A stretch of 64,000 nt of DNA from G963555815 sp965249615 [NCBI: bacterium] (GTDB lineage Bacteria > UBA8248 > JACPRG01): contig CBDFMI010000006.1 in NCBI GenBank assembly GCA_965249615.1, positions 124,001 through 188,000 of the forward strand. The letters are read 5' to 3'. The position numbers and the translations under genes were made by a program. Below, one piece after another: positions 1 to 64,000 of the stretch. The notes beneath the pieces are model-generated. The model made no database searches. It was not told the DNA's origin and was given only the letters and a program-made list of their open reading frames with translations. Position 1 is the first letter of the stretch, and each line of letters begins with the position of its first letter.

Positions 1-13
1 TAGCGGCGGTCTA

Positions 14-601
14 ATGGCGAGCACAAATGTTGACCTGATCCTCGACCCGATCACCCTTCCGAGGGCCGGGAGGTATTCCGCTCCTGGGGACGAGGGAGAC
101 GTCTTGCCCATCGTCTACGGAGACCTGACGGACGGCAGCGGGGGGATCTGGAAGGCCCCCAGGATCGACACCGGCGGATCTGGAACGTATTGCCTCGCTG
201 GCCACGCGGTCCTGTCGGTGGGCAATGGGAATTCGGTCACGCTCTACGACGATGACGGCCTGATCCCCGGAGGGGAATACACCTTCAGTGAGTCGAACGA
301 TTTTCAGTCGTTAGGGGCCATTGCGACAGCGGTCTTCACCACCGCCCCGAAGGGGGCCGTGCGAGTTCGGATGAAAGGGAAGAACTCAGGCGCCACCCTC
401 ATCGAGAACCCCATCACGCAGTTGGAGAATTTTATAGCTGTCCACCTGGGGTTCGCGTCCGCGATCTTCAACACGACCTTCCTTGAGGAGAGCAGGGCCA
501 GGGCCGACGCATACAAAGGCGCCGGCGTGGTGCGCTTTGACACTTCCGCTGCCGAGTTCACACAGAAGATCCTGGCAATTTTGTTGGCCGATTCAGGGTA
601 G
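14..601 (+). CDS. Phage structural protein, unrecognised family
   Basis: A 195-residue protein that I do not recognise. It is acidic, rich in Gly, Asp and Thr, has no signal peptide or membrane segment, and reads like a beta-rich virion protein followed by a helical C-terminus (FTQKILAILLADSG). Its role as a phage component is inferred from its neighbours: a second structural-looking gene, a Com-like regulator, a DNA methylase and a fibre-like protein follow on the same strand. The start is the ATG at 14. No clear ribosome binding site can be judged because little sequence lies before it, and the prophage evidently continues upstream of the window. Confidence 0.6.
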   Translation: MASTNVDLILDPITLPRAGRYSAPGDEGDVLPIVYGDLTDGSGGIWKAPRIDTGGSGTYCLAGHAVLSVGNGNSVTLYDDDGLIPGGEYTFSESNDFQSLGAIATAVFTTAPKGAVRVRMKGKNSGATLIENPITQLENFIAVHLGFASAIFNTTFLEESRARADAYKGAGVVRFDTSAAEFTQKILAILLADSG

Positions 602-627
602 GCAAAGAAAGGAAGATTGAGCTCAAG

Positions 628-1236
628 GTGGAGCTCGGGTTTTCCAGTGGAAACGTCCCTGAAGCGCTGGCAGCACATCTTCCGGCCTCGCGGCTTGGGG
701 CCGACATCAGGGCGGAGCGCAGGAGAGACGAGATCGTGAATCAACCTGCGGCAGGTTACAGGTTTAATTACTTCGATTCCGCCTTCACGGGACACGACGA
801 CGGGTCGACCAAAAAAGACCTCAAGAGCCAGTCTCTTCACGGAGCCCGTCCGCCCAGGGGCGGGAAATATGAGATGGACTGGATCAGGGACCTGACGACG
901 GTGAGGGCCATTCAAGACGTCCTGATGTCGATGTTTAAGAACGGACCCCGAATCATCGAATACACGGACGCGACCCTCAGAAATTGTCTCCCTCTTGAGC
1001 TGGAAGACTTTGTGGGGTTCTCGTCTGACTTCGTTGAGGATGAAAAAGGAGCCCTGCTGAAGAATCAGGTCATGCAGGTGATCGGAAAGAGCGTGGATAT
1101 GCAGAGCCAGCGGATCACCCTCAGGCTGCTGGACACAGGAGGATTTCTAGCCACCGCGAATCTGGCGGATGGGACCTGCATCGCAGACGGGAGCTGCGTC
1201 GCGGGGGGGAGCAGGGACACGACGGTATATGCGTAG
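628..1236 (+). CDS. Phage tail or baseplate-like hypothetical protein
   Basis: A 202-residue protein on the same strand as the preceding gene. The start given is GTG at 628. The frame is open back to 541 and its upstream translation (RFRVGKERKIELKV) looks protein-like, but no ATG, GTG or TTG occurs there, so the N-terminus is uncertain and a frameshift or ATT start cannot be excluded. The middle contains a region rich in Asp and Arg. The C-terminus has Gly/Cys-rich repeats (LADGTCIADGSCVAGGS). No family is recognised; the phage assignment rests on context. Confidence 0.55.
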   Translation: MELGFSSGNVPEALAAHLPASRLGADIRAERRRDEIVNQPAAGYRFNYFDSAFTGHDDGSTKKDLKSQSLHGARPPRGGKYEMDWIRDLTTVRAIQDVLMSMFKNGPRIIEYTDATLRNCLPLELEDFVGFSSDFVEDEKGALLKNQVMQVIGKSVDMQSQRITLRLLDTGGFLATANLADGTCIADGSCVAGGSRDTTVYA

Positions 1237-1388
1237 AGAAGCGCTCTCAAGATGGCCATTACGGCCAGTGGGGGCTGGGGCGCGTCACCGCCCCAGGCCG
1301 CGAGGGTTCGCCTCGCATGATCGGTTGGCCATACCGACCACCCCACCATCGCGCAGACGCGACAGTGGGATTTTAAGAGCGAGGCGTC

Positions 1389-1580
1389 ATGGAGTCTATT
1401 CGGTGTGGAAAATGCAGCCGCCTTTTGTGCAGACGCGACCACAAATCATTGGAGGTCAAGTGTCCGCGATGCGGAACAATGAATCATCTGAGGGCCTGGA
1501 GCCCCGCCACCGAGCGCCCACGAGTGCCGCCGTCCGAGGAGGATGGTCGTGGGCAAAAAGAAGGGAACGAGGAGACTTAG
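1389..1580 (+). CDS. com: Mu Com-like zinc-finger translational regulator
   Basis: A 63-residue protein with a four-cysteine zinc knuckle, Cys6-x2-Cys9 and Cys25-x2-Cys28, in the context IRCGKCSRLLC and VKCPRCGTMNHL. This is the signature of the Com family of Mu-like prophages. In phage Mu, Com binds the mom mRNA and exposes the mom translation start. Here the gene overlaps the start of a DNA adenine methylase, the same arrangement as Mu com-mom. Family membership is seen in the motif; control of the methylase is inferred from overlap and from the hairpin over the methylase start. The basic, Pro/Glu-rich tail after residue 34 is not conserved-looking. Confidence 0.85.
   Translation: MESIRCGKCSRLLCRRDHKSLEVKCPRCGTMNHLRAWSPATERPRVPPSEEDGRGQKEGNEET
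1530..1546 (+). promoter_or_regulatory. Hairpin over the methylase translation start
   Basis: The arms CCGTCC (1530-1535) and GGATGG (1541-1546) pair with one G-T wobble around a GAGGA loop. The Shine-Dalgarno-like GAGGAGG (1536-1542) and the first ATG (1543) of the methylase are thus partly sequestered. This resembles the Mu mom start, which Com melts; the function here is inference. Confidence 0.4.
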
Positions 1581-2433
1581 GTCACCTATTCCTTGGCTGG
1601 GCGGGAAGAGCCGGATGGTCTCCAAGATCGCCCCACTCTTGCCACAGTGCGGGATCTACGTTGAGCCGTTCGGGGGTGCCGCCAGTATGCTTCTGGCCCG
1701 AGAGCCCTCTTCCGTCGAGGTCTACAACGATGTCGATGGTCGCCTGGTCAACTTCTTCCGTGTCGTCCGGGACCCGGCAAAGGCGAGGGAGCTCAGGCGG
1801 ATGCTGAAACTGACCCCCTTTTCCAGAGGTGAGTTTCACGCCTCCGTGGATCTTCAGGCGGGCGAAGGGGTGAAGGCGGCACACGCCTTCTTCATCCGTG
1901 CGAAGCAGAGCTTTGCCGGAGAGACGAGCACCTGGGGTTTCGCAAAAACGAGCACGAGGGGGATGTCTCAGAGGACCTCGGCGTGGTTGGGTGGCATAGA
2001 GCTTCTCCCGCTCCTCACCGACCGGATCATGCGGGTTCAGATCGAGCAGGTGGGTTGGGAGGCCTGCATGAAGAACTTCGACACCCCGGAGACCCTCTTT
2101 TACTGCGACCCGCCCTATTTCCCAGGGGCCAGAAAGAATGGCCAATACAAGCATGAGCTGACCGAGGACGACCACGAAAGGTTTCTCTGCGTCGTCCGGG
2201 AGCTCAAAGGGGCAGTCGCCATCTCAGGCTATATGTGTCCCCCCTACAAAGAGGCCCTGAAGGGCTGGGGATTGTCTACTTGGAAGGTGTCCTGCAACGC
2301 GGCGGGGCGAACTCGTGGGTCAGGGCTGCTGGGCAAGGGAGCGGCAAAACGAAAGGTCCCTCGCGTTGAGCATCTCTGGCGGAACCCCGCGTGCATGAAG
2401 GCACTCAGAGCGGAAGAGGTGAAAAATGGCTGA
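1543..2433 (+). CDS. Phage DNA N6-adenine methyltransferase, D12 (Dam-like) class
   Basis: A 296-residue methylase that should transfer a methyl group from S-adenosylmethionine to adenine N6. The SAM-binding motif appears near the N-terminus as PWLGGKSRMV, followed by YVEPFGGAASML and EVYNDVDGRLVNFF. The catalytic motif is DPPY at residues 189-192 (FYCDPPYF). Length and order of motifs fit the D12 class. ATG at 1543 abuts the GAGGAGG sequence, so GTG at 1549, six bases downstream, may be the real start. The gene overlaps com by about 35 bases and the next gene by 8. In prophages such enzymes modify viral DNA against host restriction; recognition sequence unknown. Confidence 0.9.
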   Translation: MVVGKKKGTRRLRSPIPWLGGKSRMVSKIAPLLPQCGIYVEPFGGAASMLLAREPSSVEVYNDVDGRLVNFFRVVRDPAKARELRRMLKLTPFSRGEFHASVDLQAGEGVKAAHAFFIRAKQSFAGETSTWGFAKTSTRGMSQRTSAWLGGIELLPLLTDRIMRVQIEQVGWEACMKNFDTPETLFYCDPPYFPGARKNGQYKHELTEDDHERFLCVVRELKGAVAISGYMCPPYKEALKGWGLSTWKVSCNAAGRTRGSGLLGKGAAKRKVPRVEHLWRNPACMKALRAEEVKNG

Positions 2434-3478
2434 TCAGAGAATCCAGTCCACAGAGGAGATGGTGGGAGAAGGCCACGCCACCAAGGCCGATACGCTCAAC
2501 CGGCTGGCCGTCGTAGAGCATGAGAACGACGGTAAGCACACGAGAAGCACCTACGTCGAGCAGGGGTCCGATCCTCCCACGGGGGTCAACGAGCTCGCCG
2601 TTTATTCAAAGGACGATGGGAGCGGGAACAATGAGCTTTACGTCAAAGGGGAATCAGAAGGCACCCCTTTGAAGCTCACGAAGACAAAGGGAACCGAGCT
2701 GAACGTCTCGGCGGGGCTTCCCAAGGGGTATGTCCAGGGATGGAAGATGACGGCCGGGACCGACACGGTGAACGATGTGGACTTTGCCATCGGGAAGGGC
2801 CGGGCAGATGACGACTCTGCGGACATCGAGACAACGGGCGTCCTGACTCTAGCACTCGACTCCACCGGCGCTGGCGGAAGGCAAGCCGCCGATACCCTGA
2901 CCAACGGGTCCTTCTGGAGGGTCTACATGATCGGAGGCGGCGGGAATACCGTCAAACCCTTCGCCGTGAAGTCCGGGTCCAGCGTCACCCTCCCTGGGAC
3001 CTACACGATCAAGGCCCACCTGAACTATGTCTATTACAAAGATGGGACTGTCGGGATTATTGGCTTTGAACACGGAGAGGACGGGGTTGTTAGGTTTAAG
3101 GATGGGGGCGACGTCCCCGAGGATCTAGACACCACCTCGCCGGCCACCACCTGGACCAACGTGACGCTGACGATCCACGCAGATATTCTCCTTCCCCTGA
3201 TCTCGTTCACTGGGGCAAACCACACGACGGAATCAAATAACCACTTCAACGCGGCCATTCGACCCGACACCTGGGATTGGAAAGGGGGCCAGCAAACTGA
3301 AGATCCCGTCCCAGGATTGGCTGTTAACTGGCATGGGAATTCACTGGACACAGCGGCCCAAGTTTTGTCGCTTCTCCCGGCCCCAGGAGGGATCGTCGAA
3401 TACAAGTCTAAGAACGGGACCATCAGCAGGATTCGGATCTACGTCATGGGGTTCTACAACGGGCCTTACACCCCATAG
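2426..3478 (+). CDS. Phage tail fibre-like or appendage protein
   Basis: A 350-residue protein without recognised family, rich in Gly, Thr, Asp and Asn and predicted by composition to be mainly beta structure. The N-terminal 50 residues are polar and helical. It contains no membrane segment. The start ATG at 2426 follows GAGGTGAAAA and overlaps the methylase stop by 8 bases, suggesting translational coupling. Location after the com-methylase pair and before a short chaperone-sized gene suggests a fibre or host-recognition protein, but this is inference from position and composition only. Confidence 0.6.
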   Translation: MADQRIQSTEEMVGEGHATKADTLNRLAVVEHENDGKHTRSTYVEQGSDPPTGVNELAVYSKDDGSGNNELYVKGESEGTPLKLTKTKGTELNVSAGLPKGYVQGWKMTAGTDTVNDVDFAIGKGRADDDSADIETTGVLTLALDSTGAGGRQAADTLTNGSFWRVYMIGGGGNTVKPFAVKSGSSVTLPGTYTIKAHLNYVYYKDGTVGIIGFEHGEDGVVRFKDGGDVPEDLDTTSPATTWTNVTLTIHADILLPLISFTGANHTTESNNHFNAAIRPDTWDWKGGQQTEDPVPGLAVNWHGNSLDTAAQVLSLLPAPGGIVEYKSKNGTISRIRIYVMGFYNGPYTP

Positions 3479-3487
3479 GAGGGACCG

Positions 3488-3895
3488 ATGTATAGCGTCG
3501 TCTTTGAAAAAAGCACGGGAAAGGTGATCGAGAAGGGGGCCTCGGATGTCTCGCGGTTTTCGTCCACAGCCGTTGGGGTATTGGCCTTTCCCCTGGAACC
3601 GAGGGCCGAGTGGTCGAACATCAAGAAGGAGCACCTGGTTGTGGACAACCCATCGTCGGTCTCTCCTGTTCTGAGAGAAATGACGCGGACTGAGAAGACT
3701 GCGCTGAAGGCCATCCAGGACGCCCAAGAAGCCGCCCGCCTAAAAACCATCTCGGACGGAGAACAGGCCGTCATCGACGGCATGGTGATATCTGAGGAGC
3801 AAGCCAGGGCGAAAGGGACCCCAGAGGGAACCGCTATGGCGGACCGCATCCTGGCCGAGATCGACCGTCGGAAAGCCGCTCTGGCCGCTGCATAG
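3488..3895 (+). CDS. Phage hypothetical protein, possible fibre assembly partner
   Basis: A 135-residue protein starting at ATG 3488 just after GAGGGACCG, nine bases beyond the previous stop. The first half is beta-like (MYSVVFEKSTGKVIEKG); the second half is a long charged and Ala-rich helix (EKTALKAIQDAQEAARLK). Tail fibre genes are often followed by a small assembly or cap protein, which would fit, but no family signature was recognised. It is the last gene in the window that I assign to the prophage. Confidence 0.55.
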   Translation: MYSVVFEKSTGKVIEKGASDVSRFSSTAVGVLAFPLEPRAEWSNIKKEHLVVDNPSSVSPVLREMTRTEKTALKAIQDAQEAARLKTISDGEQAVIDGMVISEEQARAKGTPEGTAMADRILAEIDRRKAALAAA

Positions 3896-4038
3896 GACCA
3901 TCGACGCCAATAAAACGAGGCCCTTTTTGACAAGGTAGGGAGACACTCCTATATTCGAAAGAAGGCCTTGAAACCAGCGGGCCAAAAGGGATCTCGCGGA
4001 CAGATTGGCGTGTTTGACCAGGGAAAGGAGCGGGCAAA

Positions 4039-4236
4039 TTGGGTAAGCCGAGAGACACATACAAGTATCACTTTAAAGATGGAAACAAGATTCTCCACAG
4101 CGGCATCACCAATGATCTTGATCGACGAGAAGATGAGCATCAACAGACTTGGCCTGGCGGACACATCAAGCAGGTCGGTCACAAGACGACCGAAGATGGT
4201 GCCCGCGAGTGGGAGGAAGACCAGGACAAGGCTTGA
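4039..4236 (+). CDS. Small GIY-YIG-like protein
   Basis: A 65-residue protein starting at TTG 4039, eight bases after GGAAAGGAG. The core KYHFKDGNKILHSGITND followed by LDRREDEHQQ resembles the first half of a compact GIY-YIG nuclease fold, with a Tyr-x-Phe/Tyr strand, a Gly-Ile-Thr strand and the Arg/His helix (DRREDEHQ), then GHIKQVG and an acidic helix (EDGAREWEED). The classic second YIG is replaced by SGIT, so nuclease activity is uncertain. It lies just beyond the prophage end; whether it belongs to the phage or host is unknown. Confidence 0.6.
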   Translation: MGKPRDTYKYHFKDGNKILHSGITNDLDRREDEHQQTWPGGHIKQVGHKTTEDGAREWEEDQDKA

Positions 4237-4304
4237 TCGTCGAGTCCGTCCTTGAACCGTTGAGGTGTCCATCTGTTTGAATCTCACCCCTGCCGAGGAA
4301 AACG

Positions 4305-4487
4305 ATGGATTCAATGACGAAGGTCGCACTCTGGCTTATTGCCCTTGGGCTTTGGGGACTCCTACTGAAGCCTGTCTTCATCCCGAGCCCGGCTGACGCC
4401 CAGAGAAGCATGATGGACGTCAACATTCAGGCCGTTGGTGGTGTAGCTCTCGGCTTCGGCGAAGCGCTTCCGGTGTCTGAGAAATAG
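4305..4487 (+). CDS. Short secreted or membrane-anchored protein
   Basis: A 60-residue protein with one hydrophobic N-terminal segment (TKVALWLIALGLWGLLL) and a signal-peptidase-like site after ADA-Q, leaving a mature part of only about 26 residues. The ATG at 4305 is preceded by CGAGGAAAAC, an adequate ribosome binding site; a second ATG at 4314 is possible. Function unknown. Similar one-helix small proteins occur widely in uncultured bacteria. Confidence 0.55.
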   Translation: MDSMTKVALWLIALGLWGLLLKPVFIPSPADAQRSMMDVNIQAVGGVALGFGEALPVSEK

Positions 4488-4732
4488 GACCTGTCGCTGG
4501 CCGTTTGAGCAGGCCTGATAGGTCCTCGTCGGCCACCAGGTCCTTGGGTAGCCACCAGGTCCCGGAAGGCCCCGAGAAGTCCTGAGAGGTGGATTGTGCG
4601 TCAGGGATGGTTCCCTGTGTAGGCATCAGAACAGCGGTCTGGATGAGCCTTGAGCTGAGCTGAGACACCTGGTCTTTGCGAGCTCAAGGAGCTCCTAAAA
4701 GAGAGCTGCTCCACATAGGTCCTGCGTCGGAG

Positions 4733-4765
4733 TTATCCACAACCCGAAACCCCGAGTTATCCACA
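4733..4765 (+). promoter_or_regulatory. Two direct DnaA boxes
   Basis: TTATCCACA occurs at 4733-4741 and again at 4757-4765, both inside the longer direct repeat GAGTTATCCACA, 24 bases apart. These match the DnaA consensus exactly. They could serve replication of a mobile element, titrate DnaA or regulate transcription of the downstream gene; the sequence does not decide. Confidence 0.5.
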
Positions 4766-4893
4766 GGTAACCAGGCTACAAGGACGTCCACGAGACCTGG
4801 TGTTGGGTTAGAAACTGGCGACGCTGTCTCGGCCATTTACCGAAATTATTCGCGGCAACATACCGAAAGCGGCAACAGCGGCGGCCTTGCTGG

Positions 4894-4899
4894 TATAAT
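4894..4899 (+). promoter_or_regulatory. TATAAT -10 element of first WD40 gene
   Basis: A perfect TATAAT ends only nine bases before the ATG at 4909, so a transcript starting at the usual distance would begin at or next to the start codon. The matching paralogue at 6888 has the same TATAAT followed by a normal leader with AAAGGAGA. No good -35 box is visible here. Confidence 0.45.
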
Positions 4900-4908
4900 A
4901 AGAACCAT

Positions 4909-5880
4909 ATGATGACGCGTCGTTTTTGCCTTCAGGCTCTTTTTATCTTCCTTTCCGCCCTCTTTGCGGCGTCGCTCACCGCCTCCCAAGAAATTCGGGT
5001 CCTTCAGGGAGATGGATTCGACGTCAAGTCCGTCGCCTTTTCGCCGGACGGGAGCATCCTCGCGTCGGGGTTAACTTCCGGGACCATTCTCCTCTGGGAG
5101 CCCTCGTCGGGAAAAGAGCTGAAACGCCTTGAGGGACATACGGGCTATGTTTTCTCGATCTCCTTTTCGCCCGATGGCCGTCTCTTGGCCTCGGGGTCAT
5201 CGATAGACAACACCATCCGCCTCTGGGACGTGTCCTCAGGGGAAGAACTGAAACGCCTCGAAGGGCATGGAAGCTATATCAGGTCCGTCTCTTTTTCCCC
5301 GGACGGTCGCCTGCTGGCCTCAGGGTCTGATGACAGGACAGTCCGCCTCTGGGACGTTTCGTCTGGGAGGGAGCTGGCGCGCCTGGAGGGGCATGGAAAT
5401 GTGGTCGGCTCGGTCGCCTTCTCGCCCGGCGGCCGCCTCCTGGCGTCGGGGGCATGGGATCGCACGATTCGCTTCTGGGATGTCGCCTCAACAAAAGCGT
5501 CAAGGCGCCTTGAGGGGCTTGCGGACTTCGTGGTGTCCATCTCCTTCTCGCCTGACGGTGGCCTTCTGGCATCAGGATTGGCCGACGGGACGATCCATAT
5601 TTGGGAGGTCTCCTCAGGGAAAGAACTCAGGAGACTTAAGGGGCATCGCTTTGCGGTCAACTCTGTCGCCTTCTCGCCCGATGGTCGTCTTGTCGCCTCA
5701 GCGTCAGACGACCAGACCGTCCGACTCTGGGATGTTTCCTCAGGGAAAGAACTAAGGAAATTCAAGGGACATGGAGGCTCTGCCAACTCCGTCGCCTTCT
5801 CGCCCGATGGCCGTCTCCTGGCGTCAGGGTTAGATGACAAGACGGTCCGCCTCTGGGAAGTTTTAGCCAAACCACCCTAA
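4909..5880 (+). CDS. Secreted WD40 beta-propeller protein, copy 1 (seven repeats)
   Basis: A 323-residue protein: signal peptide (about residues 1-27, FCLQALFIFLSALFAASLTAS) followed by seven WD40 repeats of about 42 residues that fill the whole mature chain, each with the core SVAFSPDGRLLASGS and a closing RLWDVSSGKEL. Seven blades make a complete propeller. No enzymatic domain is attached, so it is probably a periplasmic or extracellular protein-interaction scaffold. It is the first of three tandem paralogues sharing promoter, signal peptide and 3-prime tail. There is no Shine-Dalgarno sequence, consistent with a leaderless mRNA. Confidence 0.9.
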   Translation: MMTRRFCLQALFIFLSALFAASLTASQEIRVLQGDGFDVKSVAFSPDGSILASGLTSGTILLWEPSSGKELKRLEGHTGYVFSISFSPDGRLLASGSSIDNTIRLWDVSSGEELKRLEGHGSYIRSVSFSPDGRLLASGSDDRTVRLWDVSSGRELARLEGHGNVVGSVAFSPGGRLLASGAWDRTIRFWDVASTKASRRLEGLADFVVSISFSPDGGLLASGLADGTIHIWEVSSGKELRRLKGHRFAVNSVAFSPDGRLVASASDDQTVRLWDVSSGKELRKFKGHGGSANSVAFSPDGRLLASGLDDKTVRLWEVLAKPP

Positions 5881-5967
5881 TCTCGCTGAAAGCCTTCATC
5901 AAAGAAGAGAAACAAAAAACTTGAGAGATCTTTTATGGGTATGATTAAAGGCCACAGGGAGGCCGGG

Positions 5968-6807
5968 ATGCTCATGCAGAGATGGTCCCTTCGGGTTTTA
6001 ATCGCCCTTCTGTTTACCTTTCTGACCTCACCGCCCGCCCTTTCCCAGGCAGTTCGGGTCTTGGAGGGGGGAGGCTGGGTCTCCTCCGTTGCCTTTTCCC
6101 CCGATGGCCGCCTCCTTGTCTCTGGGTCAAACGACGAAACCATTCGGCTTTGGGATGTAGACACAGGGGAAGAACTAAAACGCTTTGAAGGACAGGGGGG
6201 CTGGATTTTTTCCGTCGCCTTTTCCCCGGATGGCCGACTCCTCGCCTCTGGTTCAAACGACGGAACCATCCGGCTTTGGGACGTGACTGCTGGGAAAGAA
6301 TTGCGGCGCCTTGAGGGACAGGGAAAGGCTGTCTTCTCTGTTGCCTTCTCCCCTGACGGCCGTCTCCTCGCCTCTGCGTCGGAGGACCCCACCATCCGGC
6401 TTTGGGATGTAGACACAGGGATAGAATTGAGACGCTTGAAGGGGCATGAATCCGTTGTCGTCTCTGTCGTCTTTTCCCCTGACGGCCGTTTTCTCGCCTC
6501 TGGGTCAGCAGACCTCACCGTCCGCCTTTGGGACGTGTCCTTAGGGGAGGAATTAAGGCGCCTGGAGGGACATGAAAAGACAGTCTTCTCCGTCGCCTTT
6601 TCCCCTGACGGCCACCTCCTCGCCTCTGGGTCATTGGACAACATCATCCGCCTTTGGAATGTAGCCGTAGAGGGAGAATCAAGACGCCTGGAGGGGCATA
6701 AAGACTGGGTCCTCCCCATCGCCTTTTCCCCTAATGGCCGCTTTCTCGCCTCTGGGTCAACTGACAAGACCATCCGCCTCTGGGAAGTTTCAGCCAAACC
6801 ACCCTGA
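5968..6807 (+). CDS. Secreted WD40 beta-propeller protein, copy 2 (six repeats)
   Basis: A 279-residue protein with signal peptide (MLMQRWSLRVLIALLFTFLT then SPPALSQ) and six WD40 repeats, one fewer than its neighbours. I start it at ATG 5968 because GGGAGG precedes it by six bases and the signal peptide then begins properly; an earlier ATG at 5935 would add 11 polar residues. The sequence before the start (TATGATT, then an AGGGAGG leader) aligns with the region before copy 3. Ends with the shared SAKPP tail. A six-bladed arrangement may be real or may mean one blade was lost by recombination between near-identical repeats. Confidence 0.88.
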   Translation: MLMQRWSLRVLIALLFTFLTSPPALSQAVRVLEGGGWVSSVAFSPDGRLLVSGSNDETIRLWDVDTGEELKRFEGQGGWIFSVAFSPDGRLLASGSNDGTIRLWDVTAGKELRRLEGQGKAVFSVAFSPDGRLLASASEDPTIRLWDVDTGIELRRLKGHESVVVSVVFSPDGRFLASGSADLTVRLWDVSLGEELRRLEGHEKTVFSVAFSPDGHLLASGSLDNIIRLWNVAVEGESRRLEGHKDWVLPIAFSPNGRFLASGSTDKTIRLWEVSAKPP

Positions 6808-6862
6808 TCCCGCCAAAGGCCTTTGTCAAAGAAGAGCAGAAACCTGAGAGACACCTTTCGGA

Positions 6863-6868
6863 TATAAT
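6863..6868 (+). promoter_or_regulatory. TATAAT -10 element of third WD40 gene
   Basis: TATAAT lies 19 bases before the ATG at 6888, followed by AAAGGAGA as ribosome binding site. Position and surroundings match the element before copy 1, indicating that the promoter was copied along with the gene. Confidence 0.4.
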
Positions 6869-6887
6869 CAGGCCAAAGGAGAAAAAG

Positions 6888-7852
6888 ATGCGTGCACGCC
6901 GTTTTTGCCTTCAGGTCCTAATTGTCCCTCTTTCCATTCTTCTTGCGTCTCTTGCCTTCTCCCAAGAAGTTCGGGTCCTTGAGGGGCACGACAACGAGGT
7001 CATCTCCGTCACCTTCTCATCCGATGGCCGCCTCCTGGCCTCTGGGTCGATGGACGATACTATCCGCCTTTGGGAGGTCTCATCAGGGACGGAGCTAAAA
7101 CGCCTTGAGGGGCATGAAGGCAATGTCAACTCTGTCAGCTTTTCACCCGATGGCCGCCTTCTGGCCTCTGGGTCAGATGACAACACCGTCCGCCTCTGGG
7201 AGGTCTCCTCAGGGAAGGAGATAAGACGCCTTGAGGGGCGTGGAAAGGAGGTCACCTCCGTGTCCTTCTCGCCCGACGGCCGTCTTCTGGCATCAGGGTC
7301 ATTTGACAGGATCGTCCGCCTCTGGGAGGTCTCATCGGGGAAGGAGATAAGACGCCTTGAGGGCATGGGAATGTGGTCGCCTCCGTGGCCTTCTCGCCCG
7401 ATGGCCGCCTCCTCGCATCAGGGTCTTGGGACACCGCCATCCTCCTCTGGGAGGTCTCCTCAGGAAAGGAGCTAAGGCGCCTTGCGGGGAATACGGACTG
7501 GGTCACCTCCGTCTCCTTTTCGCCCGATGGCCGTCTCTTGGCGTCAGGGGCATGGAACGACACCATCCTCCTCTGGGATGTCTCCTCAGGGACGGAACTA
7601 AAGCGTTTGGAGGGGGTTGAGGACATGGTCTTCTCCGTCTCCTTTTCGCCCGACGGCCGTCTTCTGGCATCAGGGTCATTTGACAAGACCATCGTCCTCT
7701 GGGAGGTCTCCTCAGGGACGGAGCTAAGGTGCCTTGAGGGGCATGAAAAGACGGCCTTCTCCGTCTCCTTTTCACCCGACGGCCGCCTCCTGGCGTCAGG
7801 GTTATGGGACAACACCATCCGCCTGTGGGAAGTTTCAGCCAAACCGCCCTGA
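6888..7852 (+). pseudogene. Secreted WD40 beta-propeller protein, copy 3, frameshifted
   Basis: Signal peptide (CLQVLIVPLSILLASLAFSQ) and seven WD40 repeats are all recognisable, but the reading frame breaks at 7361-7363. There the sequence has GAGGG-CATGGG where intact repeats have GAGGGG-CATGG, so one G is missing. Restoring it joins the frame 6888-7363 with the frame that runs to 7852 and gives a 321-residue protein with a perfect junction (RRLEGHGNVVASVAFSPDGR). As written, translation would stop at 7475 after four blades and out-of-frame residues. It may be a recent mutation, a phase-variable tract or a sequencing error; the rest of the gene shows no decay, favouring the last two. Confidence 0.85.
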
Positions 7853-7882
7853 TCCCGCCGAAGGCCCCCCGGAGAACGCACA

Positions 7883-8284
7883 ATGTCTCAGATCTGGGTA
7901 GAAGTGGAAGAGAGCCCTAACTGCCCTTACCACCCACAGCAGGTGTTCGAGGCGTTGGGCGAGGTGAAGACGGCCGCCGAGATCCGTGTGGCGGACGTGG
8001 CGGGCAAAAATGTGCCGGAGATCATTGCCGGGTGGTCAAGCGTGGACGGGGGGAGCCCCTGTCCCGTCCGCTATGTGAAGGTGACGGACTCGGGGTCGGG
8101 CGTCTCTCTGATAGTGTGCGGAGGAGATTTTGGGATTCGGGTCCGGCTGGCAGACCACCCAGGACCCTGGAACCTGGCGGACGATGCTCAAAGGGGCGAG
8201 GCCTACCTGCTGCTAGACCCCCAAACAACCGTGACGCCGTTAGACAACCGAACAGGAGGTCTTGATGAGGCTCAACAACGGTGA
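7883..8284 (+). CDS. Hypothetical protein coupled to the selenoprotein
   Basis: A 133-residue soluble protein of unknown family. It begins at ATG 7883, after GGAGAACGCACA. Four cysteines are scattered (NCPYHPQ near residue 11, PCPVRYV near 60, IVCGGDFG near 77). Its last 20 bases overlap the start of the selenocysteine-encoding redox gene, implying translational coupling and perhaps a shared redox function. The overlap is seen; the functional link is inferred. The three WD40 genes lie immediately upstream but end with their own tail and need not be co-transcribed. Confidence 0.65.
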   Translation: MSQIWVEVEESPNCPYHPQQVFEALGEVKTAAEIRVADVAGKNVPEIIAGWSSVDGGSPCPVRYVKVTDSGSGVSLIVCGGDFGIRVRLADHPGPWNLADDAQRGEAYLLLDPQTTVTPLDNRTGGLDEAQQR

Positions 8285-8738
8285 CCCATTCCCAAGTGTG
8301 AGCGGTCCTACTGCGGGCGGGGGACGTCTGGCGATCCCCGAAGATTTGAAACACGAATGGAACATTGTCCTTTTCTATCGAGGTCACTGGTGACATTTCT
8401 GCAATCTGCAGTTTGCAGACTTTGTTGGACACGGCGAAGAGTTCGAAAAGGCGGGTATCGGCATTGTCGCCCTATCGGTCGATGGGGAGGAAGACACCCA
8501 GAAGATGGTGGAAAAGAACAAGATCGGTTTTCCGGTCATTTACGGGTTGGACGTGAGGAAAGAGGCCGAAAAGATCGGCTCTTATTTTGACAGTGAGAAG
8601 GGTTACCTTCACCCCGCCAATTTCATCGTGCAGAAGGGTAAAGTGATCAGCGCGACCCACTCCAGCGGTCCGTTAGGCCGCCTCCAGGCCGAACAAACGC
8701 TCATGCTCATCAACCACTATCGCGGACAGGCAAAATAG
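8265..8738 (+). CDS. AhpC/TSA-like thiol oxidoreductase, selenoprotein with in-frame UGA (Sec43)
   Basis: The ATG at 8265 follows AGGAGGT by six bases. The frame runs to TAG at 8738 with one internal TGA at 8391-8393, giving 157 residues with selenocysteine at 43. Before the TGA: EDLKHEWNIVLFYRGHW; after it: HFCNLQFADF, then GIVALSVDGEED, GFPVIYGLD and HPANFIVQKGKVI. This is the peroxiredoxin-like core FYRGxWCPxC with the catalytic Cys replaced by Sec, giving a UxxC redox motif. A hairpin begins five bases after the TGA. Ordinary gene callers would report only a fragment from 8505. Expected role: reduction of peroxides or disulfides. Sec insertion needs selB, selA/selD and tRNA-Sec, none of which is in this window. 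Confidence 0.85.
8398..8419 (+). promoter_or_regulatory. Candidate bacterial SECIS hairpin
   Basis: TCTGCAA (8398-8404) and TTGCAGA (8413-8419) form a perfect 7-base-pair stem around an 8-base loop, starting five bases after the TGA. An extra C-G pair across the loop would leave UGCA with a G as second loop base, as bacterial SECIS elements prefer, but the G is 15 bases from the UGA, at the short edge of the usual spacing. Confidence 0.55.
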
Positions 8739-8762
8739 GAAGGAATCAGTCCCGGGTTTCTT

Positions 8763-8781
8763 GACGGGGAGCCTCCCCGTC
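8763..8781. repeat. Perfect GC-rich inverted repeat between convergent genes
   Basis: GACGGGGA and TCCCCGTC face each other across GCC, between the end of the selenoprotein gene and the oppositely oriented lexA region. It may help terminate transcription, but no T-tract follows on either strand. Confidence 0.35.
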
Positions 8782-8793
8782 CTCAGACTTCGC

Positions 8794-8913
8794 TCAGCAG
8801 GGACAATAACTGTATCCAGTGCCGGAGGCCAGGATGGCGTACACCTTCTGCATCACGTGGTAAAACCGCGTCAAAAACCCTTCCGCCCGGCATTTAGAAA
8901 CAGTCTCAGCCAT
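8794..8913 (-). CDS. Possible 39-residue Cys-containing small protein downstream of lexA
   Basis: On the minus strand after lexA there is an ATG-initiated frame of 39 residues, beginning MAETVSKCRAEGFLTRFY, continuing HVMQKVYAILASGTGY and ending in YCPC. It has the composition of a real protein (amphipathic helix then a Cys-Pro-Cys end), but only a weak ribosome binding site is seen and no family is recognised. It could also be a degenerate gene end. Confidence 0.3.
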   Translation of the reverse strand: MAETVSKCRAEGFLTRFYHVMQKVYAILASGTGYSYCPC

Positions 8914-8955
8914 CTTAATGATTTCTCTCGATACCAGAATAGATATGGGATTTTT

Positions 8956-9549
8956 TCAATACTTCCTCAAGACCCCAACCACGACCCCCTGGATCTGCAG
9001 GTCGCCCTCCTTTAGTACGATGGGGCTCATGGACGGATTCGCGGGCTGAAGGCGGACGTTCCCGTTTTCCCGGTAGAACCGCTTGAGCGTCGCCTCTTTC
9101 CCCTGCAGGAGCGCCACGACTGTCTCCCCAATCTCCGCCGTCGACTGCTCTTTGATGATGACGTAGTCCCCGTCCTGAATGTGGTCGTCGATCATGGACT
9201 CTCCGCGCACCTGAAGAACATAAAGATCTTTGGCCCCCGCCTCGGTCCAGGGAAAGGCGATGGTCTGCGGATCGGCGATAGCCTCAAGGGGGCTCCCGGC
9301 GGCGATGTAACCGAGGAGGGGCAGACCCGCTATCTCCGTCCCCTCCAGGACCTCGATAGAGCGGCTTCGGTTCCAGCCCCGCTTGATGAGGCCCTTTGAA
9401 ATGAGGTTCAGGATGTGCTTGTGGACCGTTGCCGGCGACGTTAGGCCGAATGCCTCGCCAATCTCATGAAGGCTGGGCGAATAGCCTTTCTCCTTGATGA
9501 AATTCTTGACGAAATCCAGGATCTCGCGCTGTCTCCTGGTCAGATACAT
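8956..9549 (-). CDS. lexA: LexA SOS repressor
   Basis: A 197-residue LexA repressor-protease. The N-terminal winged helix (residues 1-65, TRRQREILDFVKNFI) binds SOS operators. The C-terminal part is the S24 latent protease. The cleavage site Ala84-Gly85 (GYIAAGSP), nucleophile Ser118 (RGESM) and Lys156 (ATLKRF) are all present, so RecA-stimulated self-cleavage should work. ATG at 9549 is preceded on the minus strand by ACAGGAGAG. The recognition helix (SLHEIGEAFGLTSPATVHKHI) is typical of LexA outside Gammaproteobacteria. No CTGT-N8-ACAG box is present at its own promoter. Confidence 0.97.
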   Translation of the reverse strand: MYLTRRQREILDFVKNFIKEKGYSPSLHEIGEAFGLTSPATVHKHILNLISKGLIKRGWNRSRSIEVLEGTEIAGLPLLGYIAAGSPLEAIADPQTIAFPWTEAGAKDLYVLQVRGESMIDDHIQDGDYVIIKEQSTAEIGETVVALLQGKEATLKRFYRENGNVRLQPANPSMSPIVLKEGDLQIQGVVVGVLRKY

Positions 9550-9572
9550 CGCATCTCTCCTGTTTCAGAGAT

Positions 9573-9585
9573 GTTTCAAAGAAAC
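9573..9585. promoter_or_regulatory. Candidate LexA operator: GTTTC-AAA-GAAAC palindrome
   Basis: A perfect inverted repeat GTTTC/GAAAC lies in the lexA leader. TGTTTCA also occurs twice as a direct repeat (9561-9567 and 9572-9578). Because LexA normally represses its own gene and no classical SOS box is seen, one of these is a candidate operator; untested. Confidence 0.3.
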
Positions 9586-9639
9586 CTTTTCGTCTCTTGT
9601 GATCTCGAAGAGGTCTGAACTTTTTCTTTTCAATACGGG

Positions 9640-9667
9640 ATCTTAGCGAAATCGAAACGAAAGTCAA
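9640..9667 (-). promoter_or_regulatory. lexA promoter
   Basis: On the minus strand TTGACT (9667-9662) is followed after 16 bases by TAAGAT (9645-9640), about 90 bases before the lexA start codon. Good match to a housekeeping sigma-70 promoter. Confidence 0.5.
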
Positions 9668-9697
9668 GACAAAACCCCCCCCCCCGCATTGATCGGC

Positions 9698-9737
9698 TTG
9701 ACAGGCGAGACATTGGGACATACCTTATAGGGGTATA
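9698..9737 (+). promoter_or_regulatory. csoR-copA promoter with CsoR-like operator
   Basis: TTGACA (9698-9703), 17 bases, then TACCTT (9721-9726). The pseudo-palindrome TACCTTATAGGGGTATA (9721-9737) overlaps the -10 region and resembles the operator of CsoR copper repressors. AGGAGGT follows at 9750. This predicts copper-relieved autorepression of csoR and the adjoining copA. Confidence 0.6.
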
Positions 9738-9759
9738 GGGTATAGACTAGGAGGTCCCG

Positions 9760-10029
9760 ATGATTGACCAGGAGACGAAGCAGCTGGCCCTTGGCCGCTT
9801 GAACCGGATTGAGGGGCAAATCCGCGGGTTGAAAGGGATGATGGAGGCCGAAAAATACTGTATCGACGTCATCCACCAGGTCAACGCGGCCCGCCGGGCC
9901 CTGGAACAGGTCGCCCTCCTGGTGATGAAGCGCCACCTGAAGAGCTGTGTCTCTGAGGCCATCCAAGAGGAAGACGGTGCCGGGAAGGTCGAGGAGTTCA
10001 TGAGGAGTATAGATAAGTTCATCCGGTGA
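9760..10029 (+). CDS. csoR: CsoR-family copper-sensing repressor
   Basis: An 89-residue all-helical DUF156-family repressor. The copper-binding triad is present as Cys34 (EKYCIDVIHQVNAARRAL), His59 and Cys63 (RHLKSCV), which matches the Cu(I)-binding C-H-C set of CsoR and not the sets of the Ni/Co sensor RcnR or the formaldehyde sensor FrmR. Binding of Cu(I) releases the operator. The gene sits directly upstream of a copper-exporting ATPase, with its own operator-like sequence before it, forming a self-contained copper-response unit. ATG at 9760 has a strong AGGAGG ribosome binding site. Confidence 0.93.
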   Translation: MIDQETKQLALGRLNRIEGQIRGLKGMMEAEKYCIDVIHQVNAARRALEQVALLVMKRHLKSCVSEAIQEEDGAGKVEEFMRSIDKFIR

Positions 10030-10065
10030 GGGTCGTCAGCCCACTGATGGGCCACAGGATCTGTC

Positions 10066-12534
10066 ATGACGAATGAAGAACACATGGACGTTGCCGCCCA
10101 CAAGGGGCACACTCACCCCAGCGGCGGCGGAACGGCAAAGGACCCCGTCTGCGGGATGGACGTTCAGCCGGAGACCACCGAACACCGGCACGATCACGAT
10201 GGCCACGCTTACTTTTTTTGCAGCGGCCATTGCCTGCATAAATTCCAACAAGACCCTGCCAAGTATTTAAATTCCTCGCCAGCCGCACGACCTCAACCGG
10301 TGGATGCGGGTGGAATATATATCTGCCCGATGGACCCTGAAGTACGCCAGGAGGGCCCTGGCTCATGCCCCAAGTGCGGCATGGCCCTCGAGCCGGAACT
10401 CGTGACGGCCCCGGCCCTTAAAACAGAGTACGTCTGCCCTATGCACCCGGAGGTCGTCCAGGGTAAGCCGGGGTCGTGCCCCATATGCGGGATGGCCCTC
10501 GAGCCCCACACCGTGACCTCGGAAGAAGAAAATCCGGAGCTGGTGGACATGACCCGGCGCTTCTGGGTGACCCTGTCCCTGGCGGTTCCGGTCCTGTTCC
10601 TCTCCATGTCGGACTTGATACCAGGCCAACCTGTTCAGCGCGCGATCCCACCGTTTCTTTCGACGTGGATTCTGCTGGCGCTTTCCACACCGGTTGTGCT
10701 CTGGGGCGGAAAACCTTTCTTTGAGCGTGGCTGGGCCTCCATCGTGAACCGCAGCCTCAACATGTTTACGCTCATCGCCATCGGCGTCGGCACGGCCTAC
10801 GCCTTCAGCGTGGTGGCCACCCTGTTCCCGGGCGTCTTCCCAGAGGTATTCCGCGGAGAAGGGGGTGAGGTGGCTGTCTACTTTGACGCGGCCGCGATGA
10901 TCACCGCCCTGGTTCTCCTGGGACAGGTGCTGGAGTTGCGCGCCCGTAGCCGGACCAGCAGCGCCATCAGGGCACTGCTCGGTTTTGCGCCCAAGATGGC
11001 CCGGGTAATCCGCGAAGACGGAAACGAAGAGGATATCCCGTTGGATCAGGTCCAACGGGGAGACCGACTTCGGGTCCGTCCCGGCGAGAAGGTGCCGGTG
11101 GACGGGAACGTCCTGGAGGGTGTGAGTTCCGTGGACGAGTCCATGGTGACTGGTGAGCCGATCCCGGTGGAAAAAGCCTCGGGCGGCCGGGTCATCGGAG
11201 GGACCGTGAACGGGACGGGCGGCTTCGTGATGAAGGCGGAGCGTGTGGGCAGCGAAACGCTCCTCGCGCAGATTGTCCAGATGGTGAGCGAGGCCCAACG
11301 GAGCCGCGCCCCCATCCAGCGTCTGGCGGATCTCGTTTCCTCTTACTTTGTTCCGGCAGTCGTCCTTGCGGCCGTCGCGACATTCATCATCTGGAGTCTC
11401 ATTGGACCTGAGCCGCGGATGGCCTTCGCCTTGGTCAACGCCGTGGCGGTCCTGATCATCGCCTGTCCGTGTGCGTTGGGGTTGGCGACGCCGATGTCCA
11501 TCATGGTGGGGACGGGCCACGGGGCAACCGCCGGTGTGCTGATTAAGAACGCCGAGGCCCTCGAAATCTTGGAGAAGGTGGACACGCTGGTCGTGGACAA
11601 GACCGGGACGCTCACGGAAGGCAAGCCCCGCCTGACCTCGGTGGTGGCCCTCCCGGATAAGAGCGACTCAGAAATTTTGGGCCTGGCCGCGAGTCTGGAG
11701 CGGGCCAGCGAACATCCCCTCGCTGCGGCCATCGTGGCCGGGGCAAAAGAGAAGGGGCTTGAACTTTTTAGCGTTGAGGATTTCCGATCCATCACCGGGA
11801 AAGGCGTGGTTGGAAAGATCGGGGAGCGGGCTGTGGCCCTAGGCAACAGGAACCTCTTCGAAGAGCTGGAAATTTCGATAGGAGATCTGTTGGAGAGGGC
11901 GGAGGCGCTGCGAAGGGAAGGCCAGACCGTGATGTTCCTCGCCGTGGACGGACGTCCGGCCGGACTCCTCGGCGTCGCAGACCCGATCAAAGCGTCTACG
12001 CCAGAGGCGATCCGGGCGCTTCACCGGGAGGGAGTCAACATCGTCATGCTGACCGGAGACAGCCAAACCACCGCCGAGGCAGTGGCCCGCCAGCTCGGGC
12101 TTGATGACGTGAAATCGGAGGTGCTGCCCGCGCAGAAAAGAGAGGTGGTCAAGAGTCTTCAATCAGAGGGCCGTGTGGTGGCGATGGCGGGCGACGGCGT
12201 CAATGACGCACCGGCCTTGGCCCAGGCCCAGGTCGGCATCGCCATGGGGGCGGGCACGGACGTGGCCATTGAAAGCGCTGGGGTGACGCTGGTGAAGGGC
12301 GACCTTCGCGGCATCGCCCGGGCCCGCCGGCTCAGCCGGGGCACGATGCGCAACATCCGGCAGAATCTGTTTTTCGCCTTCATCTACAACTCGCTTGGAA
12401 TCCCCCTGGCAGCGGGCGTTCTTTTTCCAGTATTCGGCCTGCTCCTCAGTCCTATCATCGCCAGCGCGGCGATGACCTTCAGCTCAGTGTCCGTGATCAC
12501 CAACGCCTTGCGCCTCCGAAGCCTGGATCTGTAA
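10066..12534 (+). CDS. copA: Copper/silver-exporting P1B-type ATPase with YHS and CPxH metal-binding domains
   Basis: An 822-residue inner membrane pump. The N-terminus is unusual: a His-rich start, a YHS domain (about 26-68, DPVCGMDV and [11 protein letters not shown]) and two short heavy-metal-binding modules (about 85-110 and 122-147, CPMDPEV / CPMHPEV with CPKCGM / CPICGM), instead of CxxC ferredoxin-like domains. Then come the membrane core with Cys467-Pro-Cys469, actuator TGEP, phosphorylation site Asp511 (DKTGTLTEG), the HP motif (SEHPLA) and [14 protein letters not shown] hydrolysis exports Cu(I) or Ag(I). It follows csoR by 36 bases and is probably in the same operon. Confidence 0.95.
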
Positions 12535-12547
12535 CAGAGATTTCAGT

Positions 12548-13828
12548 CTATCTGAGCCCCGCCCGTGCCTCCTGAGAGTTTTTTGACCCCTTCAGAAAAT
12601 AGCAGCAGAGGGAAGCGGCCAGGAGGACGCCCGTGGTGAGCAGGAAGGCGGGTCCGTAGCTCCCGGTCTGGTCAAAGACGGTTCCGGCAACAAAGGGTCC
12701 CAGAATGGAGCCCAGGGCGTGGCCGAAGAGGAGGTATCCATAGAGGGTGGGAAGGGACTTCCGCCCATAGATCCCGGCGGCGGCGGCCGGCGTGAGGGGG
12801 GTCGAGGCGAGGTGGAAGAAGCCGTAGACAATGACAAAGGCCATCAACATGGGGAGGCTTCTCGTCAAGAGGAGCATCGCAAACGCCAGCCCCCGGATGA
12901 GGTAGATGACGGTGAGGGGGACCCGCCAGCCGATCCGGTCCGTCCACATCCCCATGCTGATGACCCCCAGGATGCTGATGCCTCCGATGAGGCCTGTCAC
13001 GTTCGCGGCCGTCTGCTCTGAAACTCCGATCCCGACGGCAAAGATGGGGAAATGTGTGTAGAGGACAAAATCCGTAAAACCGCAAGCGAAATAGCTTCCG
13101 AAGAGGAGCCAGAAAGATCTGCTGCGAAGGGCCTTTCGGGTGGTCTTCTCGGGAATGATCCTGAGAGACCCCGCGAGTGAGGTGGCCTCCTCTGTGGGAA
13201 CAGGCGACCCTGACGCCCCGTCTGGCCGAAGCCCCTGGCTCTCCGGGGAGTCCCGGAGGATCCACCAAAGGATCGGAACCACAAGGAGCCAGAACATCCC
13301 CGTCCAGGCTTGATAGGCCCCGCGCCAGCCTAAAACGCCGATGAGGATCTGAGAAAACGGAATGAGCAGGAGTTGTCCCACGTTATAGCCGGAAATGGCG
13401 ATCCCGAGGGCCGTCGCCCTACTTTTGGTGAACCAGCGGGCCACGACGACGCTCGCGGTTGTCATCGCCGAGATCCCGGTTCCAAGGCCGATGAAGAGGA
13501 CGTAGGTGAGGTAGAGAATCCTGATGTCGGGGGCGAGGCTCGTCAGGGCCGCCCCGAGGCCGGCGATGAGGAACCCCGCCGTCATCACCCGGCGGGGGCC
13601 GAACCGGTCCAGGAGCCCCCCGATAAAAAGCTGGGAGAGGGCAAAGGGGACGAGCCCTGCGGAGGCCACAAGGGAGAGAGATGAGCGGGAACCCCCGAAC
13701 TCATCAAGGAGCGGCTTGAAGAAGACCCCAAACCCGGTCCAGAGGCCGCCCTGGAAGGCGAGGCCGACAAAAGTGGCCCCGACGATGTACCACCCGTAGA
13801 AGACTTTTTTAGAGGAAACGGTTGGCAT
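12548..13828 (-). CDS. Major facilitator superfamily transporter
   Basis: A 426-residue, 12-helix inner membrane transporter of the MFS, resembling the monocarboxylate/oxalate-formate (OFA) type. The motif-A-like loop GGLLDRFGPRRVMTAGF lies between helices 2 and 3 and its partner MWTDRIGWRVPLT in the second half. The start is taken at ATG 13828 (MPTVSSKKVFYGWYIV), since the longer frame begins with TTG and an implausible basic stretch. It converges on copA, with 13 bases between the stops. Substrate cannot be told from sequence. Confidence 0.85.
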   Translation of the reverse strand: MPTVSSKKVFYGWYIVGATFVGLAFQGGLWTGFGVFFKPLLDEFGGSRSSLSLVASAGLVPFALSQLFIGGLLDRFGPRRVMTAGFLIAGLGAALTSLAPDIRILYLTYVLFIGLGTGISAMTTASVVVARWFTKSRATALGIAISGYNVGQLLLIPFSQILIGVLGWRGAYQAWTGMFWLLVVPILWWILRDSPESQGLRPDGASGSPVPTEEATSLAGSLRIIPEKTTRKALRSRSFWLLFGSYFACGFTDFVLYTHFPIFAVGIGVSEQTAANVTGLIGGISILGVISMGMWTDRIGWRVPLTVIYLIRGLAFAMLLLTRSLPMLMAFVIVYGFFHLASTPLTPAAAAGIYGRKSLPTLYGYLLFGHALGSILGPFVAGTVFDQTGSYGPAFLLTTGVLLAASLCCYFLKGSKNSQEARAGLR

Positions 13829-14093
13829 AGGCTTTCTTGAAACGCGAACAAAAAACCTCAATCCCGTTCGTCCCGGCAATATAGAACGGCGGAGGATGTA
13901 AGGGAAGAAACATCTTGATCAATGCAACGGTTCAATGGGTCAAAGCGCTTGTCCCACCCCCATTTTCCCCCAGATTGAGCTCCCTAAAAACCTTCTTCGC
14001 GGCCCTTCTTGCAATCCCAATGGGATCGTGTGATTATCGGAGAATGTCAGAACGATCCCGGGAGAACCCAGCCAGGTGACGCAGGAGGGAGTG

Positions 14094-14420
14094 ATGGGCG
14101 AAGAAGAAAAGCCCATGAAGAGCGCCATTGAGCTGGCCTTGGAGCGGACGACCCGCTTCAAGAAGGACGCTGAAGAAGCGGCCCTGCCTGAGGAAAAGAG
14201 AAAACGCATCTCAGAGATCGAGAAGGAATATCAGGCTAAAGTGGCCGAGGCCGAAATCCTACTGGAGTCAAGGCTCAAGCAGGTCGTGCAGACCTTAGCC
14301 CCCGAGGAAGCCCCGATTCAAATTGAGGCGCTGCGCGAGGAGTTTCAAAAAGACCGGGAATCCCTGAACAAGAAAAAGTTTCTTGAGATCGAGAAGGTCA
14401 AAGGGCCTCCCCCAACCTAG
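14094..14420 (+). CDS. Small charged helical protein
   Basis: A 108-residue, highly charged protein that is probably one long coiled coil (KRKRISEIEKEYQAKVAEAE, then EALREEFQKDRESLNKKKF). No membrane segment or known domain. ATG at 14094 is chosen because AGGAGGG ends five bases earlier; a GTG at 14076 is an alternative. It stands alone on the plus strand among minus-strand genes. Function unknown; length and charge suggest a cytoplasmic structural or regulatory coiled coil. Confidence 0.65.
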   Translation: MGEEEKPMKSAIELALERTTRFKKDAEEAALPEEKRKRISEIEKEYQAKVAEAEILLESRLKQVVQTLAPEEAPIQIEALREEFQKDRESLNKKKFLEIEKVKGPPPT

Positions 14421-14506
14421 ATCTCCCGTTAAAAAGTTTCCCTTCGCACACCCAGCCAGCCTTTTAAAGATAGCGCCGCCGTCGCATGGGGCGGAGAGCG
14501 ATAGGG

Positions 14507-14964
14507 CTAAAGGACCCCTCCCGGGCCCGGCTTCGGAGGGTGAAGATTACCGAAGACGGCGGCGTGGGAGAATCCTTTCCGCAGACGGTAGAAGAAGAAA
14601 TAGCTGAGCTGTCGGGGGGCATTGGTGACCTGGTCGATCAGGAGGTGGAGGAGGTAGCCGAGAACCGCCCCCAAGAGCCAGAAGTTTGAAGGATACAACC
14701 AGACGGCAAGACCGCAGAGGGGAATCCACTCAAAGGCGTGGAGGGGGAGATAGACCGATCGGGGATGTGGCTTCTGGAACCCCAGAGAAGCAAGGCGGCC
14801 GAAACCCTTCCGCCAACCCCAGGTCCCGACAAAGTCGGGTATGTGGTCGAGGTCAACGAGCCAGCCAGAGAGGAAAAAACCAGGCCCATCTCGGCGGACC
14901 CTGTGGCAAGGCCGATAAGGCCCCCCCCTGCCGCTGAGATGCCAATGTGCCCCGCCGCGTTCAC
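14507..14964 (-). pseudogene. Small integral membrane protein (DUF457/YdjM-like), frameshifted
   Basis: The first part (MNAAGHIGISAAGGGLIGLA) and the last part (NFWLLGAVLGYLLHLLIDQV) are in different frames. The break is in the run of six A on the plus strand at 14874-14879. Adding one base there turns an implausible FSSLAGSLTSTTYP into FFLSGWLVDLDHIPDFVG and gives a continuous 152-residue membrane protein. The DLDHIPD and HLLIDQ motifs resemble membrane-bound putative metal-dependent hydrolases of the DUF457/YdjM type; this match is from memory of the motif only. No other decay is seen, so a sequencing error in the homopolymer is as likely as a true mutation. Confidence 0.6.
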
Positions 14965-15061
14965 GAGGAGAACACCCTCTCGAGGCGGCCGAGAATCATC
15001 CGCCCGCTTGGCCCTTTGGGATTGAGATTTGGCAAGAAAGTCTGGATGAGAGCCGCCCTCG

Positions 15062-15298
15062 TCAGTCTCCCGCCATCTGGCCTCGGAGCCGCTCCTTTTT
15101 CCATTTCTTCTTCAGATAGTTGATGACCAGGATCTCCACCATCTCCTCGGCGGTCTCCCGGTCCTCTCCAAAACCGTAGAATTCTTTTTCGACCTCCGGC
15201 CCCTGGTCTTCCGTCAGGAGGATTGCCCTGGATTCCCATTTCCCTTCGCCCGGGCTTGTCTCGATCTCGACAGCCCGATCCAGGACGGCCTTTCTCAT
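15062..15298 (-). CDS. Small acidic hypothetical protein
   Basis: A 78-residue soluble protein rich in Glu and Lys (RETAEEMVEILVINYLKKKW). ATG at 15298 is preceded on its strand by GGGAGGTCGCC, a good ribosome binding site. No domain recognised. It lies between the cold-shock-domain gene and the membrane protein gene on the same strand and may share a transcript with them. Confidence 0.6.
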   Translation of the reverse strand: MRKAVLDRAVEIETSPGEGKWESRAILLTEDQGPEVEKEFYGFGEDRETAEEMVEILVINYLKKKWKKERLRGQMAGD

Positions 15299-15348
15299 GG
15301 CGACCTCCCTTCGGGGCCAGGCCTGCCCCTTAAGGTTCCGTTCCTATT

Positions 15349-16140
15349 TCATGCGTCCTTGGTGATGGCGCGGCAGGCTTCTGCGTTGGTGGAACTCACC
15401 CGATCGACTAGGGCCGAGAGGACAGATTGTTCGAGCCCCATCTGGCGGGCCATGTCGAACTGAGACTGGACCTCCCGCTCAAGCCCTCGCGTGATGCTGA
15501 CGGCAAGACGGATGAACAGAACCTCACGTTCCGTGAGGAGACCCGCTTCAACCGTGCCCTCTGATCGGCCTTCAACACCCTGGGCCGAGTTCGCGGGTGC
15601 CCAACTGTCTTCGGGCTCTCCGCGTTCCGCGTCCGGGGGGCGGACATTGACAGCCTGAACGCCTTGGGGGAACTGAGCTACGTCAAATTCCACCAGCTGG
15701 TTTTCATGAAGGCTGGCGAAATTCAAATCTCGCAGCTTGGAGCAGTGGAAGAAGAGGTCCTCCCCTTGTACCGTCTCAATAAATCCAAAACCCCGCTCAC
15801 TAACGATCCGCTTAATCCTTCCCTTGGGTATACTGCCCCGATCCTTTCCACCTTCACGCCGCCTTGGCCCCCCCCTGAGGGTCTCCCTCCGGGAAGTGGG
15901 GAACTGGGTCCAGGACGAGGTGCCAACAAATCCAGATCTCCGATCCCTTGGCGAAGGCTGTCTCTCCAAAAACCTTCTTTCGGGTCCAGAAGCTCCCCAA
16001 CTTTCTCCTGGACCTCTTTCTTCCCCCTCTTGCTCGAAAGTCTCTTCTCTCTTTTCTCGCTGATCTGAGGGCCCCGCTATCCCTTCTATATCCAAGGGGT
16101 CTCTCTCTTCTTGATCTGAGAATTCCTCTCTGTCTTCCAC
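15349..16140 (-). CDS. Cold-shock-domain protein with disordered N-terminus
   Basis: A 263-residue protein with three parts. Residues 1-105 are charged and Pro/Gly-rich, probably disordered (REEFSDQEERDP, RRREGGKDRG). Residues 106-167 are a cold-shock (OB-fold) domain with RNP1 RGFGFIE and RNP2 DLFFH. Residues 190-263 are mainly helical (LTEREVLFIRLAVSITRGLE). Classical Csp proteins are only about 70 residues, so the appendages are unusual. It should bind single-stranded RNA or DNA; the long tails suggest condensate or partner binding. It overlaps no neighbour and is followed six bases upstream by the next small gene on the same strand. Confidence 0.85.
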   Translation of the reverse strand: MEDREEFSDQEERDPLDIEGIAGPSDQREKREETFEQEGEERGPGESWGASGPERRFLERQPSPRDRRSGFVGTSSWTQFPTSRRETLRGGPRRREGGKDRGSIPKGRIKRIVSERGFGFIETVQGEDLFFHCSKLRDLNFASLHENQLVEFDVAQFPQGVQAVNVRPPDAERGEPEDSWAPANSAQGVEGRSEGTVEAGLLTEREVLFIRLAVSITRGLEREVQSQFDMARQMGLEQSVLSALVDRVSSTNAEACRAITKDA

Positions 16141-16145
16141 GGCCG

Positions 16146-16337
16146 TCAGGCCTCCATATCCAGCAAAGATTTTTTAATATTGAAGAGCTTTCCATCGCCA
16201 TTTTTGATTAAGACCAGCTCCCCCTCCCATTCCTTCACAATCTCCACCTCATCTCCGCTTTGGAACTCCACCGTCTCTACTTCTCCCTCCTTTCCCATCC
16301 GAAGATACGCACTAAACGCTTCCTTTACCTTTGCCAT
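16146..16337 (-). CDS. Small hypothetical protein
   Basis: A 63-residue protein (start MAKVKEAFSAYLRMGK) whose last half reads as a small beta barrel or SH3-like fold (DEVEIVKEWEGELVLIKNGD). It ends five bases before the cold-shock-domain gene starts, so the two are probably co-transcribed. ATG at 16337 follows GAGGG by eleven bases. Function unknown. Confidence 0.6.
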   Translation of the reverse strand: MAKVKEAFSAYLRMGKEGEVETVEFQSGDEVEIVKEWEGELVLIKNGDGKLFNIKKSLLDMEA

Positions 16338-16483
16338 GTTTTCTAAACCCTCAATGATAATTGTCCAAGCTGCCTTCCCGCCGGAGACACATCTCTAATC
16401 CGGGGGCCACCGCCGCAAGATATAGGGAACAATCCCAGATTGTCAACGAAGTGCGTTCTACCAGTTCGGACCTACACTTCTTT

Positions 16484-16792
16484 TCACTTCTCAGGTGTCA
16501 GCGGATGTCGGCCCCTGGCCTCGGCCTCCACTCGCTTCTTGGTGTCGTGCTCCATCAGGATCTGGCTCATGGTCTTCTGGATCTCTTTCGCCTCCTCCTC
16601 CATCTTGAGAGATTTTAGACATTCCTGGGCCATCGAGAGGGCTTGATAGTTCTCTGGATACTTCTGGGGAAAGGTCTCAAAGGCGGCGCAGGCGTTGGTG
16701 AGACACTCCGAAATCTCCCCTTGAGTTTTGGCGGCCTTCGAGGCCTCCATGAATCGGTCATACTCAGCTTTCTTTTCTTTTTCTTCCGTCAT
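16484..16792 (-). CDS. Small helical hypothetical protein
   Basis: A 102-residue soluble, all-helical protein, with the spacing of a single TPR-like helical hairpin (ECLTNACAAFETFPQKYPEN then YQALSMAQECLKSLKMEEEA). No specific family recognised. Charged ends suggest a cytoplasmic partner-binding role. It stands in a run of small minus-strand genes of unknown function. Confidence 0.6.
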   Translation of the reverse strand: MTEEKEKKAEYDRFMEASKAAKTQGEISECLTNACAAFETFPQKYPENYQALSMAQECLKSLKMEEEAKEIQKTMSQILMEHDTKKRVEAEARGRHPLTPEK

Positions 16793-16956
16793 GGCCTCAC
16801 CTCACCTTCTGGGCAAGCTTTTTCGCCGGCCTTCACTCTGTTGGGAGATGGGGAAGATTGCTGAGGAAGCCCCTTATTCCACGATCGTCACATTTCGCGA
16901 TTCCTGTCTATCTTGCCCACTGCCACCGCCGATTTCAAGAGAGATCTGGCTCGCTG

Positions 16957-17805
16957 TCAAGACACCAAAGCCTCGACCCAGGAAAAAAGACGCTTCGCCT
17001 TCTCCTCCTCCCCTTGGCCTTGATAGATTGCAACAAGGTTTCTGCACATCCGAGCCAGGATCTCCCGGTGGCCCACGGGGGCCAGAAAATCTTCCTGAAA
17101 AGAAAATCCAAGAGAGTCAAAGAAGGCCTCACAATCCACCCTTGAGAGGAGTTCACCGCCGGCGAATGCGTCGATGAAGATGGGTGGTTTTGTCCCCTCC
17201 TCGTACCGCAAGAGAAAGTGGCCGGGGGATCCCACCCCCCTCAGGGAGAGCCCCAGGCGCTTTTGACCGATGAGGAGATAGAGGGCCGCGAGCGAGATGG
17301 GGATGCCCCTTCGCCGGTCGAGGACTTGATTGAGGTAGCTATTTTCCGGATCGTGGTAGGTTTGGTGGTCGTGGTCGCCGCGAAACCCTTTCTCGTGAAA
17401 CAGGTAGTGGTTCAGAAGATGGAGGGCCTCCACCCCCTTGGCGGAACTCAGGAGGGGCCGAAGGTCTTCCGCCATGGCATCCAGAACCCCCCGATAGTGC
17501 CCCTCGTCGAGGTCTGGATAAGCCCACCTTGCCAGCAAAAAGCACCCCACCTCCAGGTCAGGGTCCGGTCCCTCCGCCCAGCGAACCAGTTCCTGATTCA
17601 GGACCTCTTCGGTGGAGGCCGCGAGCAGAGAGCGGGCGCGAAGGCGGACCAACGGGTCCCCGTCCTCATCGGCCAGGCGCCGAAGGGGATCCTGAGCGGC
17701 CTCCCCCAGGGACAGAAGTGCTTTCGCAATGGCCTTCCAGACGGCGGGGTCTTTGTCCCTCATCAAGAGCAAAAGGGATTCAAGCTTGTCGGAAGAAGAA
17801 GTCAT
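16957..17805 (-). CDS. SirB1/transglutaminase-like protein with HEAT-like N-terminus
   Basis: A 282-residue cytoplasmic protein. The N-terminal 70 residues look like HEAT repeats (DPAVWKAIAKALLSLGEAAQ, DPLVRLRARSLL). The central region (about 120-240) is the SirB1/transglutaminase-like fold, with YLNQVLDRRRGIPISLAALY, GVGSPGHFLLRYE and FIDAFAGGELL. The C-terminus carries a TPR-like helix pair. Proteins of this group lack a proven enzymatic activity in most species. The active-site Cys expected of a true transglutaminase is not obvious in the motif (RRRGIPISL has none), so it may be non-catalytic. Confidence 0.85.
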   Translation of the reverse strand: MTSSSDKLESLLLLMRDKDPAVWKAIAKALLSLGEAAQDPLRRLADEDGDPLVRLRARSLLAASTEEVLNQELVRWAEGPDPDLEVGCFLLARWAYPDLDEGHYRGVLDAMAEDLRPLLSSAKGVEALHLLNHYLFHEKGFRGDHDHQTYHDPENSYLNQVLDRRRGIPISLAALYLLIGQKRLGLSLRGVGSPGHFLLRYEEGTKPPIFIDAFAGGELLSRVDCEAFFDSLGFSFQEDFLAPVGHREILARMCRNLVAIYQGQGEEEKAKRLFSWVEALVS

Positions 17806-17813
17806 CCTGGCCT

Positions 17814-18212
17814 CTAGGGAGCCGGTTCAGACGAGGCCCCATTGACGATTAAGGGCTCCATCAGGTGGTGGCGATGGGGGTCCTTCAGGGAGTATTCGAC
17901 AGAGACCTCCTCGCCCACCCGCGTTGCGCGGTAGCGTGGGGCTTCAACCCTCGCCTCGCCCGTCACGGCGCGCCCATCCACAGTCCGAAACTGAAAGGTG
18001 ATGCGGTGGACCTCCTGGCCGTTTTCCTCCCGTTCCACCCTCTTCTCCGTTACGTGCGCGACCGTCCTCTGGCGGTCCGCCCCGTCCGACAGGGCGCTCA
18101 ACCGGGGGAAATAGATGAAATGGAGATACGCAGTGAGGATTATAACCAACCCGGCCGACAGGACAAAAAGCCTGCGGTAGGGAAAGTTTCGCCGATGGCC
18201 CTCGTCTCTCAC
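17814..18212 (-). CDS. Single-pass membrane protein, DUF3592-like
   Basis: A 132-residue protein with one N-terminal membrane helix (LFVLSAGLVIILTAYLHFIYF) and a beta-rich remainder (TFQFRTVDGRAVTGEARVEA, then VGEEVSVEYS), the pattern of DUF3592-type proteins. It ends eight bases before the SirB1-like gene starts on the same strand, suggesting one transcript. Located in the inner membrane with the domain outside; function unknown. Confidence 0.7.
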   Translation of the reverse strand: MRDEGHRRNFPYRRLFVLSAGLVIILTAYLHFIYFPRLSALSDGADRQRTVAHVTEKRVEREENGQEVHRITFQFRTVDGRAVTGEARVEAPRYRATRVGEEVSVEYSLKDPHRHHLMEPLIVNGASSEPAP

Positions 18213-18292
18213 AAAAAACCTCCGTCTTCTCTATTCGACCGATTCTAGATCATTCCGTCAAGGCCAGAGAGGGTCGGGGTTCCCGGCCGCCG

Positions 18293-18322
18293 TTGACCCC
18301 TCCCCTCCCTTGCCGTTATCAT
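18293..18322 (+). promoter_or_regulatory. Possible priA promoter
   Basis: TTGACC (18293-18298) and TATCAT (18317-18322) are 18 bases apart and about 40 bases before the priA start. It is the only promoter-like pair before the plus-strand housekeeping block and is proposed on spacing alone. Confidence 0.35.
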
Positions 18323-18364
18323 AAGGGGGAGTTTGGCCTCCGTTTCCCTACCCATCAGAAAGAT

Positions 18365-20839
18365 ATGTCCTCTTTCCTTGCGACAGATGCCCCGCCCCTT
18401 TATGTGCAGGTGGCGGTATCCCTGCCTCTTTATCAGACTTTCACCTATCGGGTCCCAGAACGCCTGAGGGAAAAGGGTCGGGGGGTTCGAGGAGATCGGG
18501 TCCTCGTCTCCTTCGGGGGCCGAAGACTGACTGGATATGTGGTGGGGCCTGCCCCCGCCACGCCGGGCGAGGGAGTTCCCGAGGTCAAGGACCTCCTGGA
18601 GGTCCTCGACGAAACCCCAGTTGTGACGGAGGAGATCTTCAAACTCACTCGGTGGCTTGCCGACTACTACTGTGCGGGCTGGGGGGAGGTCCTGAGGACC
18701 GCCCTGCCGGCGCTGGGAAGAGGTAGACGGGCTCCCCTCTGGAAGCTCTCCGAGGCGGGAGAAGAGGCGCTGGCCACAGGAGCGGTCCGAAAGGGGTTGC
18801 GCCGGGGGATCCTGGAGATCTTGAGCGAGCACCGGGAGGGTCTCACCGCTGGGCAGACGGCCCGCCAGCTGGATGGACATCCGGAGAGCAGCATCCGGCC
18901 GGCCCTAAGACATCTGGCGCGGCAGGGCTGGGTCGAGACGAAAAATCTCCCCGCGCGTCGGCGGACAAGGCCGACGCTTTTGGCCGAGCTCGTCCACTCC
19001 CCCGAGAAACCCGAGGAAGAGAAGCTTAAGCGACGCGCGCCCCGCCAGTGGGAACTTCTGCGCCTCCTCTTGAAGACCCCTTCCCTCCGCCTCGACGCCC
19101 TCCCCGCCGGACTTCGCGGGGGGCCGCTTCGGGCCCTCTCGGCCAAAGGCTGGGTGAGAGTCCAGGAGGCAACCGGTGCAGGCGATGAGCCCAAGGACCG
19201 GCCAAAATCTTCTCCGCTTCGTCCCACGCCCCATCAGACGCAGGCCTTTGGGCCGATCGCGGAGTCGCTCCGCCAGGGAGGGTTTCAGGCCTTCCTGCTC
19301 CACGGGGTGACCGCCAGCGGAAAGACCGAGCTCTATCTTCGCGCCATCGAGCAAGTCCTGGCAGACGGGAAAGGGGCCATTGTCCTCGTCCCCGAGATTG
19401 CCCTCACACCGCAACTCCTCGGACGGTTTCGGGAGCGCTTCGGCGAGCAGATCGTTGAACTCCACAGCGACCTCAGCGACCCTGAGCGTTACCGGGGATG
19501 GCGGCGTGCGGCCTCCGGGGAGGTCCCCATCGTCGTGGGCGCCCGCTCGGCCATCTTCGCCCCTATGCCCCGACTGGGACTCGTCGTCGTCGACGAGGAG
19601 CACGAGCCCTCCTATAAGCAGGAAGAAAGTCCCCGTTACCATGCCCGTGACGTGGCCCTCGTCCGGGGGAGGTTTGCGGGGGCGACGGTGATCCTGGGCT
19701 CGGCCACCCCTTCCCTGGAAAGTTACTGGAACGGGCGAAAGGGAAAGTATCACTACCTCTCCATGCCCAAACGAGTGGAGGAGCGCCCCCTCCCCTCTGT
19801 CTCCATCGTGGACATGCGAAAGGAGGCATCTTCGGAGGGCATCCTCTCGAAACCCCTCAAGGAAGCCCTTGAGGAACGCCTGAAACGGAAGGAACAAAGC
19901 CTTCTCTTCCTCAACCGCCGTGGGTTCGCCTCCGCCCTTCTTTGCCGGGACTGTGGCCACGTGGCCCAGTGTCCCCACTGCGCCGTCTCTCTCACCTTCC
20001 ACCTTCAGGCCGCCTGCCTTCGCTGTCACTACTGCGGCCATCGGGCCCCTGGACCAAAAACGTGCCCAGGCTGCGAAGGGGTCCGCCTGGACCGCCGGGG
20101 TCTCGGGACGCAGCGAGTCGAGGAGACGGTACAGCGGCTTTTCCCCGAAGCGGCCGTGGAGCGCATGGATCGCGACACGACTCGGGCCCGTGGAGCCCAT
20201 CGCCGCATCCTGGACCGTCTGTCGCGCGGCGAGGTGGACATCTTGATCGGGACCCAGATGATCGCCAAAGGCCATGACTATCCCGGCATCACCCTGGTGG
20301 GGGTCATCTCGGCGGATCTCTCTCTCAACATGCCTGACTTTCGGGCCGCCGAGCGCACCTTCCAGCTCCTGACCCAGGTGGCCGGGCGGGCGGGGCGCGG
20401 CCCGGCCCCAGGCGAGGTCTTTTTTCAAACTTATCGTCCGGACCACTATTGCATCCGCTTCGCAAGGACTCAGGATTACGACGGCTTCTGCCGGCAGGAG
20501 CTGGAGTTCCGCCGGGAGCTTCGCTACCCCCCCTTCGGCCGTTTGGCCCGCCTGCGGGTGGAGTCAGGCGATGCGGAGATGGCGAAGGAGTTCGTCGGCC
20601 GTCTGGCGGACGCAATGATAAAAATCCTTCCTGCCGGGGTTGCGGAGGTGATGGGCCCCTCTCCGGGCGTCTTTCCCAAACTCCAAAATCGCTATCGCTG
20701 GCAGGTTCTCCTGAAGGCGTCGACGCCAAAGCTCCTCCTTCAGGCCCTTCGGATGGGAAGTGAGTTGACCGAAGGGCGTCTTCGCCCTCCCTCCAAGGTC
20801 CGATTCGGCGTGGATGTGGACCCAGTGGAGTTGTTCTGA
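18365..20839 (+). CDS. priA: Primosomal protein N-prime (PriA) helicase
   Basis: An 824-residue superfamily 2 DNA helicase that reloads the replisome at stalled forks. Order: 3-prime DNA-binding domain with PLYQTFTYRVPERL, a winged helix, helicase lobe 1 with Walker A GVTASGKTE (about residue 316) and DEEH (about 410), then the zinc-binding insert (CRDCGHVAQCPHC and CLRCHYCGHRAPGPKTCPGC, about 527-575) and helicase lobe 2 with QVAGRAGRG. ATG at 18365 gives the normal PriA N-terminus; an upstream frame start at 18293 would add 24 unlikely residues. It opens the plus-strand housekeeping block. Confidence 0.97.
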   Translation: MSSFLATDAPPLYVQVAVSLPLYQTFTYRVPERLREKGRGVRGDRVLVSFGGRRLTGYVVGPAPATPGEGVPEVKDLLEVLDETPVVTEEIFKLTRWLADYYCAGWGEVLRTALPALGRGRRAPLWKLSEAGEEALATGAVRKGLRRGILEILSEHREGLTAGQTARQLDGHPESSIRPALRHLARQGWVETKNLPARRRTRPTLLAELVHSPEKPEEEKLKRRAPRQWELLRLLLKTPSLRLDALPAGLRGGPLRALSAKGWVRVQEATGAGDEPKDRPKSSPLRPTPHQTQAFGPIAESLRQGGFQAFLLHGVTASGKTELYLRAIEQVLADGKGAIVLVPEIALTPQLLGRFRERFGEQIVELHSDLSDPERYRGWRRAASGEVPIVVGARSAIFAPMPRLGLVVVDEEHEPSYKQEESPRYHARDVALVRGRFAGATVILGSATPSLESYWNGRKGKYHYLSMPKRVEERPLPSVSIVDMRKEASSEGILSKPLKEALEERLKRKEQSLLFLNRRGFASALLCRDCGHVAQCPHCAVSLTFHLQAACLRCHYCGHRAPGPKTCPGCEGVRLDRRGLGTQRVEETVQRLFPEAAVERMDRDTTRARGAHRRILDRLSRGEVDILIGTQMIAKGHDYPGITLVGVISADLSLNMPDFRAAERTFQLLTQVAGRAGRGPAPGEVFFQTYRPDHYCIRFARTQDYDGFCRQELEFRRELRYPPFGRLARLRVESGDAEMAKEFVGRLADAMIKILPAGVAEVMGPSPGVFPKLQNRYRWQVLLKASTPKLLLQALRMGSELTEGRLRPPSKVRFGVDVDPVELF

Positions 20840-20942
20840 GTTGATTTCACGCAGGCGGAGGAGTATATTCAGAGGGCTTTGATCCTACTGATTTCTAAGG
20901 GATTCTCTTTATTTATCCAGATCGGGACGCGAGGTCTCTGAT

Positions 20943-21461
20943 ATGGCGGTTCGACCGATCCTCATATACCCCGACCCGGGCCTGCGACGAAAGGCGAAAC
21001 AGGTTCAGGGGATCACCGAAGAGGTGAGCGCCCTGGTCAGGGACATGTTGGAGACCATGCGGGCCGCGCCGGGCATCGGGCTTGCCGCCCCACAGGTGGG
21101 CGTGAGCCTTCGGGTCATCGTCGTGGACCCGAGCAGCGGAGAGGACCCCAAAGCTGTCCTGGCCCTCATCAACCCCGAGATCATCTCGACCGAAGGCTCC
21201 TGCGTGGCCGAGGAGGGTTGTCTGAGTCTGCCCGAGGTCGCAGAAGAGGTGGAGAGAGCGGAAAGGGTGACGGTGCAGGCGGAATCTCCCGACGGGCGCA
21301 AGCTTGAGGTCAAGGCCGAAGGTCTCCTCGCCCGTATCCTCCAGCATGAGGTGGACCATCTGGAGGGCACCCTCCTCATCGACCATCTGAATGGCGTGAA
21401 GCGGGAGCTTGTCGAGCAAAAACTCCGAAAGCGCCAGCGGGAAGCGGTCGAGGCGAGCTAG
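20943..21461 (+). CDS. def: Peptide deformylase
   Basis: A 172-residue metalloenzyme that removes the formyl group from new polypeptide N-termini. All three family motifs are present: GIGLAAPQVG (45-54), EGCLSLP (91-97, metal ligand Cys93) and HEVDH (135-139, His135 and His139 as ligands, Glu136 catalytic). About 100 bases separate it from priA. It is followed 25 bases later by fmt, the enzyme that adds the formyl group to Met-tRNA, the usual pairing. Confidence 0.97.
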   Translation: MAVRPILIYPDPGLRRKAKQVQGITEEVSALVRDMLETMRAAPGIGLAAPQVGVSLRVIVVDPSSGEDPKAVLALINPEIISTEGSCVAEEGCLSLPEVAEEVERAERVTVQAESPDGRKLEVKAEGLLARILQHEVDHLEGTLLIDHLNGVKRELVEQKLRKRQREAVEAS

Positions 21462-21486
21462 GGATCCAGGGTGTTCGGGAGGGCAT

Positions 21487-22416
21487 ATGCGCGTCTGGTT
21501 TATGGGCACGTCCGACTTTGCGGTGCCCTGTCTGGACGCTCTCCTGGGCTCCCACCATGAGATCCTGGGGGTTCTCACCCAGCCGGACTCTCCAGCCGGA
21601 AGGGGGCGCAGACTAAAACCTCCCCCTATCAAAGTCAGGGCCGTGGAGGCCGGACTGAATGTCTATCAGCCCGAAAAACCCCTCTTGAAGGGGAGTCTCC
21701 TGGAAGGGGTTCAGCCTCCCCCAGACCTTGTCCTCGTCGTGGCTTATGGTCACCTCTTGGGCCCGGACCTCCTCAAGTGGCCCGCGCGGGGTTGTGTCAA
21801 CCTTCATGCCTCTCTTCTCCCAAGGCTTCGAGGGGCGGCCCCTATCAACTGGAGCATCCTCAACGGAGAGACCGAAACGGGAGTGACGACCCTTCTGATG
21901 ACAGAACGCCTCGACGCCGGGCCCATCTTGCTTCAGCGGTCATGCCCCATCCTGCCCGAGGACACGACCGAAAGCCTGTCGGCGCGCCTCGCGGGGATGG
22001 GGGCCTCACTGTGTCTTGAAACCTTTGAGGTCTTGGAGGATTCCCGGATCACTCCTCAGCCCCAAGAAGAGACCCTGGCCACCTATGCCCCTAAGCTCAA
22101 GAAGGCCGACGGGATCATCGACTGGTCTCTCTCTGCTGAGGTGATCTGTCAAAAAGTTCGGGCCTTTCGCCCGTGGCCCGTGGCGCAGACTTCCTGGGGC
22201 GATGGGATTCTCCTCATCTGGTCGGCCCATCCGTCCCCGGCCGAAGCGGGCGCCCTTCCTGGGACCGTCCTCGGCTTGAGGGAGGAAGGGATCGGGATTG
22301 CCGCCCTGGATGGAACGGTCATCATCACCGAGATCCAGGCCGAGGGGGGAAAGCGTATGGAGGCCCAGGCCTTTTGGCGCGGACATCCCCTCCTTTCGGG
22401 CACACCATTGGCCTGA
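21487..22416 (+). CDS. fmt: Methionyl-tRNA formyltransferase
   Basis: A 309-residue enzyme that formylates initiator Met-tRNA from 10-formyl-tetrahydrofolate. N-terminal Rossmann-like domain begins MRVWFMGTSDFAVPCLDALL. The conserved folate/catalytic segment is present as NLHASLLPRLRGAAPINW with GETETGVTTLLM. The C-terminal OB domain contains KKADGIIDW. ATG at 21487 follows GGGAGGG; the open frame extends upstream but has no good start there. Follows def and precedes rsmB by four bases, so likely one operon. Confidence 0.96.
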   Translation: MRVWFMGTSDFAVPCLDALLGSHHEILGVLTQPDSPAGRGRRLKPPPIKVRAVEAGLNVYQPEKPLLKGSLLEGVQPPPDLVLVVAYGHLLGPDLLKWPARGCVNLHASLLPRLRGAAPINWSILNGETETGVTTLLMTERLDAGPILLQRSCPILPEDTTESLSARLAGMGASLCLETFEVLEDSRITPQPQEETLATYAPKLKKADGIIDWSLSAEVICQKVRAFRPWPVAQTSWGDGILLIWSAHPSPAEAGALPGTVLGLREEGIGIAALDGTVIITEIQAEGGKRMEAQAFWRGHPLLSGTPLA

Positions 22417-22420
22417 GCGC

Positions 22421-23803
22421 ATGACAGTGACAAAAAATCTCAAGAGAAACAGCGTGAGAGGTCTGGCCCTCGAACTTCTCTGCGAAGCGGAACAGCCGGG
22501 AGAGAGGGTCAACGAAAGGCTGCGGTCCCTGCAAGAGAGATCGAGCCTAGAGGCCCGGGACCGGACTTTCCTCCGGGAGCTGGTCTACGGGACGCTCAGA
22601 TGGCGGGGATATCTGGACCTCGCCCTCTCTCGGCATTTAAAGGATCCCCTCGAAGGGCTGCCAGGACCCATTTTAAATCTCCTTCGTCTGGGGGCCTATC
22701 AGATCCTCTTCACCGACAGGGTGCCCGCCCGGGCGGCCGTCAACGAGGCGGTCCTGCTCGCTCGCGATAGGGGCTTTGATGGCCTGACGGGTCTTGTGAA
22801 CGGAGTCCTTCGGAACCTATCCCGCACGGAGACTGCAGACAAAAAGTCTATTCCACCAAAGGTGGAAACGGTGGCAGGGGCGGCGGAACTCGCCGTCTCC
22901 ACGTCTCACCCTTCCTGGATGGTGGAGCGGTGGGCGGAGCGATGGGGCCTGGAAAGGACAGAGCGGATCTGTCGAGCCAATAATGAACTGGCTCCCCTCA
23001 CGTTGAGGGTGAACCTCAGAAGATCGACCCCTGAACTCCTCCAGAAATCTCTTGGGGAGGCGGGTTGCGAAGTGAGGCGGGGAACCCTTTGCCCCGAGAC
23101 CCTTCAAATTTCGGGGGGGCCCGAGATCACCGCTCTGCCCGGTTACCGGGAGGGGTGGTTTCAGGTCCAGGACGAGGCGGCAACCCTGATGAGCCGGGTG
23201 GTCTCCCCGCGGCCAGGACAGCGGGTCTGGGACGCCTGCGGGGGTCCGGGGGGGAAGGCGACCCATTTGGCCGAGCTCATGGGAGGCCAGGGGGTTGTTC
23301 TCACGACGGACCATCATGCGGGACGCCTGAGGCGGGTCGGTGAGAACACAAGGCGTTTGGGCCTGAGGGCGGTGACGCCGGTCCGGCTGGACGTCCTGAG
23401 GGGCGGGCTAAAAGCCGCTCAATTTGATATGGTCCTTCTGGATTCCCCGTGTTCAGGTCTGGGGGTCCTTAGACGCCACCCTGAGGCCAAATGGAATAAG
23501 CGGAAGGAGGACATCAAGCGGCTCGCCGAGCTTGAGCTGTCGCTCCTTCGGACGGTGGCCGGCAGCGTGACCCCAGGGGGTCGGCTCGTCTACTGCGTCT
23601 GCTCGAATGAGCTGGAGGAGACAAGGGGAGTTCTTCAAGCCTTCGCCGACGGCGCGTCCATTCGGTTCTCTCTGGAATCTCCCGAAAGCGATCTCCCGCG
23701 GGCGGCCCGAAGGTTCTTGTGTCCGGACAAAACGGTTGAGATCCTGCCGGGCGACGCCGGGACGGATGGTTTCTTTGTAGCGCGATGGCGAAGAGAGGAT
23801 TAA
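22421..23803 (+). CDS. rsmB: 16S rRNA m5C967 methyltransferase
   Basis: A 460-residue enzyme with an N-terminal NusB-like RNA-binding domain (about 1-140) and a C-terminal SAM-dependent methyltransferase. The SAM-binding motif is DACGGPGGKATHLAEL. Both catalytic cysteines of the m5C family are present: DSPCSGLGVLRRHPEAKW and VYCVCSNELEE. ATG at 22421 is four bases after the fmt stop; the longer frame overlaps fmt and is not needed. The 17 bases to the next gene contain GGAAGAA, a modest ribosome binding site. Confidence 0.96.
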   Translation: MTVTKNLKRNSVRGLALELLCEAEQPGERVNERLRSLQERSSLEARDRTFLRELVYGTLRWRGYLDLALSRHLKDPLEGLPGPILNLLRLGAYQILFTDRVPARAAVNEAVLLARDRGFDGLTGLVNGVLRNLSRTETADKKSIPPKVETVAGAAELAVSTSHPSWMVERWAERWGLERTERICRANNELAPLTLRVNLRRSTPELLQKSLGEAGCEVRRGTLCPETLQISGGPEITALPGYREGWFQVQDEAATLMSRVVSPRPGQRVWDACGGPGGKATHLAELMGGQGVVLTTDHHAGRLRRVGENTRRLGLRAVTPVRLDVLRGGLKAAQFDMVLLDSPCSGLGVLRRHPEAKWNKRKEDIKRLAELELSLLRTVAGSVTPGGRLVYCVCSNELEETRGVLQAFADGASIRFSLESPESDLPRAARRFLCPDKTVEILPGDAGTDGFFVARWRRED

Positions 23804-23820
23804 AAAGGAAGAACTAAGCA

Positions 23821-24537
23821 ATGGGGAAATTTCTAAAAGTCCTCATCTACCTGGGTTTGGTGGCGGGCATCGGCCTGGGCAGTGGGTATCTTGCGATGCG
23901 GTGGGTCCTGGGGGTCGGAGAAATCCCCGTCCCGTCCATCGTCGGAAGACATGTCGTGGAGGCCCTGGAGTCCCTCGGGGGTGTGGATCTCAACCTCGAG
24001 GTCCGCGGCCGAGAGTTTGACCCTGTCGTGCCTCTTCACCATGTGATCCGCCAGGACCCCGCGGCGGGGGATGCCGTTCGGCGGGGTCGGCGGGTCGCCA
24101 TCATCCTGAGCGGGGGGACCAGGGAGACCAATGTCCCTGACCTCAAGGGAGAGCCCTTGAGCCAGGCCAGGAGCCTTATTTCGGGTTTAGGTTTTCAGGT
24201 TGGAAGGGTGGTCTCGACTCACTCTCCGACCCACTCCGAGAACACCGTCATCGCCCAAAACCCAGGGCCCGATGAGATGGCGGAGCGGGGCAGCAACGTG
24301 AACATCCTGGTGAGCCGGGGACGCCTGGAAGCGACCTATTTAATGCCTGATCTCATCGGTGAGGACCTAAATCGGGCCGTTGGGATCCTTCAGACTTTTT
24401 CCCTTCGCCTGGGAAAGGTGAACCACGAGGTATACCCCGGCATTGGGCCTGACGTCATCATTCGCCAGGAGCCCAAAGCCGGACATCGCGTGAGCTCAGG
24501 GGAAGTCGCCCACCTCGTCGTCGCCCGCCCTCGGTAA
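23821..24537 (+). CDS. Membrane-anchored protein with three PASTA domains
   Basis: A 238-residue protein: one N-terminal membrane helix (LIYLGLVAGIGLGSGYLAMR) then three PASTA domains of about 65 residues, each starting with the V/MPDL or VPSI motif (IPVPSIVGRHVVEAL, VPDLKGEPLSQARSLI, MPDLIGEDLNRAVGIL). PASTA domains bind muropeptides or peptidoglycan stems. No kinase or penicillin-binding domain is attached, so it is a stand-alone periplasmic binding protein. It follows rsmB by 17 bases and precedes rpe, an arrangement found in several Gram-negative phyla, with unknown function. Confidence 0.9.
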   Translation: MGKFLKVLIYLGLVAGIGLGSGYLAMRWVLGVGEIPVPSIVGRHVVEALESLGGVDLNLEVRGREFDPVVPLHHVIRQDPAAGDAVRRGRRVAIILSGGTRETNVPDLKGEPLSQARSLISGLGFQVGRVVSTHSPTHSENTVIAQNPGPDEMAERGSNVNILVSRGRLEATYLMPDLIGEDLNRAVGILQTFSLRLGKVNHEVYPGIGPDVIIRQEPKAGHRVSSGEVAHLVVARPR

Positions 24538-24586
24538 CGCGAAAGAGATCGGCTTCGAGACTTCGTGAGGAGGAGAAAGTGTTGTC

Positions 24587-25324
24587 ATGGCGGTGAGAGG
24601 GAAAAAGCCCGTCTCTTCCGGGGCAAAAAACTCGATTCGGGTCGCCCCTTCCATCCTGGCGGCCGACTTTGGCCGCCTGGCGGACGAGGTGCTGGCCGCC
24701 GCCGAGGCTGGGGCGGATTGGATCCATGTGGATGTGATGGACGGCCGGTTTGTCCCTAACCTCACGATGGGCCCCCTTGCCGTCGAGACAGCCCGGCGCG
24801 CGATTGAGGGGCGGTTCCCCGACATTCGCCTCGATGTCCACCTGATGATCGTAGAGCCCGAGCGCCACCTAAAAGCCTTTGCGGAAGCAGGGGCGGATAT
24901 CCTGACGGTCCATGTCGAGACCTGCCCCCATCTCCACAGCACCCTTCAGATGATCCGGGGAATGAAGAGCTGGTGCGGCTCCCCCCTTCGGGCGGGGGTC
25001 GCCCTGAACCCGGCAACGGGGCCGGAGGCCGTGTTTGAGGTCTTGGAGGTGACGGATTTAGTCCTGGTGATGACCGTGAACCCAGGCTTTGCAGGACAGG
25101 CCTTCATCCCGTCGGTCCTCCCGAAGGTCCGCCGCGTTCGAGAGAGCCTCGACCGCCTCTCTAAGCCCCCCCTTTTGGAGGTCGATGGCGGCCTGGACCT
25201 GAAGTCGGCCCCTCGCCTGACTGAAGCCGGGGCGGAGGTCTTGGTGGCCGGAACCGCCGTATTTGGCGCTCCCCATTACCGCAAGGCCATCGAGGCCCTG
25301 CGCCGCGGGAAGACAAGAAATTGA
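24587..25324 (+). CDS. rpe: Ribulose-phosphate 3-epimerase
   Basis: A 245-residue TIM-barrel enzyme of the pentose phosphate or Calvin cycle, interconverting ribulose-5-phosphate and xylulose-5-phosphate. Motifs: APSILAADFGRL, HVDVMDGRFVPNLTMGP with the metal-binding His and Asp, DVHLMI, VMTVNPGFAGQAF and EVDGGL. The N-terminal extension of about 18 residues (VRGKKPVSSGAKNS) is longer than usual, so a downstream start is possible but none with a better ribosome binding site is obvious. Confidence 0.95.
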   Translation: MAVRGKKPVSSGAKNSIRVAPSILAADFGRLADEVLAAAEAGADWIHVDVMDGRFVPNLTMGPLAVETARRAIEGRFPDIRLDVHLMIVEPERHLKAFAEAGADILTVHVETCPHLHSTLQMIRGMKSWCGSPLRAGVALNPATGPEAVFEVLEVTDLVLVMTVNPGFAGQAFIPSVLPKVRRVRESLDRLSKPPLLEVDGGLDLKSAPRLTEAGAEVLVAGTAVFGAPHYRKAIEALRRGKTRN

Positions 25325-25445
25325 CGAGAGGGGAAAGGGAGCATATCATGTGGGGTTTCACCGCTTTTTTATGGTTGAAAGATGAGTTGGAAGATGGGAG
25401 AAAGATCCGTCCGATGGTGCTCGATAGGGATCTCTGGAGACTAAC

Positions 25446-26777
25446 ATGTTCGAAGGCCTGACCCAGCGCCTAGAAGGAATATTTCGCCGCCTTCGCAGCC
25501 GGGGCAAGCTCGGCGAGACGGATATCGCCGAGGTTCTTAGGGAAGTTCGGCTCGCCCTCCTGGAGGCGGATGTCCATTTCAAGGTGGTCAAAGATTTTAT
25601 CTCGGGCATCTGGGAAAGGGCCCTCGGGGCCGAGGTGAGTCGAAGTCTGAGCCCCGGCCAGCAGGTCGTCAAGATCGTGAACGAGAAGCTCACGGAGTTG
25701 ATGGGAGGCTCTCCCTCAGCCCTTGCCCGGGCCCAGACGCCCCCGACGGTCATCCTCCTGGCGGGCCTTCAGGGATCGGGAAAGACGACGACGGCGGCGA
25801 AGCTGGCCTTACGGTGCCAGCGGGAGGGAAACCGCCCTTTTCTCGTCCCCACCGACGTTCACCGTCCGGCCGCCATTGAGCAGCTCAAAATCCTCGGCAA
25901 AGAGCTCGGGGTTGGGGTCTACGAGCCGGCACCCGGCGACGACCCCGTCGCCATCGCCGATGCAGGCCTGGCCGCGGGCCGGTCGGCAGGGGCGCACACG
26001 GTCATCGTGGACACGGCGGGCCGCCTTCAGATCGACGAGCCCCTGATGGAAGAGCTCCGCCAGACGTGCGAGCTCGTCTCCCCTGAGGAACGGCTCCTGG
26101 TCGCGGACGCCATGACGGGACAGGAGGCCGTCAAGCTGGCAGAGGTTTTTCATAAGGTGGTCCATCTCACCGGCGTCATCCTGACCAAAATGGACGGCGA
26201 CGCCCGGGGAGGAGCGGCCCTTTCCATTCGAGCGGCTGTGGGGGTCCCCATCAAGTTCATCGGGGTGGGGGAGAAAGCAGAGGCCCTGGAGCCCTTTCAT
26301 CCCGCCCGGGTGGCCTCCCGGATCCTGGGGATGGGAGATGTCCTTGGCCTCATCGAGCGGGCCGAGGCCACTGTATCCGCCGAAGAGGCCACGGCCATGG
26401 CCCTGAAAGTCCGAAAGGAACAATTCACCCTGGAGGACTTCAAGGATCAGCTCCACCAGATCCGGCGAATGGGACCTCTGGAGGATCTTCTCGGGATGAT
26501 CCCAGGGGTTGGGAAGCTCCCTGCCCTTGATGCCAGCGAGCAACACCTCACGAAAGTCGAGGCTATCATCAACTCCATGACGCCAAAGGAGCGGGCGGAA
26601 CCCGCCCTCATCGATGGAAGCCGTCGCCAGCGCATCGCCCGGGGCAGTGGGACCACGTCACAGGGCGTCAACCAGCTTCTAAAGCAGTTCACTGAGATGA
26701 ATCGGATGATGAAGTTGATGACTCAGGGCACTAAAGGGAAACGACTCAGAAATCTTCAGGGACTGATCAGGAGATAG
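25446..26777 (+). CDS. ffh: Signal recognition particle protein Ffh
   Basis: A 443-residue SRP54 GTPase that binds signal peptides of nascent membrane and secretory proteins. Order: helical N domain, G domain with P-loop [44 protein letters not shown] and [14 protein letters not shown], then a Met-rich M domain containing [11 protein letters not shown] and [12 protein letters not shown], the RNA-binding loop. Length is standard. ATG at 25446 starts [16 protein letters not shown]. The rpsP gene follows five bases later. The 4.5S RNA gene was not seen. Confidence 0.97.
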
Positions 26778-26782
26778 AACGG

Positions 26783-27049
26783 ATGGTTCGGATTCGGCTT
26801 CGACGAATGGGCACAAAGAAAAAGCCTTTCTACCGAGTGGTGGTAGCCAATTCTCGCTCCCCAAGAGATGGACGCTTCATCGAAACCTTGGGGACCTATG
26901 ACCCAGGGAAGGACCCGGCCGATGTGCACGTCGACCAGGACAGGGCCAGATACTGGCTGGGTCGGGGCGCCCAGATGTCTGAGACCGTAGAGAACCTCTT
27001 TCGACGGTCTGGCGTCCTCGGCAAAAAGGGTCTTGGCCCGGAGTCCTAG
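26783..27049 (+). CDS. rpsP: 30S ribosomal protein S16
   Basis: An 88-residue protein. The family start [20 protein letters not shown] is nearly canonical, followed by [14 protein letters not shown]. Small subunit assembly protein binding 16S rRNA. The order ffh-rpsP-khpA-rimM-trmD-rplS is the common bacterial arrangement. It overlaps no neighbour; khpA starts 58 bases later. Confidence 0.98.
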
Positions 27050-27107
27050 GGTGGGCGGGGGGGCTGAGTTGAGCGAAAACCCTTCCGATACCGCGGGAGG
27101 TCCATCG

Positions 27108-27338
27108 ATGAAAGAGATAGTGGATTACATCGCCCGTCAGCTGGTGGACGAGCCCGACCGGGTTGAGGTCAAACAGATTGAAGGCGATAGGACGACAGTC
27201 ATCGAGCTGCGCGTCGCACCGGAGGACATCGGCAAGGTCATCGGCAGGGAGGGCCGAACAGCCAGGGCCCTGCGGGCCATCCTGAACGCCGTCGCCACCC
27301 GGGAGCAAAAGCGGGCTGTCCTGGAGATCTTGGAATAG
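27108..27338 (+). CDS. khpA: KH-domain RNA-binding protein KhpA
   Basis: A 76-residue protein consisting of one KH domain, with the GxxG loop as [10 protein letters not shown] after IGKVI. KhpA binds RNA broadly and usually pairs with KhpB/Jag to affect cell division and envelope functions. ATG at 27108 is preceded by GGGAGG with seven-base spacing; an earlier start in the open frame would overlap rpsP and is rejected. Located at its usual place between rpsP and rimM. Confidence 0.95.
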
Positions 27339-27342
27339 GGGC

Positions 27343-27915
27343 ATGGGGGGCGAGATGGTCGCCATCGGGTGTCTTGTGCGCGCCCATGGAATCCAGGGCG
27401 AGCTCCTCTTCCTTCCCTGGCTGGAGGTGGAGGGGGCCCTTTTGCCCGGGCTGGAGCTGACCCTGGATGACACGGAAGGCCCTGGGAAAAAGGCTTTGTG
27501 CCTCCAAGAGGCCCGCCGCCTGCTTTCCCCGTCGGCGAAGCAGGTGAAACGCCAGGACACATGGATTCTCCGCATGGAGGGCTGCTCGGACCGCAACGCC
27601 GCCGAGGCCCTGGTAGGGGCCCTGGTTCGGATACCCAGGGATCGACTTCCCCCTCTTCCTTCGGACGAATTCTTGTGGGAAGACCTCCTGGGCCTTCAGG
27701 TCATGGATGAGGCGGGGGAATTCCTCGGGATGATCGTTGAGATCTTCCCGACGGGGAGCAACGAGGTCCTGGTCATGGAGGAAAAGGGCGGTGAAGAGAT
27801 CCTCCTTCCGGCCATTCGAGAAGTGATCCGGGAGGTGGATCTAGAGCGGGGGTTTCTCCGGGTTCGCATGATGGAAGGGCTCCGGGGGCCGGCCGAGGGG
27901 AAGAATGATCTTTGA
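27343..27915 (+). CDS. rimM: 16S rRNA processing protein RimM
   Basis: A 190-residue ribosome maturation factor with an N-terminal RimM barrel (VAIGCLVRAHGIQGEL) and a C-terminal PRC barrel (WEDLLGLQVMDEAGEFLG, NEVLVMEEKGGEEILLPAI). It assists maturation of the 30S head. ATG at 27343 is given, but the Met at 27355 is also plausible. It overlaps the start of trmD by 11 bases, indicating coupling. Confidence 0.95.
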   Translation: MGGEMVAIGCLVRAHGIQGELLFLPWLEVEGALLPGLELTLDDTEGPGKKALCLQEARRLLSPSAKQVKRQDTWILRMEGCSDRNAAEALVGALVRIPRDRLPPLPSDEFLWEDLLGLQVMDEAGEFLGMIVEIFPTGSNEVLVMEEKGGEEILLPAIREVIREVDLERGFLRVRMMEGLRGPAEGKNDL

Positions 27916-28654
27916 CGTCCTCACCATCTTCCCGGCGATGTTGGATTCCCCACTGTCAGAGGGCCTTCTAAAAAAGGCTCAGGAGAGGGGTCTCCTCCAG
28001 GTCAGAGTCCATCATCTAAGAGACTACGCGGAGGAGCCTCACCGAAAGACCGACGACTATCCTTTTGGCGGTGGGGGTGGGATGATCATGAAACTGGACC
28101 CCCTGGCGCGGGCCATTGAAGACATTCGCGCCCTTCCCCCCCCTGCTCCCACTGTCCTCCTCAGCCCCCAGGGGCAGCCCTTCACCCAGGACCGGGCGCG
28201 GGGGCTCTCCCGGGAGGCGCGAGTGATCCTCGTATGCGGGCGATATGAAGGAGTGGACGAAAGGGTGAGGGAGCGTTTTGTGGATGAAGAAATCTCGATT
28301 GGAGATTATGTTCTCACTGGGGGGGAACTGCCGTCCCTGGTGGTTATGGACGCAACCGCCCGGATGATCCCGGGGGTCCTAGGCTGCGCCCGATCGGCGG
28401 AGGAGGACTCTTTCTCGGTCCCCCTTCTCGACTATCCCCAGTACACGCGCCCGGAGACCTTCCGGGAGTTGAGCGTCCCCTCGGTCCTGCTGTCCGGGGA
28501 CCACAAGGCCATCCGTCAATGGCGCCGACGGGAGGCCCTCAGGCGCACCGCCGAGCGGCGGCCCGACCTCCTCGGGAGGGCGGAACTGACCGAGGAGGAC
28601 AAGACCTGGCTTGAGAAGCGGCGCCTGGAAGGCCCCTTAGCGGCAGAGGAATGA
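27905..28654 (+). CDS. trmD: tRNA (guanine37-N1)-methyltransferase
   Basis: A 249-residue SPOUT-class enzyme that methylates G37 next to the anticodon, preventing frameshifts. Motifs include MIFDVLTIFPAML, RKTDDYPFGGGGGMIMK, CGRYEGVDERVRERFVDEE and the trefoil-knot segment SIGDYVLTGGELPSLVVMD. Length is normal. Only three bases separate it from rplS. Confidence 0.97.
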   Translation: MIFDVLTIFPAMLDSPLSEGLLKKAQERGLLQVRVHHLRDYAEEPHRKTDDYPFGGGGGMIMKLDPLARAIEDIRALPPPAPTVLLSPQGQPFTQDRARGLSREARVILVCGRYEGVDERVRERFVDEEISIGDYVLTGGELPSLVVMDATARMIPGVLGCARSAEEDSFSVPLLDYPQYTRPETFRELSVPSVLLSGDHKAIRQWRRREALRRTAERRPDLLGRAELTEEDKTWLEKRRLEGPLAAEE

Positions 28655-28657
28655 GAG

Positions 28658-29005
28658 ATGAAGGCCATCAATCAGATTGAAAAGAAGGCCATGCGAATGG
28701 ACATCCCGGACTTTCGTCCGGGGGACCTCCTTCGGGTTCATTCCCGAATCAGGGAGGGCGACAAGGAACGCCTTCAGGTCTTTGAGGGAGTCGTCATTGG
28801 ACGAAAAGGAGGCGGTGTCCGGGAGACTTTTACGTTGCGAAAGATCTCCTATGGCGTCGGGGTGGAGCGCATCTTCCCCCTCCATTCGCCCATGATTCAG
28901 AAGATCGAGGTCGCCCGAAAGGGAAAGGTCCGCCGGGCCAAGCTTTACTACCTTCGAGGCCGGCGGGGAAAGGCAGCCAGAATCCGCGAACATAAGGCAA
29001 CCTGA
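28658..29005 (+). CDS. rplS: 50S ribosomal protein L19
   Basis: A 115-residue ribosomal protein at the subunit interface. Diagnostic segments: [53 protein letters not shown] and [16 protein letters not shown]. Length and order are typical. It precedes rnhB by five bases. Confidence 0.98.
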
Positions 29006-29009
29006 GCCA

Positions 29010-29627
29010 GTGCCCCCAGGCTGGAAGTGGGAGCAGCAGCTTTGGGAGAGCGGATACCGACGGGTGGCCGGGGTGGATGAAGTGGGTCGAGGCCCCCTCG
29101 CCGGGCCCGTCGTGGCGGCGGCCGTCGTCCTCCCCTTTCCCTGCCATCTGCCGGGCCTGAACGATTCAAAGCTCCTGACGGCCAACCAAAGAGAGCGCCT
29201 CTACGATCTCATTCTGGAGAGGGCCCTCGACTGGTCCATCGGTCAAGAGACAGCGCAGGCCATCGACCGCCATAACATCCTCCAGGCGAGCCTCAGGGCT
29301 ATGGGAAAGGCCGTGAAGGGCCTTGCCCATCCTTCAGATTCTCTCGTCGTGGATGGACGCCAGAGGATCCCCATTCCCCTTCCTCAGGAAACCCTCGTTC
29401 GAGGAGACCGCCTGTGCGTCTCGGTGGCGGCCGCCTCTATCCTTGCCAAGGTCACGCGGGACCGCCTCATGATGAACTATGACCGGCGCTTTCCAGGCTA
29501 CGGGTTCGCCTCGCATAAGGGTTATCCCACCCAGGCCCACCTCTTTGCCCTTTCGCGTCTTGGCCCCTGTCCCATCCACCGCCTGAGCTTTCGCCCCCTC
29601 CGGGACCGTTTGCCGTCTTCTAAATGA
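29010..29627 (+). CDS. rnhB: Ribonuclease HII
   Basis: A 205-residue enzyme that cuts RNA in RNA-DNA hybrids, including single ribonucleotides in DNA. Conserved: AGVDEVGRGPLAGPVVAAAV with the catalytic Asp-Glu, NDSKLLTANQRERL, and SILAKVTRDRLM. The start is GTG at 29010, five bases after the rplS stop. Its stop overlaps the yraN start by four bases. Confidence 0.95.
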   Translation: MPPGWKWEQQLWESGYRRVAGVDEVGRGPLAGPVVAAAVVLPFPCHLPGLNDSKLLTANQRERLYDLILERALDWSIGQETAQAIDRHNILQASLRAMGKAVKGLAHPSDSLVVDGRQRIPIPLPQETLVRGDRLCVSVAAASILAKVTRDRLMMNYDRRFPGYGFASHKGYPTQAHLFALSRLGPCPIHRLSFRPLRDRLPSSK

Positions 29628-30016
29628 GTGGGTGGCTAAGGAGGGAGAAGGGGGGCCCGCGCCAGGCCCTTGGCCGGCGGGTCGAAAGTCTGGCCGCCCG
29701 CCATCTAAAAAGTCTTGGCTATTCCATCTTGGAGCGAAATTCCAGGACTTCCCTCGGTGAGATCGACCTGATCGCCCGCGAGGGGGACCTCCTCATCTTC
29801 GTGGAGGTCAAAACCAAAAAGACGGGTTCATTCGCGCCGCCCGAGCTCTCGGTGGACCGCAGAAAGCAGAAAAAACTCGCCACCCTTGCTCAGGAATACC
29901 TCGCCCGAGAAGGTGAAAAGAAATGGGACGCTCGGTTCGATGTCGTCGCAGTGACGCTTCCCACTGGCGGGAAGCCCGAAATTTTGCACATCCCAGATGC
30001 TTTTAGGCCGAAGTAG
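29624..30016 (+). CDS. UPF0102 (YraN) nuclease-like protein
   Basis: A 130-residue protein with a PD-(D/E)xK-type nuclease core: GRRVESLAARHLKSLGY, then RTSLGEIDLIAREGDLLIFV and EVKTKKTGSF carrying the Asp, Glu and Lys. YraN family members are widespread, typically sit next to rnhB, and their biological role remains unclear. ATG at 29624 overlaps the rnhB stop in an ATGA arrangement. It is the last gene of the plus-strand block and converges on coaX. Confidence 0.93.
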   Translation: MSGWLRREKGGPRQALGRRVESLAARHLKSLGYSILERNSRTSLGEIDLIAREGDLLIFVEVKTKKTGSFAPPELSVDRRKQKKLATLAQEYLAREGEKKWDARFDVVAVTLPTGGKPEILHIPDAFRPK

Positions 30017-30080
30017 AGAGGGCTTTAGACTTCATGGGTCCGGGATGGATCACCCCTTCTGTGTGTCTGTGTCTGTTTCT

Positions 30081-30857
30081 TTATTCTTTAGACGAGAAAT
30101 TTCGCTCGTGAATAATGCGAAGGCCTTTGAGCGTGAGTAGGGGGTCCATGTGGTCGATGAGGTCCATCTCTTTGGCGATGAGCTTCGCGGCGCCCCCTGT
30201 CGCGATGACCTGGGCGGGCTGGCCGAGCTCCTGCCGCATCCGGGCGACGATCTCCTTCACCATGCCCACATAGCCGTAAAGGACCCCCGACTGCATGCTG
30301 GCGATGGTGTTTTTGCCGATGGCCTTTCCGGGCCAGTCCAGCTCGACCCGGGGCAGCTTGGCCGCGTGCTGAAAGAGGGCCTCCATGGAGATCTCGATCC
30401 CCGGCGCGATAGCGCCCCCCAGATACTCTCCACGGGCCGACACAGCGTCAAAGGTGGTCGCGGTCCCGAAGTCCACAAGGACTAGAGGACCGCCGTATTG
30501 AGCGTGGCCCGCCACGGCGTTGACGATGCGGTCGGCCCCCACCTCGCGGGGGTTGTCGGAGAGGATGGAGATCCCCGTCTTGGTCCCCGGGCCCACCATC
30601 AGTGGGCTGCATCCAAAGTAGCGGCTGGCCATCTCCTCCAAGGCTGAAAGGAGGGGGGGGACCACACAGGAGATGGCCATCTCCCTGACCTCTTTAGGAT
30701 TCAGGCCTTGGTGCTGGAAGAGCTCCATGAGGAACGTCCCGAACTCGTCGGCCGTCCGTTCGGGACGGGTGGCCGCAGTCCAATGGACCAGCAGCTCCTC
30801 CCCCCGGTAGACCCCCAGCGCGACATTACTATTTCCAACATCCATCACCAGAAGCAC
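30081..30857 (-). CDS. coaX: Type III pantothenate kinase
   Basis: A 258-residue ASKHA-fold kinase that makes 4-phosphopantothenate, the first step of CoA synthesis. Motifs: MDVGNSNVALG at the N-terminus, then VGADRIVNAVAG and VDFGTATTFDAVSARG. The GTG start at 30857 is chosen since GGAGGTG precedes it and the sequence then begins VLLVMDVGN like its homologues; the open frame extends upstream into birA. CoaX is insensitive to CoA feedback and needs monovalent cations. It lies 13 bases after birA, the common pairing. Confidence 0.95.
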   Translation of the reverse strand: MLLVMDVGNSNVALGVYRGEELLVHWTAATRPERTADEFGTFLMELFQHQGLNPKEVREMAISCVVPPLLSALEEMASRYFGCSPLMVGPGTKTGISILSDNPREVGADRIVNAVAGHAQYGGPLVLVDFGTATTFDAVSARGEYLGGAIAPGIEISMEALFQHAAKLPRVELDWPGKAIGKNTIASMQSGVLYGYVGMVKEIVARMRQELGQPAQVIATGGAAKLIAKEMDLIDHMDPLLTLKGLRIIHERNFSSKE

Positions 30858-30870
30858 CAAGACACCTCCA

Positions 30871-31668
30871 TCACACAGAAGACGGCGAGGCTTCAAGCTC
30901 TACGATCTCGCCCGTCCGCAGGGAAAGACGACCTGCTGTGGTCTCAATCAGAAGCGCCCCATCCTCCGCCAGGTCCAGGGCGATCCCCTCCACCTGACGC
31001 CCCTGGTCGGTGGTTCGGACCCGACGTCCCAGCGTGGAGGACTTTTTGCGCCAGGCCTCCCGGATGGGGGCGAAGGACTCGCGCCTCCAGCGGCGACAAA
31101 AAATCTCGAACTCGTCGAGGAGCCGGGCGGCCAGAGGCGCCCGCTCCACCATTTTGCCCGTCGTCCCGAAGATGGAGCCGGCCTCAGAATACAACTCCGG
31201 CGGAAAATCCTTGTCCTTTCCCGTCACGTTCAGGCCGACCCCCACTACGGCGTAGTCCAGCTGTCCCTCTCCGGCCCGTGACTCCGTCAGGATGCCGCCC
31301 ACCTTTTTGCCCTCGATCCGTATGTCGTTGGGCCATTTGAGTCGAGGGGCGACTCCGCAGAGGGTTTCTATGGCAGTCGCCACCGAGACGCCGGCAAGAA
31401 GGGTGAGCTGGGACACATCGGAAGAGAGAGTGGGGCGAACAACGATGGAGCCATAGAGGCCCCGCCCTGGGGGTGAAAACCAGACTCGCCCCAGGCGTCC
31501 CCGCCCTTGGGTCTGGGTGTCGGCGAAGACCGCCGTTCCTTCAGGCGCCCCTTCTTCGGCCAGTTCAAAGGCCCGGTCGTTGGTGGACGCCAAGGAGGAG
31601 GCGAAATAGAGAGGGACTTGTCTAAAATCAGGGTGACGATGGCGTCTCACTTCTTCCACAAAACCCAT
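30871..31668 (-). CDS. birA: Biotin-[acetyl-CoA carboxylase] ligase
   Basis: A 265-residue biotin protein ligase. Catalytic segment QGRGRLGRVWFSPPGRGLY with the biotinoyl-AMP binding GRGR, plus LKWPNDI, GKKVGGILTE and VGVGLNV. There is no N-terminal helix-turn-helix, so it is a group I enzyme without repressor function. A small C-terminal SH3-like domain is present (IALDLAEDGALLIET). ATG at 31668 is used; GTG directly before it is an alternative. It is followed by coaX on the same strand. Confidence 0.95.
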   Translation of the reverse strand: MGFVEEVRRHRHPDFRQVPLYFASSLASTNDRAFELAEEGAPEGTAVFADTQTQGRGRLGRVWFSPPGRGLYGSIVVRPTLSSDVSQLTLLAGVSVATAIETLCGVAPRLKWPNDIRIEGKKVGGILTESRAGEGQLDYAVVGVGLNVTGKDKDFPPELYSEAGSIFGTTGKMVERAPLAARLLDEFEIFCRRWRRESFAPIREAWRKKSSTLGRRVRTTDQGRQVEGIALDLAEDGALLIETTAGRLSLRTGEIVELEASPSSV

Positions 31669-31680
31669 CACGCTGCCCTC

Positions 31681-34512
31681 TTAGGACTCTCTTTGCCATT
31701 CAGTAACACGCGCCAGGTTGCCTTCCAGGCGAGCTATCAGTTCCACCAGGGTATCTCGCCGGGCCCGCGTTTCCTGGACCACCTCTGCCGGGGCGCGCTC
31801 TTCAAACTGGGGGGAATCGAGCCGGCGCTGGACCGCCTCGAGATCCTTCCGGGCCGCGGCAAGTTTCTTCGAAATACGCTCCCGCTCTGCGCCAAAATCC
31901 ATAAGACCTTTCAGGTCGACGATGAAATCTCCCGCGGCCGTGGCGTCCGTGGCAGAAACGGAGGGAAGCGTGTCGCTTTCTGCGGCCTCAACATATAAGA
32001 CGCCCTCGGCGTTCGTGGCCGCGCGGACGAAATCCTCTTCCTGCTCCAAGACCCGACGGTCGAGCTCCCGAAGTTTTACGTGGAGGGGGAACTTCTTTTT
32101 CGGGTGGATGTTCATCTCATCGAAAATGTTTCGGACCCCGGTGATGGCCTCAATGAGAAGCTCCATCGAGCGCTCCGCTTTATCATCCAAGAGTCCCTCA
32201 TCTACCTCGGGATAAGGCGCCAGGGCGAGAAGGGAAGGTCCACCGGGCGGCCTTGGGAGCCGCTGCCAGAGCTCCTCCGTCATGAAAGGCATGAAGGGGT
32301 GAAGAAGACGAAAAGAGGTTTCGAGGACTTCCATCAGAATGGCTCGGACAAGCTCACCTTCCCCCTCTTTGGCCAGACGGTGTTTGGTCTCCTCCAGATA
32401 CCAGTCACAGAACTGATGCCACATGAACTGGTAAAGGACGCTCGACGCCTCGTTGAACCGGTAGGATTCCAGGGCCTCTTGGACTGTCCGGATGGTTCGG
32501 TGAAGACAGCTTAAAATCCAGTGGTCGGCCGGTTTCACAGGGGAGTCGCTGTCCCCCTTCTTTGCTTTTCGGACGGCGAGAAGCGCCGCCTCCCGGTCAG
32601 GAGGGTTCTCCCCCAAATGGCTCAGGCAAAACCGCGCCGCGTTCCAGATTTTGTTGCAAAAGTGCCGATAGCCCTCGATGCGCTCCTCAGAAATCCGGAT
32701 GTCCCGGCCTTGGGCGGCGAGGGAGGAAAGCGTAAAGCGGAAGGCGTCGGCCCCTTGTTTATCGATGATCCCGACCGGGTCGATGACGTTTCCCCGGCTT
32801 TTGCTCATTTTTTGGCCTTCCGGGTCTCGCACCAGGGCGTGGATATAGACCTCCCGAAAGGGGACCTCGCCCGTAAATTTGAGGCCCATCATCATCATCC
32901 GGGCGACCCAGAAGAAGAGGATGTCGAAGGCAGTGACGAGGACGCTCGTGGGATAAAAAGTTTTTAGGGCGGAGGTGTCCTCAGGCCAGCCCAAGGTCGA
33001 GAAGGGCCAAAGGGATGAGCTGAACCACGTGTCCAGGACATCGGGATCACGCACAAGATTTTTGCCCTCGCATTTCGAGCACTCGGTCGGGTCCTCAAGG
33101 GAGACGATGGCCTCGGCGTCCTGGAAAAAAATGTATTGCCTATCGGCTGTCTCGGTTACCGCTTTCCCTTGCGCATCCGCTGCATTTCCCTTCCGACTCC
33201 ATTTGCCTTTGTTGCAGTCAAGACAGTACCAGGCCGGGATCTGGTGTCCCCACCAGATCTGACGCGAGATGCACCAGTCCTTGATGTTCCGCATCCACTC
33301 GAAATAGGTCTTGGACCAGGTTTCGGGGATAATTTTGGTGCGCCCCTCCTCAACAGCTTGAATGGCGGGCTCGGCCAGCTGCTTTGTCGCGACAAACCAT
33401 TGAGGCGTGAGGAAGGGTTCAACCGCCGTCTGACAGCGGTAGCAGTGCCCGACCGAATGGCGGTGGGGTTCTTCTTCGACGAGCAGATCCAGATCCTTCA
33501 GGTCTTTCAGGATGAGCTTTCGGACCTCATAGCGATCCCCCAGATAATTCTCTACTTTCACGCCCTGTAACGGATTCCCCTCGTTGTCGACGAGGAATTC
33601 CGGAGAAATTTGGCCCTTGGATGTGAATATCTTGATCATCGGGAGCCCGTGGCGATTTCCGATCTCGTGGTCATTGAAGTCGTGACCGGGCGTGATCTTG
33701 AGGGCGCCCGTCCCGAACTCCATCGAGACAAAGGGGTCGGCGATGACCGGGACCTTGCGGTTGACGACGGGGACAAGGACTGTCCGCCCGATGGCCTTTT
33801 GATATCTCTCATCCTCCGGATGGACGGCGACGGCCGTATCGCCGAGGATGGTCTCGGGGCGCGTCGTGGCGACGATGAGTTTCTCGTCGGGGTTGTCCTC
33901 AAAGACATAGCGGACGTGCCAGAGCCTTCCGTCCACCTCTTCGTGCTCGACTTCGATGTCCGATAACGCCGTGTCGCACCGCGGGCACCAGTTGACGAGC
34001 CGCTCGCCCCGGTAGATGAGATGGTCCTCATAGAGGCGAACAAAGGCCTGTCGCACCGCCTTCGAGAGACCTTCGTCGAAGGTGAAGCGGGTCCGGTCCC
34101 AGTCACAGGAGGCGCCGAGCTTTTTGAGCTGGCCGAGGATCCGCTTCTCGTATCGCTTACTCCATTCCTTTGCCTCTTCAACGAACTTTTGCCGTCCAAG
34201 CTCTTCGCGGTTTTTGCCCTTCTCGGCAAGGACCCGCTCGACCACATTTTGCGTCGCGATCCCGGCGTGATCGGTCCCCGGCATCCAGAGGGTGTTCGAG
34301 CCCGTCATTCGCTTCCATCGAACCAGGATGTCCTGAAGGGTGTTGTTGAGGGCGTGTCCCATGTGGAGGGAGCCCGTGACGTTAGGCGGGGGAATGACGA
34401 TACAGAAGGGCGGACGCGAGGAGGTGTCCTCGGCACGAAAGGCTCCAGCCTCAAGCCAGGCTTGGTACCAGCGCCCCCCAACGGATTGGGGGGTGTATCC
34501 AGTCTCGATCAT
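31681..34512 (-). CDS. valS: Valyl-tRNA synthetase
   Basis: A 943-residue class Ia synthetase. HIGH motif appears as GSLHMGHALNN, KMSKS as GQKMSKSRGNVID. The editing domain contains VATTRPETILGDTAVAVHPED and the tRNA-binding C-terminal coiled coil reads RISKKLAAARKDLEAVQRRL. Length fits the family. ATG at 34512 is preceded by GGGCAGG. The 99 bases between it and the DUF502 gene show no gene or T-box. Confidence 0.98.
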   Translation of the reverse strand: MIETGYTPQSVGGRWYQAWLEAGAFRAEDTSSRPPFCIVIPPPNVTGSLHMGHALNNTLQDILVRWKRMTGSNTLWMPGTDHAGIATQNVVERVLAEKGKNREELGRQKFVEEAKEWSKRYEKRILGQLKKLGASCDWDRTRFTFDEGLSKAVRQAFVRLYEDHLIYRGERLVNWCPRCDTALSDIEVEHEEVDGRLWHVRYVFEDNPDEKLIVATTRPETILGDTAVAVHPEDERYQKAIGRTVLVPVVNRKVPVIADPFVSMEFGTGALKITPGHDFNDHEIGNRHGLPMIKIFTSKGQISPEFLVDNEGNPLQGVKVENYLGDRYEVRKLILKDLKDLDLLVEEEPHRHSVGHCYRCQTAVEPFLTPQWFVATKQLAEPAIQAVEEGRTKIIPETWSKTYFEWMRNIKDWCISRQIWWGHQIPAWYCLDCNKGKWSRKGNAADAQGKAVTETADRQYIFFQDAEAIVSLEDPTECSKCEGKNLVRDPDVLDTWFSSSLWPFSTLGWPEDTSALKTFYPTSVLVTAFDILFFWVARMMMMGLKFTGEVPFREVYIHALVRDPEGQKMSKSRGNVIDPVGIIDKQGADAFRFTLSSLAAQGRDIRISEERIEGYRHFCNKIWNAARFCLSHLGENPPDREAALLAVRKAKKGDSDSPVKPADHWILSCLHRTIRTVQEALESYRFNEASSVLYQFMWHQFCDWYLEETKHRLAKEGEGELVRAILMEVLETSFRLLHPFMPFMTEELWQRLPRPPGGPSLLALAPYPEVDEGLLDDKAERSMELLIEAITGVRNIFDEMNIHPKKKFPLHVKLRELDRRVLEQEEDFVRAATNAEGVLYVEAAESDTLPSVSATDATAAGDFIVDLKGLMDFGAERERISKKLAAARKDLEAVQRRLDSPQFEERAPAEVVQETRARRDTLVELIARLEGNLARVTEWQRES

Positions 34513-34611
34513 CCTGCCCAGCCCTCGCTTTTCAGGCGCGGCACCTGCTGCTCAATGAGGATCTCGGCTAGCTCGGGGCCGACCGGGCGGGACTCCTCCT
34601 AAAGGGTTTGG

Positions 34612-35376
34612 CTAACCCCCGTCTGAAGGAGCTTGCTCGACATCGCGTTGGCCAACCTTCTCCGCAGCGGAGACCGAGAGGGCGGACGGCTCCTCCTGAG
34701 CCCTCAGCTCCCCCGCGGTCAGTTGCGCCTTGTAGTGGGGCGTCACCATCCCCCCGGAGACCACGAGCTTGATCCCGTCCTCGATGCTCATGGTGAGGGG
34801 CAGCACGTCCTTCCGGGGGACAAAAATGAGCATCCCAGAGGTGGGGTTGGGCGTCGTCGGGATGTAGATCTTCACCACATCCTGCTGAACCGCATTCTCC
34901 ACCTCCCCCCGGGTTTCCGATGTCACAAAGCCCAGGACGTACATCTCCCGACGGGGGTACTCCACCAGGACCACGCGCTCGAATTTCTCGTCCTTCCCCC
35001 GGGTGACGGCCTCCAAGAGCTGCTTGGCCCCTCCGTAGATGGTCCGCACTATAGGAAGTCTGCAGAGCACCTTTTCTCCGAGGGCGATGAGCTGTCTTCC
35101 CACCAGGTTGGTCGTCACGAGACCCACCAGGAAGAGGGCCACAGCGGTGGCGAGGACACCCAGTGCGATGACCAGAACGCGCGGGATGTCGACGCCGGTA
35201 TAGCCGAAATATGCAAAACCCCGGACGACTGCGGGCGAGAAGATCCCGTTCAGCACGTTGATGAGAAATCGCAGGAGAAGAAAGGTGACCCAGATGGGCA
35301 CGATCACCACAATGCCGGCAATCAAGAGATTCCGAATGCGGTTACTAAACGCCCCCAGCACAGCTTTATCCCCCAC
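34612..35376 (-). CDS. DUF502 membrane protein
   Basis: A 254-residue protein with two membrane helices near the N-terminus (LLIAGIVVIVPIWVTFLLLR and RVLVIALGVLATAVALFLVG), then a conserved soluble part with LPIVRTIYGGAKQLLEAV, YPRREMYVLGFVTSETRG and IYIPTTPNPTSGMLIFVPR. This is the DUF502 pattern, a widely distributed inner membrane family of unknown function. The start is GTG at 35376. The acidic C-terminus (VEQAPSDGG) is unique to this copy. Confidence 0.9.
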   Translation of the reverse strand: MGDKAVLGAFSNRIRNLLIAGIVVIVPIWVTFLLLRFLINVLNGIFSPAVVRGFAYFGYTGVDIPRVLVIALGVLATAVALFLVGLVTTNLVGRQLIALGEKVLCRLPIVRTIYGGAKQLLEAVTRGKDEKFERVVLVEYPRREMYVLGFVTSETRGEVENAVQQDVVKIYIPTTPNPTSGMLIFVPRKDVLPLTMSIEDGIKLVVSGGMVTPHYKAQLTAGELRAQEEPSALSVSAAEKVGQRDVEQAPSDGG

Positions 35377-35433
35377 AAGAAGCCCTTTTCTGAATATATC
35401 CTGACGAGATCAATCCACCAACCCTTTTTTGTC

Positions 35434-35465
35434 GGCATATCAGGAGAAGTCCCTCCTGATATGCC
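35434..35465. repeat. Perfect 13-bp inverted repeat between mltG and the DUF502 gene
   Basis: GGCATATCAGGAG at 35434-35446 pairs perfectly with CTCCTGATATGCC at 35453-35465 over a 6-base loop. It lies in the space between two same-strand genes. No T-run follows the hairpin on the minus strand, so it is not a standard terminator for mltG; it may stabilise RNA or be a protein-binding palindrome. Confidence 0.6.
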
Positions 35466-35499
35466 CTTTCACGGGATGGGCCGAGCGCGAAAAAAGGCT

Positions 35500-36504
35500 C
35501 TATCTGGATTGTCGGTAGCGCCGAACGGCTTTCACGTGCTCGTCGAGGGTTTTTGAGAACTGATGGCCCCCATCCCCTCGCGCGACGAAATAGAGGTGGT
35601 CCACGGGGGCGGGGTTGATGGCGGCCTTGAGGGAGGCGAGCCCAGGGCTCGCAATGGGACCCGGGGGGAGCCCGTGGTGACGATAGGTGTTGTAGGGGGA
35701 GTTGACCCGAAGGTCCTTCTTCGTGAGCGGCCCAGCTGTCCTGCCCAAGGCGTACAGGACCGTTGGGTCACCCTGGAGGCGGACTCCCTGTTCGAGGCGA
35801 TTGTGATAAACCGCAGAGATGAGCGGACGCTCATCGTCCATGTAGGTCTCCCGCTCGATGAGTGAGGCCAGGGTCAGCGCCTCGTGAGGGCTCAGCCCTA
35901 CGGTCCTCCCCTGGGCCTGCATCTCTTCCGTGAACCGCGCCCTGAACGTTTCCACCATCTCGCGGATCAGAGCCCGGGCCGGCGTCCCTTTCGCAAAGGA
36001 ATACGTTTCAGGGAAAAGGTAACCCTCAAGACTTGGAGCCTCAAGACCTAGCTCGGCGAGAAAATCCGTATCCTGCGAGAGGGTCGTGATGTCCTGGGAA
36101 CTCGCCAAACCTGCTTGTTCCGCCGCCTGGGCGACCTCGGCCAGCGTGAACCCTTCGGGGATGGTGAATGAATGGAGGACCACATCGCCGCGACGAAGTA
36201 TTCCCAGAATCCGGGACGGCGACAGGGAGGCACTCAGCCGATACTCGCCCGCCCGCAGGCTTCGGGAGGCCCCTCGAAAGAGGGCCATGAGGCCGAAAAT
36301 CTCCCACCGCCAGATGATCTCCTCCTCCTGAAGGAACTGGGAGATCTCCAGAAGCCCCGCCCCCTTTCTGACCTCGACGATCCGCACAGAAGCCCCTCTT
36401 TGAAGGGGAAGAAGGGTCGCCAGAAGGATCCCCCCCAGAACCAAGACCACAAGAAGGACCACACCTAGGAAGACTCGTCCCTTCCGCCTGCCAGGATGTC
36501 TCAA
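35500..36504 (-). CDS. mltG: Endolytic murein transglycosylase MltG
   Basis: A 334-residue membrane-anchored enzyme that cuts nascent glycan strands and sets their length. One N-terminal helix (VFLGVVLLVVLVLGGILLAT) is followed by a LysM-like region and the YceG catalytic domain, with the catalytic Glu in SLIERET, then LQGDPTVLYAL and NSPYNTYRHHGLPPGPI. ATG at 36504. The pentapeptide-repeat gene upstream on the same strand ends 25 bases before. Confidence 0.95.
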   Translation of the reverse strand: MRHPGRRKGRVFLGVVLLVVLVLGGILLATLLPLQRGASVRIVEVRKGAGLLEISQFLQEEEIIWRWEIFGLMALFRGASRSLRAGEYRLSASLSPSRILGILRRGDVVLHSFTIPEGFTLAEVAQAAEQAGLASSQDITTLSQDTDFLAELGLEAPSLEGYLFPETYSFAKGTPARALIREMVETFRARFTEEMQAQGRTVGLSPHEALTLASLIERETYMDDERPLISAVYHNRLEQGVRLQGDPTVLYALGRTAGPLTKKDLRVNSPYNTYRHHGLPPGPIASPGLASLKAAINPAPVDHLYFVARGDGGHQFSKTLDEHVKAVRRYRQSR

Positions 36505-36529
36505 AAGATTCCCCTTCCTGTTCTCCGCC

Positions 36530-38146
36530 TCACCGCCTCAACTTTCGCCGAAGGGCAAGGAAGAAGAGGACGAGCTGGATGGGGCCAAAGACGCTGAGAG
36601 CGGTCGTCAGCCATTGGGCGGGTCCGGGGGTCGGGTAGAGCTCCTGACCCAGGGAAAGGGGGAACGTCCGAAGGAGGGTGGCGCTCCGAAAAGAATAGAG
36701 GACCGGATCGCCGATATTTTCCCGGAGCCATCTCACATTCTCTTTGGGCCAGAGCCAGAAGTGCTGGGTCACCGGGGAGGGCGCGGCACTGACCTGTACC
36801 GGGACGAATTCGCCAACCACATTTCTCGCCTCTAAAAAGCCCGGAGACACCATGAAGGGAACGGCTAGAAGGAGCACGAGGATCAGGAACGCCCCCAACG
36901 CCCTCTGGTAGCTTTCGCCATATCCACTCGCGAGCTTGTAAAGATTCAGGACGCCGATCCCGTGCCGCCAGAAGGGGTGCTGTCGCAATCGTCTCATCTG
37001 CATCTCGCCATAGTGGAAAGCTCCTGCTGTGGCGAAGTCCTTCGCGTCTTCATAGTTCTTTTTGAGCTGCTGATAGAGGATCTGCGTGAGACGAAGGCGG
37101 TTCTTCTTTTCTGCCGCGTCTTCTTTAGATTTCCGTAATTGGATTTCGTCATAAAGAACATTGTTCCGATTCTTGTCTTTTTCCCAGGTGCAATTCAGGA
37201 AATCCACACCTCGAAGATCTGTCCCCAGGAAAGATGTCCGGCCGAGATAGACTCCCTGGAATTGAACCTTCGTCCTCTCATCAAAGAGAGCGTCCCGGAA
37301 CATGACCTCCCCGTGGTCAGAAAATATGAAGGTCTCTGGGACCAGGAACGCTTCACCGCTCTCTTCCATGGCTCCCGCTGTGCCTCTGAAGGCCACCGCG
37401 CCTGTAAAGCACGCCCGCGTGAAATTAACCCTTCCGACGAACCGCGTCTGCTCAAAGCGCACCCCCTCGCAGAACGTGGCCCCGCGGAAGTCCGCCCTCT
37501 CGCCGAAGATGGCGTTGGGGAAGATGGTCCCCTCTCCAAAAGTGGCCTCACGGAAGTCCATCCCCGCCCCAAAGGTGGCATGGGTGAAGCTCGTGCCCGC
37601 CCCGAAGGTGGCGTGGGTGAAGCTTGTGCCTTCCCCGAAGGTGGCATGGGAGAAGCTCGTCCCCTTTTCGAACGTGGCCCGCCCGAAGAGCGTGTCCTCC
37701 CCGAATTCGGCCCCAATGAAGTCCGCCCCCTCCCCGAATGTGGCGTGAATGAAGCTCGTTCCCTCTCCGAAGACGGCGTGAGTGAAGCGCGCCCCTTTTC
37801 CGAACGTAGCCCGGAAGAAGCGGGTTCCCCTTCCGAAGGTGGAGAAGGTGAAGTCCGCCTCCTCTCCGAAAGTGGCGTACGACAGCCGCAATCCGGGTTC
37901 CTCACGGATCCGGGTGATATCTCCCAGTTTGACGAGATGAGGGAAAACGAAACCTCGAAGGTCGTAGGATGGCAACCCGGTCTGCGAGATGATCTCGCTC
38001 AGGCGCCGGGTGAACTCTCCCTGGTCCTTGTCGTGGTCCTTCCAGTGAAAAAAGCACATCTCATCGGCGCCGGGATGCTGTTCATAGGCACACCGGTAGT
38101 CCTCTAGCACTGGGTGCTTCCAGGTGCATTTTGAAGAGTTCACCAT
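36530..38146 (-). CDS. Pentapeptide-repeat protein with C-terminal membrane domain
   Basis: A 538-residue protein in three parts. Residues 1-45 carry a Cys/His module (Cys7, Cys19, His24, Cys31, His34, His38; MCFFHWKDHDKD). Residues about 85-250 are pentapeptide repeats of the type F-G-x-G-T-x-F-x-x-A-T, giving a right-handed quadrilateral beta helix. Residues 330-400 are helical (YQQLKKNYEDAKDFATAGAF). Two membrane helices follow (ALGAFLILVLLLAVPFMVSP near 410 and FGPIQLVLFFLALRRKL at the end), a layout seen in pentapeptide proteins with ion-channel-like tails. A sister gene upstream shares the N-terminal module. Confidence 0.85.
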   Translation of the reverse strand: MVNSSKCTWKHPVLEDYRCAYEQHPGADEMCFFHWKDHDKDQGEFTRRLSEIISQTGLPSYDLRGFVFPHLVKLGDITRIREEPGLRLSYATFGEEADFTFSTFGRGTRFFRATFGKGARFTHAVFGEGTSFIHATFGEGADFIGAEFGEDTLFGRATFEKGTSFSHATFGEGTSFTHATFGAGTSFTHATFGAGMDFREATFGEGTIFPNAIFGERADFRGATFCEGVRFEQTRFVGRVNFTRACFTGAVAFRGTAGAMEESGEAFLVPETFIFSDHGEVMFRDALFDERTKVQFQGVYLGRTSFLGTDLRGVDFLNCTWEKDKNRNNVLYDEIQLRKSKEDAAEKKNRLRLTQILYQQLKKNYEDAKDFATAGAFHYGEMQMRRLRQHPFWRHGIGVLNLYKLASGYGESYQRALGAFLILVLLLAVPFMVSPGFLEARNVVGEFVPVQVSAAPSPVTQHFWLWPKENVRWLRENIGDPVLYSFRSATLLRTFPLSLGQELYPTPGPAQWLTTALSVFGPIQLVLFFLALRRKLRR

Positions 38147-38242
38147 AGGCTTTCGTCAACGCTACGCCGCGCGAACCCACATCCGATCGGCCCTTAAGGC
38201 AGTGGGTCAACGGCCGTCAGAAGGGCTCTGAAGGTCGCCCGT

Positions 38243-39259
38243 CTACTCCTCATCCTTCTCTTCATCCTCCGTCGGCAATTCGCAGCTCAGGAAATCAATA
38301 CCCTCAAGGTTTGTCCCGTGAAAGGAGGCCTCTCCCAGATTGACCTCTCGGAACCTGACCTTTGCCTTCTGTTGAAACTTCACGTTATGAAACACCACTT
38401 GCCCCGAAAAGCTCGTCTTAAAAAAGTGCACCACGCCAACGAAAGCGGCCCCATTGAAGTCCGCCCCCTCTTCGAAGGTGGCCCCGGAGAAATCCGTTCC
38501 GTCCCCGAAGGTCGCCTGATAGTAGGTCAATCCCTCACCGAACTTGGCCTCAAAGAAGTCCACCTCCTGGCCAAAGGTGACCCCACGGAAGTTTGTCTTC
38601 TCCCCGAAGTGAGCCCGGGAGAAGCTTGTTCCCTCTCCGAAGGTGACCCACATGAAGAGCGTCTGATCGCCGAAGGCGGCCCCGTTGAAGTCCGTCCCAT
38701 CGCCGAAGGTGATCCCACAAAAATCCCCGGCCCGGCCGAATGTGGCGCCCGGGAACTTCGTCTCCTTCCCGAAGGTGACCTCGGAGAAGCGCACCTCATC
38801 GCCGAAGGTGACCTCGGAGAAGAGCGTCCCATCTCCAAAAGTGGCGCTCAGGAAGTCTGCCCCCACCCCAAAGTTTACGCCTGAGAAGTTCGTCCCATTC
38901 GCGAAGCTGGTGTGGGAGAAGTCCGTCCCATCTGGAAAAGCGATCCCGGAGAAGTCCGTCCCATCCCCAAACACGGCAAGGCGGAACACACACCGGGGGT
39001 TCTGATGGCTTTGCATGAAGTCTCCCAGGCGGATTCCGTGAGGGAAAACAAAGCCTCGGAGGTCAAGTCTCAGCAAGCCGCTCTCGGAGACGAGGGAGAC
39101 GAGCTGGCTCAGGCGTTTAACAAACTCTTCCCGGTCCTTATCGTGATTTTCCCAGTGAAAAAAGCACATTCCACCCGCGTCAGGATCGTCATGCTGCGCG
39201 TGGTCACACTTGTAGGAAGGTATATCTGGATGGCCCCACACGCACGTTGGAGCACTCAC
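38243..39259 (-). CDS. Pentapeptide-repeat protein with Cys/His N-terminus
   Basis: A 338-residue soluble protein. Residues 1-42 hold the same module as the neighbouring gene (Cys6, Cys18, His23, Cys32, His35, His39; GMCFFHWENHDKD), followed by a conserved linker (LDLRGFVFPHGIRLGDF) and about 40 pentapeptide repeats (FGDGTDFSGIAFPDGTDF). No membrane segment. It ends with an acidic tail (TEDEEKDEE). The pair seems to be a duplication in which only one copy kept a membrane tail. Function unknown; pentapeptide helices sometimes mimic DNA or bind topoisomerases, but no evidence points to that here. Confidence 0.85.
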   Translation of the reverse strand: MSAPTCVWGHPDIPSYKCDHAQHDDPDAGGMCFFHWENHDKDREEFVKRLSQLVSLVSESGLLRLDLRGFVFPHGIRLGDFMQSHQNPRCVFRLAVFGDGTDFSGIAFPDGTDFSHTSFANGTNFSGVNFGVGADFLSATFGDGTLFSEVTFGDEVRFSEVTFGKETKFPGATFGRAGDFCGITFGDGTDFNGAAFGDQTLFMWVTFGEGTSFSRAHFGEKTNFRGVTFGQEVDFFEAKFGEGLTYYQATFGDGTDFSGATFEEGADFNGAAFVGVVHFFKTSFSGQVVFHNVKFQQKAKVRFREVNLGEASFHGTNLEGIDFLSCELPTEDEEKDEE

Positions 39260-39310
39260 TTTGTTCCTCCTCGTTAAGGTTAAAGTGACGCCGGGCGAAC
39301 CCGGGGGTCA

Positions 39311-39637
39311 TTATCCGTAGGTCCCCACACTGGGATCGATTTCCCGCGCCCAGGTGTCGATGCCGCCCCGAAGGTTTTTGACCTTTTCAAAGTCCCGTTC
39401 CCTGAGGAACTGGGTGACCGAGGCGCTCCGCTGACCGAGGTGGCAGAAGACGACGATCTCGGCCTCAGGGTCAAGCTCAAAGGTCCTTGACGGGACATCG
39501 CCCATCGGGATGTGAAGGGCCCCCTGAAACTTCGCCAGAAGGAGCTCCTCCGGTTCCCGGACATCCAGGAGGATAATCTTCTCTCCCCCGTCAAGGCGGT
39601 TCTTCAGCTCTCTTGCTGTGATCTCGTAATCTTCCAT
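39311..39637 (-). CDS. Single-domain rhodanese
   Basis: A 108-residue rhodanese-like protein covering one domain. The sulfur-carrying Cys65 lies in the loop CHLGQRS, preceded by LLDVREPEELLLAKFQGALH and followed by NLRGGIDTWAREID. It can carry a persulfide for sulfur transfer or detoxification. No signal peptide, so cytoplasmic. The end (DPSVGTYG) is the usual terminus of this subgroup. It lies 51 bases after the pentapeptide gene on the same strand, with its own start ATG. Confidence 0.93.
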   Translation of the reverse strand: MEDYEITARELKNRLDGGEKIILLDVREPEELLLAKFQGALHIPMGDVPSRTFELDPEAEIVVFCHLGQRSASVTQFLRERDFEKVKNLRGGIDTWAREIDPSVGTYG

Positions 39638-39756
39638 TCGAATCTCGAGTCTCTACATATTAGCATAGCCTCATTCCGCTTCTTCCAACTCAGGGCTCGA
39701 CCCGAGGGAGTGATTGCTTTAACGCCGAAGGGTCTGCTGGGGGTCCAGGACTCGGC

Positions 39757-40767
39757 TCAGAGGGGCGATTCCCCACCCTCCCTGGCCGAGGCGAGCGTCC
39801 GAAGACTCAAATTCTCCCGCCAGAGATAAACCAGGCCGGCCAGAATGATGGGAAAGAAGGCCACCGCGTGCGACACGACAGAAAGGCTCAGGGCCACCCC
39901 CTGCGGGACATCGTAAAAGCTTGCGCCGTAGACGGTCGCTGCGTGATAGGTCCCCACGAAGCCCGGGGAGGAGGGAAGGGCGACGGCGACGGACTGGACC
40001 ATCAGGAGGAGGAGGGGGGCGTGCCACGGAAGATCCAGACCGAAGGCCCGAAGGGAAAAATAATTGACCCCTAGGGTGATGGCCCACATCAAGAAAGAGA
40101 GGCCCATGATCTTTGCTCCGTCGGCCACTGAGTCGGCGAAGAAGATCCCGCCGATGAAGCCCCTCGCCGTCCCAAGGGCCCCTTGGGACCAGCGCTTGGG
40201 AAAGGGATAGAGAATGACCTCCACCACTCGGAGGGTCTTGTCGGGCCGATACCTGAGGAGGACCAGAAAGGCGACGATCGTGGCGTAAAAGGCGAGGGAC
40301 AAGACACCTGTTACCCGAAGGAAACGAGCCATCCCCTCGCTTCCTTCGGAGAAGGGAATCGAGAGGAGGGCGACTAAAAGAAAGATAAGGATCCAGCCGC
40401 CGTCCATGAGCCGCTCTACCACGATGGAGGCAAAAGCGGCGCTCTTGCTAGTCCCCTCCCGTCTCCCCAGAGACCAGGCGCGGATGAATTCCCCCATTCG
40501 GGCGGGCAGGAGGCCGTTGGCCATGAAGCCGATGGAGGTGGCCGAGAGGCGACTTTCGAAAGGGGCGCGCCGGCTGCGGGTCATCAGGTAGCCCCACCGC
40601 CAAGAGCGAAGAACGAGGACTAGTAGGATGACCGCCACCCCGGGCAGGACCCAGAGATACTGCGCCGAGCGGAAAGCGGCTCCCACAGACGCAAAGTCGA
40701 TCTGGTAGAGGAGTAAGGCGACGGCAGCCCCGCTGACAAGGAGCCCGATCCGGAATTTCGAAGACAA
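39757..40767 (-). CDS. Flippase-like membrane protein (LPG synthase TM/UPF0104 type)
   Basis: About 336 residues with roughly eight membrane helices, in the lysylphosphatidylglycerol synthase membrane-domain family (flippase-like). Recognised from LRSWRWGYLMTRSRRAPF, GFMANGLLPARMGEFIRAW and SIVVERLMDGGWILIFLL. The start is taken at TTG 40767, nine bases after GGAGG; the open frame reaches back into ribF with an implausible basic stretch. Proteins of this family translocate or synthesise lipids; the substrate here is unknown. It follows ribF by 55 bases. Confidence 0.85.
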   Translation of the reverse strand: MSSKFRIGLLVSGAAVALLLYQIDFASVGAAFRSAQYLWVLPGVAVILLVLVLRSWRWGYLMTRSRRAPFESRLSATSIGFMANGLLPARMGEFIRAWSLGRREGTSKSAAFASIVVERLMDGGWILIFLLVALLSIPFSEGSEGMARFLRVTGVLSLAFYATIVAFLVLLRYRPDKTLRVVEVILYPFPKRWSQGALGTARGFIGGIFFADSVADGAKIMGLSFLMWAITLGVNYFSLRAFGLDLPWHAPLLLLMVQSVAVALPSSPGFVGTYHAATVYGASFYDVPQGVALSLSVVSHAVAFFPIILAGLVYLWRENLSLRTLASAREGGESPL

Positions 40768-40822
40768 GCGAGTCAACCTCCGAAAGAGAGTTCCCGGGAA
40801 ATCGCTCGGAAGGAATCCGACA

Positions 40823-41758
40823 TCAGGAAGACTGAGCCCCCTGAAAATAAGCCCTGGCGGTGGCGACGTCCTTTTGGATCTGCTCCACCAGCGTTTCAGG
40901 CGAAGGGAAGGTTTTTTCGTCCCGAAGTCTTTGGCAAAACTGGACCTCCAGGGTTTCGCCGTAGAGGTCCTGTTGAAAATCGAAAAGATGGGCCTCAACA
41001 AAGAGGTCAGAGCCCCCGAAGGTCGGGTTGACCCCCACGTTGACTACCCCCTCATGGATTTTTCCGCGAGCCTTCATCCGGGCCACATAGACCCCTCTTC
41101 GCGGCAGTTCGGCCTCGGCGGGGTTCAGGTTGGCCGTCGCAAACCCCAGGCCGGCCCCGCGCCCTGCCCCTTTCATGACCTCACCGAGGACGGCGTAGTC
41201 CCTCCCCAGCATCCGTGAGGCCGTTTCCACATCTCCTTCGGCGAGGAGGCGGCGAATCGACGAACTGCTCACCACCCGGCCCCCCACCTCAAAGGGTTCC
41301 ATCACATGCACCGGGACCCCCTCCCGGCTCGCCACCTCCTTCAGGAGGCGCGCATTTCCTGCGCGGCCCTTGCCAAAGTTGAAATTGTAGCCTACGACCA
41401 CCTCCTGGGCACCCACCCTCCCCAGGACGATCTTCTGAATGAAATCCAACGCGGAGGTCTCGCTGAACTCCCGGGTGAAAGGAACGATCAGGGTGACGTC
41501 TAACCCACATGCGCCCATGAGCATCTTTTTGGCCCCGTGGGGGGCGAGAGAGCGAATCTCCCGATGCGGGGCGAAGAATTTTTCTGGATGGGGCCAGAAA
41601 GTCATGGCCATGGCCGTCCCACCCTTTGGACGCGCCAACTCGATGGCCTGAGCGAAGAGCTTCTGATGGGCCAGATGGACCCCGTCGAAATTCCCAATCG
41701 TAAGGACAAGATAGGGATAGGGTTGATGGAGCTCGTCAAGTCCCTCTAGAATCTCCAT
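40823..41758 (-). CDS. ribF: Bifunctional riboflavin kinase/FAD synthetase
   Basis: A 311-residue enzyme making FMN then FAD. The N-terminal adenylyltransferase domain shows LTIGNFDGVHLAHQKLF, VVGYNFNFGKGRAGN and SSSSIRRLLAEGDVETASRM. The C-terminal flavokinase domain shows GAGRGAGLGFATANLNP and VNVGVNPTFGG. Length is standard. ATG at 41758 (MEILEGLDEL). Confidence 0.96.
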   Translation of the reverse strand: MEILEGLDELHQPYPYLVLTIGNFDGVHLAHQKLFAQAIELARPKGGTAMAMTFWPHPEKFFAPHREIRSLAPHGAKKMLMGACGLDVTLIVPFTREFSETSALDFIQKIVLGRVGAQEVVVGYNFNFGKGRAGNARLLKEVASREGVPVHVMEPFEVGGRVVSSSSIRRLLAEGDVETASRMLGRDYAVLGEVMKGAGRGAGLGFATANLNPAEAELPRRGVYVARMKARGKIHEGVVNVGVNPTFGGSDLFVEAHLFDFQQDLYGETLEVQFCQRLRDEKTFPSPETLVEQIQKDVATARAYFQGAQSS

Positions 41759-42060
41759 AAGATGCGTTCAGGATAGAGACGACCCCCCCCCAGCAAAGAG
41801 CGATAAGGCCCTGATGAACAGCATATATCACCACTTTTTCCCCCGCATCAACCTTCGACTGCGATCTTCGACTACGATAAAAATCAGCGCTGGAGGAGAA
41901 ACGACGAAAACCCCACACCTTGACATGTAGGAACGTGAAGCGATAATTTCCTTCAAGCGACTGAATCTAACTAACTTATCGGGATCTTAAATCCTCAGGT
42001 GAGGAGTCGAGAATTTCCTCTATCACCCCCGAGCACCAAACCAATGGGAGCAACATCATT
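41759..42060. other. Intergenic region between divergent ribF and tolC-like genes
   Basis: No gene seen. It holds a C9 tract near 41786, a near-direct repeat CTTCGACT/CTTCGACT around 41858 and 41869 and the promoter listed below. Confidence 0.4.
41920..41947 (+). promoter_or_regulatory. Promoter of the tolC-like gene
   Basis: TTGACA (41920-41925), 16-base spacer, GATAAT (41942-41947), leaving a leader of about 105 bases before the ATG at 42061. Strong sigma-70 match. Confidence 0.55.
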
Positions 42061-43581
42061 ATGAACCGAGGACTAAGGAATCAAAAGGTGATGGGTCGTG
42101 TGACGGTCCTTGTGGCGGTGGCCGCATCTCTCCTCCTCCCCGTGGTGGCGCGCGCCCAGCCTCCTCCCCGGACCCTTAAACTCTCCCTGAAGGAGAGTAT
42201 CGGGCGGGCCCTTCAAAAGAATTTTGAAATCCAGGTGGAAAGGTTTAATTCCCAGATCCGCGATCAGGACATTGTCCGCGAAGAGGCCGCCTTTGACCCG
42301 TCCGTGTTTGCCGACGCCGACGCCAACTTTGAGCGGACTCCCAGCATCTCCGCTCTGACCCAAATCCAAGAGCGGGAGACCGAAACTCAGGCAGCCGATG
42401 TTGGTGTCCGCCAGCGGCTCAAGACGGGTACCGAATACGGCGTCTCCTTCGAAACGATCAGAAGCGAGAACAATGCGGCCTTTATCACCGTTGATCCCGC
42501 CTACACCCCCAGGTTGAATCTGACGCTTCGCCAAAATCTCCTCAAGAATTTTGGCGTTAACACCAACACCACGGCCATTCGGGTCGCCCAGAACGACCGC
42601 CAAGTCTCAGAGTTCGCCTTCAAGGACCGGGTCATTCAGACTATTTCCGAGGTCCAGGACCTCTACTGGGAGCTCGTCTTCAGCATCCAGGACCTTGAGG
42701 TCAAGCGCCAGTCTCTTGGCCTGGCCCAGGACCTCCTGAGGAGAAACAGGATCCAGGTGGAGGTCGGAACCCTCGCCCCTATCGAGATCATCCAGGCCGA
42801 GGCCACTGTGGCCAGCCGGGAGGCGGACGTCATCGTGGCCGAGCGCTTGGCCCAGGACAACGAGGACCTCATCAAGCGGGGCATCAACCTGGACCCCGAG
42901 GAGTGGGACGTCCCCTTGGAGCCCACCGACGAGCCACTCTTTGAGGAAAAGTCTCACTCACTCGAGGAAAACTATCAGGCAGCCCTCAAGAATCGGCCGG
43001 ACCACGCCCAGGCCAAGCTGGGCATCGAGACCAAGACCCTGGAGGTCTCCTTCGAGCGCAACCAGCTTCTCCCCACCGTGGACCTCAAGGGGGGCTTTGG
43101 GCTGAACGGGCTCGACGACTCCTTCGACGACTCCATCTCGGATTTCGGCACCGGAGACTTCTTCTCTTGGGAAGTGGGGGTGGCCTTTGACTACCCCTTC
43201 GGCAACCGGGTCGCCAAGAGCCGCCTGACCCAGAGGAGGCTCGAGGTGAACCAGGCCCAGACCTCACTCGATAACCTAGAACAGCAGATCTTTCTCGAGG
43301 TCCGCGAGGCGGTGCGCCGAGTTGAGACGGATCAGAAGCGCGTGTCCGCCACCCGAGCGGCCAGGGTCCTGTCGGAAAGGAAGCTGGACGCCGAGGAAAA
43401 GAAGCTTGAGGTGGGGCTCTCGACCAGCTTCAACGTGCTAGAGTTCCAGGAAGACCTGGCAGAATCTCAAAGCAATGAGACACGAGCCATCACCGATTAC
43501 AATCAATCCCTGGTGAACCTCGACCGGACCGTGGGGCTCACCCTGGAACAACATCAGATTCAACTGGAGAAAAGTCCTTAG
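42061..43581 (+). CDS. TolC-family outer membrane efflux protein
   Basis: A 506-residue protein with a signal peptide (VTVLVAVAASLLLPVVARAQ) and the two-fold helical-hairpin/beta structure of OEP proteins: long helices (LSLKESIGRALQKNFEIQV; EQQIFLEVREAVRRVETDQK; LVNLDRTVGLTLEQHQI). It should form a trimeric channel through the outer membrane and periplasm for export or efflux. No membrane fusion protein or pump stands next to it; the ABC exporter 6 kb downstream is a possible but unproven partner. ATG at 42061 is the only plausible start. Confidence 0.9.
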   Translation: MNRGLRNQKVMGRVTVLVAVAASLLLPVVARAQPPPRTLKLSLKESIGRALQKNFEIQVERFNSQIRDQDIVREEAAFDPSVFADADANFERTPSISALTQIQERETETQAADVGVRQRLKTGTEYGVSFETIRSENNAAFITVDPAYTPRLNLTLRQNLLKNFGVNTNTTAIRVAQNDRQVSEFAFKDRVIQTISEVQDLYWELVFSIQDLEVKRQSLGLAQDLLRRNRIQVEVGTLAPIEIIQAEATVASREADVIVAERLAQDNEDLIKRGINLDPEEWDVPLEPTDEPLFEEKSHSLEENYQAALKNRPDHAQAKLGIETKTLEVSFERNQLLPTVDLKGGFGLNGLDDSFDDSISDFGTGDFFSWEVGVAFDYPFGNRVAKSRLTQRRLEVNQAQTSLDNLEQQIFLEVREAVRRVETDQKRVSATRAARVLSERKLDAEEKKLEVGLSTSFNVLEFQEDLAESQSNETRAITDYNQSLVNLDRTVGLTLEQHQIQLEKSP

Positions 43582-43671
43582 GAACCCGTTGACCAAAGCC
43601 TTCTCGGCTGGGCAATTGAGGATGATGGCCCTGAACCATCTCTTCTCAGACGTCTGGCGGAAGGGGGGAAT

Positions 43672-44094
43672 GTGGGGCGCATCCTCGCCGTCGATCTAGG
43701 GAGCCGTCGCATCGGGCTCGCCATCAGCGACGAACTGGAACTCACGGGCCAACCCATGGGGAGCCTCCCCAGCCGAGGAGAAAGGGCGAACCTTGAGATG
43801 ATTGCCCAGGTGGCCCGGCAAGAGGAAGCGGCAGGGGTAGTGGTAGGACTTCCCCTTCGGCTGGATGGGAGCCGGGGTCCTGAGGCACGGCAGGCAGAGC
43901 GCTTTGTCAAGGGCCTTCAGGCAGCCCTGGACATCCCCATTTGGGCTTGGGACGAACGCCTCACCACCGCCCAGGCAGAGCGGGTCCTGATCGAAGGAGG
44001 AGCAAGGCGCCGGAAGCGTCGCCAAGCTCTTCATCCTGTCGCCGCCGCCCTTATCCTCCAAGGGTTTCTCGACCGCAGGCGAAAAAGGGCTTGA
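43672..44094 (+). CDS. ruvX: Putative pre-16S rRNA nuclease / Holliday junction resolvase YqgF
   Basis: A 140-residue RNase H-fold protein. Conserved RILAVDLGSRRIGLAISD at the N-terminus with the first catalytic Asp, GLPLRLDGSRGPEARQ, and WDERLTTAQAER with the C-terminal Asp/Glu; the last part (HPVAAALILQGFLDRRRK) completes the fold. In E. coli it processes the 5-prime end of 16S rRNA. The GTG start at 43672 gives the normal length. It lies 90 bases after the tolC-like gene. Confidence 0.93.
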   Translation: MGRILAVDLGSRRIGLAISDELELTGQPMGSLPSRGERANLEMIAQVARQEEAAGVVVGLPLRLDGSRGPEARQAERFVKGLQAALDIPIWAWDERLTTAQAERVLIEGGARRRKRRQALHPVAAALILQGFLDRRRKRA

Positions 44095-44174
44095 TTCGGT
44101 TTTGATTCCCCCTTAGGCTTTTTGCATAGGTGAATTTAAGAGGATTTCGTTCACGGGATAGCGAGGTAGACGTC

Positions 44175-47100
44175 ATGAAAGCTACTCGAATTTCCCTCTG
44201 GGTGGCGTCTTTCGTTTTCCTTTCCACCTTCGTATTTTCTATGTCCGGAGCGGCGCGGGCGCAGGGGTCGAACCCGTATGGCGACTCCTATGCGATCGTG
44301 ATTGGGATTAACGCCTATCAGGGCCGTACCCCGAGGCTTAACTATGCCGTGAACGATGCCAGGAGCATCCAGGAGTCTCTTTCGAAGCTTGGTTTCTCTG
44401 AGATCACTGTCCTCTTGGATGAGGAGGCGACGGGCCAGGCCATTCGGAGGGCCTTTGGGGAGCTGTCCCGCAAGACGACGGAAAAAGACCGCGTCTTTGT
44501 CTTCTTTGCCGGCCATGGGCTGACGATTAATCTTCCGGGCGGCGGGGGGGAGATGGGCTATCTGCTTCCCGTGGAGGGGGACACGGAACGGATCGTTTCC
44601 ACTGGGATTGCGATGAGTGAGGTTCGTGATCTTTCGCTTCTTCTTCCTGCCAAGCACGTCTTCTTTGCGGTGGCCACCGCATACTCTGGTCTGATGGCGG
44701 CGCGCAGCGTGGTGGTCACGCAGCGGCCTGAGGCACAGGTGGACGTTGACCACCTCACGCGGGGCCGGGTTCGCCAGATCCTGACGGCTGGGGAACGTGA
44801 CCAGCCGGTGTTGGAGGAGGGGGGCCACGGGCTCTTCACCCGAAGGCTTCTTGAGGGGCTTGAGGGGGAGGCAGACGTGAGCCCCCGGGACGGCATCCTG
44901 ACGGCCGACGAGCTTGCGGCCTTTGTTCAGGGGAGGGTGATTGCTTCCTCTTCGAACCGGCAGACGCCCTTCTTTGGGACCATGGATGGGGTGGGACAGT
45001 TTGTCTTTTCTGTGCCTGAGCCTGGTGAGGGGCGGCCGCAGGCTGACGCGTCTGATCGGGATCGGGTGGGGCATCTGGCTGAGCTTCTTCAGGATGGGAG
45101 CATCACGGGGCGTGGGTATGAGGAGGCGAAGCGGGTTTTGAAGGGTGAGTTTCAGGCGGACCGTGAGCGGGGGCTTCTTCCCATTGTTCGGGAGCTGGCC
45201 GACGGTCGTCTGACTCCCCGTGTGTATCGTCTTGCTCGAGACGGGGTGATGGGGGGTCGGACCGAGCCAAGGACTACCCCACCTCGAAGGGACGAGGTCG
45301 ACGAGCTGACTTCACTCTTGAACCGGGCGGACTCTCAGTTTTCACGCCGTCGCTACACGACACCCGCCGGGGACAACGCCTATGAGACGCTTGAGGAGGT
45401 CATGAGGCTTGATCCTGGGAACGAGCGGGCGCTCCAGAAGCTTCAGGAGATGGCGGAGATTTATCGGGTGTGGGGCGAGCGGGACTTTGAGCGGAGGGGC
45501 TGGATTCGGGCAAGGCGGCGCTACGAGAGGATCCTGCTCATCTTCCCTGAGGACCGGGAGGCCCAGGACCGCTTAGCGGCCATTGAGCAGGCAGAGCAGG
45601 AGAAAGTTACAAGGGAGACCCGGGAGGAGGAAGAGCGAGAGCGACTGGCCAGAATCGAGCATGAAAGGACCATTACAAGGCTTGAGGAAGAGCAGGAGGC
45701 TCGGGAGGCACGCCTGCAGCGCGAGAGTGGGTTTTCCAGGGTAGACGGGGTGTGGACGACTGAGAGGACGGGCGACTGGCAGACCGAGCAAGGCGTTTCC
45801 TACCCGACGGAAAGGACCCTTACCCTGACGCTTCAAGATCTGGACGGACGGACTGTCCGAGGAGTCCTGGTGGCAGGTCAGGTGGACACGCTTCCCCCAG
45901 ACAACTATTGGGTCGACGAAACCACCCGTGAGCGTTGTGGCGTGGGGCCGGACGGCCGGGTCAGGCACGCAGAGGGCCGTCAACCCCTGGAGGGGACCGT
46001 CCACGAAGATGGGTCGGTGACGTTCACGACGAGCTCTGGTGATATCCTCTTGGACGAGTGCAGTCTCCTGCTCTCAGGTGGGGTAGATTCCATCCAACCC
46101 ACAGGGACCTATAGTGGGGAGCTTTCTCCAGACGGTCTCTCTCTCACTCTGAATTGGACGTGGGCGGATTTCCTCGGCGGTGACAGCATCATCCTGAGTG
46201 CCGCTGATCCCGGGCGTAGGGTCAGCCCGCCGCGGCCCGAGGAGGTGTCTCCGAGGGTAGACAGGGTGTCTCCGAGGGCGGACGGGGTGTGGCGGGTAGT
46301 CGGGACCAGCCAGGACTCGACTGACGGTGGGACTTCCTTCCCTTCGGAAAGGACTCTCACTCTGGAGTTTTACGTAGAGGGGAGGAGGCTCCGTGGATCC
46401 CTAACGACCCATCCGATGGGCACCCTCCCGTCTGAAAACTATTGGGTGGACGAGGTCACGCAAGAGCGTTGTGGCGGGGAACCAGACGGCCGGGTCAGGC
46501 ACACAGAGGGCCGTCAACCTCTGAGGGGGACCGTTGTAGGGAGGTCAGTGACGTTCACGACATTCCCTGGGGCGATTGTCGTGGACGACGGCAGCCTCCT
46601 TCGAAAGCATGGGCCGGACCGTCTCCTGGACACGGGGACCTTTAACGGGGAACTTTCCCCGGATGGTGGCTCCATCACCCTGGACTGGCAGTGGGCGGAA
46701 TTCCTCGGCGGCGGCAACATGGTCTTCACGAAGGTGGGGGGGGCCAGCCCGCGGCCCGAGAGGACGCTTTCGAGTGTAGAAGGGGTGTGGAGGACAGTCA
46801 GGATAGGCCAGGACGAGACCGACGAAGGGATTCCCTACCCCTCGGATAGAGCCATTACGGTCACGTTCCGGGTAGAGGGGACGACGCTCCGTGGATCCCT
46901 AACGACCCGCGGGGTGGGCACCCTCCCGTCTGAAAACTATTGGGTGGACGAGGTCACCAGTGAGCGTTGTGGCGGGGCGCCGGACGGCCGGGTCAGGCAC
47001 ACAGAGGGCCGTCAACCCCTGGAGGGGAGCGTCCACGGAGATGGGTCGGTAACGTTCACGACATCCTCTGGTGAGAGTATCGTGGACGACTGCGGCCTCC

Positions 47101-47567
47101 TTCAAAAGCATGGGCCGGACCGTCTCCTGGACACGGGGACCTTTAACGGGGAACTTTCCCCGGATGGTGGCTCCATCACCCTGGACTGGGAGTGGGCGGA
47201 CTTCCTCGGCGGCGGCAACATGATCCTGAGTAGGGTGGATGAGGGGTCCCAGCGGCTCGGGTCTGTTGATCCGGGGGTCCGAGGGGACATTAACATCTTG
47301 ATTGTTTATGAGAACCGTTTCGATGAAAAGCTGCAAGAGCTGCTCTCCCAACTCCGCGGTCTCGGCTATGACCCGAGTCTGGGGAACGTTTCGGAAGGGT
47401 TTTCTTGCACCGCGAATGCACGAAGCCTGGCGTTGGGGGGCAGGACTAACGGCGCAGTCCTGGATGAGCTTCGCGACATAACGAACGGCGTGATGCCGGG
47501 CTTCTTTACGGAATGGTTGGATGAGACTGAGTCCAACCACATCTACCTGTGCGAGAGCGAGGGTTGA
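44175..47567 (+). CDS. Secreted pseudo-caspase (C14-like) with three copies of an unrecognised domain
   Basis: A 1130-residue protein: signal peptide (FVFLSTFVFSMSGAARAQ), a caspase-like domain (about 35-300), a helical/coiled-coil region (about 435-520), then three copies of a 150-residue beta domain (about 523-672, 703-853, 868-1020) and a 110-residue C-terminal part. The caspase fold keeps the catalytic His114 (FFAGHG) but has AVATAYSG where active members have LDACYSG, so the nucleophile Cys is Ala169 and the preceding Asp is Ala. It is thus predicted inactive as a protease and may work as a scaffold or sensor. Each repeat contains NYWVDE, ERCG, PDGRVRH and ADFLGG. ATG at 44175 is preceded by GAGGTAG; an earlier frame start is less likely. 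Confidence 0.85.
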   Translation: MKATRISLWVASFVFLSTFVFSMSGAARAQGSNPYGDSYAIVIGINAYQGRTPRLNYAVNDARSIQESLSKLGFSEITVLLDEEATGQAIRRAFGELSRKTTEKDRVFVFFAGHGLTINLPGGGGEMGYLLPVEGDTERIVSTGIAMSEVRDLSLLLPAKHVFFAVATAYSGLMAARSVVVTQRPEAQVDVDHLTRGRVRQILTAGERDQPVLEEGGHGLFTRRLLEGLEGEADVSPRDGILTADELAAFVQGRVIASSSNRQTPFFGTMDGVGQFVFSVPEPGEGRPQADASDRDRVGHLAELLQDGSITGRGYEEAKRVLKGEFQADRERGLLPIVRELADGRLTPRVYRLARDGVMGGRTEPRTTPPRRDEVDELTSLLNRADSQFSRRRYTTPAGDNAYETLEEVMRLDPGNERALQKLQEMAEIYRVWGERDFERRGWIRARRRYERILLIFPEDREAQDRLAAIEQAEQEKVTRETREEEERERLARIEHERTITRLEEEQEAREARLQRESGFSRVDGVWTTERTGDWQTEQGVSYPTERTLTLTLQDLDGRTVRGVLVAGQVDTLPPDNYWVDETTRERCGVGPDGRVRHAEGRQPLEGTVHEDGSVTFTTSSGDILLDECSLLLSGGVDSIQPTGTYSGELSPDGLSLTLNWTWADFLGGDSIILSAADPGRRVSPPRPEEVSPRVDRVSPRADGVWRVVGTSQDSTDGGTSFPSERTLTLEFYVEGRRLRGSLTTHPMGTLPSENYWVDEVTQERCGGEPDGRVRHTEGRQPLRGTVVGRSVTFTTFPGAIVVDDGSLLRKHGPDRLLDTGTFNGELSPDGGSITLDWQWAEFLGGGNMVFTKVGGASPRPERTLSSVEGVWRTVRIGQDETDEGIPYPSDRAITVTFRVEGTTLRGSLTTRGVGTLPSENYWVDEVTSERCGGAPDGRVRHTEGRQPLEGSVHGDGSVTFTTSSGESIVDDCGLLQKHGPDRLLDTGTFNGELSPDGGSITLDWEWADFLGGGNMILSRVDEGSQRLGSVDPGVRGDINILIVYENRFDEKLQELLSQLRGLGYDPSLGNVSEGFSCTANARSLALGGRTNGAVLDELRDITNGVMPGFFTEWLDETESNHIYLCESEG

Positions 47568-47697
47568 TACCCCTTCCCGAACCATTCCCTTCTCCTTCAT
47601 CCTAACGCGCACCCAACTCTAAACCCCTGGCCTTTCAGGTTTGCCACATGGGTAGCGGGGGAGCTATCCCAGGCGCCTTCTCATGCCATGAAAGGTC

Positions 47698-47726
47698 TTG
47701 CCTATCACCTAGGTGGCGGCTATATT
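47698..47726 (+). promoter_or_regulatory. Promoter of the thiamine operon
   Basis: TTGCCT (47698-47703), 17-base spacer, TATATT (47721-47726). Transcription would start near 47733, just before the riboswitch P1 stem at 47736. Confidence 0.5.
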
Positions 47727-47735
47727 ATTTAAAAG

Positions 47736-47819
47736 AACCGCTAGGGGTGGCTGACTGAGAGTCGGTTCCCGACAACCCTTTGAACCTGACCTGGGCAATG
47801 CCAGCGTAGGGAAGCGGTT
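47736..47819 (+). promoter_or_regulatory. TPP riboswitch (THI element)
   Basis: The conserved thi-box core is plain: CTGAGA at 47755-47760 and ACCCTTTGAACCTGA at 47775-47789, followed by CTGGGCAATGCCAGCGTAGGGA. P1 is closed by AACCGCT (47736-47742) with AGCGGTT (47813-47819). It binds thiamine pyrophosphate and here controls thiS-thiG by transcription termination (see terminator). The 3-prime side of P1 is part of the antiterminator. Confidence 0.95.
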
Positions 47820-47879
47820 GAAATCGGCTGGCCAAGCCGGGACCCTTTCGGAGGACCTCGAGGGGGCCAGATCCTTCAA

Positions 47880-47912
47880 CCGCTTGTTCCAAATCGAACA
47901 GGCGGCTTTTTT
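47880..47912 (+). terminator. Riboswitch-controlled intrinsic terminator
   Basis: CCGCTTGTTC (47880-47889) pairs with GAACAGGCGG (47896-47905), one wobble, followed by CTTTTTT. The competing antiterminator joins AAGCGGTTGAA (47812-47822, the P1 3-prime strand) to TTCAACCGCTT (47875-47885, the left side of the terminator). Bound TPP keeps P1 formed and lets the terminator fold. Confidence 0.9.
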
Positions 47913-48242
47913 ATGTGCGCTATGAAAAGTGAGCGAAAAATCACGGTCTCGGTGAACGGGGAAGAACGGCGCGTAGTGTCAGACCTCTCCGTAGAGGAGC
48001 TTCTCAATCTTCTCGGCGTGAAGGGGCCTAGTGTTGCCGTCGCTCGTAATCAGGCCATCATTCCGCGTTCTGACTACTCCTCAGCAACCCTTGAGGAGGG
48101 GGACCAGATTGAGATCATACACGCGGTCGGGGGGGGGCTAGCTGAGCGTGACGCGCTGGCGTCCGCCGAAAAGGCCAGGCAGTTTTGGGGGCAGAACCGG
48201 CTCGCCCCTCTGCGGGGAGTCCCCGGAAGGAGCAAATCATGA
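47913..48242 (+). CDS. thiS: Sulfur carrier protein ThiS, C-terminus shifted
   Basis: The first 76 residues are a ubiquitin-fold ThiS ([42 protein letters not shown]). ThiS must end in Gly-Gly, which is thiocarboxylated and hands sulfur to ThiG. Here the frame runs on for 33 residues beyond GGG. The G run at 48129-48137 has nine G; eight would place TAG directly after Gly-Gly-Gly at a stop near 48141. So either the assembly has one extra G or the gene carries a slippage-prone frameshift and its product is inactive. ATG at 47913 lies right after the terminator T-run; a second ATG at 47922 is possible. Confidence 0.85.
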
Positions 48243-49024
48243 GTTCCACCTATGAGCTTGGCGGCAGGACCTTTACCTCGAGACTCATCGTGGGGACAGG
48301 CAAATATTCTTCCTTTGAAGAGACCCGGCAGGCCATTGAGGAAAGTGGGGCTGAGATGGTGACCGTGGCCATCCGCCGGATCAACCTGAATGACCCGGGC
48401 AAGGAATCCCTTCTGGACTACATCGACCGGGATCGCATCACACTCCTTCCCAATACGGCCGGCTGTTACACCGCCGAGGAGGCCATCCTGACCAGCCGTC
48501 TCGCTCGAGAAGCCCTCGGGACAGACCTCATCAAGCTTGAGGTCCTCGGCGACGAAAAGACCCTCTTCCCCGACAATGAAGGACTCCTTCGAGCCACAAA
48601 AACCCTGGTGGACGAAGGCTTTGTCGTTCTCCCCTACACGAACGATGACCCAATCACCTGCAAGAAGCTAGAAGAGATGGGCTGCCCGGCCGTCATGCCG
48701 CTTGCCGCCCCCATCGGCTCTGGCCTTGGGCTCCAAAACCCCTACAACCTCCAAATCATCCTGGGGCAGGCCCACGTCCCCGTCATCGTGGACGCCGGAG
48801 TCGGGACCGCCTCGGATGCCGCCATCGCCATCGAGATGGGCGCTACCGCCGTCCTGATGAACACCGGCATCGCAGGGGCCAAGGACCCCATCAAGATGGC
48901 GAGGGCCATGCGACTTGCTGTTGAGGCGGGCCGGCTGGCCTACGAAGCGGGCCGGATCCCCAAAAAGCTTTACGCTTCCGCCTCAAGCCCGCTCGAGGGC
49001 GTTATCGGGGCCTCCAACCCTTAG
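48239..49024 (+). CDS. thiG: Thiazole synthase
   Basis: A 261-residue TIM-barrel enzyme assembling the thiazole phosphate of thiamine from 1-deoxyxylulose-5-phosphate, dehydroglycine and ThiS thiocarboxylate. Motifs: [46 protein letters not shown] with the Schiff-base Lys, [16 protein letters not shown] and [15 protein letters not shown] at 48239 follows AAGGAG. The intended thiS stop would lie about 100 bases before it. Confidence 0.97.
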
Positions 49025-49163
49025 GCCCGAAAGAAGCCGTCGGTCCTCTTTCTCTAAAATCTAAAGGGTTACCCCAGGACGATCGGCGTCATGTGAGTCT
49101 GCGGGCAGATCTTCAAAGGACATTTTCATTTAAGCCTCCTCCCCTCTCTTCCAAGGCACCTTG

Positions 49164-49859
49164 ATGCGAAAGAAAAAGAGACCCCTGGGCCAACTTTATC
49201 TCATCACGGAGCGGGCCCTTGTCCCCGGGGGGGACCTGCTTTCGGCCCTGGAGGGGGCCCTTCGAGGAGGGGCAGACCTCATCCAGCTCCGAGAGAAGGA
49301 CCTTTTGGGAGGAGAGATCTACCGGCTTGCAGAGTCCGTCAAGGCCTTGGTCGACAGCTATCAGGGTCGTCTTCTCATCAACGACCGTGTAGATGTGGCG
49401 GCCGCTGTGGGGGCAGCGGGGGTCCATCTGGGAAAGGCCGGGCTCCCCGTTCAAAACGCCCGGGCCATCCTGGGCAAAAGGGCGCTCATCGGCTACTCTG
49501 CCCACAGTGTCGAGGAGGCTCGAATGGTCCAGGCCATGGGGGCGGACTTCGTGACCCTGAGCCCCATCTTCCCGGGCCGGAAGTACGGCAAAAATCCTCC
49601 GCCACAGGGGACCACCTCTCCCCCAGAGACCGTTTCGTCTCCGAACCTCCTCGGCTTGGAAGGGCTCAAGGGGGCCTGCCAAGAAACAGAAGTCCCCACT
49701 TTCGCCCTTGGAGGCGTGACCGCAGGAAATGCAGCGGGGGCCCTCGAGGTTGGGGCCGACGGTGTCGCGTTGATCTCTTTTATTTTGGGCTCTAGAGACC
49801 CGGAGAGAAAAACCCGTGAAGTGCTGGGCGCCATCAAGCGCTGGACGTCCCCCAAATAG
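49164..49859 (+). CDS. thiE: Thiamine-phosphate synthase
   Basis: A 231-residue TIM-barrel enzyme joining the pyrimidine and thiazole parts of thiamine. Motifs: LYLITERALVPGGDLL, GGADLIQLREKDLLGGE, LLINDRVDVAAAVGAAGVHL, FVTLSPIFPGRKYGK and FALGGVTAGNAAGALE. It has about 15 residues of insertion around the middle (PPPQGTTSPPETVSSP). ATG at 49164; a TTG directly before it is also in frame. 139 bases follow thiG without an obvious terminator, so co-transcription under the riboswitch is likely. Confidence 0.94.
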   Translation: MRKKKRPLGQLYLITERALVPGGDLLSALEGALRGGADLIQLREKDLLGGEIYRLAESVKALVDSYQGRLLINDRVDVAAAVGAAGVHLGKAGLPVQNARAILGKRALIGYSAHSVEEARMVQAMGADFVTLSPIFPGRKYGKNPPPQGTTSPPETVSSPNLLGLEGLKGACQETEVPTFALGGVTAGNAAGALEVGADGVALISFILGSRDPERKTREVLGAIKRWTSPK

Positions 49860-49924
49860 GTAGGGGTTCCGGGGATCGGTTATGCTTCTGCCCCGGTGAC
49901 AGCCCCTCAAAACTCTGGACTGAG

Positions 49925-51664
49925 ATGCGAAAGCTCTGGCCCTTTCTGTGGAAGTACCGCTTCAATCTCTCGACGGGGTTCTTTCTCCTCCTTGTCTCCA
50001 GCGCTCTTGGAATCCTCATCCCATGGCTCCTTAAAGGGGCCATTGAGGCCCTGAAGGAGTCCCCTGAGGCGGCACATCTTCTCCTCCCAGCGGGGCTCAT
50101 GGCGGCCGCCGCCCTGGGCCGCGGGCTCACCAGGATCTATTCGCGCTGGCTCCTCCTGGGGACGAGCCGCCACGTGGAGTATGACCTTCGAAACCTCCTT
50201 TTTCGCCATCTCCAGGGTCTCTCCAGGACTTTTTATCTTCGGACGCCGACGGGGGAGATCATGTCCCGGGCGACGCACGACCTGAATGATGTCCGGATGC
50301 TCCTGGGCCCGGGGCTGACCAACGGCCTTAATACCGTCGTCGTCTTCGCCTCTGTCGTCTCGGCCATGGCCCTTCTGAGCCCCCGCCTGACCCTCTACGC
50401 CCTGATCCTCTATCCCCTTTGGTTCGTGGGGATGCGGGGGCTCTTTGCACGACTTCACATGCTCTCCCAGAAAACCCAGGAGACCCTCGGCGCCATCAGC
50501 ACACAAGTCCAAGAGAACCTGAGCGGGATGATGGTGGTCAAGGCCTTTGTCCAGGAAGAGGCCGAGAGGCGTCAGTTCGACCAACTCAATGACCGCTACC
50601 TTCACATCAACTCCATCCACGCCCGTGGGAGGAGCTACCTCTTTGGCCTCATGTCCCTCATGGGAGGGGTCGGGAGCCTCATCGTCCTGTGGGCCGGTGG
50701 ACTCAAGGTTATTTCGGGCGAGATGACCCTTGGGGCCTTTGTCGCCTTCAACAGCTATCTCGCCATGCTTCTTTGGCCCACCACGGCCCTGGGCTGGATC
50801 TTGAACCTCTTTCAGAAAGGTCTGACGGCCTGGAGGCGCCTCGAGGGGATCCTCGGTGAAATACCCGATGTCTCCGACGTGAGCGGGTCTCTCGCCTCTG
50901 TCCCCGCCCGGCACCTCAAGGGGGAGATCGAGATTCGAGACCTGAACTACGCCTATGACGGCGCAGGACCGATCCTGAAGGGGGTGAACCTTCACGTCCG
51001 GCCGGGCGAATGGGTTGCCCTCGTGGGGCCAGTGGGCTCTGGGAAGTCCACACTGGTTCGTCTCCTTCCCCGCCTCCTTGCAGTTCCCAAGGACCACATC
51101 TTCCTTGACGGGATCGAGATCCACCAGATCCCCCTCAGGGTGCTTCGGGAGGAGATCGGCTTCATCCCCCAGGAGACATTTCTCTTCTCGAGGACCATCT
51201 CTCAGAATATCGCTTTCGGGGATGAAGACCCCCCCTTTTCCGCCATTCGGGAAGCGGCCGACCAAGCCTATTTCGCCAGGGAGATTGAACGGTTCCCGCA
51301 GGGGTTCGACGCAATACTGGGTGAGCGGGGGATCACGCTCTCCACTGGACAACGGCAGCGGACCACCATCGCCCGGGGAATCATCGGCCGCCACAGCATT
51401 CTCATCATGGACGACGGTCTCTCCAGCCTGGACTCCCGCACCGCCGTCGGCCTCCTTGCCGAGCTTCGGCGCCAAGGCCGAGGCCGGACCGCCCTCCTCA
51501 TCTCTCACAACCTCACGGCCATGCGGGAGATGGACCGAATCATCGTCCTCAAAGACGGAAGGGTGGAGGAGGAAGGGACTCACGACGTCCTCCTGGCCAA
51601 AGGGGGACTCTACGCCGAGCTCTTTGAGCGTCAGCGTCTGCTGGCCGAGCTGGAGGTCCTCTAA
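49925..51664 (+). CDS. ABC exporter half-transporter, degenerate-site subunit
   Basis: A 579-residue membrane-ATPase fusion with six helices then a nucleotide-binding domain. Walker A GPVGSGKST, signature LSTGQRQR, Walker B ILIMDDGLSSLD, H-loop ISHNLTAM. The catalytic Glu after Walker B is Asp and the signature is LSTGQ instead of LSGGQ, as in one half of heterodimeric exporters such as MdlA-type. Its stop TAA overlaps the partner start by one base, so the two are translationally coupled. Substrate unknown; lipids or drugs are typical. Confidence 0.93.
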   Translation: MRKLWPFLWKYRFNLSTGFFLLLVSSALGILIPWLLKGAIEALKESPEAAHLLLPAGLMAAAALGRGLTRIYSRWLLLGTSRHVEYDLRNLLFRHLQGLSRTFYLRTPTGEIMSRATHDLNDVRMLLGPGLTNGLNTVVVFASVVSAMALLSPRLTLYALILYPLWFVGMRGLFARLHMLSQKTQETLGAISTQVQENLSGMMVVKAFVQEEAERRQFDQLNDRYLHINSIHARGRSYLFGLMSLMGGVGSLIVLWAGGLKVISGEMTLGAFVAFNSYLAMLLWPTTALGWILNLFQKGLTAWRRLEGILGEIPDVSDVSGSLASVPARHLKGEIEIRDLNYAYDGAGPILKGVNLHVRPGEWVALVGPVGSGKSTLVRLLPRLLAVPKDHIFLDGIEIHQIPLRVLREEIGFIPQETFLFSRTISQNIAFGDEDPPFSAIREAADQAYFAREIERFPQGFDAILGERGITLSTGQRQRTTIARGIIGRHSILIMDDGLSSLDSRTAVGLLAELRRQGRGRTALLISHNLTAMREMDRIIVLKDGRVEEEGTHDVLLAKGGLYAELFERQRLLAELEVL

Positions 51665-53520
51665 TGGCTCGGCTCTGGCAGAAAATCTCACAGGACGAGC
51701 AGGAGGGGCGCGCCTACGACGGCCACCTGATAAAGCGTCTGCTCAAGGGATACGTGTGGCGGCACCGTCTCCTGCTGACCCTCATCCTCGCTATCGTCCC
51801 CGTCGCGGCATTGGTGCAGCTGGTCCCTCCCTATCTCCTCAAGGTCGCCATTGATGACCACATCACGCCGGGCCGCGGAGCCGGCCTCGGCCCTCTCGCG
51901 CTCATTTATCTGCTGGCGACCGTGGCCGTGGCGGGGGTCCGCTTCGCCCAAACCTACTGGCTCCAGCTTTTGGGGCAGCGGGTGACCCATCGCATCCGAT
52001 CCTCCCTCTTCGGGCACATCCAGGACCTCCCCCAGGCCTTCTTCGACCGAAACCCCGTCGGCCGTATGTTGACTCGCGTGACCTCGGACGTGGAAGGGGT
52101 CGAGGAAATGTTTAACTCCGGGGTCATCTCCATCCTGGGAGACCTCTTTCTCCTCCTGGGGATCATGGGGGCCATGCTCTGGCTGGAACCTCGTATCGCC
52201 CTCATCACCTTTTCGGCCATCCCGGTGATCCTGGTGGTGACCCTTTGGCTTCGCCCCAAGGTGCGGGACACCTTCCGGGCGGTCAGGGCCAGGCTCTCGC
52301 AGTTGAACGCCTTCTTCCAGGAGCAGATCTGCGGGGTCGATGTGGTCCAGCTCTTTCGAAAGGAGGAGGAAACCTATCGGGATTTTGAGGGCCTCAACCG
52401 GGGCTATCGAGGCCAGTGCCTTCGGTCGATTATCTTTGACGGCGGCCTCTTCGCCCTGGTCGAGGTCGCTGGGGCCATCATGGTGGCCGTCATCCTCTTC
52501 TACGGGGGAGGGGAGATCATCCGGGGGGCTGTCACCTTCGGCGTCCTCGTGGCCTTCATCGAATATATCGCAAAATTCTTCGCCCCCCTGATGGACCTGA
52601 GCGCGAAGTACACCATCATGCAGGCCGCCATGGCGGCCCTGGAGCGGATCTTTGGACTCCTCGACGAACCCCCGGACCCTGCGCTGGCGGGGGACACAAA
52701 GAAGACTCAAGCCTCGGACGGCAAAAGCGGGATTTCCTTCGAGGGGGTCTGGTTCTCCTACGACGGAAAGGAAGACGTCCTTCGGGACGTTTCGTTCCAC
52801 GTGGGACCCGGTGAGACGGTGGCCCTGGTGGGGGCCACGGGGGCCGGGAAATCGACCCTCTTCAAGCTTCTCAGCCGTCTCTACGAGATCCAGCGGGGAC
52901 GCATCCTCCTCGATGGGGTAGATATCCGGGGGATCCCCGCCCAAAAACTCCGGCGGCGAATCGGCCTTGCCATGCAAGACATCTTTCTCTTTTCGGGGGA
53001 CGTGGCCCGGAACATCCGCCTGGGGGATGAGTCCCTCTCCGATAAAGATCTCGAGGCGGTCGGTGCCACCGTCGGAGTCGATGAATTCATCCGAAGATTT
53101 CCGGGCGGCTACGGGGAACCTATCCGTGAGCGCGGCCACAACCTCTCGGCCGGTGAGCGACAGCTCCTCTCCCTGGCCCGGGCCGTCGCTCGCTCGCCCG
53201 AGATCCTCCTCATCGACGAGGCCACCTCCAACCTGGACCCCTCTACGGAATTTTATGTCCAGAGGGCCCTGAGTCGTTTCTTTGGAAAGACCACCTCCCT
53301 GGTCATCGCCCACCGCCTCTCGACGGTCAAGCGGGCCGACCGGATCATCGTCCTCCACCGGGGGGAGGTCCGCGAGATGGGGGCCCACGAGGAACTTCTT
53401 CGGATGGGCGGGATCTACGCCCGTCTGTATAACCTACAATACAAAGGCCAGGAGCCAACCCCGCCCAAAGGGGGGCGTGGGCCTGTTTCTGCGACCCCAG
53501 CCCCTGAAAAGCGCCTTTAG
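51664..53520 (+). CDS. ABC exporter half-transporter, canonical-site subunit
   Basis: A 618-residue MdlB/LmrA-like subunit partnering the preceding gene. Six membrane helices (LLLTLILAIVPVAALVQLV first), then Walker A GATGAGKST, signature LSAGERQLLSLARA, Walker B ILLIDEATSNLD with the catalytic Glu and H-loop IAHRLSTV. Together the pair has one active and one degenerate ATP site. ATG at 51664 in the overlap ATAATG. The protein ends with a Pro/Gly-rich tail of about 25 residues. Confidence 0.94.
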   Translation: MARLWQKISQDEQEGRAYDGHLIKRLLKGYVWRHRLLLTLILAIVPVAALVQLVPPYLLKVAIDDHITPGRGAGLGPLALIYLLATVAVAGVRFAQTYWLQLLGQRVTHRIRSSLFGHIQDLPQAFFDRNPVGRMLTRVTSDVEGVEEMFNSGVISILGDLFLLLGIMGAMLWLEPRIALITFSAIPVILVVTLWLRPKVRDTFRAVRARLSQLNAFFQEQICGVDVVQLFRKEEETYRDFEGLNRGYRGQCLRSIIFDGGLFALVEVAGAIMVAVILFYGGGEIIRGAVTFGVLVAFIEYIAKFFAPLMDLSAKYTIMQAAMAALERIFGLLDEPPDPALAGDTKKTQASDGKSGISFEGVWFSYDGKEDVLRDVSFHVGPGETVALVGATGAGKSTLFKLLSRLYEIQRGRILLDGVDIRGIPAQKLRRRIGLAMQDIFLFSGDVARNIRLGDESLSDKDLEAVGATVGVDEFIRRFPGGYGEPIRERGHNLSAGERQLLSLARAVARSPEILLIDEATSNLDPSTEFYVQRALSRFFGKTTSLVIAHRLSTVKRADRIIVLHRGEVREMGAHEELLRMGGIYARLYNLQYKGQEPTPPKGGRGPVSATPAPEKRL

Positions 53521-53524
53521 GGGG

Positions 53525-53560
53525 TTATTTCCACATGTTGTGGAAAACCCTGTGGAGAAA
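53525..53560. promoter_or_regulatory. Inverted repeat with DnaA-box-like elements
   Basis: TTTCCACA (53528-53535) and TGTGGAAA (53539-53546) form a perfect 8-base inverted repeat around TGT. TGTGGAAAA matches the DnaA consensus on the minus strand, and TGTGGAGAA (53551-53559) is a near match. It directly follows the ABC transporter stop and precedes the endonuclease gene. It could be a terminator-like hairpin, but no T-tract follows. Confidence 0.35.
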
Positions 53561-53605
53561 CACACAATATGGGCCTAAACCCTTACTTTTGTGACATTTT
53601 CGCTT

Positions 53606-54337
53606 ATGGCAACCCTGACCCGTCCTGAGCTGAAGAGAAAGACCCGGCGGGTCATCTCTGCCCTGTCCTCGCTCTTTGGGCCGGCTAGGTGGCGGACGGA
53701 CGGGCGAGACCCCCTGAGCTCCCTCATCCTCACCATGCTCTCCCAAAATACGACGGACGCGAACCGCGACCTGGCCTACGGGCGCCTCCGGGAGCGTCTT
53801 CCCAGCTGGGAAGATGTGATGCGCGCCTCCCCACGGACGATCGAGGCGGCTATTCGGCCGGGGGGCCTGGCGGGGCAAAAAAGCCGCCGCATCCGGGATC
53901 TTTTGCGCTGGCTAAAAAAGACCCGGGGGGAGCTTTCCGCAGACTTCCTAAAAGATCTGGATCTGAAGGGGGCTCAGGAGGTGATTGGGCACCTCAAAGG
54001 GATCGGCCCAAAAACTCTCAGTGTCGTCCTGATGTTCACCTTCGGGAAGGACGCGTTTCCCGTGGACACGCACGTCCACCGGGTTTGCCTGCGTCTCGGT
54101 CTCATCCCCGGAAATTGCTCGGCCGAAAAAGCCCACTTCGAGATGGCCGCCCTCCTTCCGCCGGGAAAGGCCTACTCCACCCACATCCATATGTGGAAGT
54201 TCGGCAAATTTATCTGCCAGGCGAGAAAACCCCACTGTTGGGAATGCCCTCTTGTGAAAGAGTGCGTCTACCCCTTAAAAAACTTACCTGGACGGAAAAA
54301 AAGCGCACCTGAGCGGAGGGGAAAGCAGAAATCTTGA
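53606..54337 (+). CDS. nth: Endonuclease III-type DNA glycosylase/AP lyase
   Basis: A 243-residue base excision repair enzyme. Contains the DNA-binding SQNTTDANRDLAYGRLRE, the helix-hairpin-helix LKGIGPKTLSVVL with catalytic Lys, the catalytic Asp in PVDTHVHRVCLRL, and a C-terminal 4Fe-4S loop (CQARKPHCWECPLVKEC). It removes oxidised pyrimidines. The start ATG at 53606 is used; a GTG at 53591 would add five residues. It could belong to the broader HhH-GPD group. Confidence 0.93.
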   Translation: MATLTRPELKRKTRRVISALSSLFGPARWRTDGRDPLSSLILTMLSQNTTDANRDLAYGRLRERLPSWEDVMRASPRTIEAAIRPGGLAGQKSRRIRDLLRWLKKTRGELSADFLKDLDLKGAQEVIGHLKGIGPKTLSVVLMFTFGKDAFPVDTHVHRVCLRLGLIPGNCSAEKAHFEMAALLPPGKAYSTHIHMWKFGKFICQARKPHCWECPLVKECVYPLKNLPGRKKSAPERRGKQKS

Positions 54338-54446
54338 CGCAGATGTCTCAGATGAAATTTCAGGCAGGGCTAAAGTTCCTGGGGTAAAATGTCACCAAAA
54401 GCTTCTTGTGTCACTTTATCGCCCCATCTACAGCGGGAGGTCTACC

Positions 54447-54761
54447 ATGATCCGCGTGTCCGCGCTGTATCCGAGTGGAGAAGGCAAGGAGTTCGACGTG
54501 AAGTACTATGTGAAGAAGCACATGCCGATGGTGCAGAAACTACTTGGAGAACTCGGCCTCGTGCGCACTGAGGTCGATGAAGGCGTTTCAGGAGGGGGGC
54601 CGGGCGAGCCTCCGCTCTTTGCCTGTATCGGCCACCTCTACTTCAACTCCGTCGCCGACTTTCACAAGGCGTGGGGGACACACGGCGAAGAGATCGTGGG
54701 CGACATCCCGAACTACACGGACATTCCGCCCCAGATACAGATCAGCGAGATCGTGGGCTGA
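54447..54761 (+). CDS. EthD-family dimeric alpha/beta-barrel protein
   Basis: A 104-residue protein beginning MIRVSALYPSGEGKEFDVKY and containing VKKHMPMVQKLLGELG, DVKYYVKKHMPMV, HLYFNSVADFHKAWG and ISEIVG, the ferredoxin-like EthD/dimeric barrel pattern. Members include small stress-induced and polyketide cyclase-like proteins; the reaction here is unknown. The ATG at 54447 follows GGGAGGTCTACC. It stands alone between the nth-like gene and an orphan response regulator. Confidence 0.88.
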   Translation: MIRVSALYPSGEGKEFDVKYYVKKHMPMVQKLLGELGLVRTEVDEGVSGGGPGEPPLFACIGHLYFNSVADFHKAWGTHGEEIVGDIPNYTDIPPQIQISEIVG

Positions 54762-54846
54762 CGTCGGAACTCTGTCACCCCGGTACAAGGTCGCCGCGCT
54801 TAGCCGCGACGATCCGGTCATACGCGCACCCGCCTGACCCACAACC

Positions 54847-55230
54847 TCATCGTTTGTCAAGTTCTGCGAGAAGGTTCGCAAGCGTGATCAACACGCTGTT
54901 TTCCAGCTGCCTGAGGTTAATGGGTTTGGTGATGTAATCGAGAGCACCCGCGGCAATAGCTTGCGCAGCCACGCCTTCATCTTGAATGGCCGTGATCATG
55001 ATGACGCCCATGCGGGGGTTTGAAGTCCTCACTTTTCTCAACACTTCCATTCCGTCCATCCCCGGCATTCGGATGTCGAGGAGCATCAGATCAGGATCCC
55101 AGGACTTGACCTTTTCCAATGCGTCTTTCCCGCTGTTGGCCGTGTCGATTTCATAACGCCATTTCTCAAAAAAAGTGCGCAGAATTTCGCATACTTCTGG
55201 CTGGTCATCAACGATCAGGATTTTTGCCAT
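54847..55230 (-). CDS. Single-domain response regulator
   Basis: A 127-residue CheY-like receiver with no output domain. Acid pocket Asp8-Asp9, phospho-acceptor Asp52 (LMLLDIRMPGMDG), Thr80 and Lys102 (DYITKPI) are all present. It probably signals through protein contacts, as stand-alone receivers do. No histidine kinase is adjacent. ATG at 55230. Confidence 0.94.
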   Translation of the reverse strand: MAKILIVDDQPEVCEILRTFFEKWRYEIDTANSGKDALEKVKSWDPDLMLLDIRMPGMDGMEVLRKVRTSNPRMGVIMITAIQDEGVAAQAIAAGALDYITKPINLRQLENSVLITLANLLAELDKR

Positions 55231-55607
55231 CGTTCTTCAGTTCCCACAGGGTAAGGTCAACTCAAATTGGCGGAACAAGACGGCCGAGTCACTCGGCGAA
55301 ACGGTGCAGTTCTGACCTCCAGCGCGGTTGGTGAACCTGGTAAAGAGACTGAAATCCGCGCTGTAGATCGAGGCGTCCCTGGAAACAAAGGGTGCTACGA
55401 GGGAAAAACCTTTGCGGCCCGCCAGTGCAGAAAGTGGGACCATGATAAAGAAAAAACAGCCAAATGCCAACGTCAGAATCTATCTCATTTCGCCATCCCC
55501 GATGGTGGAAGAAATCAGGCGAAGAGGATCACTAAAGGTATAAACGGTGGATTTTAAACCCTTGTTTTTGCACGTCTAATAAAAAAGGGAGGTTTTCTGA
55601 TCCCGGG
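55231..55607. other. Intergenic region of 377 bases
   Basis: No convincing gene was found. A minus-strand frame (55470-55237) and a plus-strand frame (55267-55557) are open, but neither looks like a protein. The minus-strand frame ends just before the response regulator start, so a remnant of a kinase or leader peptide cannot be excluded. Confidence 0.35.
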
Positions 55608-56429
55608 TCAGCGGGGGCCCACCAGCGGATGAATCCGTTTCACCTGTTCCAAGAGGGAGGGGAGACGGTCCATGGGGAGCATGCTGGGACCGTCGCTGGG
55701 GGCGGAATCGGGGTCTTCGTGACACTCGATGAACAGGCCGTCTATCCCAACAGCAGTGGCGGCCCGGGCGAGCGGGGGAATGAATTCCCGCTGCCCCCCC
55801 GAGGCGTTCCCGAGGCCTCCGGGGAGCTGAAGACTGTGAGTCACATCAAAAATCACGGGATAACCGAACTCCCGAAGAAAGATCAGGGATCTCATGTCGG
55901 CCACCAGGTTGTTATAACCAAAGGTGGTCCCCCGCTCCGTCAACAGGATGGACTCCCCCCCCGCCTCCTGGATCTTCTCCACAACATTTTTGATATCCCA
56001 AGGGGCTAGAAAGGGTCCTTTTTTCACATTGATGGGCTTGCCTGCTCTCGCAGCCGCAATTAAAAGATCTGTCTGACGACATAGAAAGGCCGGGATCTGA
56101 AGGGCGTCCAGGACCTCGGCGGCCGGCTCAGCCTCGGCCTCGGAGTGGATGTCCGAAAGGACCGAAAGCCCCAGCTCCTCTTTGACCCGGGCGAGGATGG
56201 CGAGGCCCCGCTCACGTCCTGGCCCCCGGAAAGAGGCCCCGGAGGACCGGTTGGCCTTGTCGTAGGAGGACTTGTAGATGAGGGGGACCCCGGCCTTCTG
56301 ACAGATCTCCTTCAGCTTTCGGGCGGCCTTGAGGGCTTCCTTCTCCCCTTCGATGACACAGGGGCCCGCAATCAGAGCGAGGGGGTGATCTTTCCCAAGC
56401 CTCACACTCCCGACGATCACATCCCCCAT
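55608..56429 (-). CDS. kdsA: KDO-8-phosphate synthase
   Basis: A 273-residue TIM-barrel enzyme condensing PEP and arabinose-5-phosphate to KDO-8-phosphate for LPS. Motifs: LIAGPCVIEGEKEALKAA, YKSSYDKANRSSGASFRGPG, FDVTHSLQLPGG and GLFIECHEDPD. The Cys in GPCVIE is the metal ligand of the metal-dependent class, whereas E. coli has Asn there. ATG at 56429 is chosen because GGAGGG precedes it by six to seven bases; the track frame start seven residues upstream would overlap pyrG. It follows pyrG by one base. Confidence 0.95.
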   Translation of the reverse strand: MGDVIVGSVRLGKDHPLALIAGPCVIEGEKEALKAARKLKEICQKAGVPLIYKSSYDKANRSSGASFRGPGRERGLAILARVKEELGLSVLSDIHSEAEAEPAAEVLDALQIPAFLCRQTDLLIAAARAGKPINVKKGPFLAPWDIKNVVEKIQEAGGESILLTERGTTFGYNNLVADMRSLIFLREFGYPVIFDVTHSLQLPGGLGNASGGQREFIPPLARAATAVGIDGLFIECHEDPDSAPSDGPSMLPMDRLPSLLEQVKRIHPLVGPR

Positions 56430-56430
56430 T

Positions 56431-58077
<1,647 letters not shown>

Positions 58078-58095
58078 CTATTCAGATACCGCCAT

Positions 58096-58893
58096 CTAGC
58101 CCCTCAGGACCGCCTCCACGCGGGCGATGTCCCCGGGGACATCCACGCCCACTGCTTCCCGGTCCGTCTCCACCACCCTCATTTTGTATCCCGACTCGAG
58201 GGCTCGCAACTGTTCTAGCCCCTCGGTCTTCTCACGGGGGGTCGGCGGGAGCCGGCAGAGGGCCATCAAAACCTCCTTGCGGTAGACATAGAGGCCGATG
58301 TGTTTGAAGGCCGGCCCCGCTTCCTGCCCACCCCCTCTAGGGGTCTCGCCTGCACCCTTCGGCTCCCCGGCCTTTCGATGATGGGGAGGAGGGGACCTGA
58401 AAAAGTAGAGGGCGATGTGCTTGTGGTCGAAGACGACCTTGACGACATTCGGGTCGAAAAATTCATGTTCCGACTGGATCCGACTGGCCAGGGTGCTGAG
58501 GGAAAGTTCAGAATCCTCGATGAGGGGAAGAAGGGCGGCGTCGATGCTCTGGGGGGAGATGAGGGGCTCATCCCCCTGGACGTTCACAACGAGGTCGGCC
58601 GAAAAGTCCCGCACGGCCTCTGCCACGCGGTCCATCCCGGAGGCGCAGTCTTTCGAGGTGAGGACGGCCTCCCCGTCAAAGGCCCGCACCGCCTCCTGGA
58701 TTCGCTCATCGTCTGTCGCCACCAGAACCCTTTCCACATGCCTCGCCTCTTTCGCCCGTTCGAAGACGTGCTGGATCATGGGCTTTCCAGCAATCTTCGC
58801 CAGGGGCTTTCCGGGAAACCTCGAGGAATGATACCGGGCCGGGATGACGGCGACGACGGAGGGGACGAGGGGTCCCTCTCTCTCAATACGCAT
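58096..58893 (-). CDS. kdsB: CMP-KDO synthetase
   Basis: A 265-residue nucleotidyltransferase activating KDO with CTP. N-terminal VVAVIPARYHSSRFPGKPL, VLVATDDERIQEAV, VNVQGDEPLISP and FKHIGLYVYRKEVL. It carries a Pro/Gly-rich insertion of about 20 residues (HHRKAGEPKGAGETPRGGGQ) where most KdsB proteins have a short loop. The ATG at 58893 is used; a TTG at 58902 with AGGGG in front is a competing start. It overlaps the next gene by 11 bases. Confidence 0.94.
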   Translation of the reverse strand: MRIEREGPLVPSVVAVIPARYHSSRFPGKPLAKIAGKPMIQHVFERAKEARHVERVLVATDDERIQEAVRAFDGEAVLTSKDCASGMDRVAEAVRDFSADLVVNVQGDEPLISPQSIDAALLPLIEDSELSLSTLASRIQSEHEFFDPNVVKVVFDHKHIALYFFRSPPPHHRKAGEPKGAGETPRGGGQEAGPAFKHIGLYVYRKEVLMALCRLPPTPREKTEGLEQLRALESGYKMRVVETDREAVGVDVPGDIARVEAVLRG

Positions 58894-60292
58894 GCCGGTC
58901 AAGGACGCCCCTGCGAAGTGTGAGCCAGATGATCTTAAAATCGAACCAGAGGGACCAGTGCTCCATATAGTACAGGTCGCACTCGATCCGCTTCTCCAGG
59001 GAGGTCTGCCCCCGCCAACCGTTCACCTGGGCCCAGCCGGTGATCCCCGCCTTGACCTTGTGCCGGAGCACATAGCCGGGGACAGAGCGTTGGAACTGTT
59101 CCACAAAGACAGGGCGCTCAGGCCGAGGGCCGACCAGGCTCATCTCACCTTTGAGGACGTTGAAGAGCTGCGGGAGCTCGTCGAGACTCATCCTCCGCAA
59201 CAGGCTTCCCATCCGGGTCCGCCTGGGGTCGTCGGCGCTGGCCCAGACGGCCCCTGTCTCGTTCTCAGCCCCGTCCTGCATAGACCGAAACTTGACCATC
59301 TGAAAGGGGACCCGGTCGAGGCCCACCCGCTCCTGCCGGTAGAGGACGGGCCCTTTTGAGGTGAGCTTGATCACAAGAGAGATGAGAAACATGAGGGGGG
59401 AGAGGAAAATAAGGGCGAGACCCGATAGAACAATATCCATTGCCCGTTTCACAAGGCTGTTCCAGCCGTAGAGGGGGCCCTCCCTGAGGCGAATGACAGG
59501 GAGCCCGTCGAAATCCTCAATCCCCGCGTTGAGCTTCATGTAGCGGAGAAAGTCCGGGACCACCTTGATATCAATGGCCTCCTCCCCAAGGCTCTCCAGG
59601 ACACGTTTCAGGCGATCAGAGGCGTCAAGAGGCAGGGCGATGAAGAGCTGGTCCGCCAGACTCTTCCGGATGGCCTTCTGGACATCCTCGATTTGCCCGA
59701 CAACGGGGACCCCGTCCAGTGTCATCCCCACATCTTCCCTGCGGTCGGACAGGAACCCCATCACCTCCAGGCCGAACTCGCCCCGCTCCCGCATCCTCCG
59801 GCACAAGTCCCGGCCCACTTCCCCAGTTCCCGCAATGAGGATACGGCGGACCTCGTAGCCCCGCTCACGCATCCGCCTCAGGATCACCCGGGCCACCCCC
59901 CGGGCGGGCCCCGAGAGGACGATGACCAGGACCCAGAAGTAGGCCATCACCACTCGGGAGAACCGGGCAAAGGCGAACTCCCGATAAAAGAAGGTCAGGG
60001 CCGTGAGGAGGACAACGGCGATCGTCGCCGCCTGAAGGTGTTGCTTCGTCCAAAGCCCAAAGGGGCGGCCCATCTCGGGCCGGTAAAGACCCACCAGTCG
60101 GGCCGAGAAGAACCATGCGGCCCACACGATAGGGACAAATTTCAGATAGCTGGGAAAGGTGGGGGCGGTCTTGATGACGGGAATAATCTCGACAAAAAAC
60201 CGGAAAAAAAAGGCCGCCGCCCAGGCCGCTGTGACCGAGACGAGATCGGTAATGGCAAGCAAGGTGGCGGCGAAGTGGGTGTAACGCTTCAT
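58883..60292 (-). CDS. Undecaprenyl-phosphate sugar-phosphotransferase (WcaJ/PglC-like)
   Basis: A 469-residue membrane protein. The N-terminal half has several helices and a NAD-binding-like CoA domain ([19 protein letters not shown]), the C-terminal half is the bacterial sugar transferase: [58 protein letters not shown] and [13 protein letters not shown]. It moves a sugar-1-phosphate onto undecaprenyl phosphate, the first committed step in surface polysaccharide synthesis. It heads the cluster of transferases on the same strand. Confidence 0.93.
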
Positions 60293-60310
60293 GGGCGAAA
60301 GCGGGTTCCT

Positions 60311-61450
60311 TTAGACCCGAAGCTTGCTCTCCCTCTCAAGCGATGGGGCCACCTCACGCAGGATGTCCTCAGCGGCCCTGCGAAAGGCCAGGACGTCATA
60401 CCTCTGGGCGTGAGCACGGATCCGGGCTGGCTCGAAGAGGTGGGAAATTCTCTCGAAACTCCGAACGGCCTCCGCCAGGCTCTCCGCCGACTCTTCAGAG
60501 AAGTGGACGCCGGTCGGGTCTCTCCCCTCGGGGTCATCGAAGGGGACGACCGTCTCCAGGGCCCCGCCTTTCCCCAAGGCGATGACGGGTCTCCCGGCGG
60601 CCATGGCCTCCACAGGGGCAATGCCGAAATCCTCCTCCCCCGGCAGGAGGAAGGCCTTGCATCCCTCGTACTGCTCCACCAGGTCCTGCCCTGTGAGCCA
60701 TCCGAGGAACTCGACATTTTTTCCCGCAAGGGCCCGAAGGCGCGTCTCATCCTGCCCTCCGCCGACGATCCGAAGGGGATAGCCAAGGGTGTTAAAGGCC
60801 TCAATCGCCAGGTCGATCCGCTTATAGGGGGCAAAGGCCGAGGCGATGAGATAATAATCTCCGCCGGCGGAAGCCTGAAAACGCCCTGTCTCGACCGGGC
60901 AGGGGAGGACCGCAGAATCCCGGCCGTAGTACTTCTTGATCCGGCGTGCCACGGCTTCGGAGACGGCGACAAAGTGGTCCACCCGGTGGGCCGAAGCGAC
61001 ATCCCACATCCTCAGGTAGGTAAAGAGGGGAGGAAGCAAAAATCTCCCCATCCATCCGACCCGATGATCCCCGAAGTAGCGGTGGTAGCTCTCCCAGGCG
61101 TAGCGCATGGGCGTAAAGCAGTAGCAAATGTGGACCGCGTCGGGTCGCGTGATGACCCCCTTTGCGACACAGTGGCTGAGACTGAGAACAAGGTCAAAAG
61201 GAGTCAGGTCAAACCGCTCTACGGCCGCCGGCATCAGGGGGAGATAGTAGCGATACCTGCTGACACCGAAGGGGAGCCTCTGAATGAAGGAGGTGCGAAT
61301 CGGGGTGGACTCGATCCGGGCAGAAAGCTTCCCCCGGTCGTGAACCAGGGTAAAGAGACGGGCGTCTGGCAGGAGGTCTAGAAAGACCTCAAGGGTCTTT
61401 TCTCCCCCCCGCATCCCCGTGAGCCAGTCATGGACAATGGCGACCTTCAA
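60311..61450 (-). CDS. Glycosyltransferase family 4
   Basis: A 379-residue GT-B enzyme: N-domain begins [21 protein letters not shown]-domain has LAIEAFNTLGYPLRIVGGG and the nucleotide-sugar-binding PGEEDFGIAPVEAMAAGRPVI. Retaining transferase adding a sugar to the lipid-linked oligosaccharide. It overlaps the upstream gene by four bases (ATGA), so both are co-translated. Specificity unknown. Confidence 0.92.
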   Translation of the reverse strand: MKVAIVHDWLTGMRGGEKTLEVFLDLLPDARLFTLVHDRGKLSARIESTPIRTSFIQRLPFGVSRYRYYLPLMPAAVERFDLTPFDLVLSLSHCVAKGVITRPDAVHICYCFTPMRYAWESYHRYFGDHRVGWMGRFLLPPLFTYLRMWDVASAHRVDHFVAVSEAVARRIKKYYGRDSAVLPCPVETGRFQASAGGDYYLIASAFAPYKRIDLAIEAFNTLGYPLRIVGGGQDETRLRALAGKNVEFLGWLTGQDLVEQYEGCKAFLLPGEEDFGIAPVEAMAAGRPVIALGKGGALETVVPFDDPEGRDPTGVHFSEESAESLAEAVRSFERISHLFEPARIRAHAQRYDVLAFRRAAEDILREVAPSLERESKLRV

Positions 61451-62556
61451 AGCGAGGCCAGGGCCTCCTCATAGACACGAAGGGTCGCGTCCGCCATGGT
61501 CAGGGTGCTAAAGCGCTCGGCCCGTTCCACCCCCCGGCGGCGAAGCTCCGCGCGAAGCTCCTCCTTCGTCAGCACATCATATAAGGCGTCCGAGAGGCGG
61601 TCAAGGTTGCCCGCGGGGACAAGGAGGGCGGCGTCCCCCGCCACCTCCGGCAGGGAGGCCGCGTCCGAGGCCACCACCGGCGTCCCGCAGGCCATGGCCT
61701 CGAGTGGCGGATACCCAAAACCCTCATACAGAGAGGGAAGGGCAAGCAGAGTGGCCCCGCGATAGAGGTCCACGAGATCAGGGCCCGCGACGCGTCCGAG
61801 GAATTTCACGTCCTCCGGAGGATCAACGGCCTCTTCCCCCCTCAGATCTTCCCTTTGAACCGTAAGGACCAGAGACGGACGAAGCCCCTCAGGGCCCAGG
61901 CGGGCCCGAAGTCGCCTGTAGGCCTCAAAGAGACCTTTAAGGTTCTTGTGCTCCTTGGCGTTTCCAACATAGAGGAAATAGGGAGGATCGAAGCCAAAGC
62001 GGCGTCGCACTCTCCCCTCCGCCTCTCCGTCTGAATCGGGCGAAAAAGTCCCGAGAAGCCCGTTGTAGATCACGTTGACCTTGTCGGAAGAAACCCCGAG
62101 ATGGCGGACGATATCCCCCTTGGAGTGTTCCGAAACGGTGATAATCCGACGCGCCCTTCGGGCACCCTGACGCATGACCACCCTGGCATACCAGCGGTGA
62201 AAGGGGGTTCTATGGTGGTGAGGAAAAAGGAGGTGGATGAGGTCGTGGATGGTGATGACGGCGGGGAGGTTCGCCCAAAAGGGATACACATAGTGAGGAA
62301 AATGGATAAGGTCGAGCTGGTGAGACCGAAGGAGACCGGGAAGTGCTGTCATCTCTCGAAGAGAATAGACGGGGACGGGGCAGGGCTCGGCGCTGAAGTT
62401 CGGGGTCGGAGGGCTAAAGTGACGGAAATCTTCGGGAAGGAAAAAGCACACAAAATCATGCCGAGAGTCGAGGCGCGCAATACCGTGGATGAGCGCCTTG
62501 AGATAGGTCCCGATCCCGGACCAGTTGTACATCCGGGCATCTAGGCCAATTCGCAT
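61447..62556 (-). CDS. Glycosyltransferase family 4 (mannosyltransferase-like)
   Basis: A 369-residue GT-B enzyme starting [20 protein letters not shown]. The central region has [20 protein letters not shown], the C-domain [20 protein letters not shown] and [23 protein letters not shown] carrying the EGFG sugar-donor motif. ATG at 62556 is chosen; the open frame upstream runs into the next gene and is implausible. It overlaps the GT9 gene by 16 bases. Confidence 0.92.
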
Positions 62557-63713
62557 TCGATCACCTTCTCCACATCTTCGACCTGAATATCTCCCACTGA
62601 AATTTCCCCTCGCTCGACGTCCGCGGCATGGCGCGAGGGGGGGTGGATGAGGTGGGTCCGAACTCCGACGGGGCCCCATTCCGAAGGTTCATTCTTCCCG
62701 CTGAAGAGGGCCACCGTCGGGACCCCGAGGGCGGCGGCCATGTGTGTGGGACCGGAGTCGTTTCCGATCATCAGATGGCACCGGTTCAGGACCCCCATCA
62801 ACCCCCTCAGGGAGAGTTTTCCGGCCAGGTTCAGGGGCGAGACCCCAGAGAGGGCCGCTACCCTGGCGGCGAGATCCCGCTCCTCAGGACCCCCCAGAAG
62901 GAGGAGTTTTAGCCCCGGCCGTCGGGAAAGCCATGACATTAGGAAGGCGTAGCGCTCGGCCGGCCATCGCTTCTCCGGCACACTCGCCCCAGGGTGAAGT
63001 GCGATCAGACGCTCTTCCGCCGCCACACCGAGGGCCAGAAGCCGTGCCCTGGCCTCTTCTTCCTCGGCCTTCGACACAAAGAGCTGAGGCCTCCGAAAAT
63101 CCTCGCCTGCCCCCTTCCACCCGAGGGCCTGCACCAAGCGAATATTTCGGTCCACCTGGTGAAGGCCGGGGGGATGGTCGAGCTCCCGAGAGAGAAGGAC
63201 GCCGCCCCCGCCCCAGCCATAGCCCGTCCGGTAGCGGACCTTCCCCGCCGTCATGAGGCCAATGATGCGGGGGTCTCCTCGAAGGTCGAGTCCCACGTCA
63301 AAGCGACTTCGACGAAGAAACTGAAGAATTCCCAGCGTGTCGGTCCATCCCGAAGTCCCCCCTCGGTCAAACCAGGGGCTACGGAAAGAGACGACCCGGT
63401 CCACATCAGGATGATGGAGGAGAAGGGAAGCCGCCCACGGCCCCGTCAGGGCGGTGATGTGGGCCTTCGGATAGAGCTGGCGAAGGGGCTGAAAGACCAC
63501 CGTGGAGAAGAGGACGTCTCCCACGTGGTCCAGTCGGATGACCAGGACCCGCTTCACCGCTCCTCCGTCCAGACCCTGACCCAAGATGTCGCCCGCAGGA
63601 GGCACCCTCCCCGGCCGGGACTTCTTCCCCAGAAGAATATCGCCCAAGGTGTCAAAGGTCAGGGCGATGGCCCTCTTCCACCCCGCCCGATAGGGATAGG
63701 AGGGACGTCTCAT
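62541..63713 (-). CDS. Glycosyltransferase family 9 (heptosyltransferase-like)
   Basis: A 390-residue GT-B enzyme of the ADP-heptose:LPS heptosyltransferase family. Conserved: RVLVIRLDHVGDVLFSTVVF, HPGASVPEKRWPAERYAFL, LLLGGPEERDLAARVA and NDSGPTHMAAALGVPTVALF. It builds the LPS inner core or a related glycan. Start ATG at 63713, with about 50 residues before the usual beginning (RVLVIRLDH), so a downstream start is possible. Confidence 0.92.
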   Translation of the reverse strand: MRRPSYPYRAGWKRAIALTFDTLGDILLGKKSRPGRVPPAGDILGQGLDGGAVKRVLVIRLDHVGDVLFSTVVFQPLRQLYPKAHITALTGPWAASLLLHHPDVDRVVSFRSPWFDRGGTSGWTDTLGILQFLRRSRFDVGLDLRGDPRIIGLMTAGKVRYRTGYGWGGGGVLLSRELDHPPGLHQVDRNIRLVQALGWKGAGEDFRRPQLFVSKAEEEEARARLLALGVAAEERLIALHPGASVPEKRWPAERYAFLMSWLSRRPGLKLLLLGGPEERDLAARVAALSGVSPLNLAGKLSLRGLMGVLNRCHLMIGNDSGPTHMAAALGVPTVALFSGKNEPSEWGPVGVRTHLIHPPSRHAADVERGEISVGDIQVEDVEKVIECELA

Positions 63714-63785
63714 CTCAGGCGTCCTCCTCTGCGAAGCGACCCAAAGGCGAGATAAAACAAGGGCTCACCATAGCTCTTTTTTTCT

Positions 63786-64000
63786 TCATTCTGCGGCTCG
63801 GGTTCCGGGGCGAAGGGCGGAGCGGTAGACCTCCCATTCCTCCCGGCTCACCCCACGAAAGAGAAGGACCCAAGCCAGATAAAGGGCTGCGCCCAACAGG
63901 AGTTTTAGGGCGAAGGGAAAGGGTGCAAAGTAGATCACGATCCCCATGACTGCGGCCCCCAAGGCGAATTTAAGAATAGACCTGAGATCAAGACCCCGAA
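63786..64000 (-). CDS. C-terminus of a polysaccharide flippase-like membrane protein (partial)
   Basis: Only the last 71 residues are in the window; the gene runs past position 64000. They show two membrane segments (FALGAAVMGIVIYFAPFPFA and LKLLLGAALYLAWVLLF) followed by RGVSREEWEVYRSALRPGT. This is the way many Wzx-type oligosaccharide flippases end. Its place at the head of the transferase cluster fits, but the fragment is too short for certainty. Confidence 0.55.
   Translation of the reverse strand, partial: RGLDLRSILKFALGAAVMGIVIYFAPFPFALKLLLGAALYLAWVLLFRGVSREEWEVYRSALRPGTRAAE

What the first reader, a model, noticed from the sequence alone, without database searches (positions are those of the whole stretch)
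8265..8738. A hidden selenoprotein: in-frame UGA in the catalytic position of an AhpC/TSA-like protein
The sequence shows a good start (AGGAGGT, ATG 8265), a continuous frame to 8738 with one TGA at 8391, and family motifs on both sides of it. The UGA sits exactly where peroxiredoxin-like proteins have the peroxidatic Cys (FYRGxW[C]xxC), giving UxxC. A random stop would not fall there. A hairpin follows. Automated annotation would give only a truncated 77-residue ORF from 8505.
Basis: partly seen in the sequence, partly recalled or inferred. Interest (0 to 1): 0.85.

Follow-up and report, generated by a model that had tools for sequence, protein, structure and literature searches.

The report
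Overlooked selenocysteine redox protein gene
A bacterial gene that ordinary gene finders would cut short very probably reads one UGA stop codon as the rare amino acid selenocysteine in the active site of a small redox enzyme; proteins of this general kind are already known.

Summary
Window 8265-8738 (+) is one frame of 157 residues with a single in-frame TGA at 8391-8393 (residue 43, FYRGHW-U-HFC) inside a PF00578/PF08534 domain. It is very probably a selenoprotein gene. Profile searches of 1136 genomes in three phyla gave 12 strong relatives, and 12 of 12 have TGA at this codon (five of them had helped build the profile). Two are 72-74% identical to the window protein. The eight plasmid homologues aligned have Cys there. 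SelA was found in 14 of 15 carrier genomes and tRNA-Sec in 12 of 15. A small hairpin with an AGUU-type loop 16 nt after the UGA is more stable than synonymous recodings in the Sec genes, but not in eight Cys homologues. One correction: aligned with solved peroxiredoxins, Sec43 falls on the Thr of TxxC and Cys46 on the peroxidatic Cys, so this is a thioredoxin-type UxxC site. UxxC Prx-like selenoproteins have been described since 2005: a new member of a known kind. The window protein passes no NCBIfam cut-off. The host genome is not held, so its own Sec machinery was not tested. Patchy distribution and gene-bounded similarity suggest horizontal transfer.

The parts
8254..8259 (+). AGGAGG, ribosome-binding site of the selenoprotein gene
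   Evidence: Read directly; DNA similarity to the two closest orthologous contigs begins at 8254
8265..8738 (+). Selenoprotein gene: Prx-like/redoxin thiol:disulfide oxidoreductase, 157 aa with Sec at residue 43
8391..8393 (+). In-frame TGA read as selenocysteine (U43, motif U-H-F-C)
   Evidence: TGA at the aligned codon in 12 of 12 strong relatives; TGC or TGT in the eight Cys homologues
8400..8402 (+). Codon of Cys46, second residue of UxxC; aligns with the peroxidatic Cys of true peroxiredoxins
8405..8419 (+). Predicted bacterial SECIS hairpin; loop AGTTT (8410-8414) begins 16 nt after the UGA
   Evidence: Cys control; model criteria read
8763..8781 (+). Perfect 9-bp inverted repeat GACGGGGAG/CTCCCCGTC, 24 nt after the stop codon; possible transcript end (no T run)
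   Evidence: role inferred
7883..8284 (+). Upstream ORF of 133 aa without a Pfam match that overlaps the selenoprotein start by 20 nt; unsure whether it is a gene
   Evidence: no counterpart seen beside the two closest orthologues

Best explanation
The gene encodes a small selenoprotein, without an obvious signal segment, of the peroxiredoxin-like thiol:disulfide oxidoreductase kind (PF00578). A SECIS hairpin at 8405-8419 would recruit SelB with Sec-tRNA-Sec, so that the ribosome inserts selenocysteine at UGA 8391-8393. Sec43 is the N-terminal, nucleophilic residue of a thioredoxin-type UxxC pair; it would attack a peroxide or disulfide substrate and then form a selenenylsulfide with Cys46, which a thioredoxin-like reductant resolves. 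Shown here: the frame, the UGA conserved across phyla, the Cys homologues, purifying selection on both sides, hairpin stability beyond what the protein code demands, and Sec machinery in nearly all carrier genomes. Inferred: decoding in this host, the catalytic cycle and the substrate.
For: Frame and domain span the TGA. All 12 relatives at E <= 1e-28 in 1136 genomes carry TGA at the same codon (4 of 345; 3 of 396; 5 of 395; codon checked); five of the 12 (G030, G330, G337, G381, G422) were in the query profile. Positions 43 and 46 are invariant in 18 aligned rows with Sec written as C. dN/dS is about 0.12 before and 0.22-0.24 after the TGA. SelA is over its cut-off in 14 of 15 carriers. tRNA-Sec is over 64 bits in 8 of 8 carriers and in 4 of 7; ARAGORN reads anticodon TCA in the 8. 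The hairpin is more stable than synonymous recodings: window p = 0.018, 13 rows p = 0.007-0.074, sum -83.7 against -24.8 (sd 7.0), reached by 0 of 2000. Eight Cys homologues do not show this: p = 0.088-1.0, sum -12.7 against -10.3, reached by 473 of 2000. The Leu codon in the loop is TTG in 12 of 12 relatives (the window has TTT, Phe); of five Cys homologues listed, the three with Leu there use CTC or CTG. One helix pair is A-U in 8 rows and U-A in 3.
Against: The host genome is not held. G868, which carries the closest orthologue, showed neither SelA nor tRNA-Sec; G627 and G1024 showed SelA but no tRNA-Sec. Machinery is also common in non-carriers: SelB in 14 of 19, tRNA-Sec in 9 of 21 and in 18 of 19, so it discriminates only weakly. 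A mechanical scan with the published bSECIS criteria is unspecific: 147 of 300 random TGAs pass, only 3 of 9 Sec genes reach -7.5 kcal/mol, and 5 of 5 Cys homologues do. RNAalifold prefers another 4-pair hairpin on the same alignment. In the pair count 353 of 500 shuffles also have one pair changed on both sides, and five rows break pair 19-25. The region for searches was chosen after the conservation was seen; the rows are related; and codon usage came from the locus but from the gene alone.
Confidence: 0.93

Rival explanations
1. A nonsense mutation or sequencing error in an ordinary Cys peroxiredoxin-like gene (TGC or TGT to TGA).
For: Cys homologues have TGC or TGT at this codon, one base away from TGA.
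Against: The same TGA stands in two orthologues at 72-74% identity and in 10 further relatives of three phyla. Purifying selection continues after it. The hairpin excess is seen in the TGA forms and not in the Cys forms.
Confidence: 0.02
2. UGA is a sense codon for another residue in this organism (for example Trp or Gly, as in genetic codes 4 and 25).
For: TGA is in frame within a conserved domain.
Against: TGA is the apparent stop of 32 of 66 ORFs picked by a crude coding score in the window. Aligned homologues have Cys, not Trp or Gly, at the site. Carrier genomes have SelA and tRNA-Sec.
Confidence: 0.01
3. UGA is a Sec codon, but the protein is a true peroxidase with Sec in the peroxidatic role.
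For: The domain is AhpC-TSA/Redoxin. A UxxC protein of this fold might still reduce peroxides.
Against: In the alignments to solved peroxiredoxins Sec43 falls on the Thr of TxxC and Cys46 on the peroxidatic Cys. The peroxiredoxin and AhpC models that match the window protein score far under their curated cut-offs.
Confidence: 0.25
4. UGA acts mainly as a selenium-responsive switch: without selenium a 42-residue product is made, and read-through is regulatory.
For: Termination competes with Sec insertion at any Sec-UGA (general knowledge).
Against: Conservation lies in the full-length domain on both sides of the UGA. No regulatory partner was noticed beside the gene, but none was searched for systematically.
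Confidence: 0.04

Closest known systems
Prx-like thiol:disulfide oxidoreductase selenoprotein (PF00578, UxxC/UxxU), Table 1 of PMC13188914; 'Prx-like protein' of the Sargasso Sea (PMC1088965); 'Prx-like 1' of GOS (PMC2398784)
   Same: Same Pfam domain and same UxxC motif, with Sec at the first position.
   Different: The reference protein could not be fetched and compared. The subfamily here (FYRGxWUxxC with a C-terminal SxxxxGR) is not named in the passages read; the review text has no occurrence of 'Acidobacteri'.
Redoxin family selenoprotein (PF08534, UxxC), Table 1 of PMC13188914
   Same: PF08534 also matches over its cut-off, with the same motif.
   Different: PF00578 is the better match here (66.2 against 35.7 bits).
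Peroxiredoxin-like family selenoprotein (cd02970, UxxS), Table 1 of PMC13188914
   Same: Listed as AhpC/TSA family with Sec first in the motif.
   Different: UxxC here, not UxxS; cd02970 itself was not tested.
Sec-containing peroxiredoxin (PF00578, TxxU) and NCBIfam peroxi_PrxU
   Same: Same Pfam domain.
   Different: There Sec is the second residue of TxxU; here it sits three residues earlier. PrxU scores 23.2 bits against a cut-off of 270.
Plasmid 'peroxiredoxin family' or 'redoxin domain-containing' proteins of Deinococcus, Mycobacteriaceae and Hyphomicrobiales
   Same: Full-length homologues, 33-38% identity, CxxC at the site.
   Different: Cys instead of Sec, and no hairpin excess.

Membership tests
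Bacterial selenoprotein gene | In-frame UGA at a site that is Cys in homologues | tested here: met
Bacterial selenoprotein gene | UGA conserved in orthologues, with coding constraint after it | tested here: met
   12 of 12 strong relatives; dN/dS 0.22-0.24 after the TGA
Bacterial selenoprotein gene | bSECIS: loop 3-9 nt with G in its first two positions, 16-37 nt after UGA, stem 4-16 bp, MFE at or below -7.5 kcal/mol | tested here: met
   Hairpin 8405-8419, loop AGUUU at 16 nt; criteria read. The short hairpin alone folds at -6.3, short of -7.5; a longer fold around the same loop reaches -9.1. The criteria alone are unspecific; the weight lies.
Bacterial selenoprotein gene | selA, selB, selC and selD in the same genome | not testable with these tools
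   No whole genome held. In carrier genomes: SelA 14 of 15, tRNA-Sec 12 of 15, SelB 4 of 4 tested; selD not tested.
Bacterial selenoprotein gene | Selenium in the purified protein | not testable with these tools
   Needs experiment
Prx-like thiol:disulfide oxidoreductase selenoprotein (PF00578, UxxC) | PF00578 over its gathering score | tested here: met
   66.2 bits against 26
Prx-like thiol:disulfide oxidoreductase selenoprotein (PF00578, UxxC) | UxxC motif | tested here: met
   U43-H-F-C46
Prx-like thiol:disulfide oxidoreductase selenoprotein (PF00578, UxxC) | Clusters with the reference WP_010940744.1 | not tested
   The reference sequence was not obtained.
Typical peroxiredoxin / AhpC | TxxC with a peroxidatic Cys; curated models over cut-off | tested here: not met
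   The Thr position is Sec43. AhpC TIGR03137 22.7 bits against 272, and the other Prx models listed for the window protein are also below cut-off.
SelL-related redox protein (NF040769) | Score over the curated cut-off | tested here: not met
   26.6 bits against 120

The most novel reading that the evidence does not exclude
A distinct UxxC selenoprotein subfamily that moves horizontally between phyla as a single gene, with its SECIS inside the coding sequence, and takes hold where a Sec decoding system already exists. The window copy and those of G868 and G820 (72-74% identical) would be recent transfers between lineages whose other genes look far more distant.
Probability: 0.45. Interest if true: 0.5.

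Novelty: new member of a known kind. Interest (0 to 1): 0.4.

Why it matters
A mechanical ORF call leaves only a 77-residue tail of this gene, so selenium use in such lineages can be under-counted. The set found here (13 Sec genes, 12 of them in three phyla, plus Cys counterparts) is a natural contrast for testing how Sec-to-Cys exchange and SECIS selection go together.

Tried and rejected
Single-protein scans of genome contigs and viral contigs found no relatives, and a phages tblastn found nothing. The phylum search around G002 held one genome and gave nothing.

The published bSECIS criteria applied mechanically do not separate Sec genes from random TGAs, so I dropped that as evidence and used synonymous recoding with Cys controls. 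The pair count is modest.

AlphaFold2 on the single sequence gave mean pLDDT 43.4; I used neither the model nor a fold search. A coding-score scan for further TGA read-through genes in the window did not list the known case among its top 25, so it is too insensitive to exclude others.

Conserved neighbourhood: no window ORF of 1-20000 other than the selenoprotein matched seven carrier contigs, and none matched beside the two closest orthologues. Among the carriers themselves some neighbours are shared, for example a 300-residue ORF close to the gene in L107 and L108 (51% identical); I did not follow these. A class-wide search around G820 (38 genomes) gave only G820 and G868 again.

Full report
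OBSERVATION. The frame is as described. ATG 8265 follows AGGAGG at 8254-8259. Reading TGA as Sec gives 157 residues to TAG 8736-8738, with a single UGA at 8391-8393, residue 43. PF00578 (66.2 bits, cut-off 26) and PF08534 (35.7 bits, cut-off 26.6) both span it. In that frame the mechanical ORF list has only 8505-8738.

HOMOLOGUES. Plasmids: 49 records matched; nine regions were fetched. Eight proteins from them were aligned, and all eight have Cys at positions 43 and 46. The ninth (L089, a Deinococcus plasmid where the record splits the gene into two ORFs) was not aligned. Genomes: a first search of 20 gave two hits at E <= 1e-6, one with TGA at the site (L081) and one ordinary peroxiredoxin-like match without a stop (L082). 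Acidobacteriota, 199 genomes, gave 3 hits at E <= 1e-12, all with one TGA at the site. Nitrospirota, 245 genomes, gave 6 hits at E <= 1e-18: four with TGA at the site and two with Cys (L103, L104, weaker and more divergent); one of the four also counted a TAA, which is its normal end. With profile A4 at E <= 1e-28, Desulfobacterota gave 4 of 345, Acidobacteriota 3 of 396 and Nitrospirota 5 of 395. In all 12 the UGA stands in YRG-x-(W/F)-U-x-x-C. Five of these 12 genomes had supplied rows of the profile. L135 (G868) and L136 (G820) are 74% and 72% identical to the window protein.

SELECTION ON THE PROTEIN. Against L135 and L136, dN/dS is 0.12 for the 42 codons before the TGA and 0.24 and 0.22 for the 114 codons after it. 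More distant pairs are mostly saturated in dS.

SECIS. In the 13 Sec genes the bases CAGTT at 8409-8413 are invariant. They sit in a hairpin, 8405-8409 with 8415-8419, whose loop AGUUU starts 16 nt after the UGA. The review PMC13188914 (passages read) gives the bSECIS model: loop 3-9 nt, stem 4-16 bp, G in the first two loop positions, spacing 16-37 nt, MFE at or below -7.5 kcal/mol. The short hairpin folds at -6.3 and a longer fold around the same loop at -9.1. One pair is A-U in eight rows and U-A in three. The Leu codon in the loop is TTG in 12 of 12 relatives, although TTG is a minority Leu codon in each of those genes; the window has TTT, Phe. Against 2000 synonymous recodings per gene, the window hairpin is matched in 1.8% and the 13 rows in 0.7-7.4%, and the summed energy is never reached. 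Eight Cys homologues show no excess. Limits: the region was chosen after the conservation was seen; the rows are related, so the sum overstates the case; codon usage came from the locus and from the gene alone. Against this reading: the criteria alone are met by 147 of 300 random TGAs and by 5 of 5 Cys homologues but by only 3 of 9 Sec genes; RNAalifold prefers another small hairpin; 353 of 500 shuffles also have one pair changed on both sides.

MACHINERY. The window holds no tRNA gene and, at gathering scores, only a TPP riboswitch. Its genome is not held. In carriers of a TGA gene, SelB was over the cut-off in 4 of 4 tested (also in 14 of 19 non-carriers). tRNA-Sec was over 64 bits in 8 of 8 (also in 9 of 21 others; one-sided Fisher p = 0.0057, mixed phyla) and in 4 of 7 (also in 18 of 19 others; at most 108 candidates per genome were scored there). 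SelA was over the cut-off in 14 of 15. The seven non-carriers had no SelA match; none of them had tRNA-Sec over the cut-off, so they only show that the two agree. ARAGORN read tRNA-Sec with anticodon TCA in 12 of 12 loci and 6 of 6. G868 had neither SelA nor tRNA-Sec; its gene lies on a 3.8-kb contig, so an incomplete assembly is likely but not shown.

MECHANISM. A profile of 18 rows aligns with solved peroxiredoxins so that position 43 falls on the Thr and position 46 on the Cys of TPVC (alignments printed); ResA thiol-disulfide oxidoreductases are also among the matches (60 of 142 shown). Sec43 is therefore best seen as the nucleophile of a thioredoxin-type UxxC pair. PMC1088965 (passages) describes a Prx-like family with a thioredoxin-like UxxC instead of TxxU, and PMC1914089 (one passage) notes that the two Sec positions differ. 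The catalytic cycle is inferred from these families, not shown.

HOST AND TRANSFER. The window's ValS is at most about 52% identical by BLAST to the 80 loci kept of a capped list, and a tree does not place it firmly. In about 0.86 Mb of G820 (roughly a quarter of that genome), 9 of 44 window ORFs had a match: 29010-29627, 29624-30016 and 30081-30896 at 45-48%, part of the copper ATPase at 44%, ThiG at 72%, and four at 27-32% that may be paralogues; the selenoprotein is 72%. DNA similarity to both orthologous contigs covers 8254-8735 only. The gene has 53% G+C in a window of 60%; its orthologues have 47-48% on contigs of about 54%. The G820 contig resembles its bin in tetranucleotides (0.92 against a mean of 0.945), so misbinning is not evident. 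The gene tree joins window, G868 and G820 with support 97/99 and the five Cys forms with 90/89, the latter below the starred level. Together with presence in 12 of 1136 genomes, this suggests horizontal transfer. The comparison rests on few genes, and ThiG does not set the selenoprotein apart.

NOVELTY. UxxC Prx-like selenoproteins have been described since 2005 (passages read of PMC1088965, PMC2398784, PMC13188914 and PMC9312934). No NCBIfam model passes its cut-off for the window protein; for the other 17 rows of A6 only E-values were shown, the best 6.4e-13, and no cut-offs. Searches of the held library for motif words (no paper) and for selenoproteins with these phyla (listing only, two papers that look unrelated) found nothing specific. 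This is a new member of a known kind.

Noticed in passing
window 4909-7852: A run of four WD40-repeat ORFs; 6888-7475 and 7373-7852 overlap in different frames, which may mean one propeller gene broken by a frameshift.
   Followed up: partly
window 44130-47567: 1145-aa protein with an N-terminal caspase domain (PF00656, 3.9e-16); NCBIfam 'caspase, EACC1-associated type' matches under its cut-off.
   Followed up: no
window 36530-39259: Two neighbouring pentapeptide-repeat proteins, 42% identical over 328 residues, with a Cys/His-rich start.
   Followed up: no
window 47733-49024: TPP riboswitch (70.2 bits) upstream of thiG, an ordinary arrangement.
   Followed up: no
window 9760-12534: Metal-sensing repressor of the CsoR/RicR kind (RicR model 72.5 bits, under its cut-off of 175) next to a heavy-metal P-type ATPase with YHS and HMBD domains.
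   Followed up: no
L081, L084, L085: Longer relatives with hydrophobic N-termini and the same FYRG-x-W-U-x-x-C site in Acidobacteriota-phylum genomes: possibly a second, exported branch of UxxC selenoproteins.
   Followed up: partly
window 7883-8284: 133-aa ORF without a Pfam match that overlaps the selenoprotein start by 20 nt; possible translational coupling or a chance frame.
   Followed up: partly
L107 and L108: A 300-residue ORF close to the selenoprotein gene is shared by two Nitrospirota carriers (51% identical).
   Followed up: no
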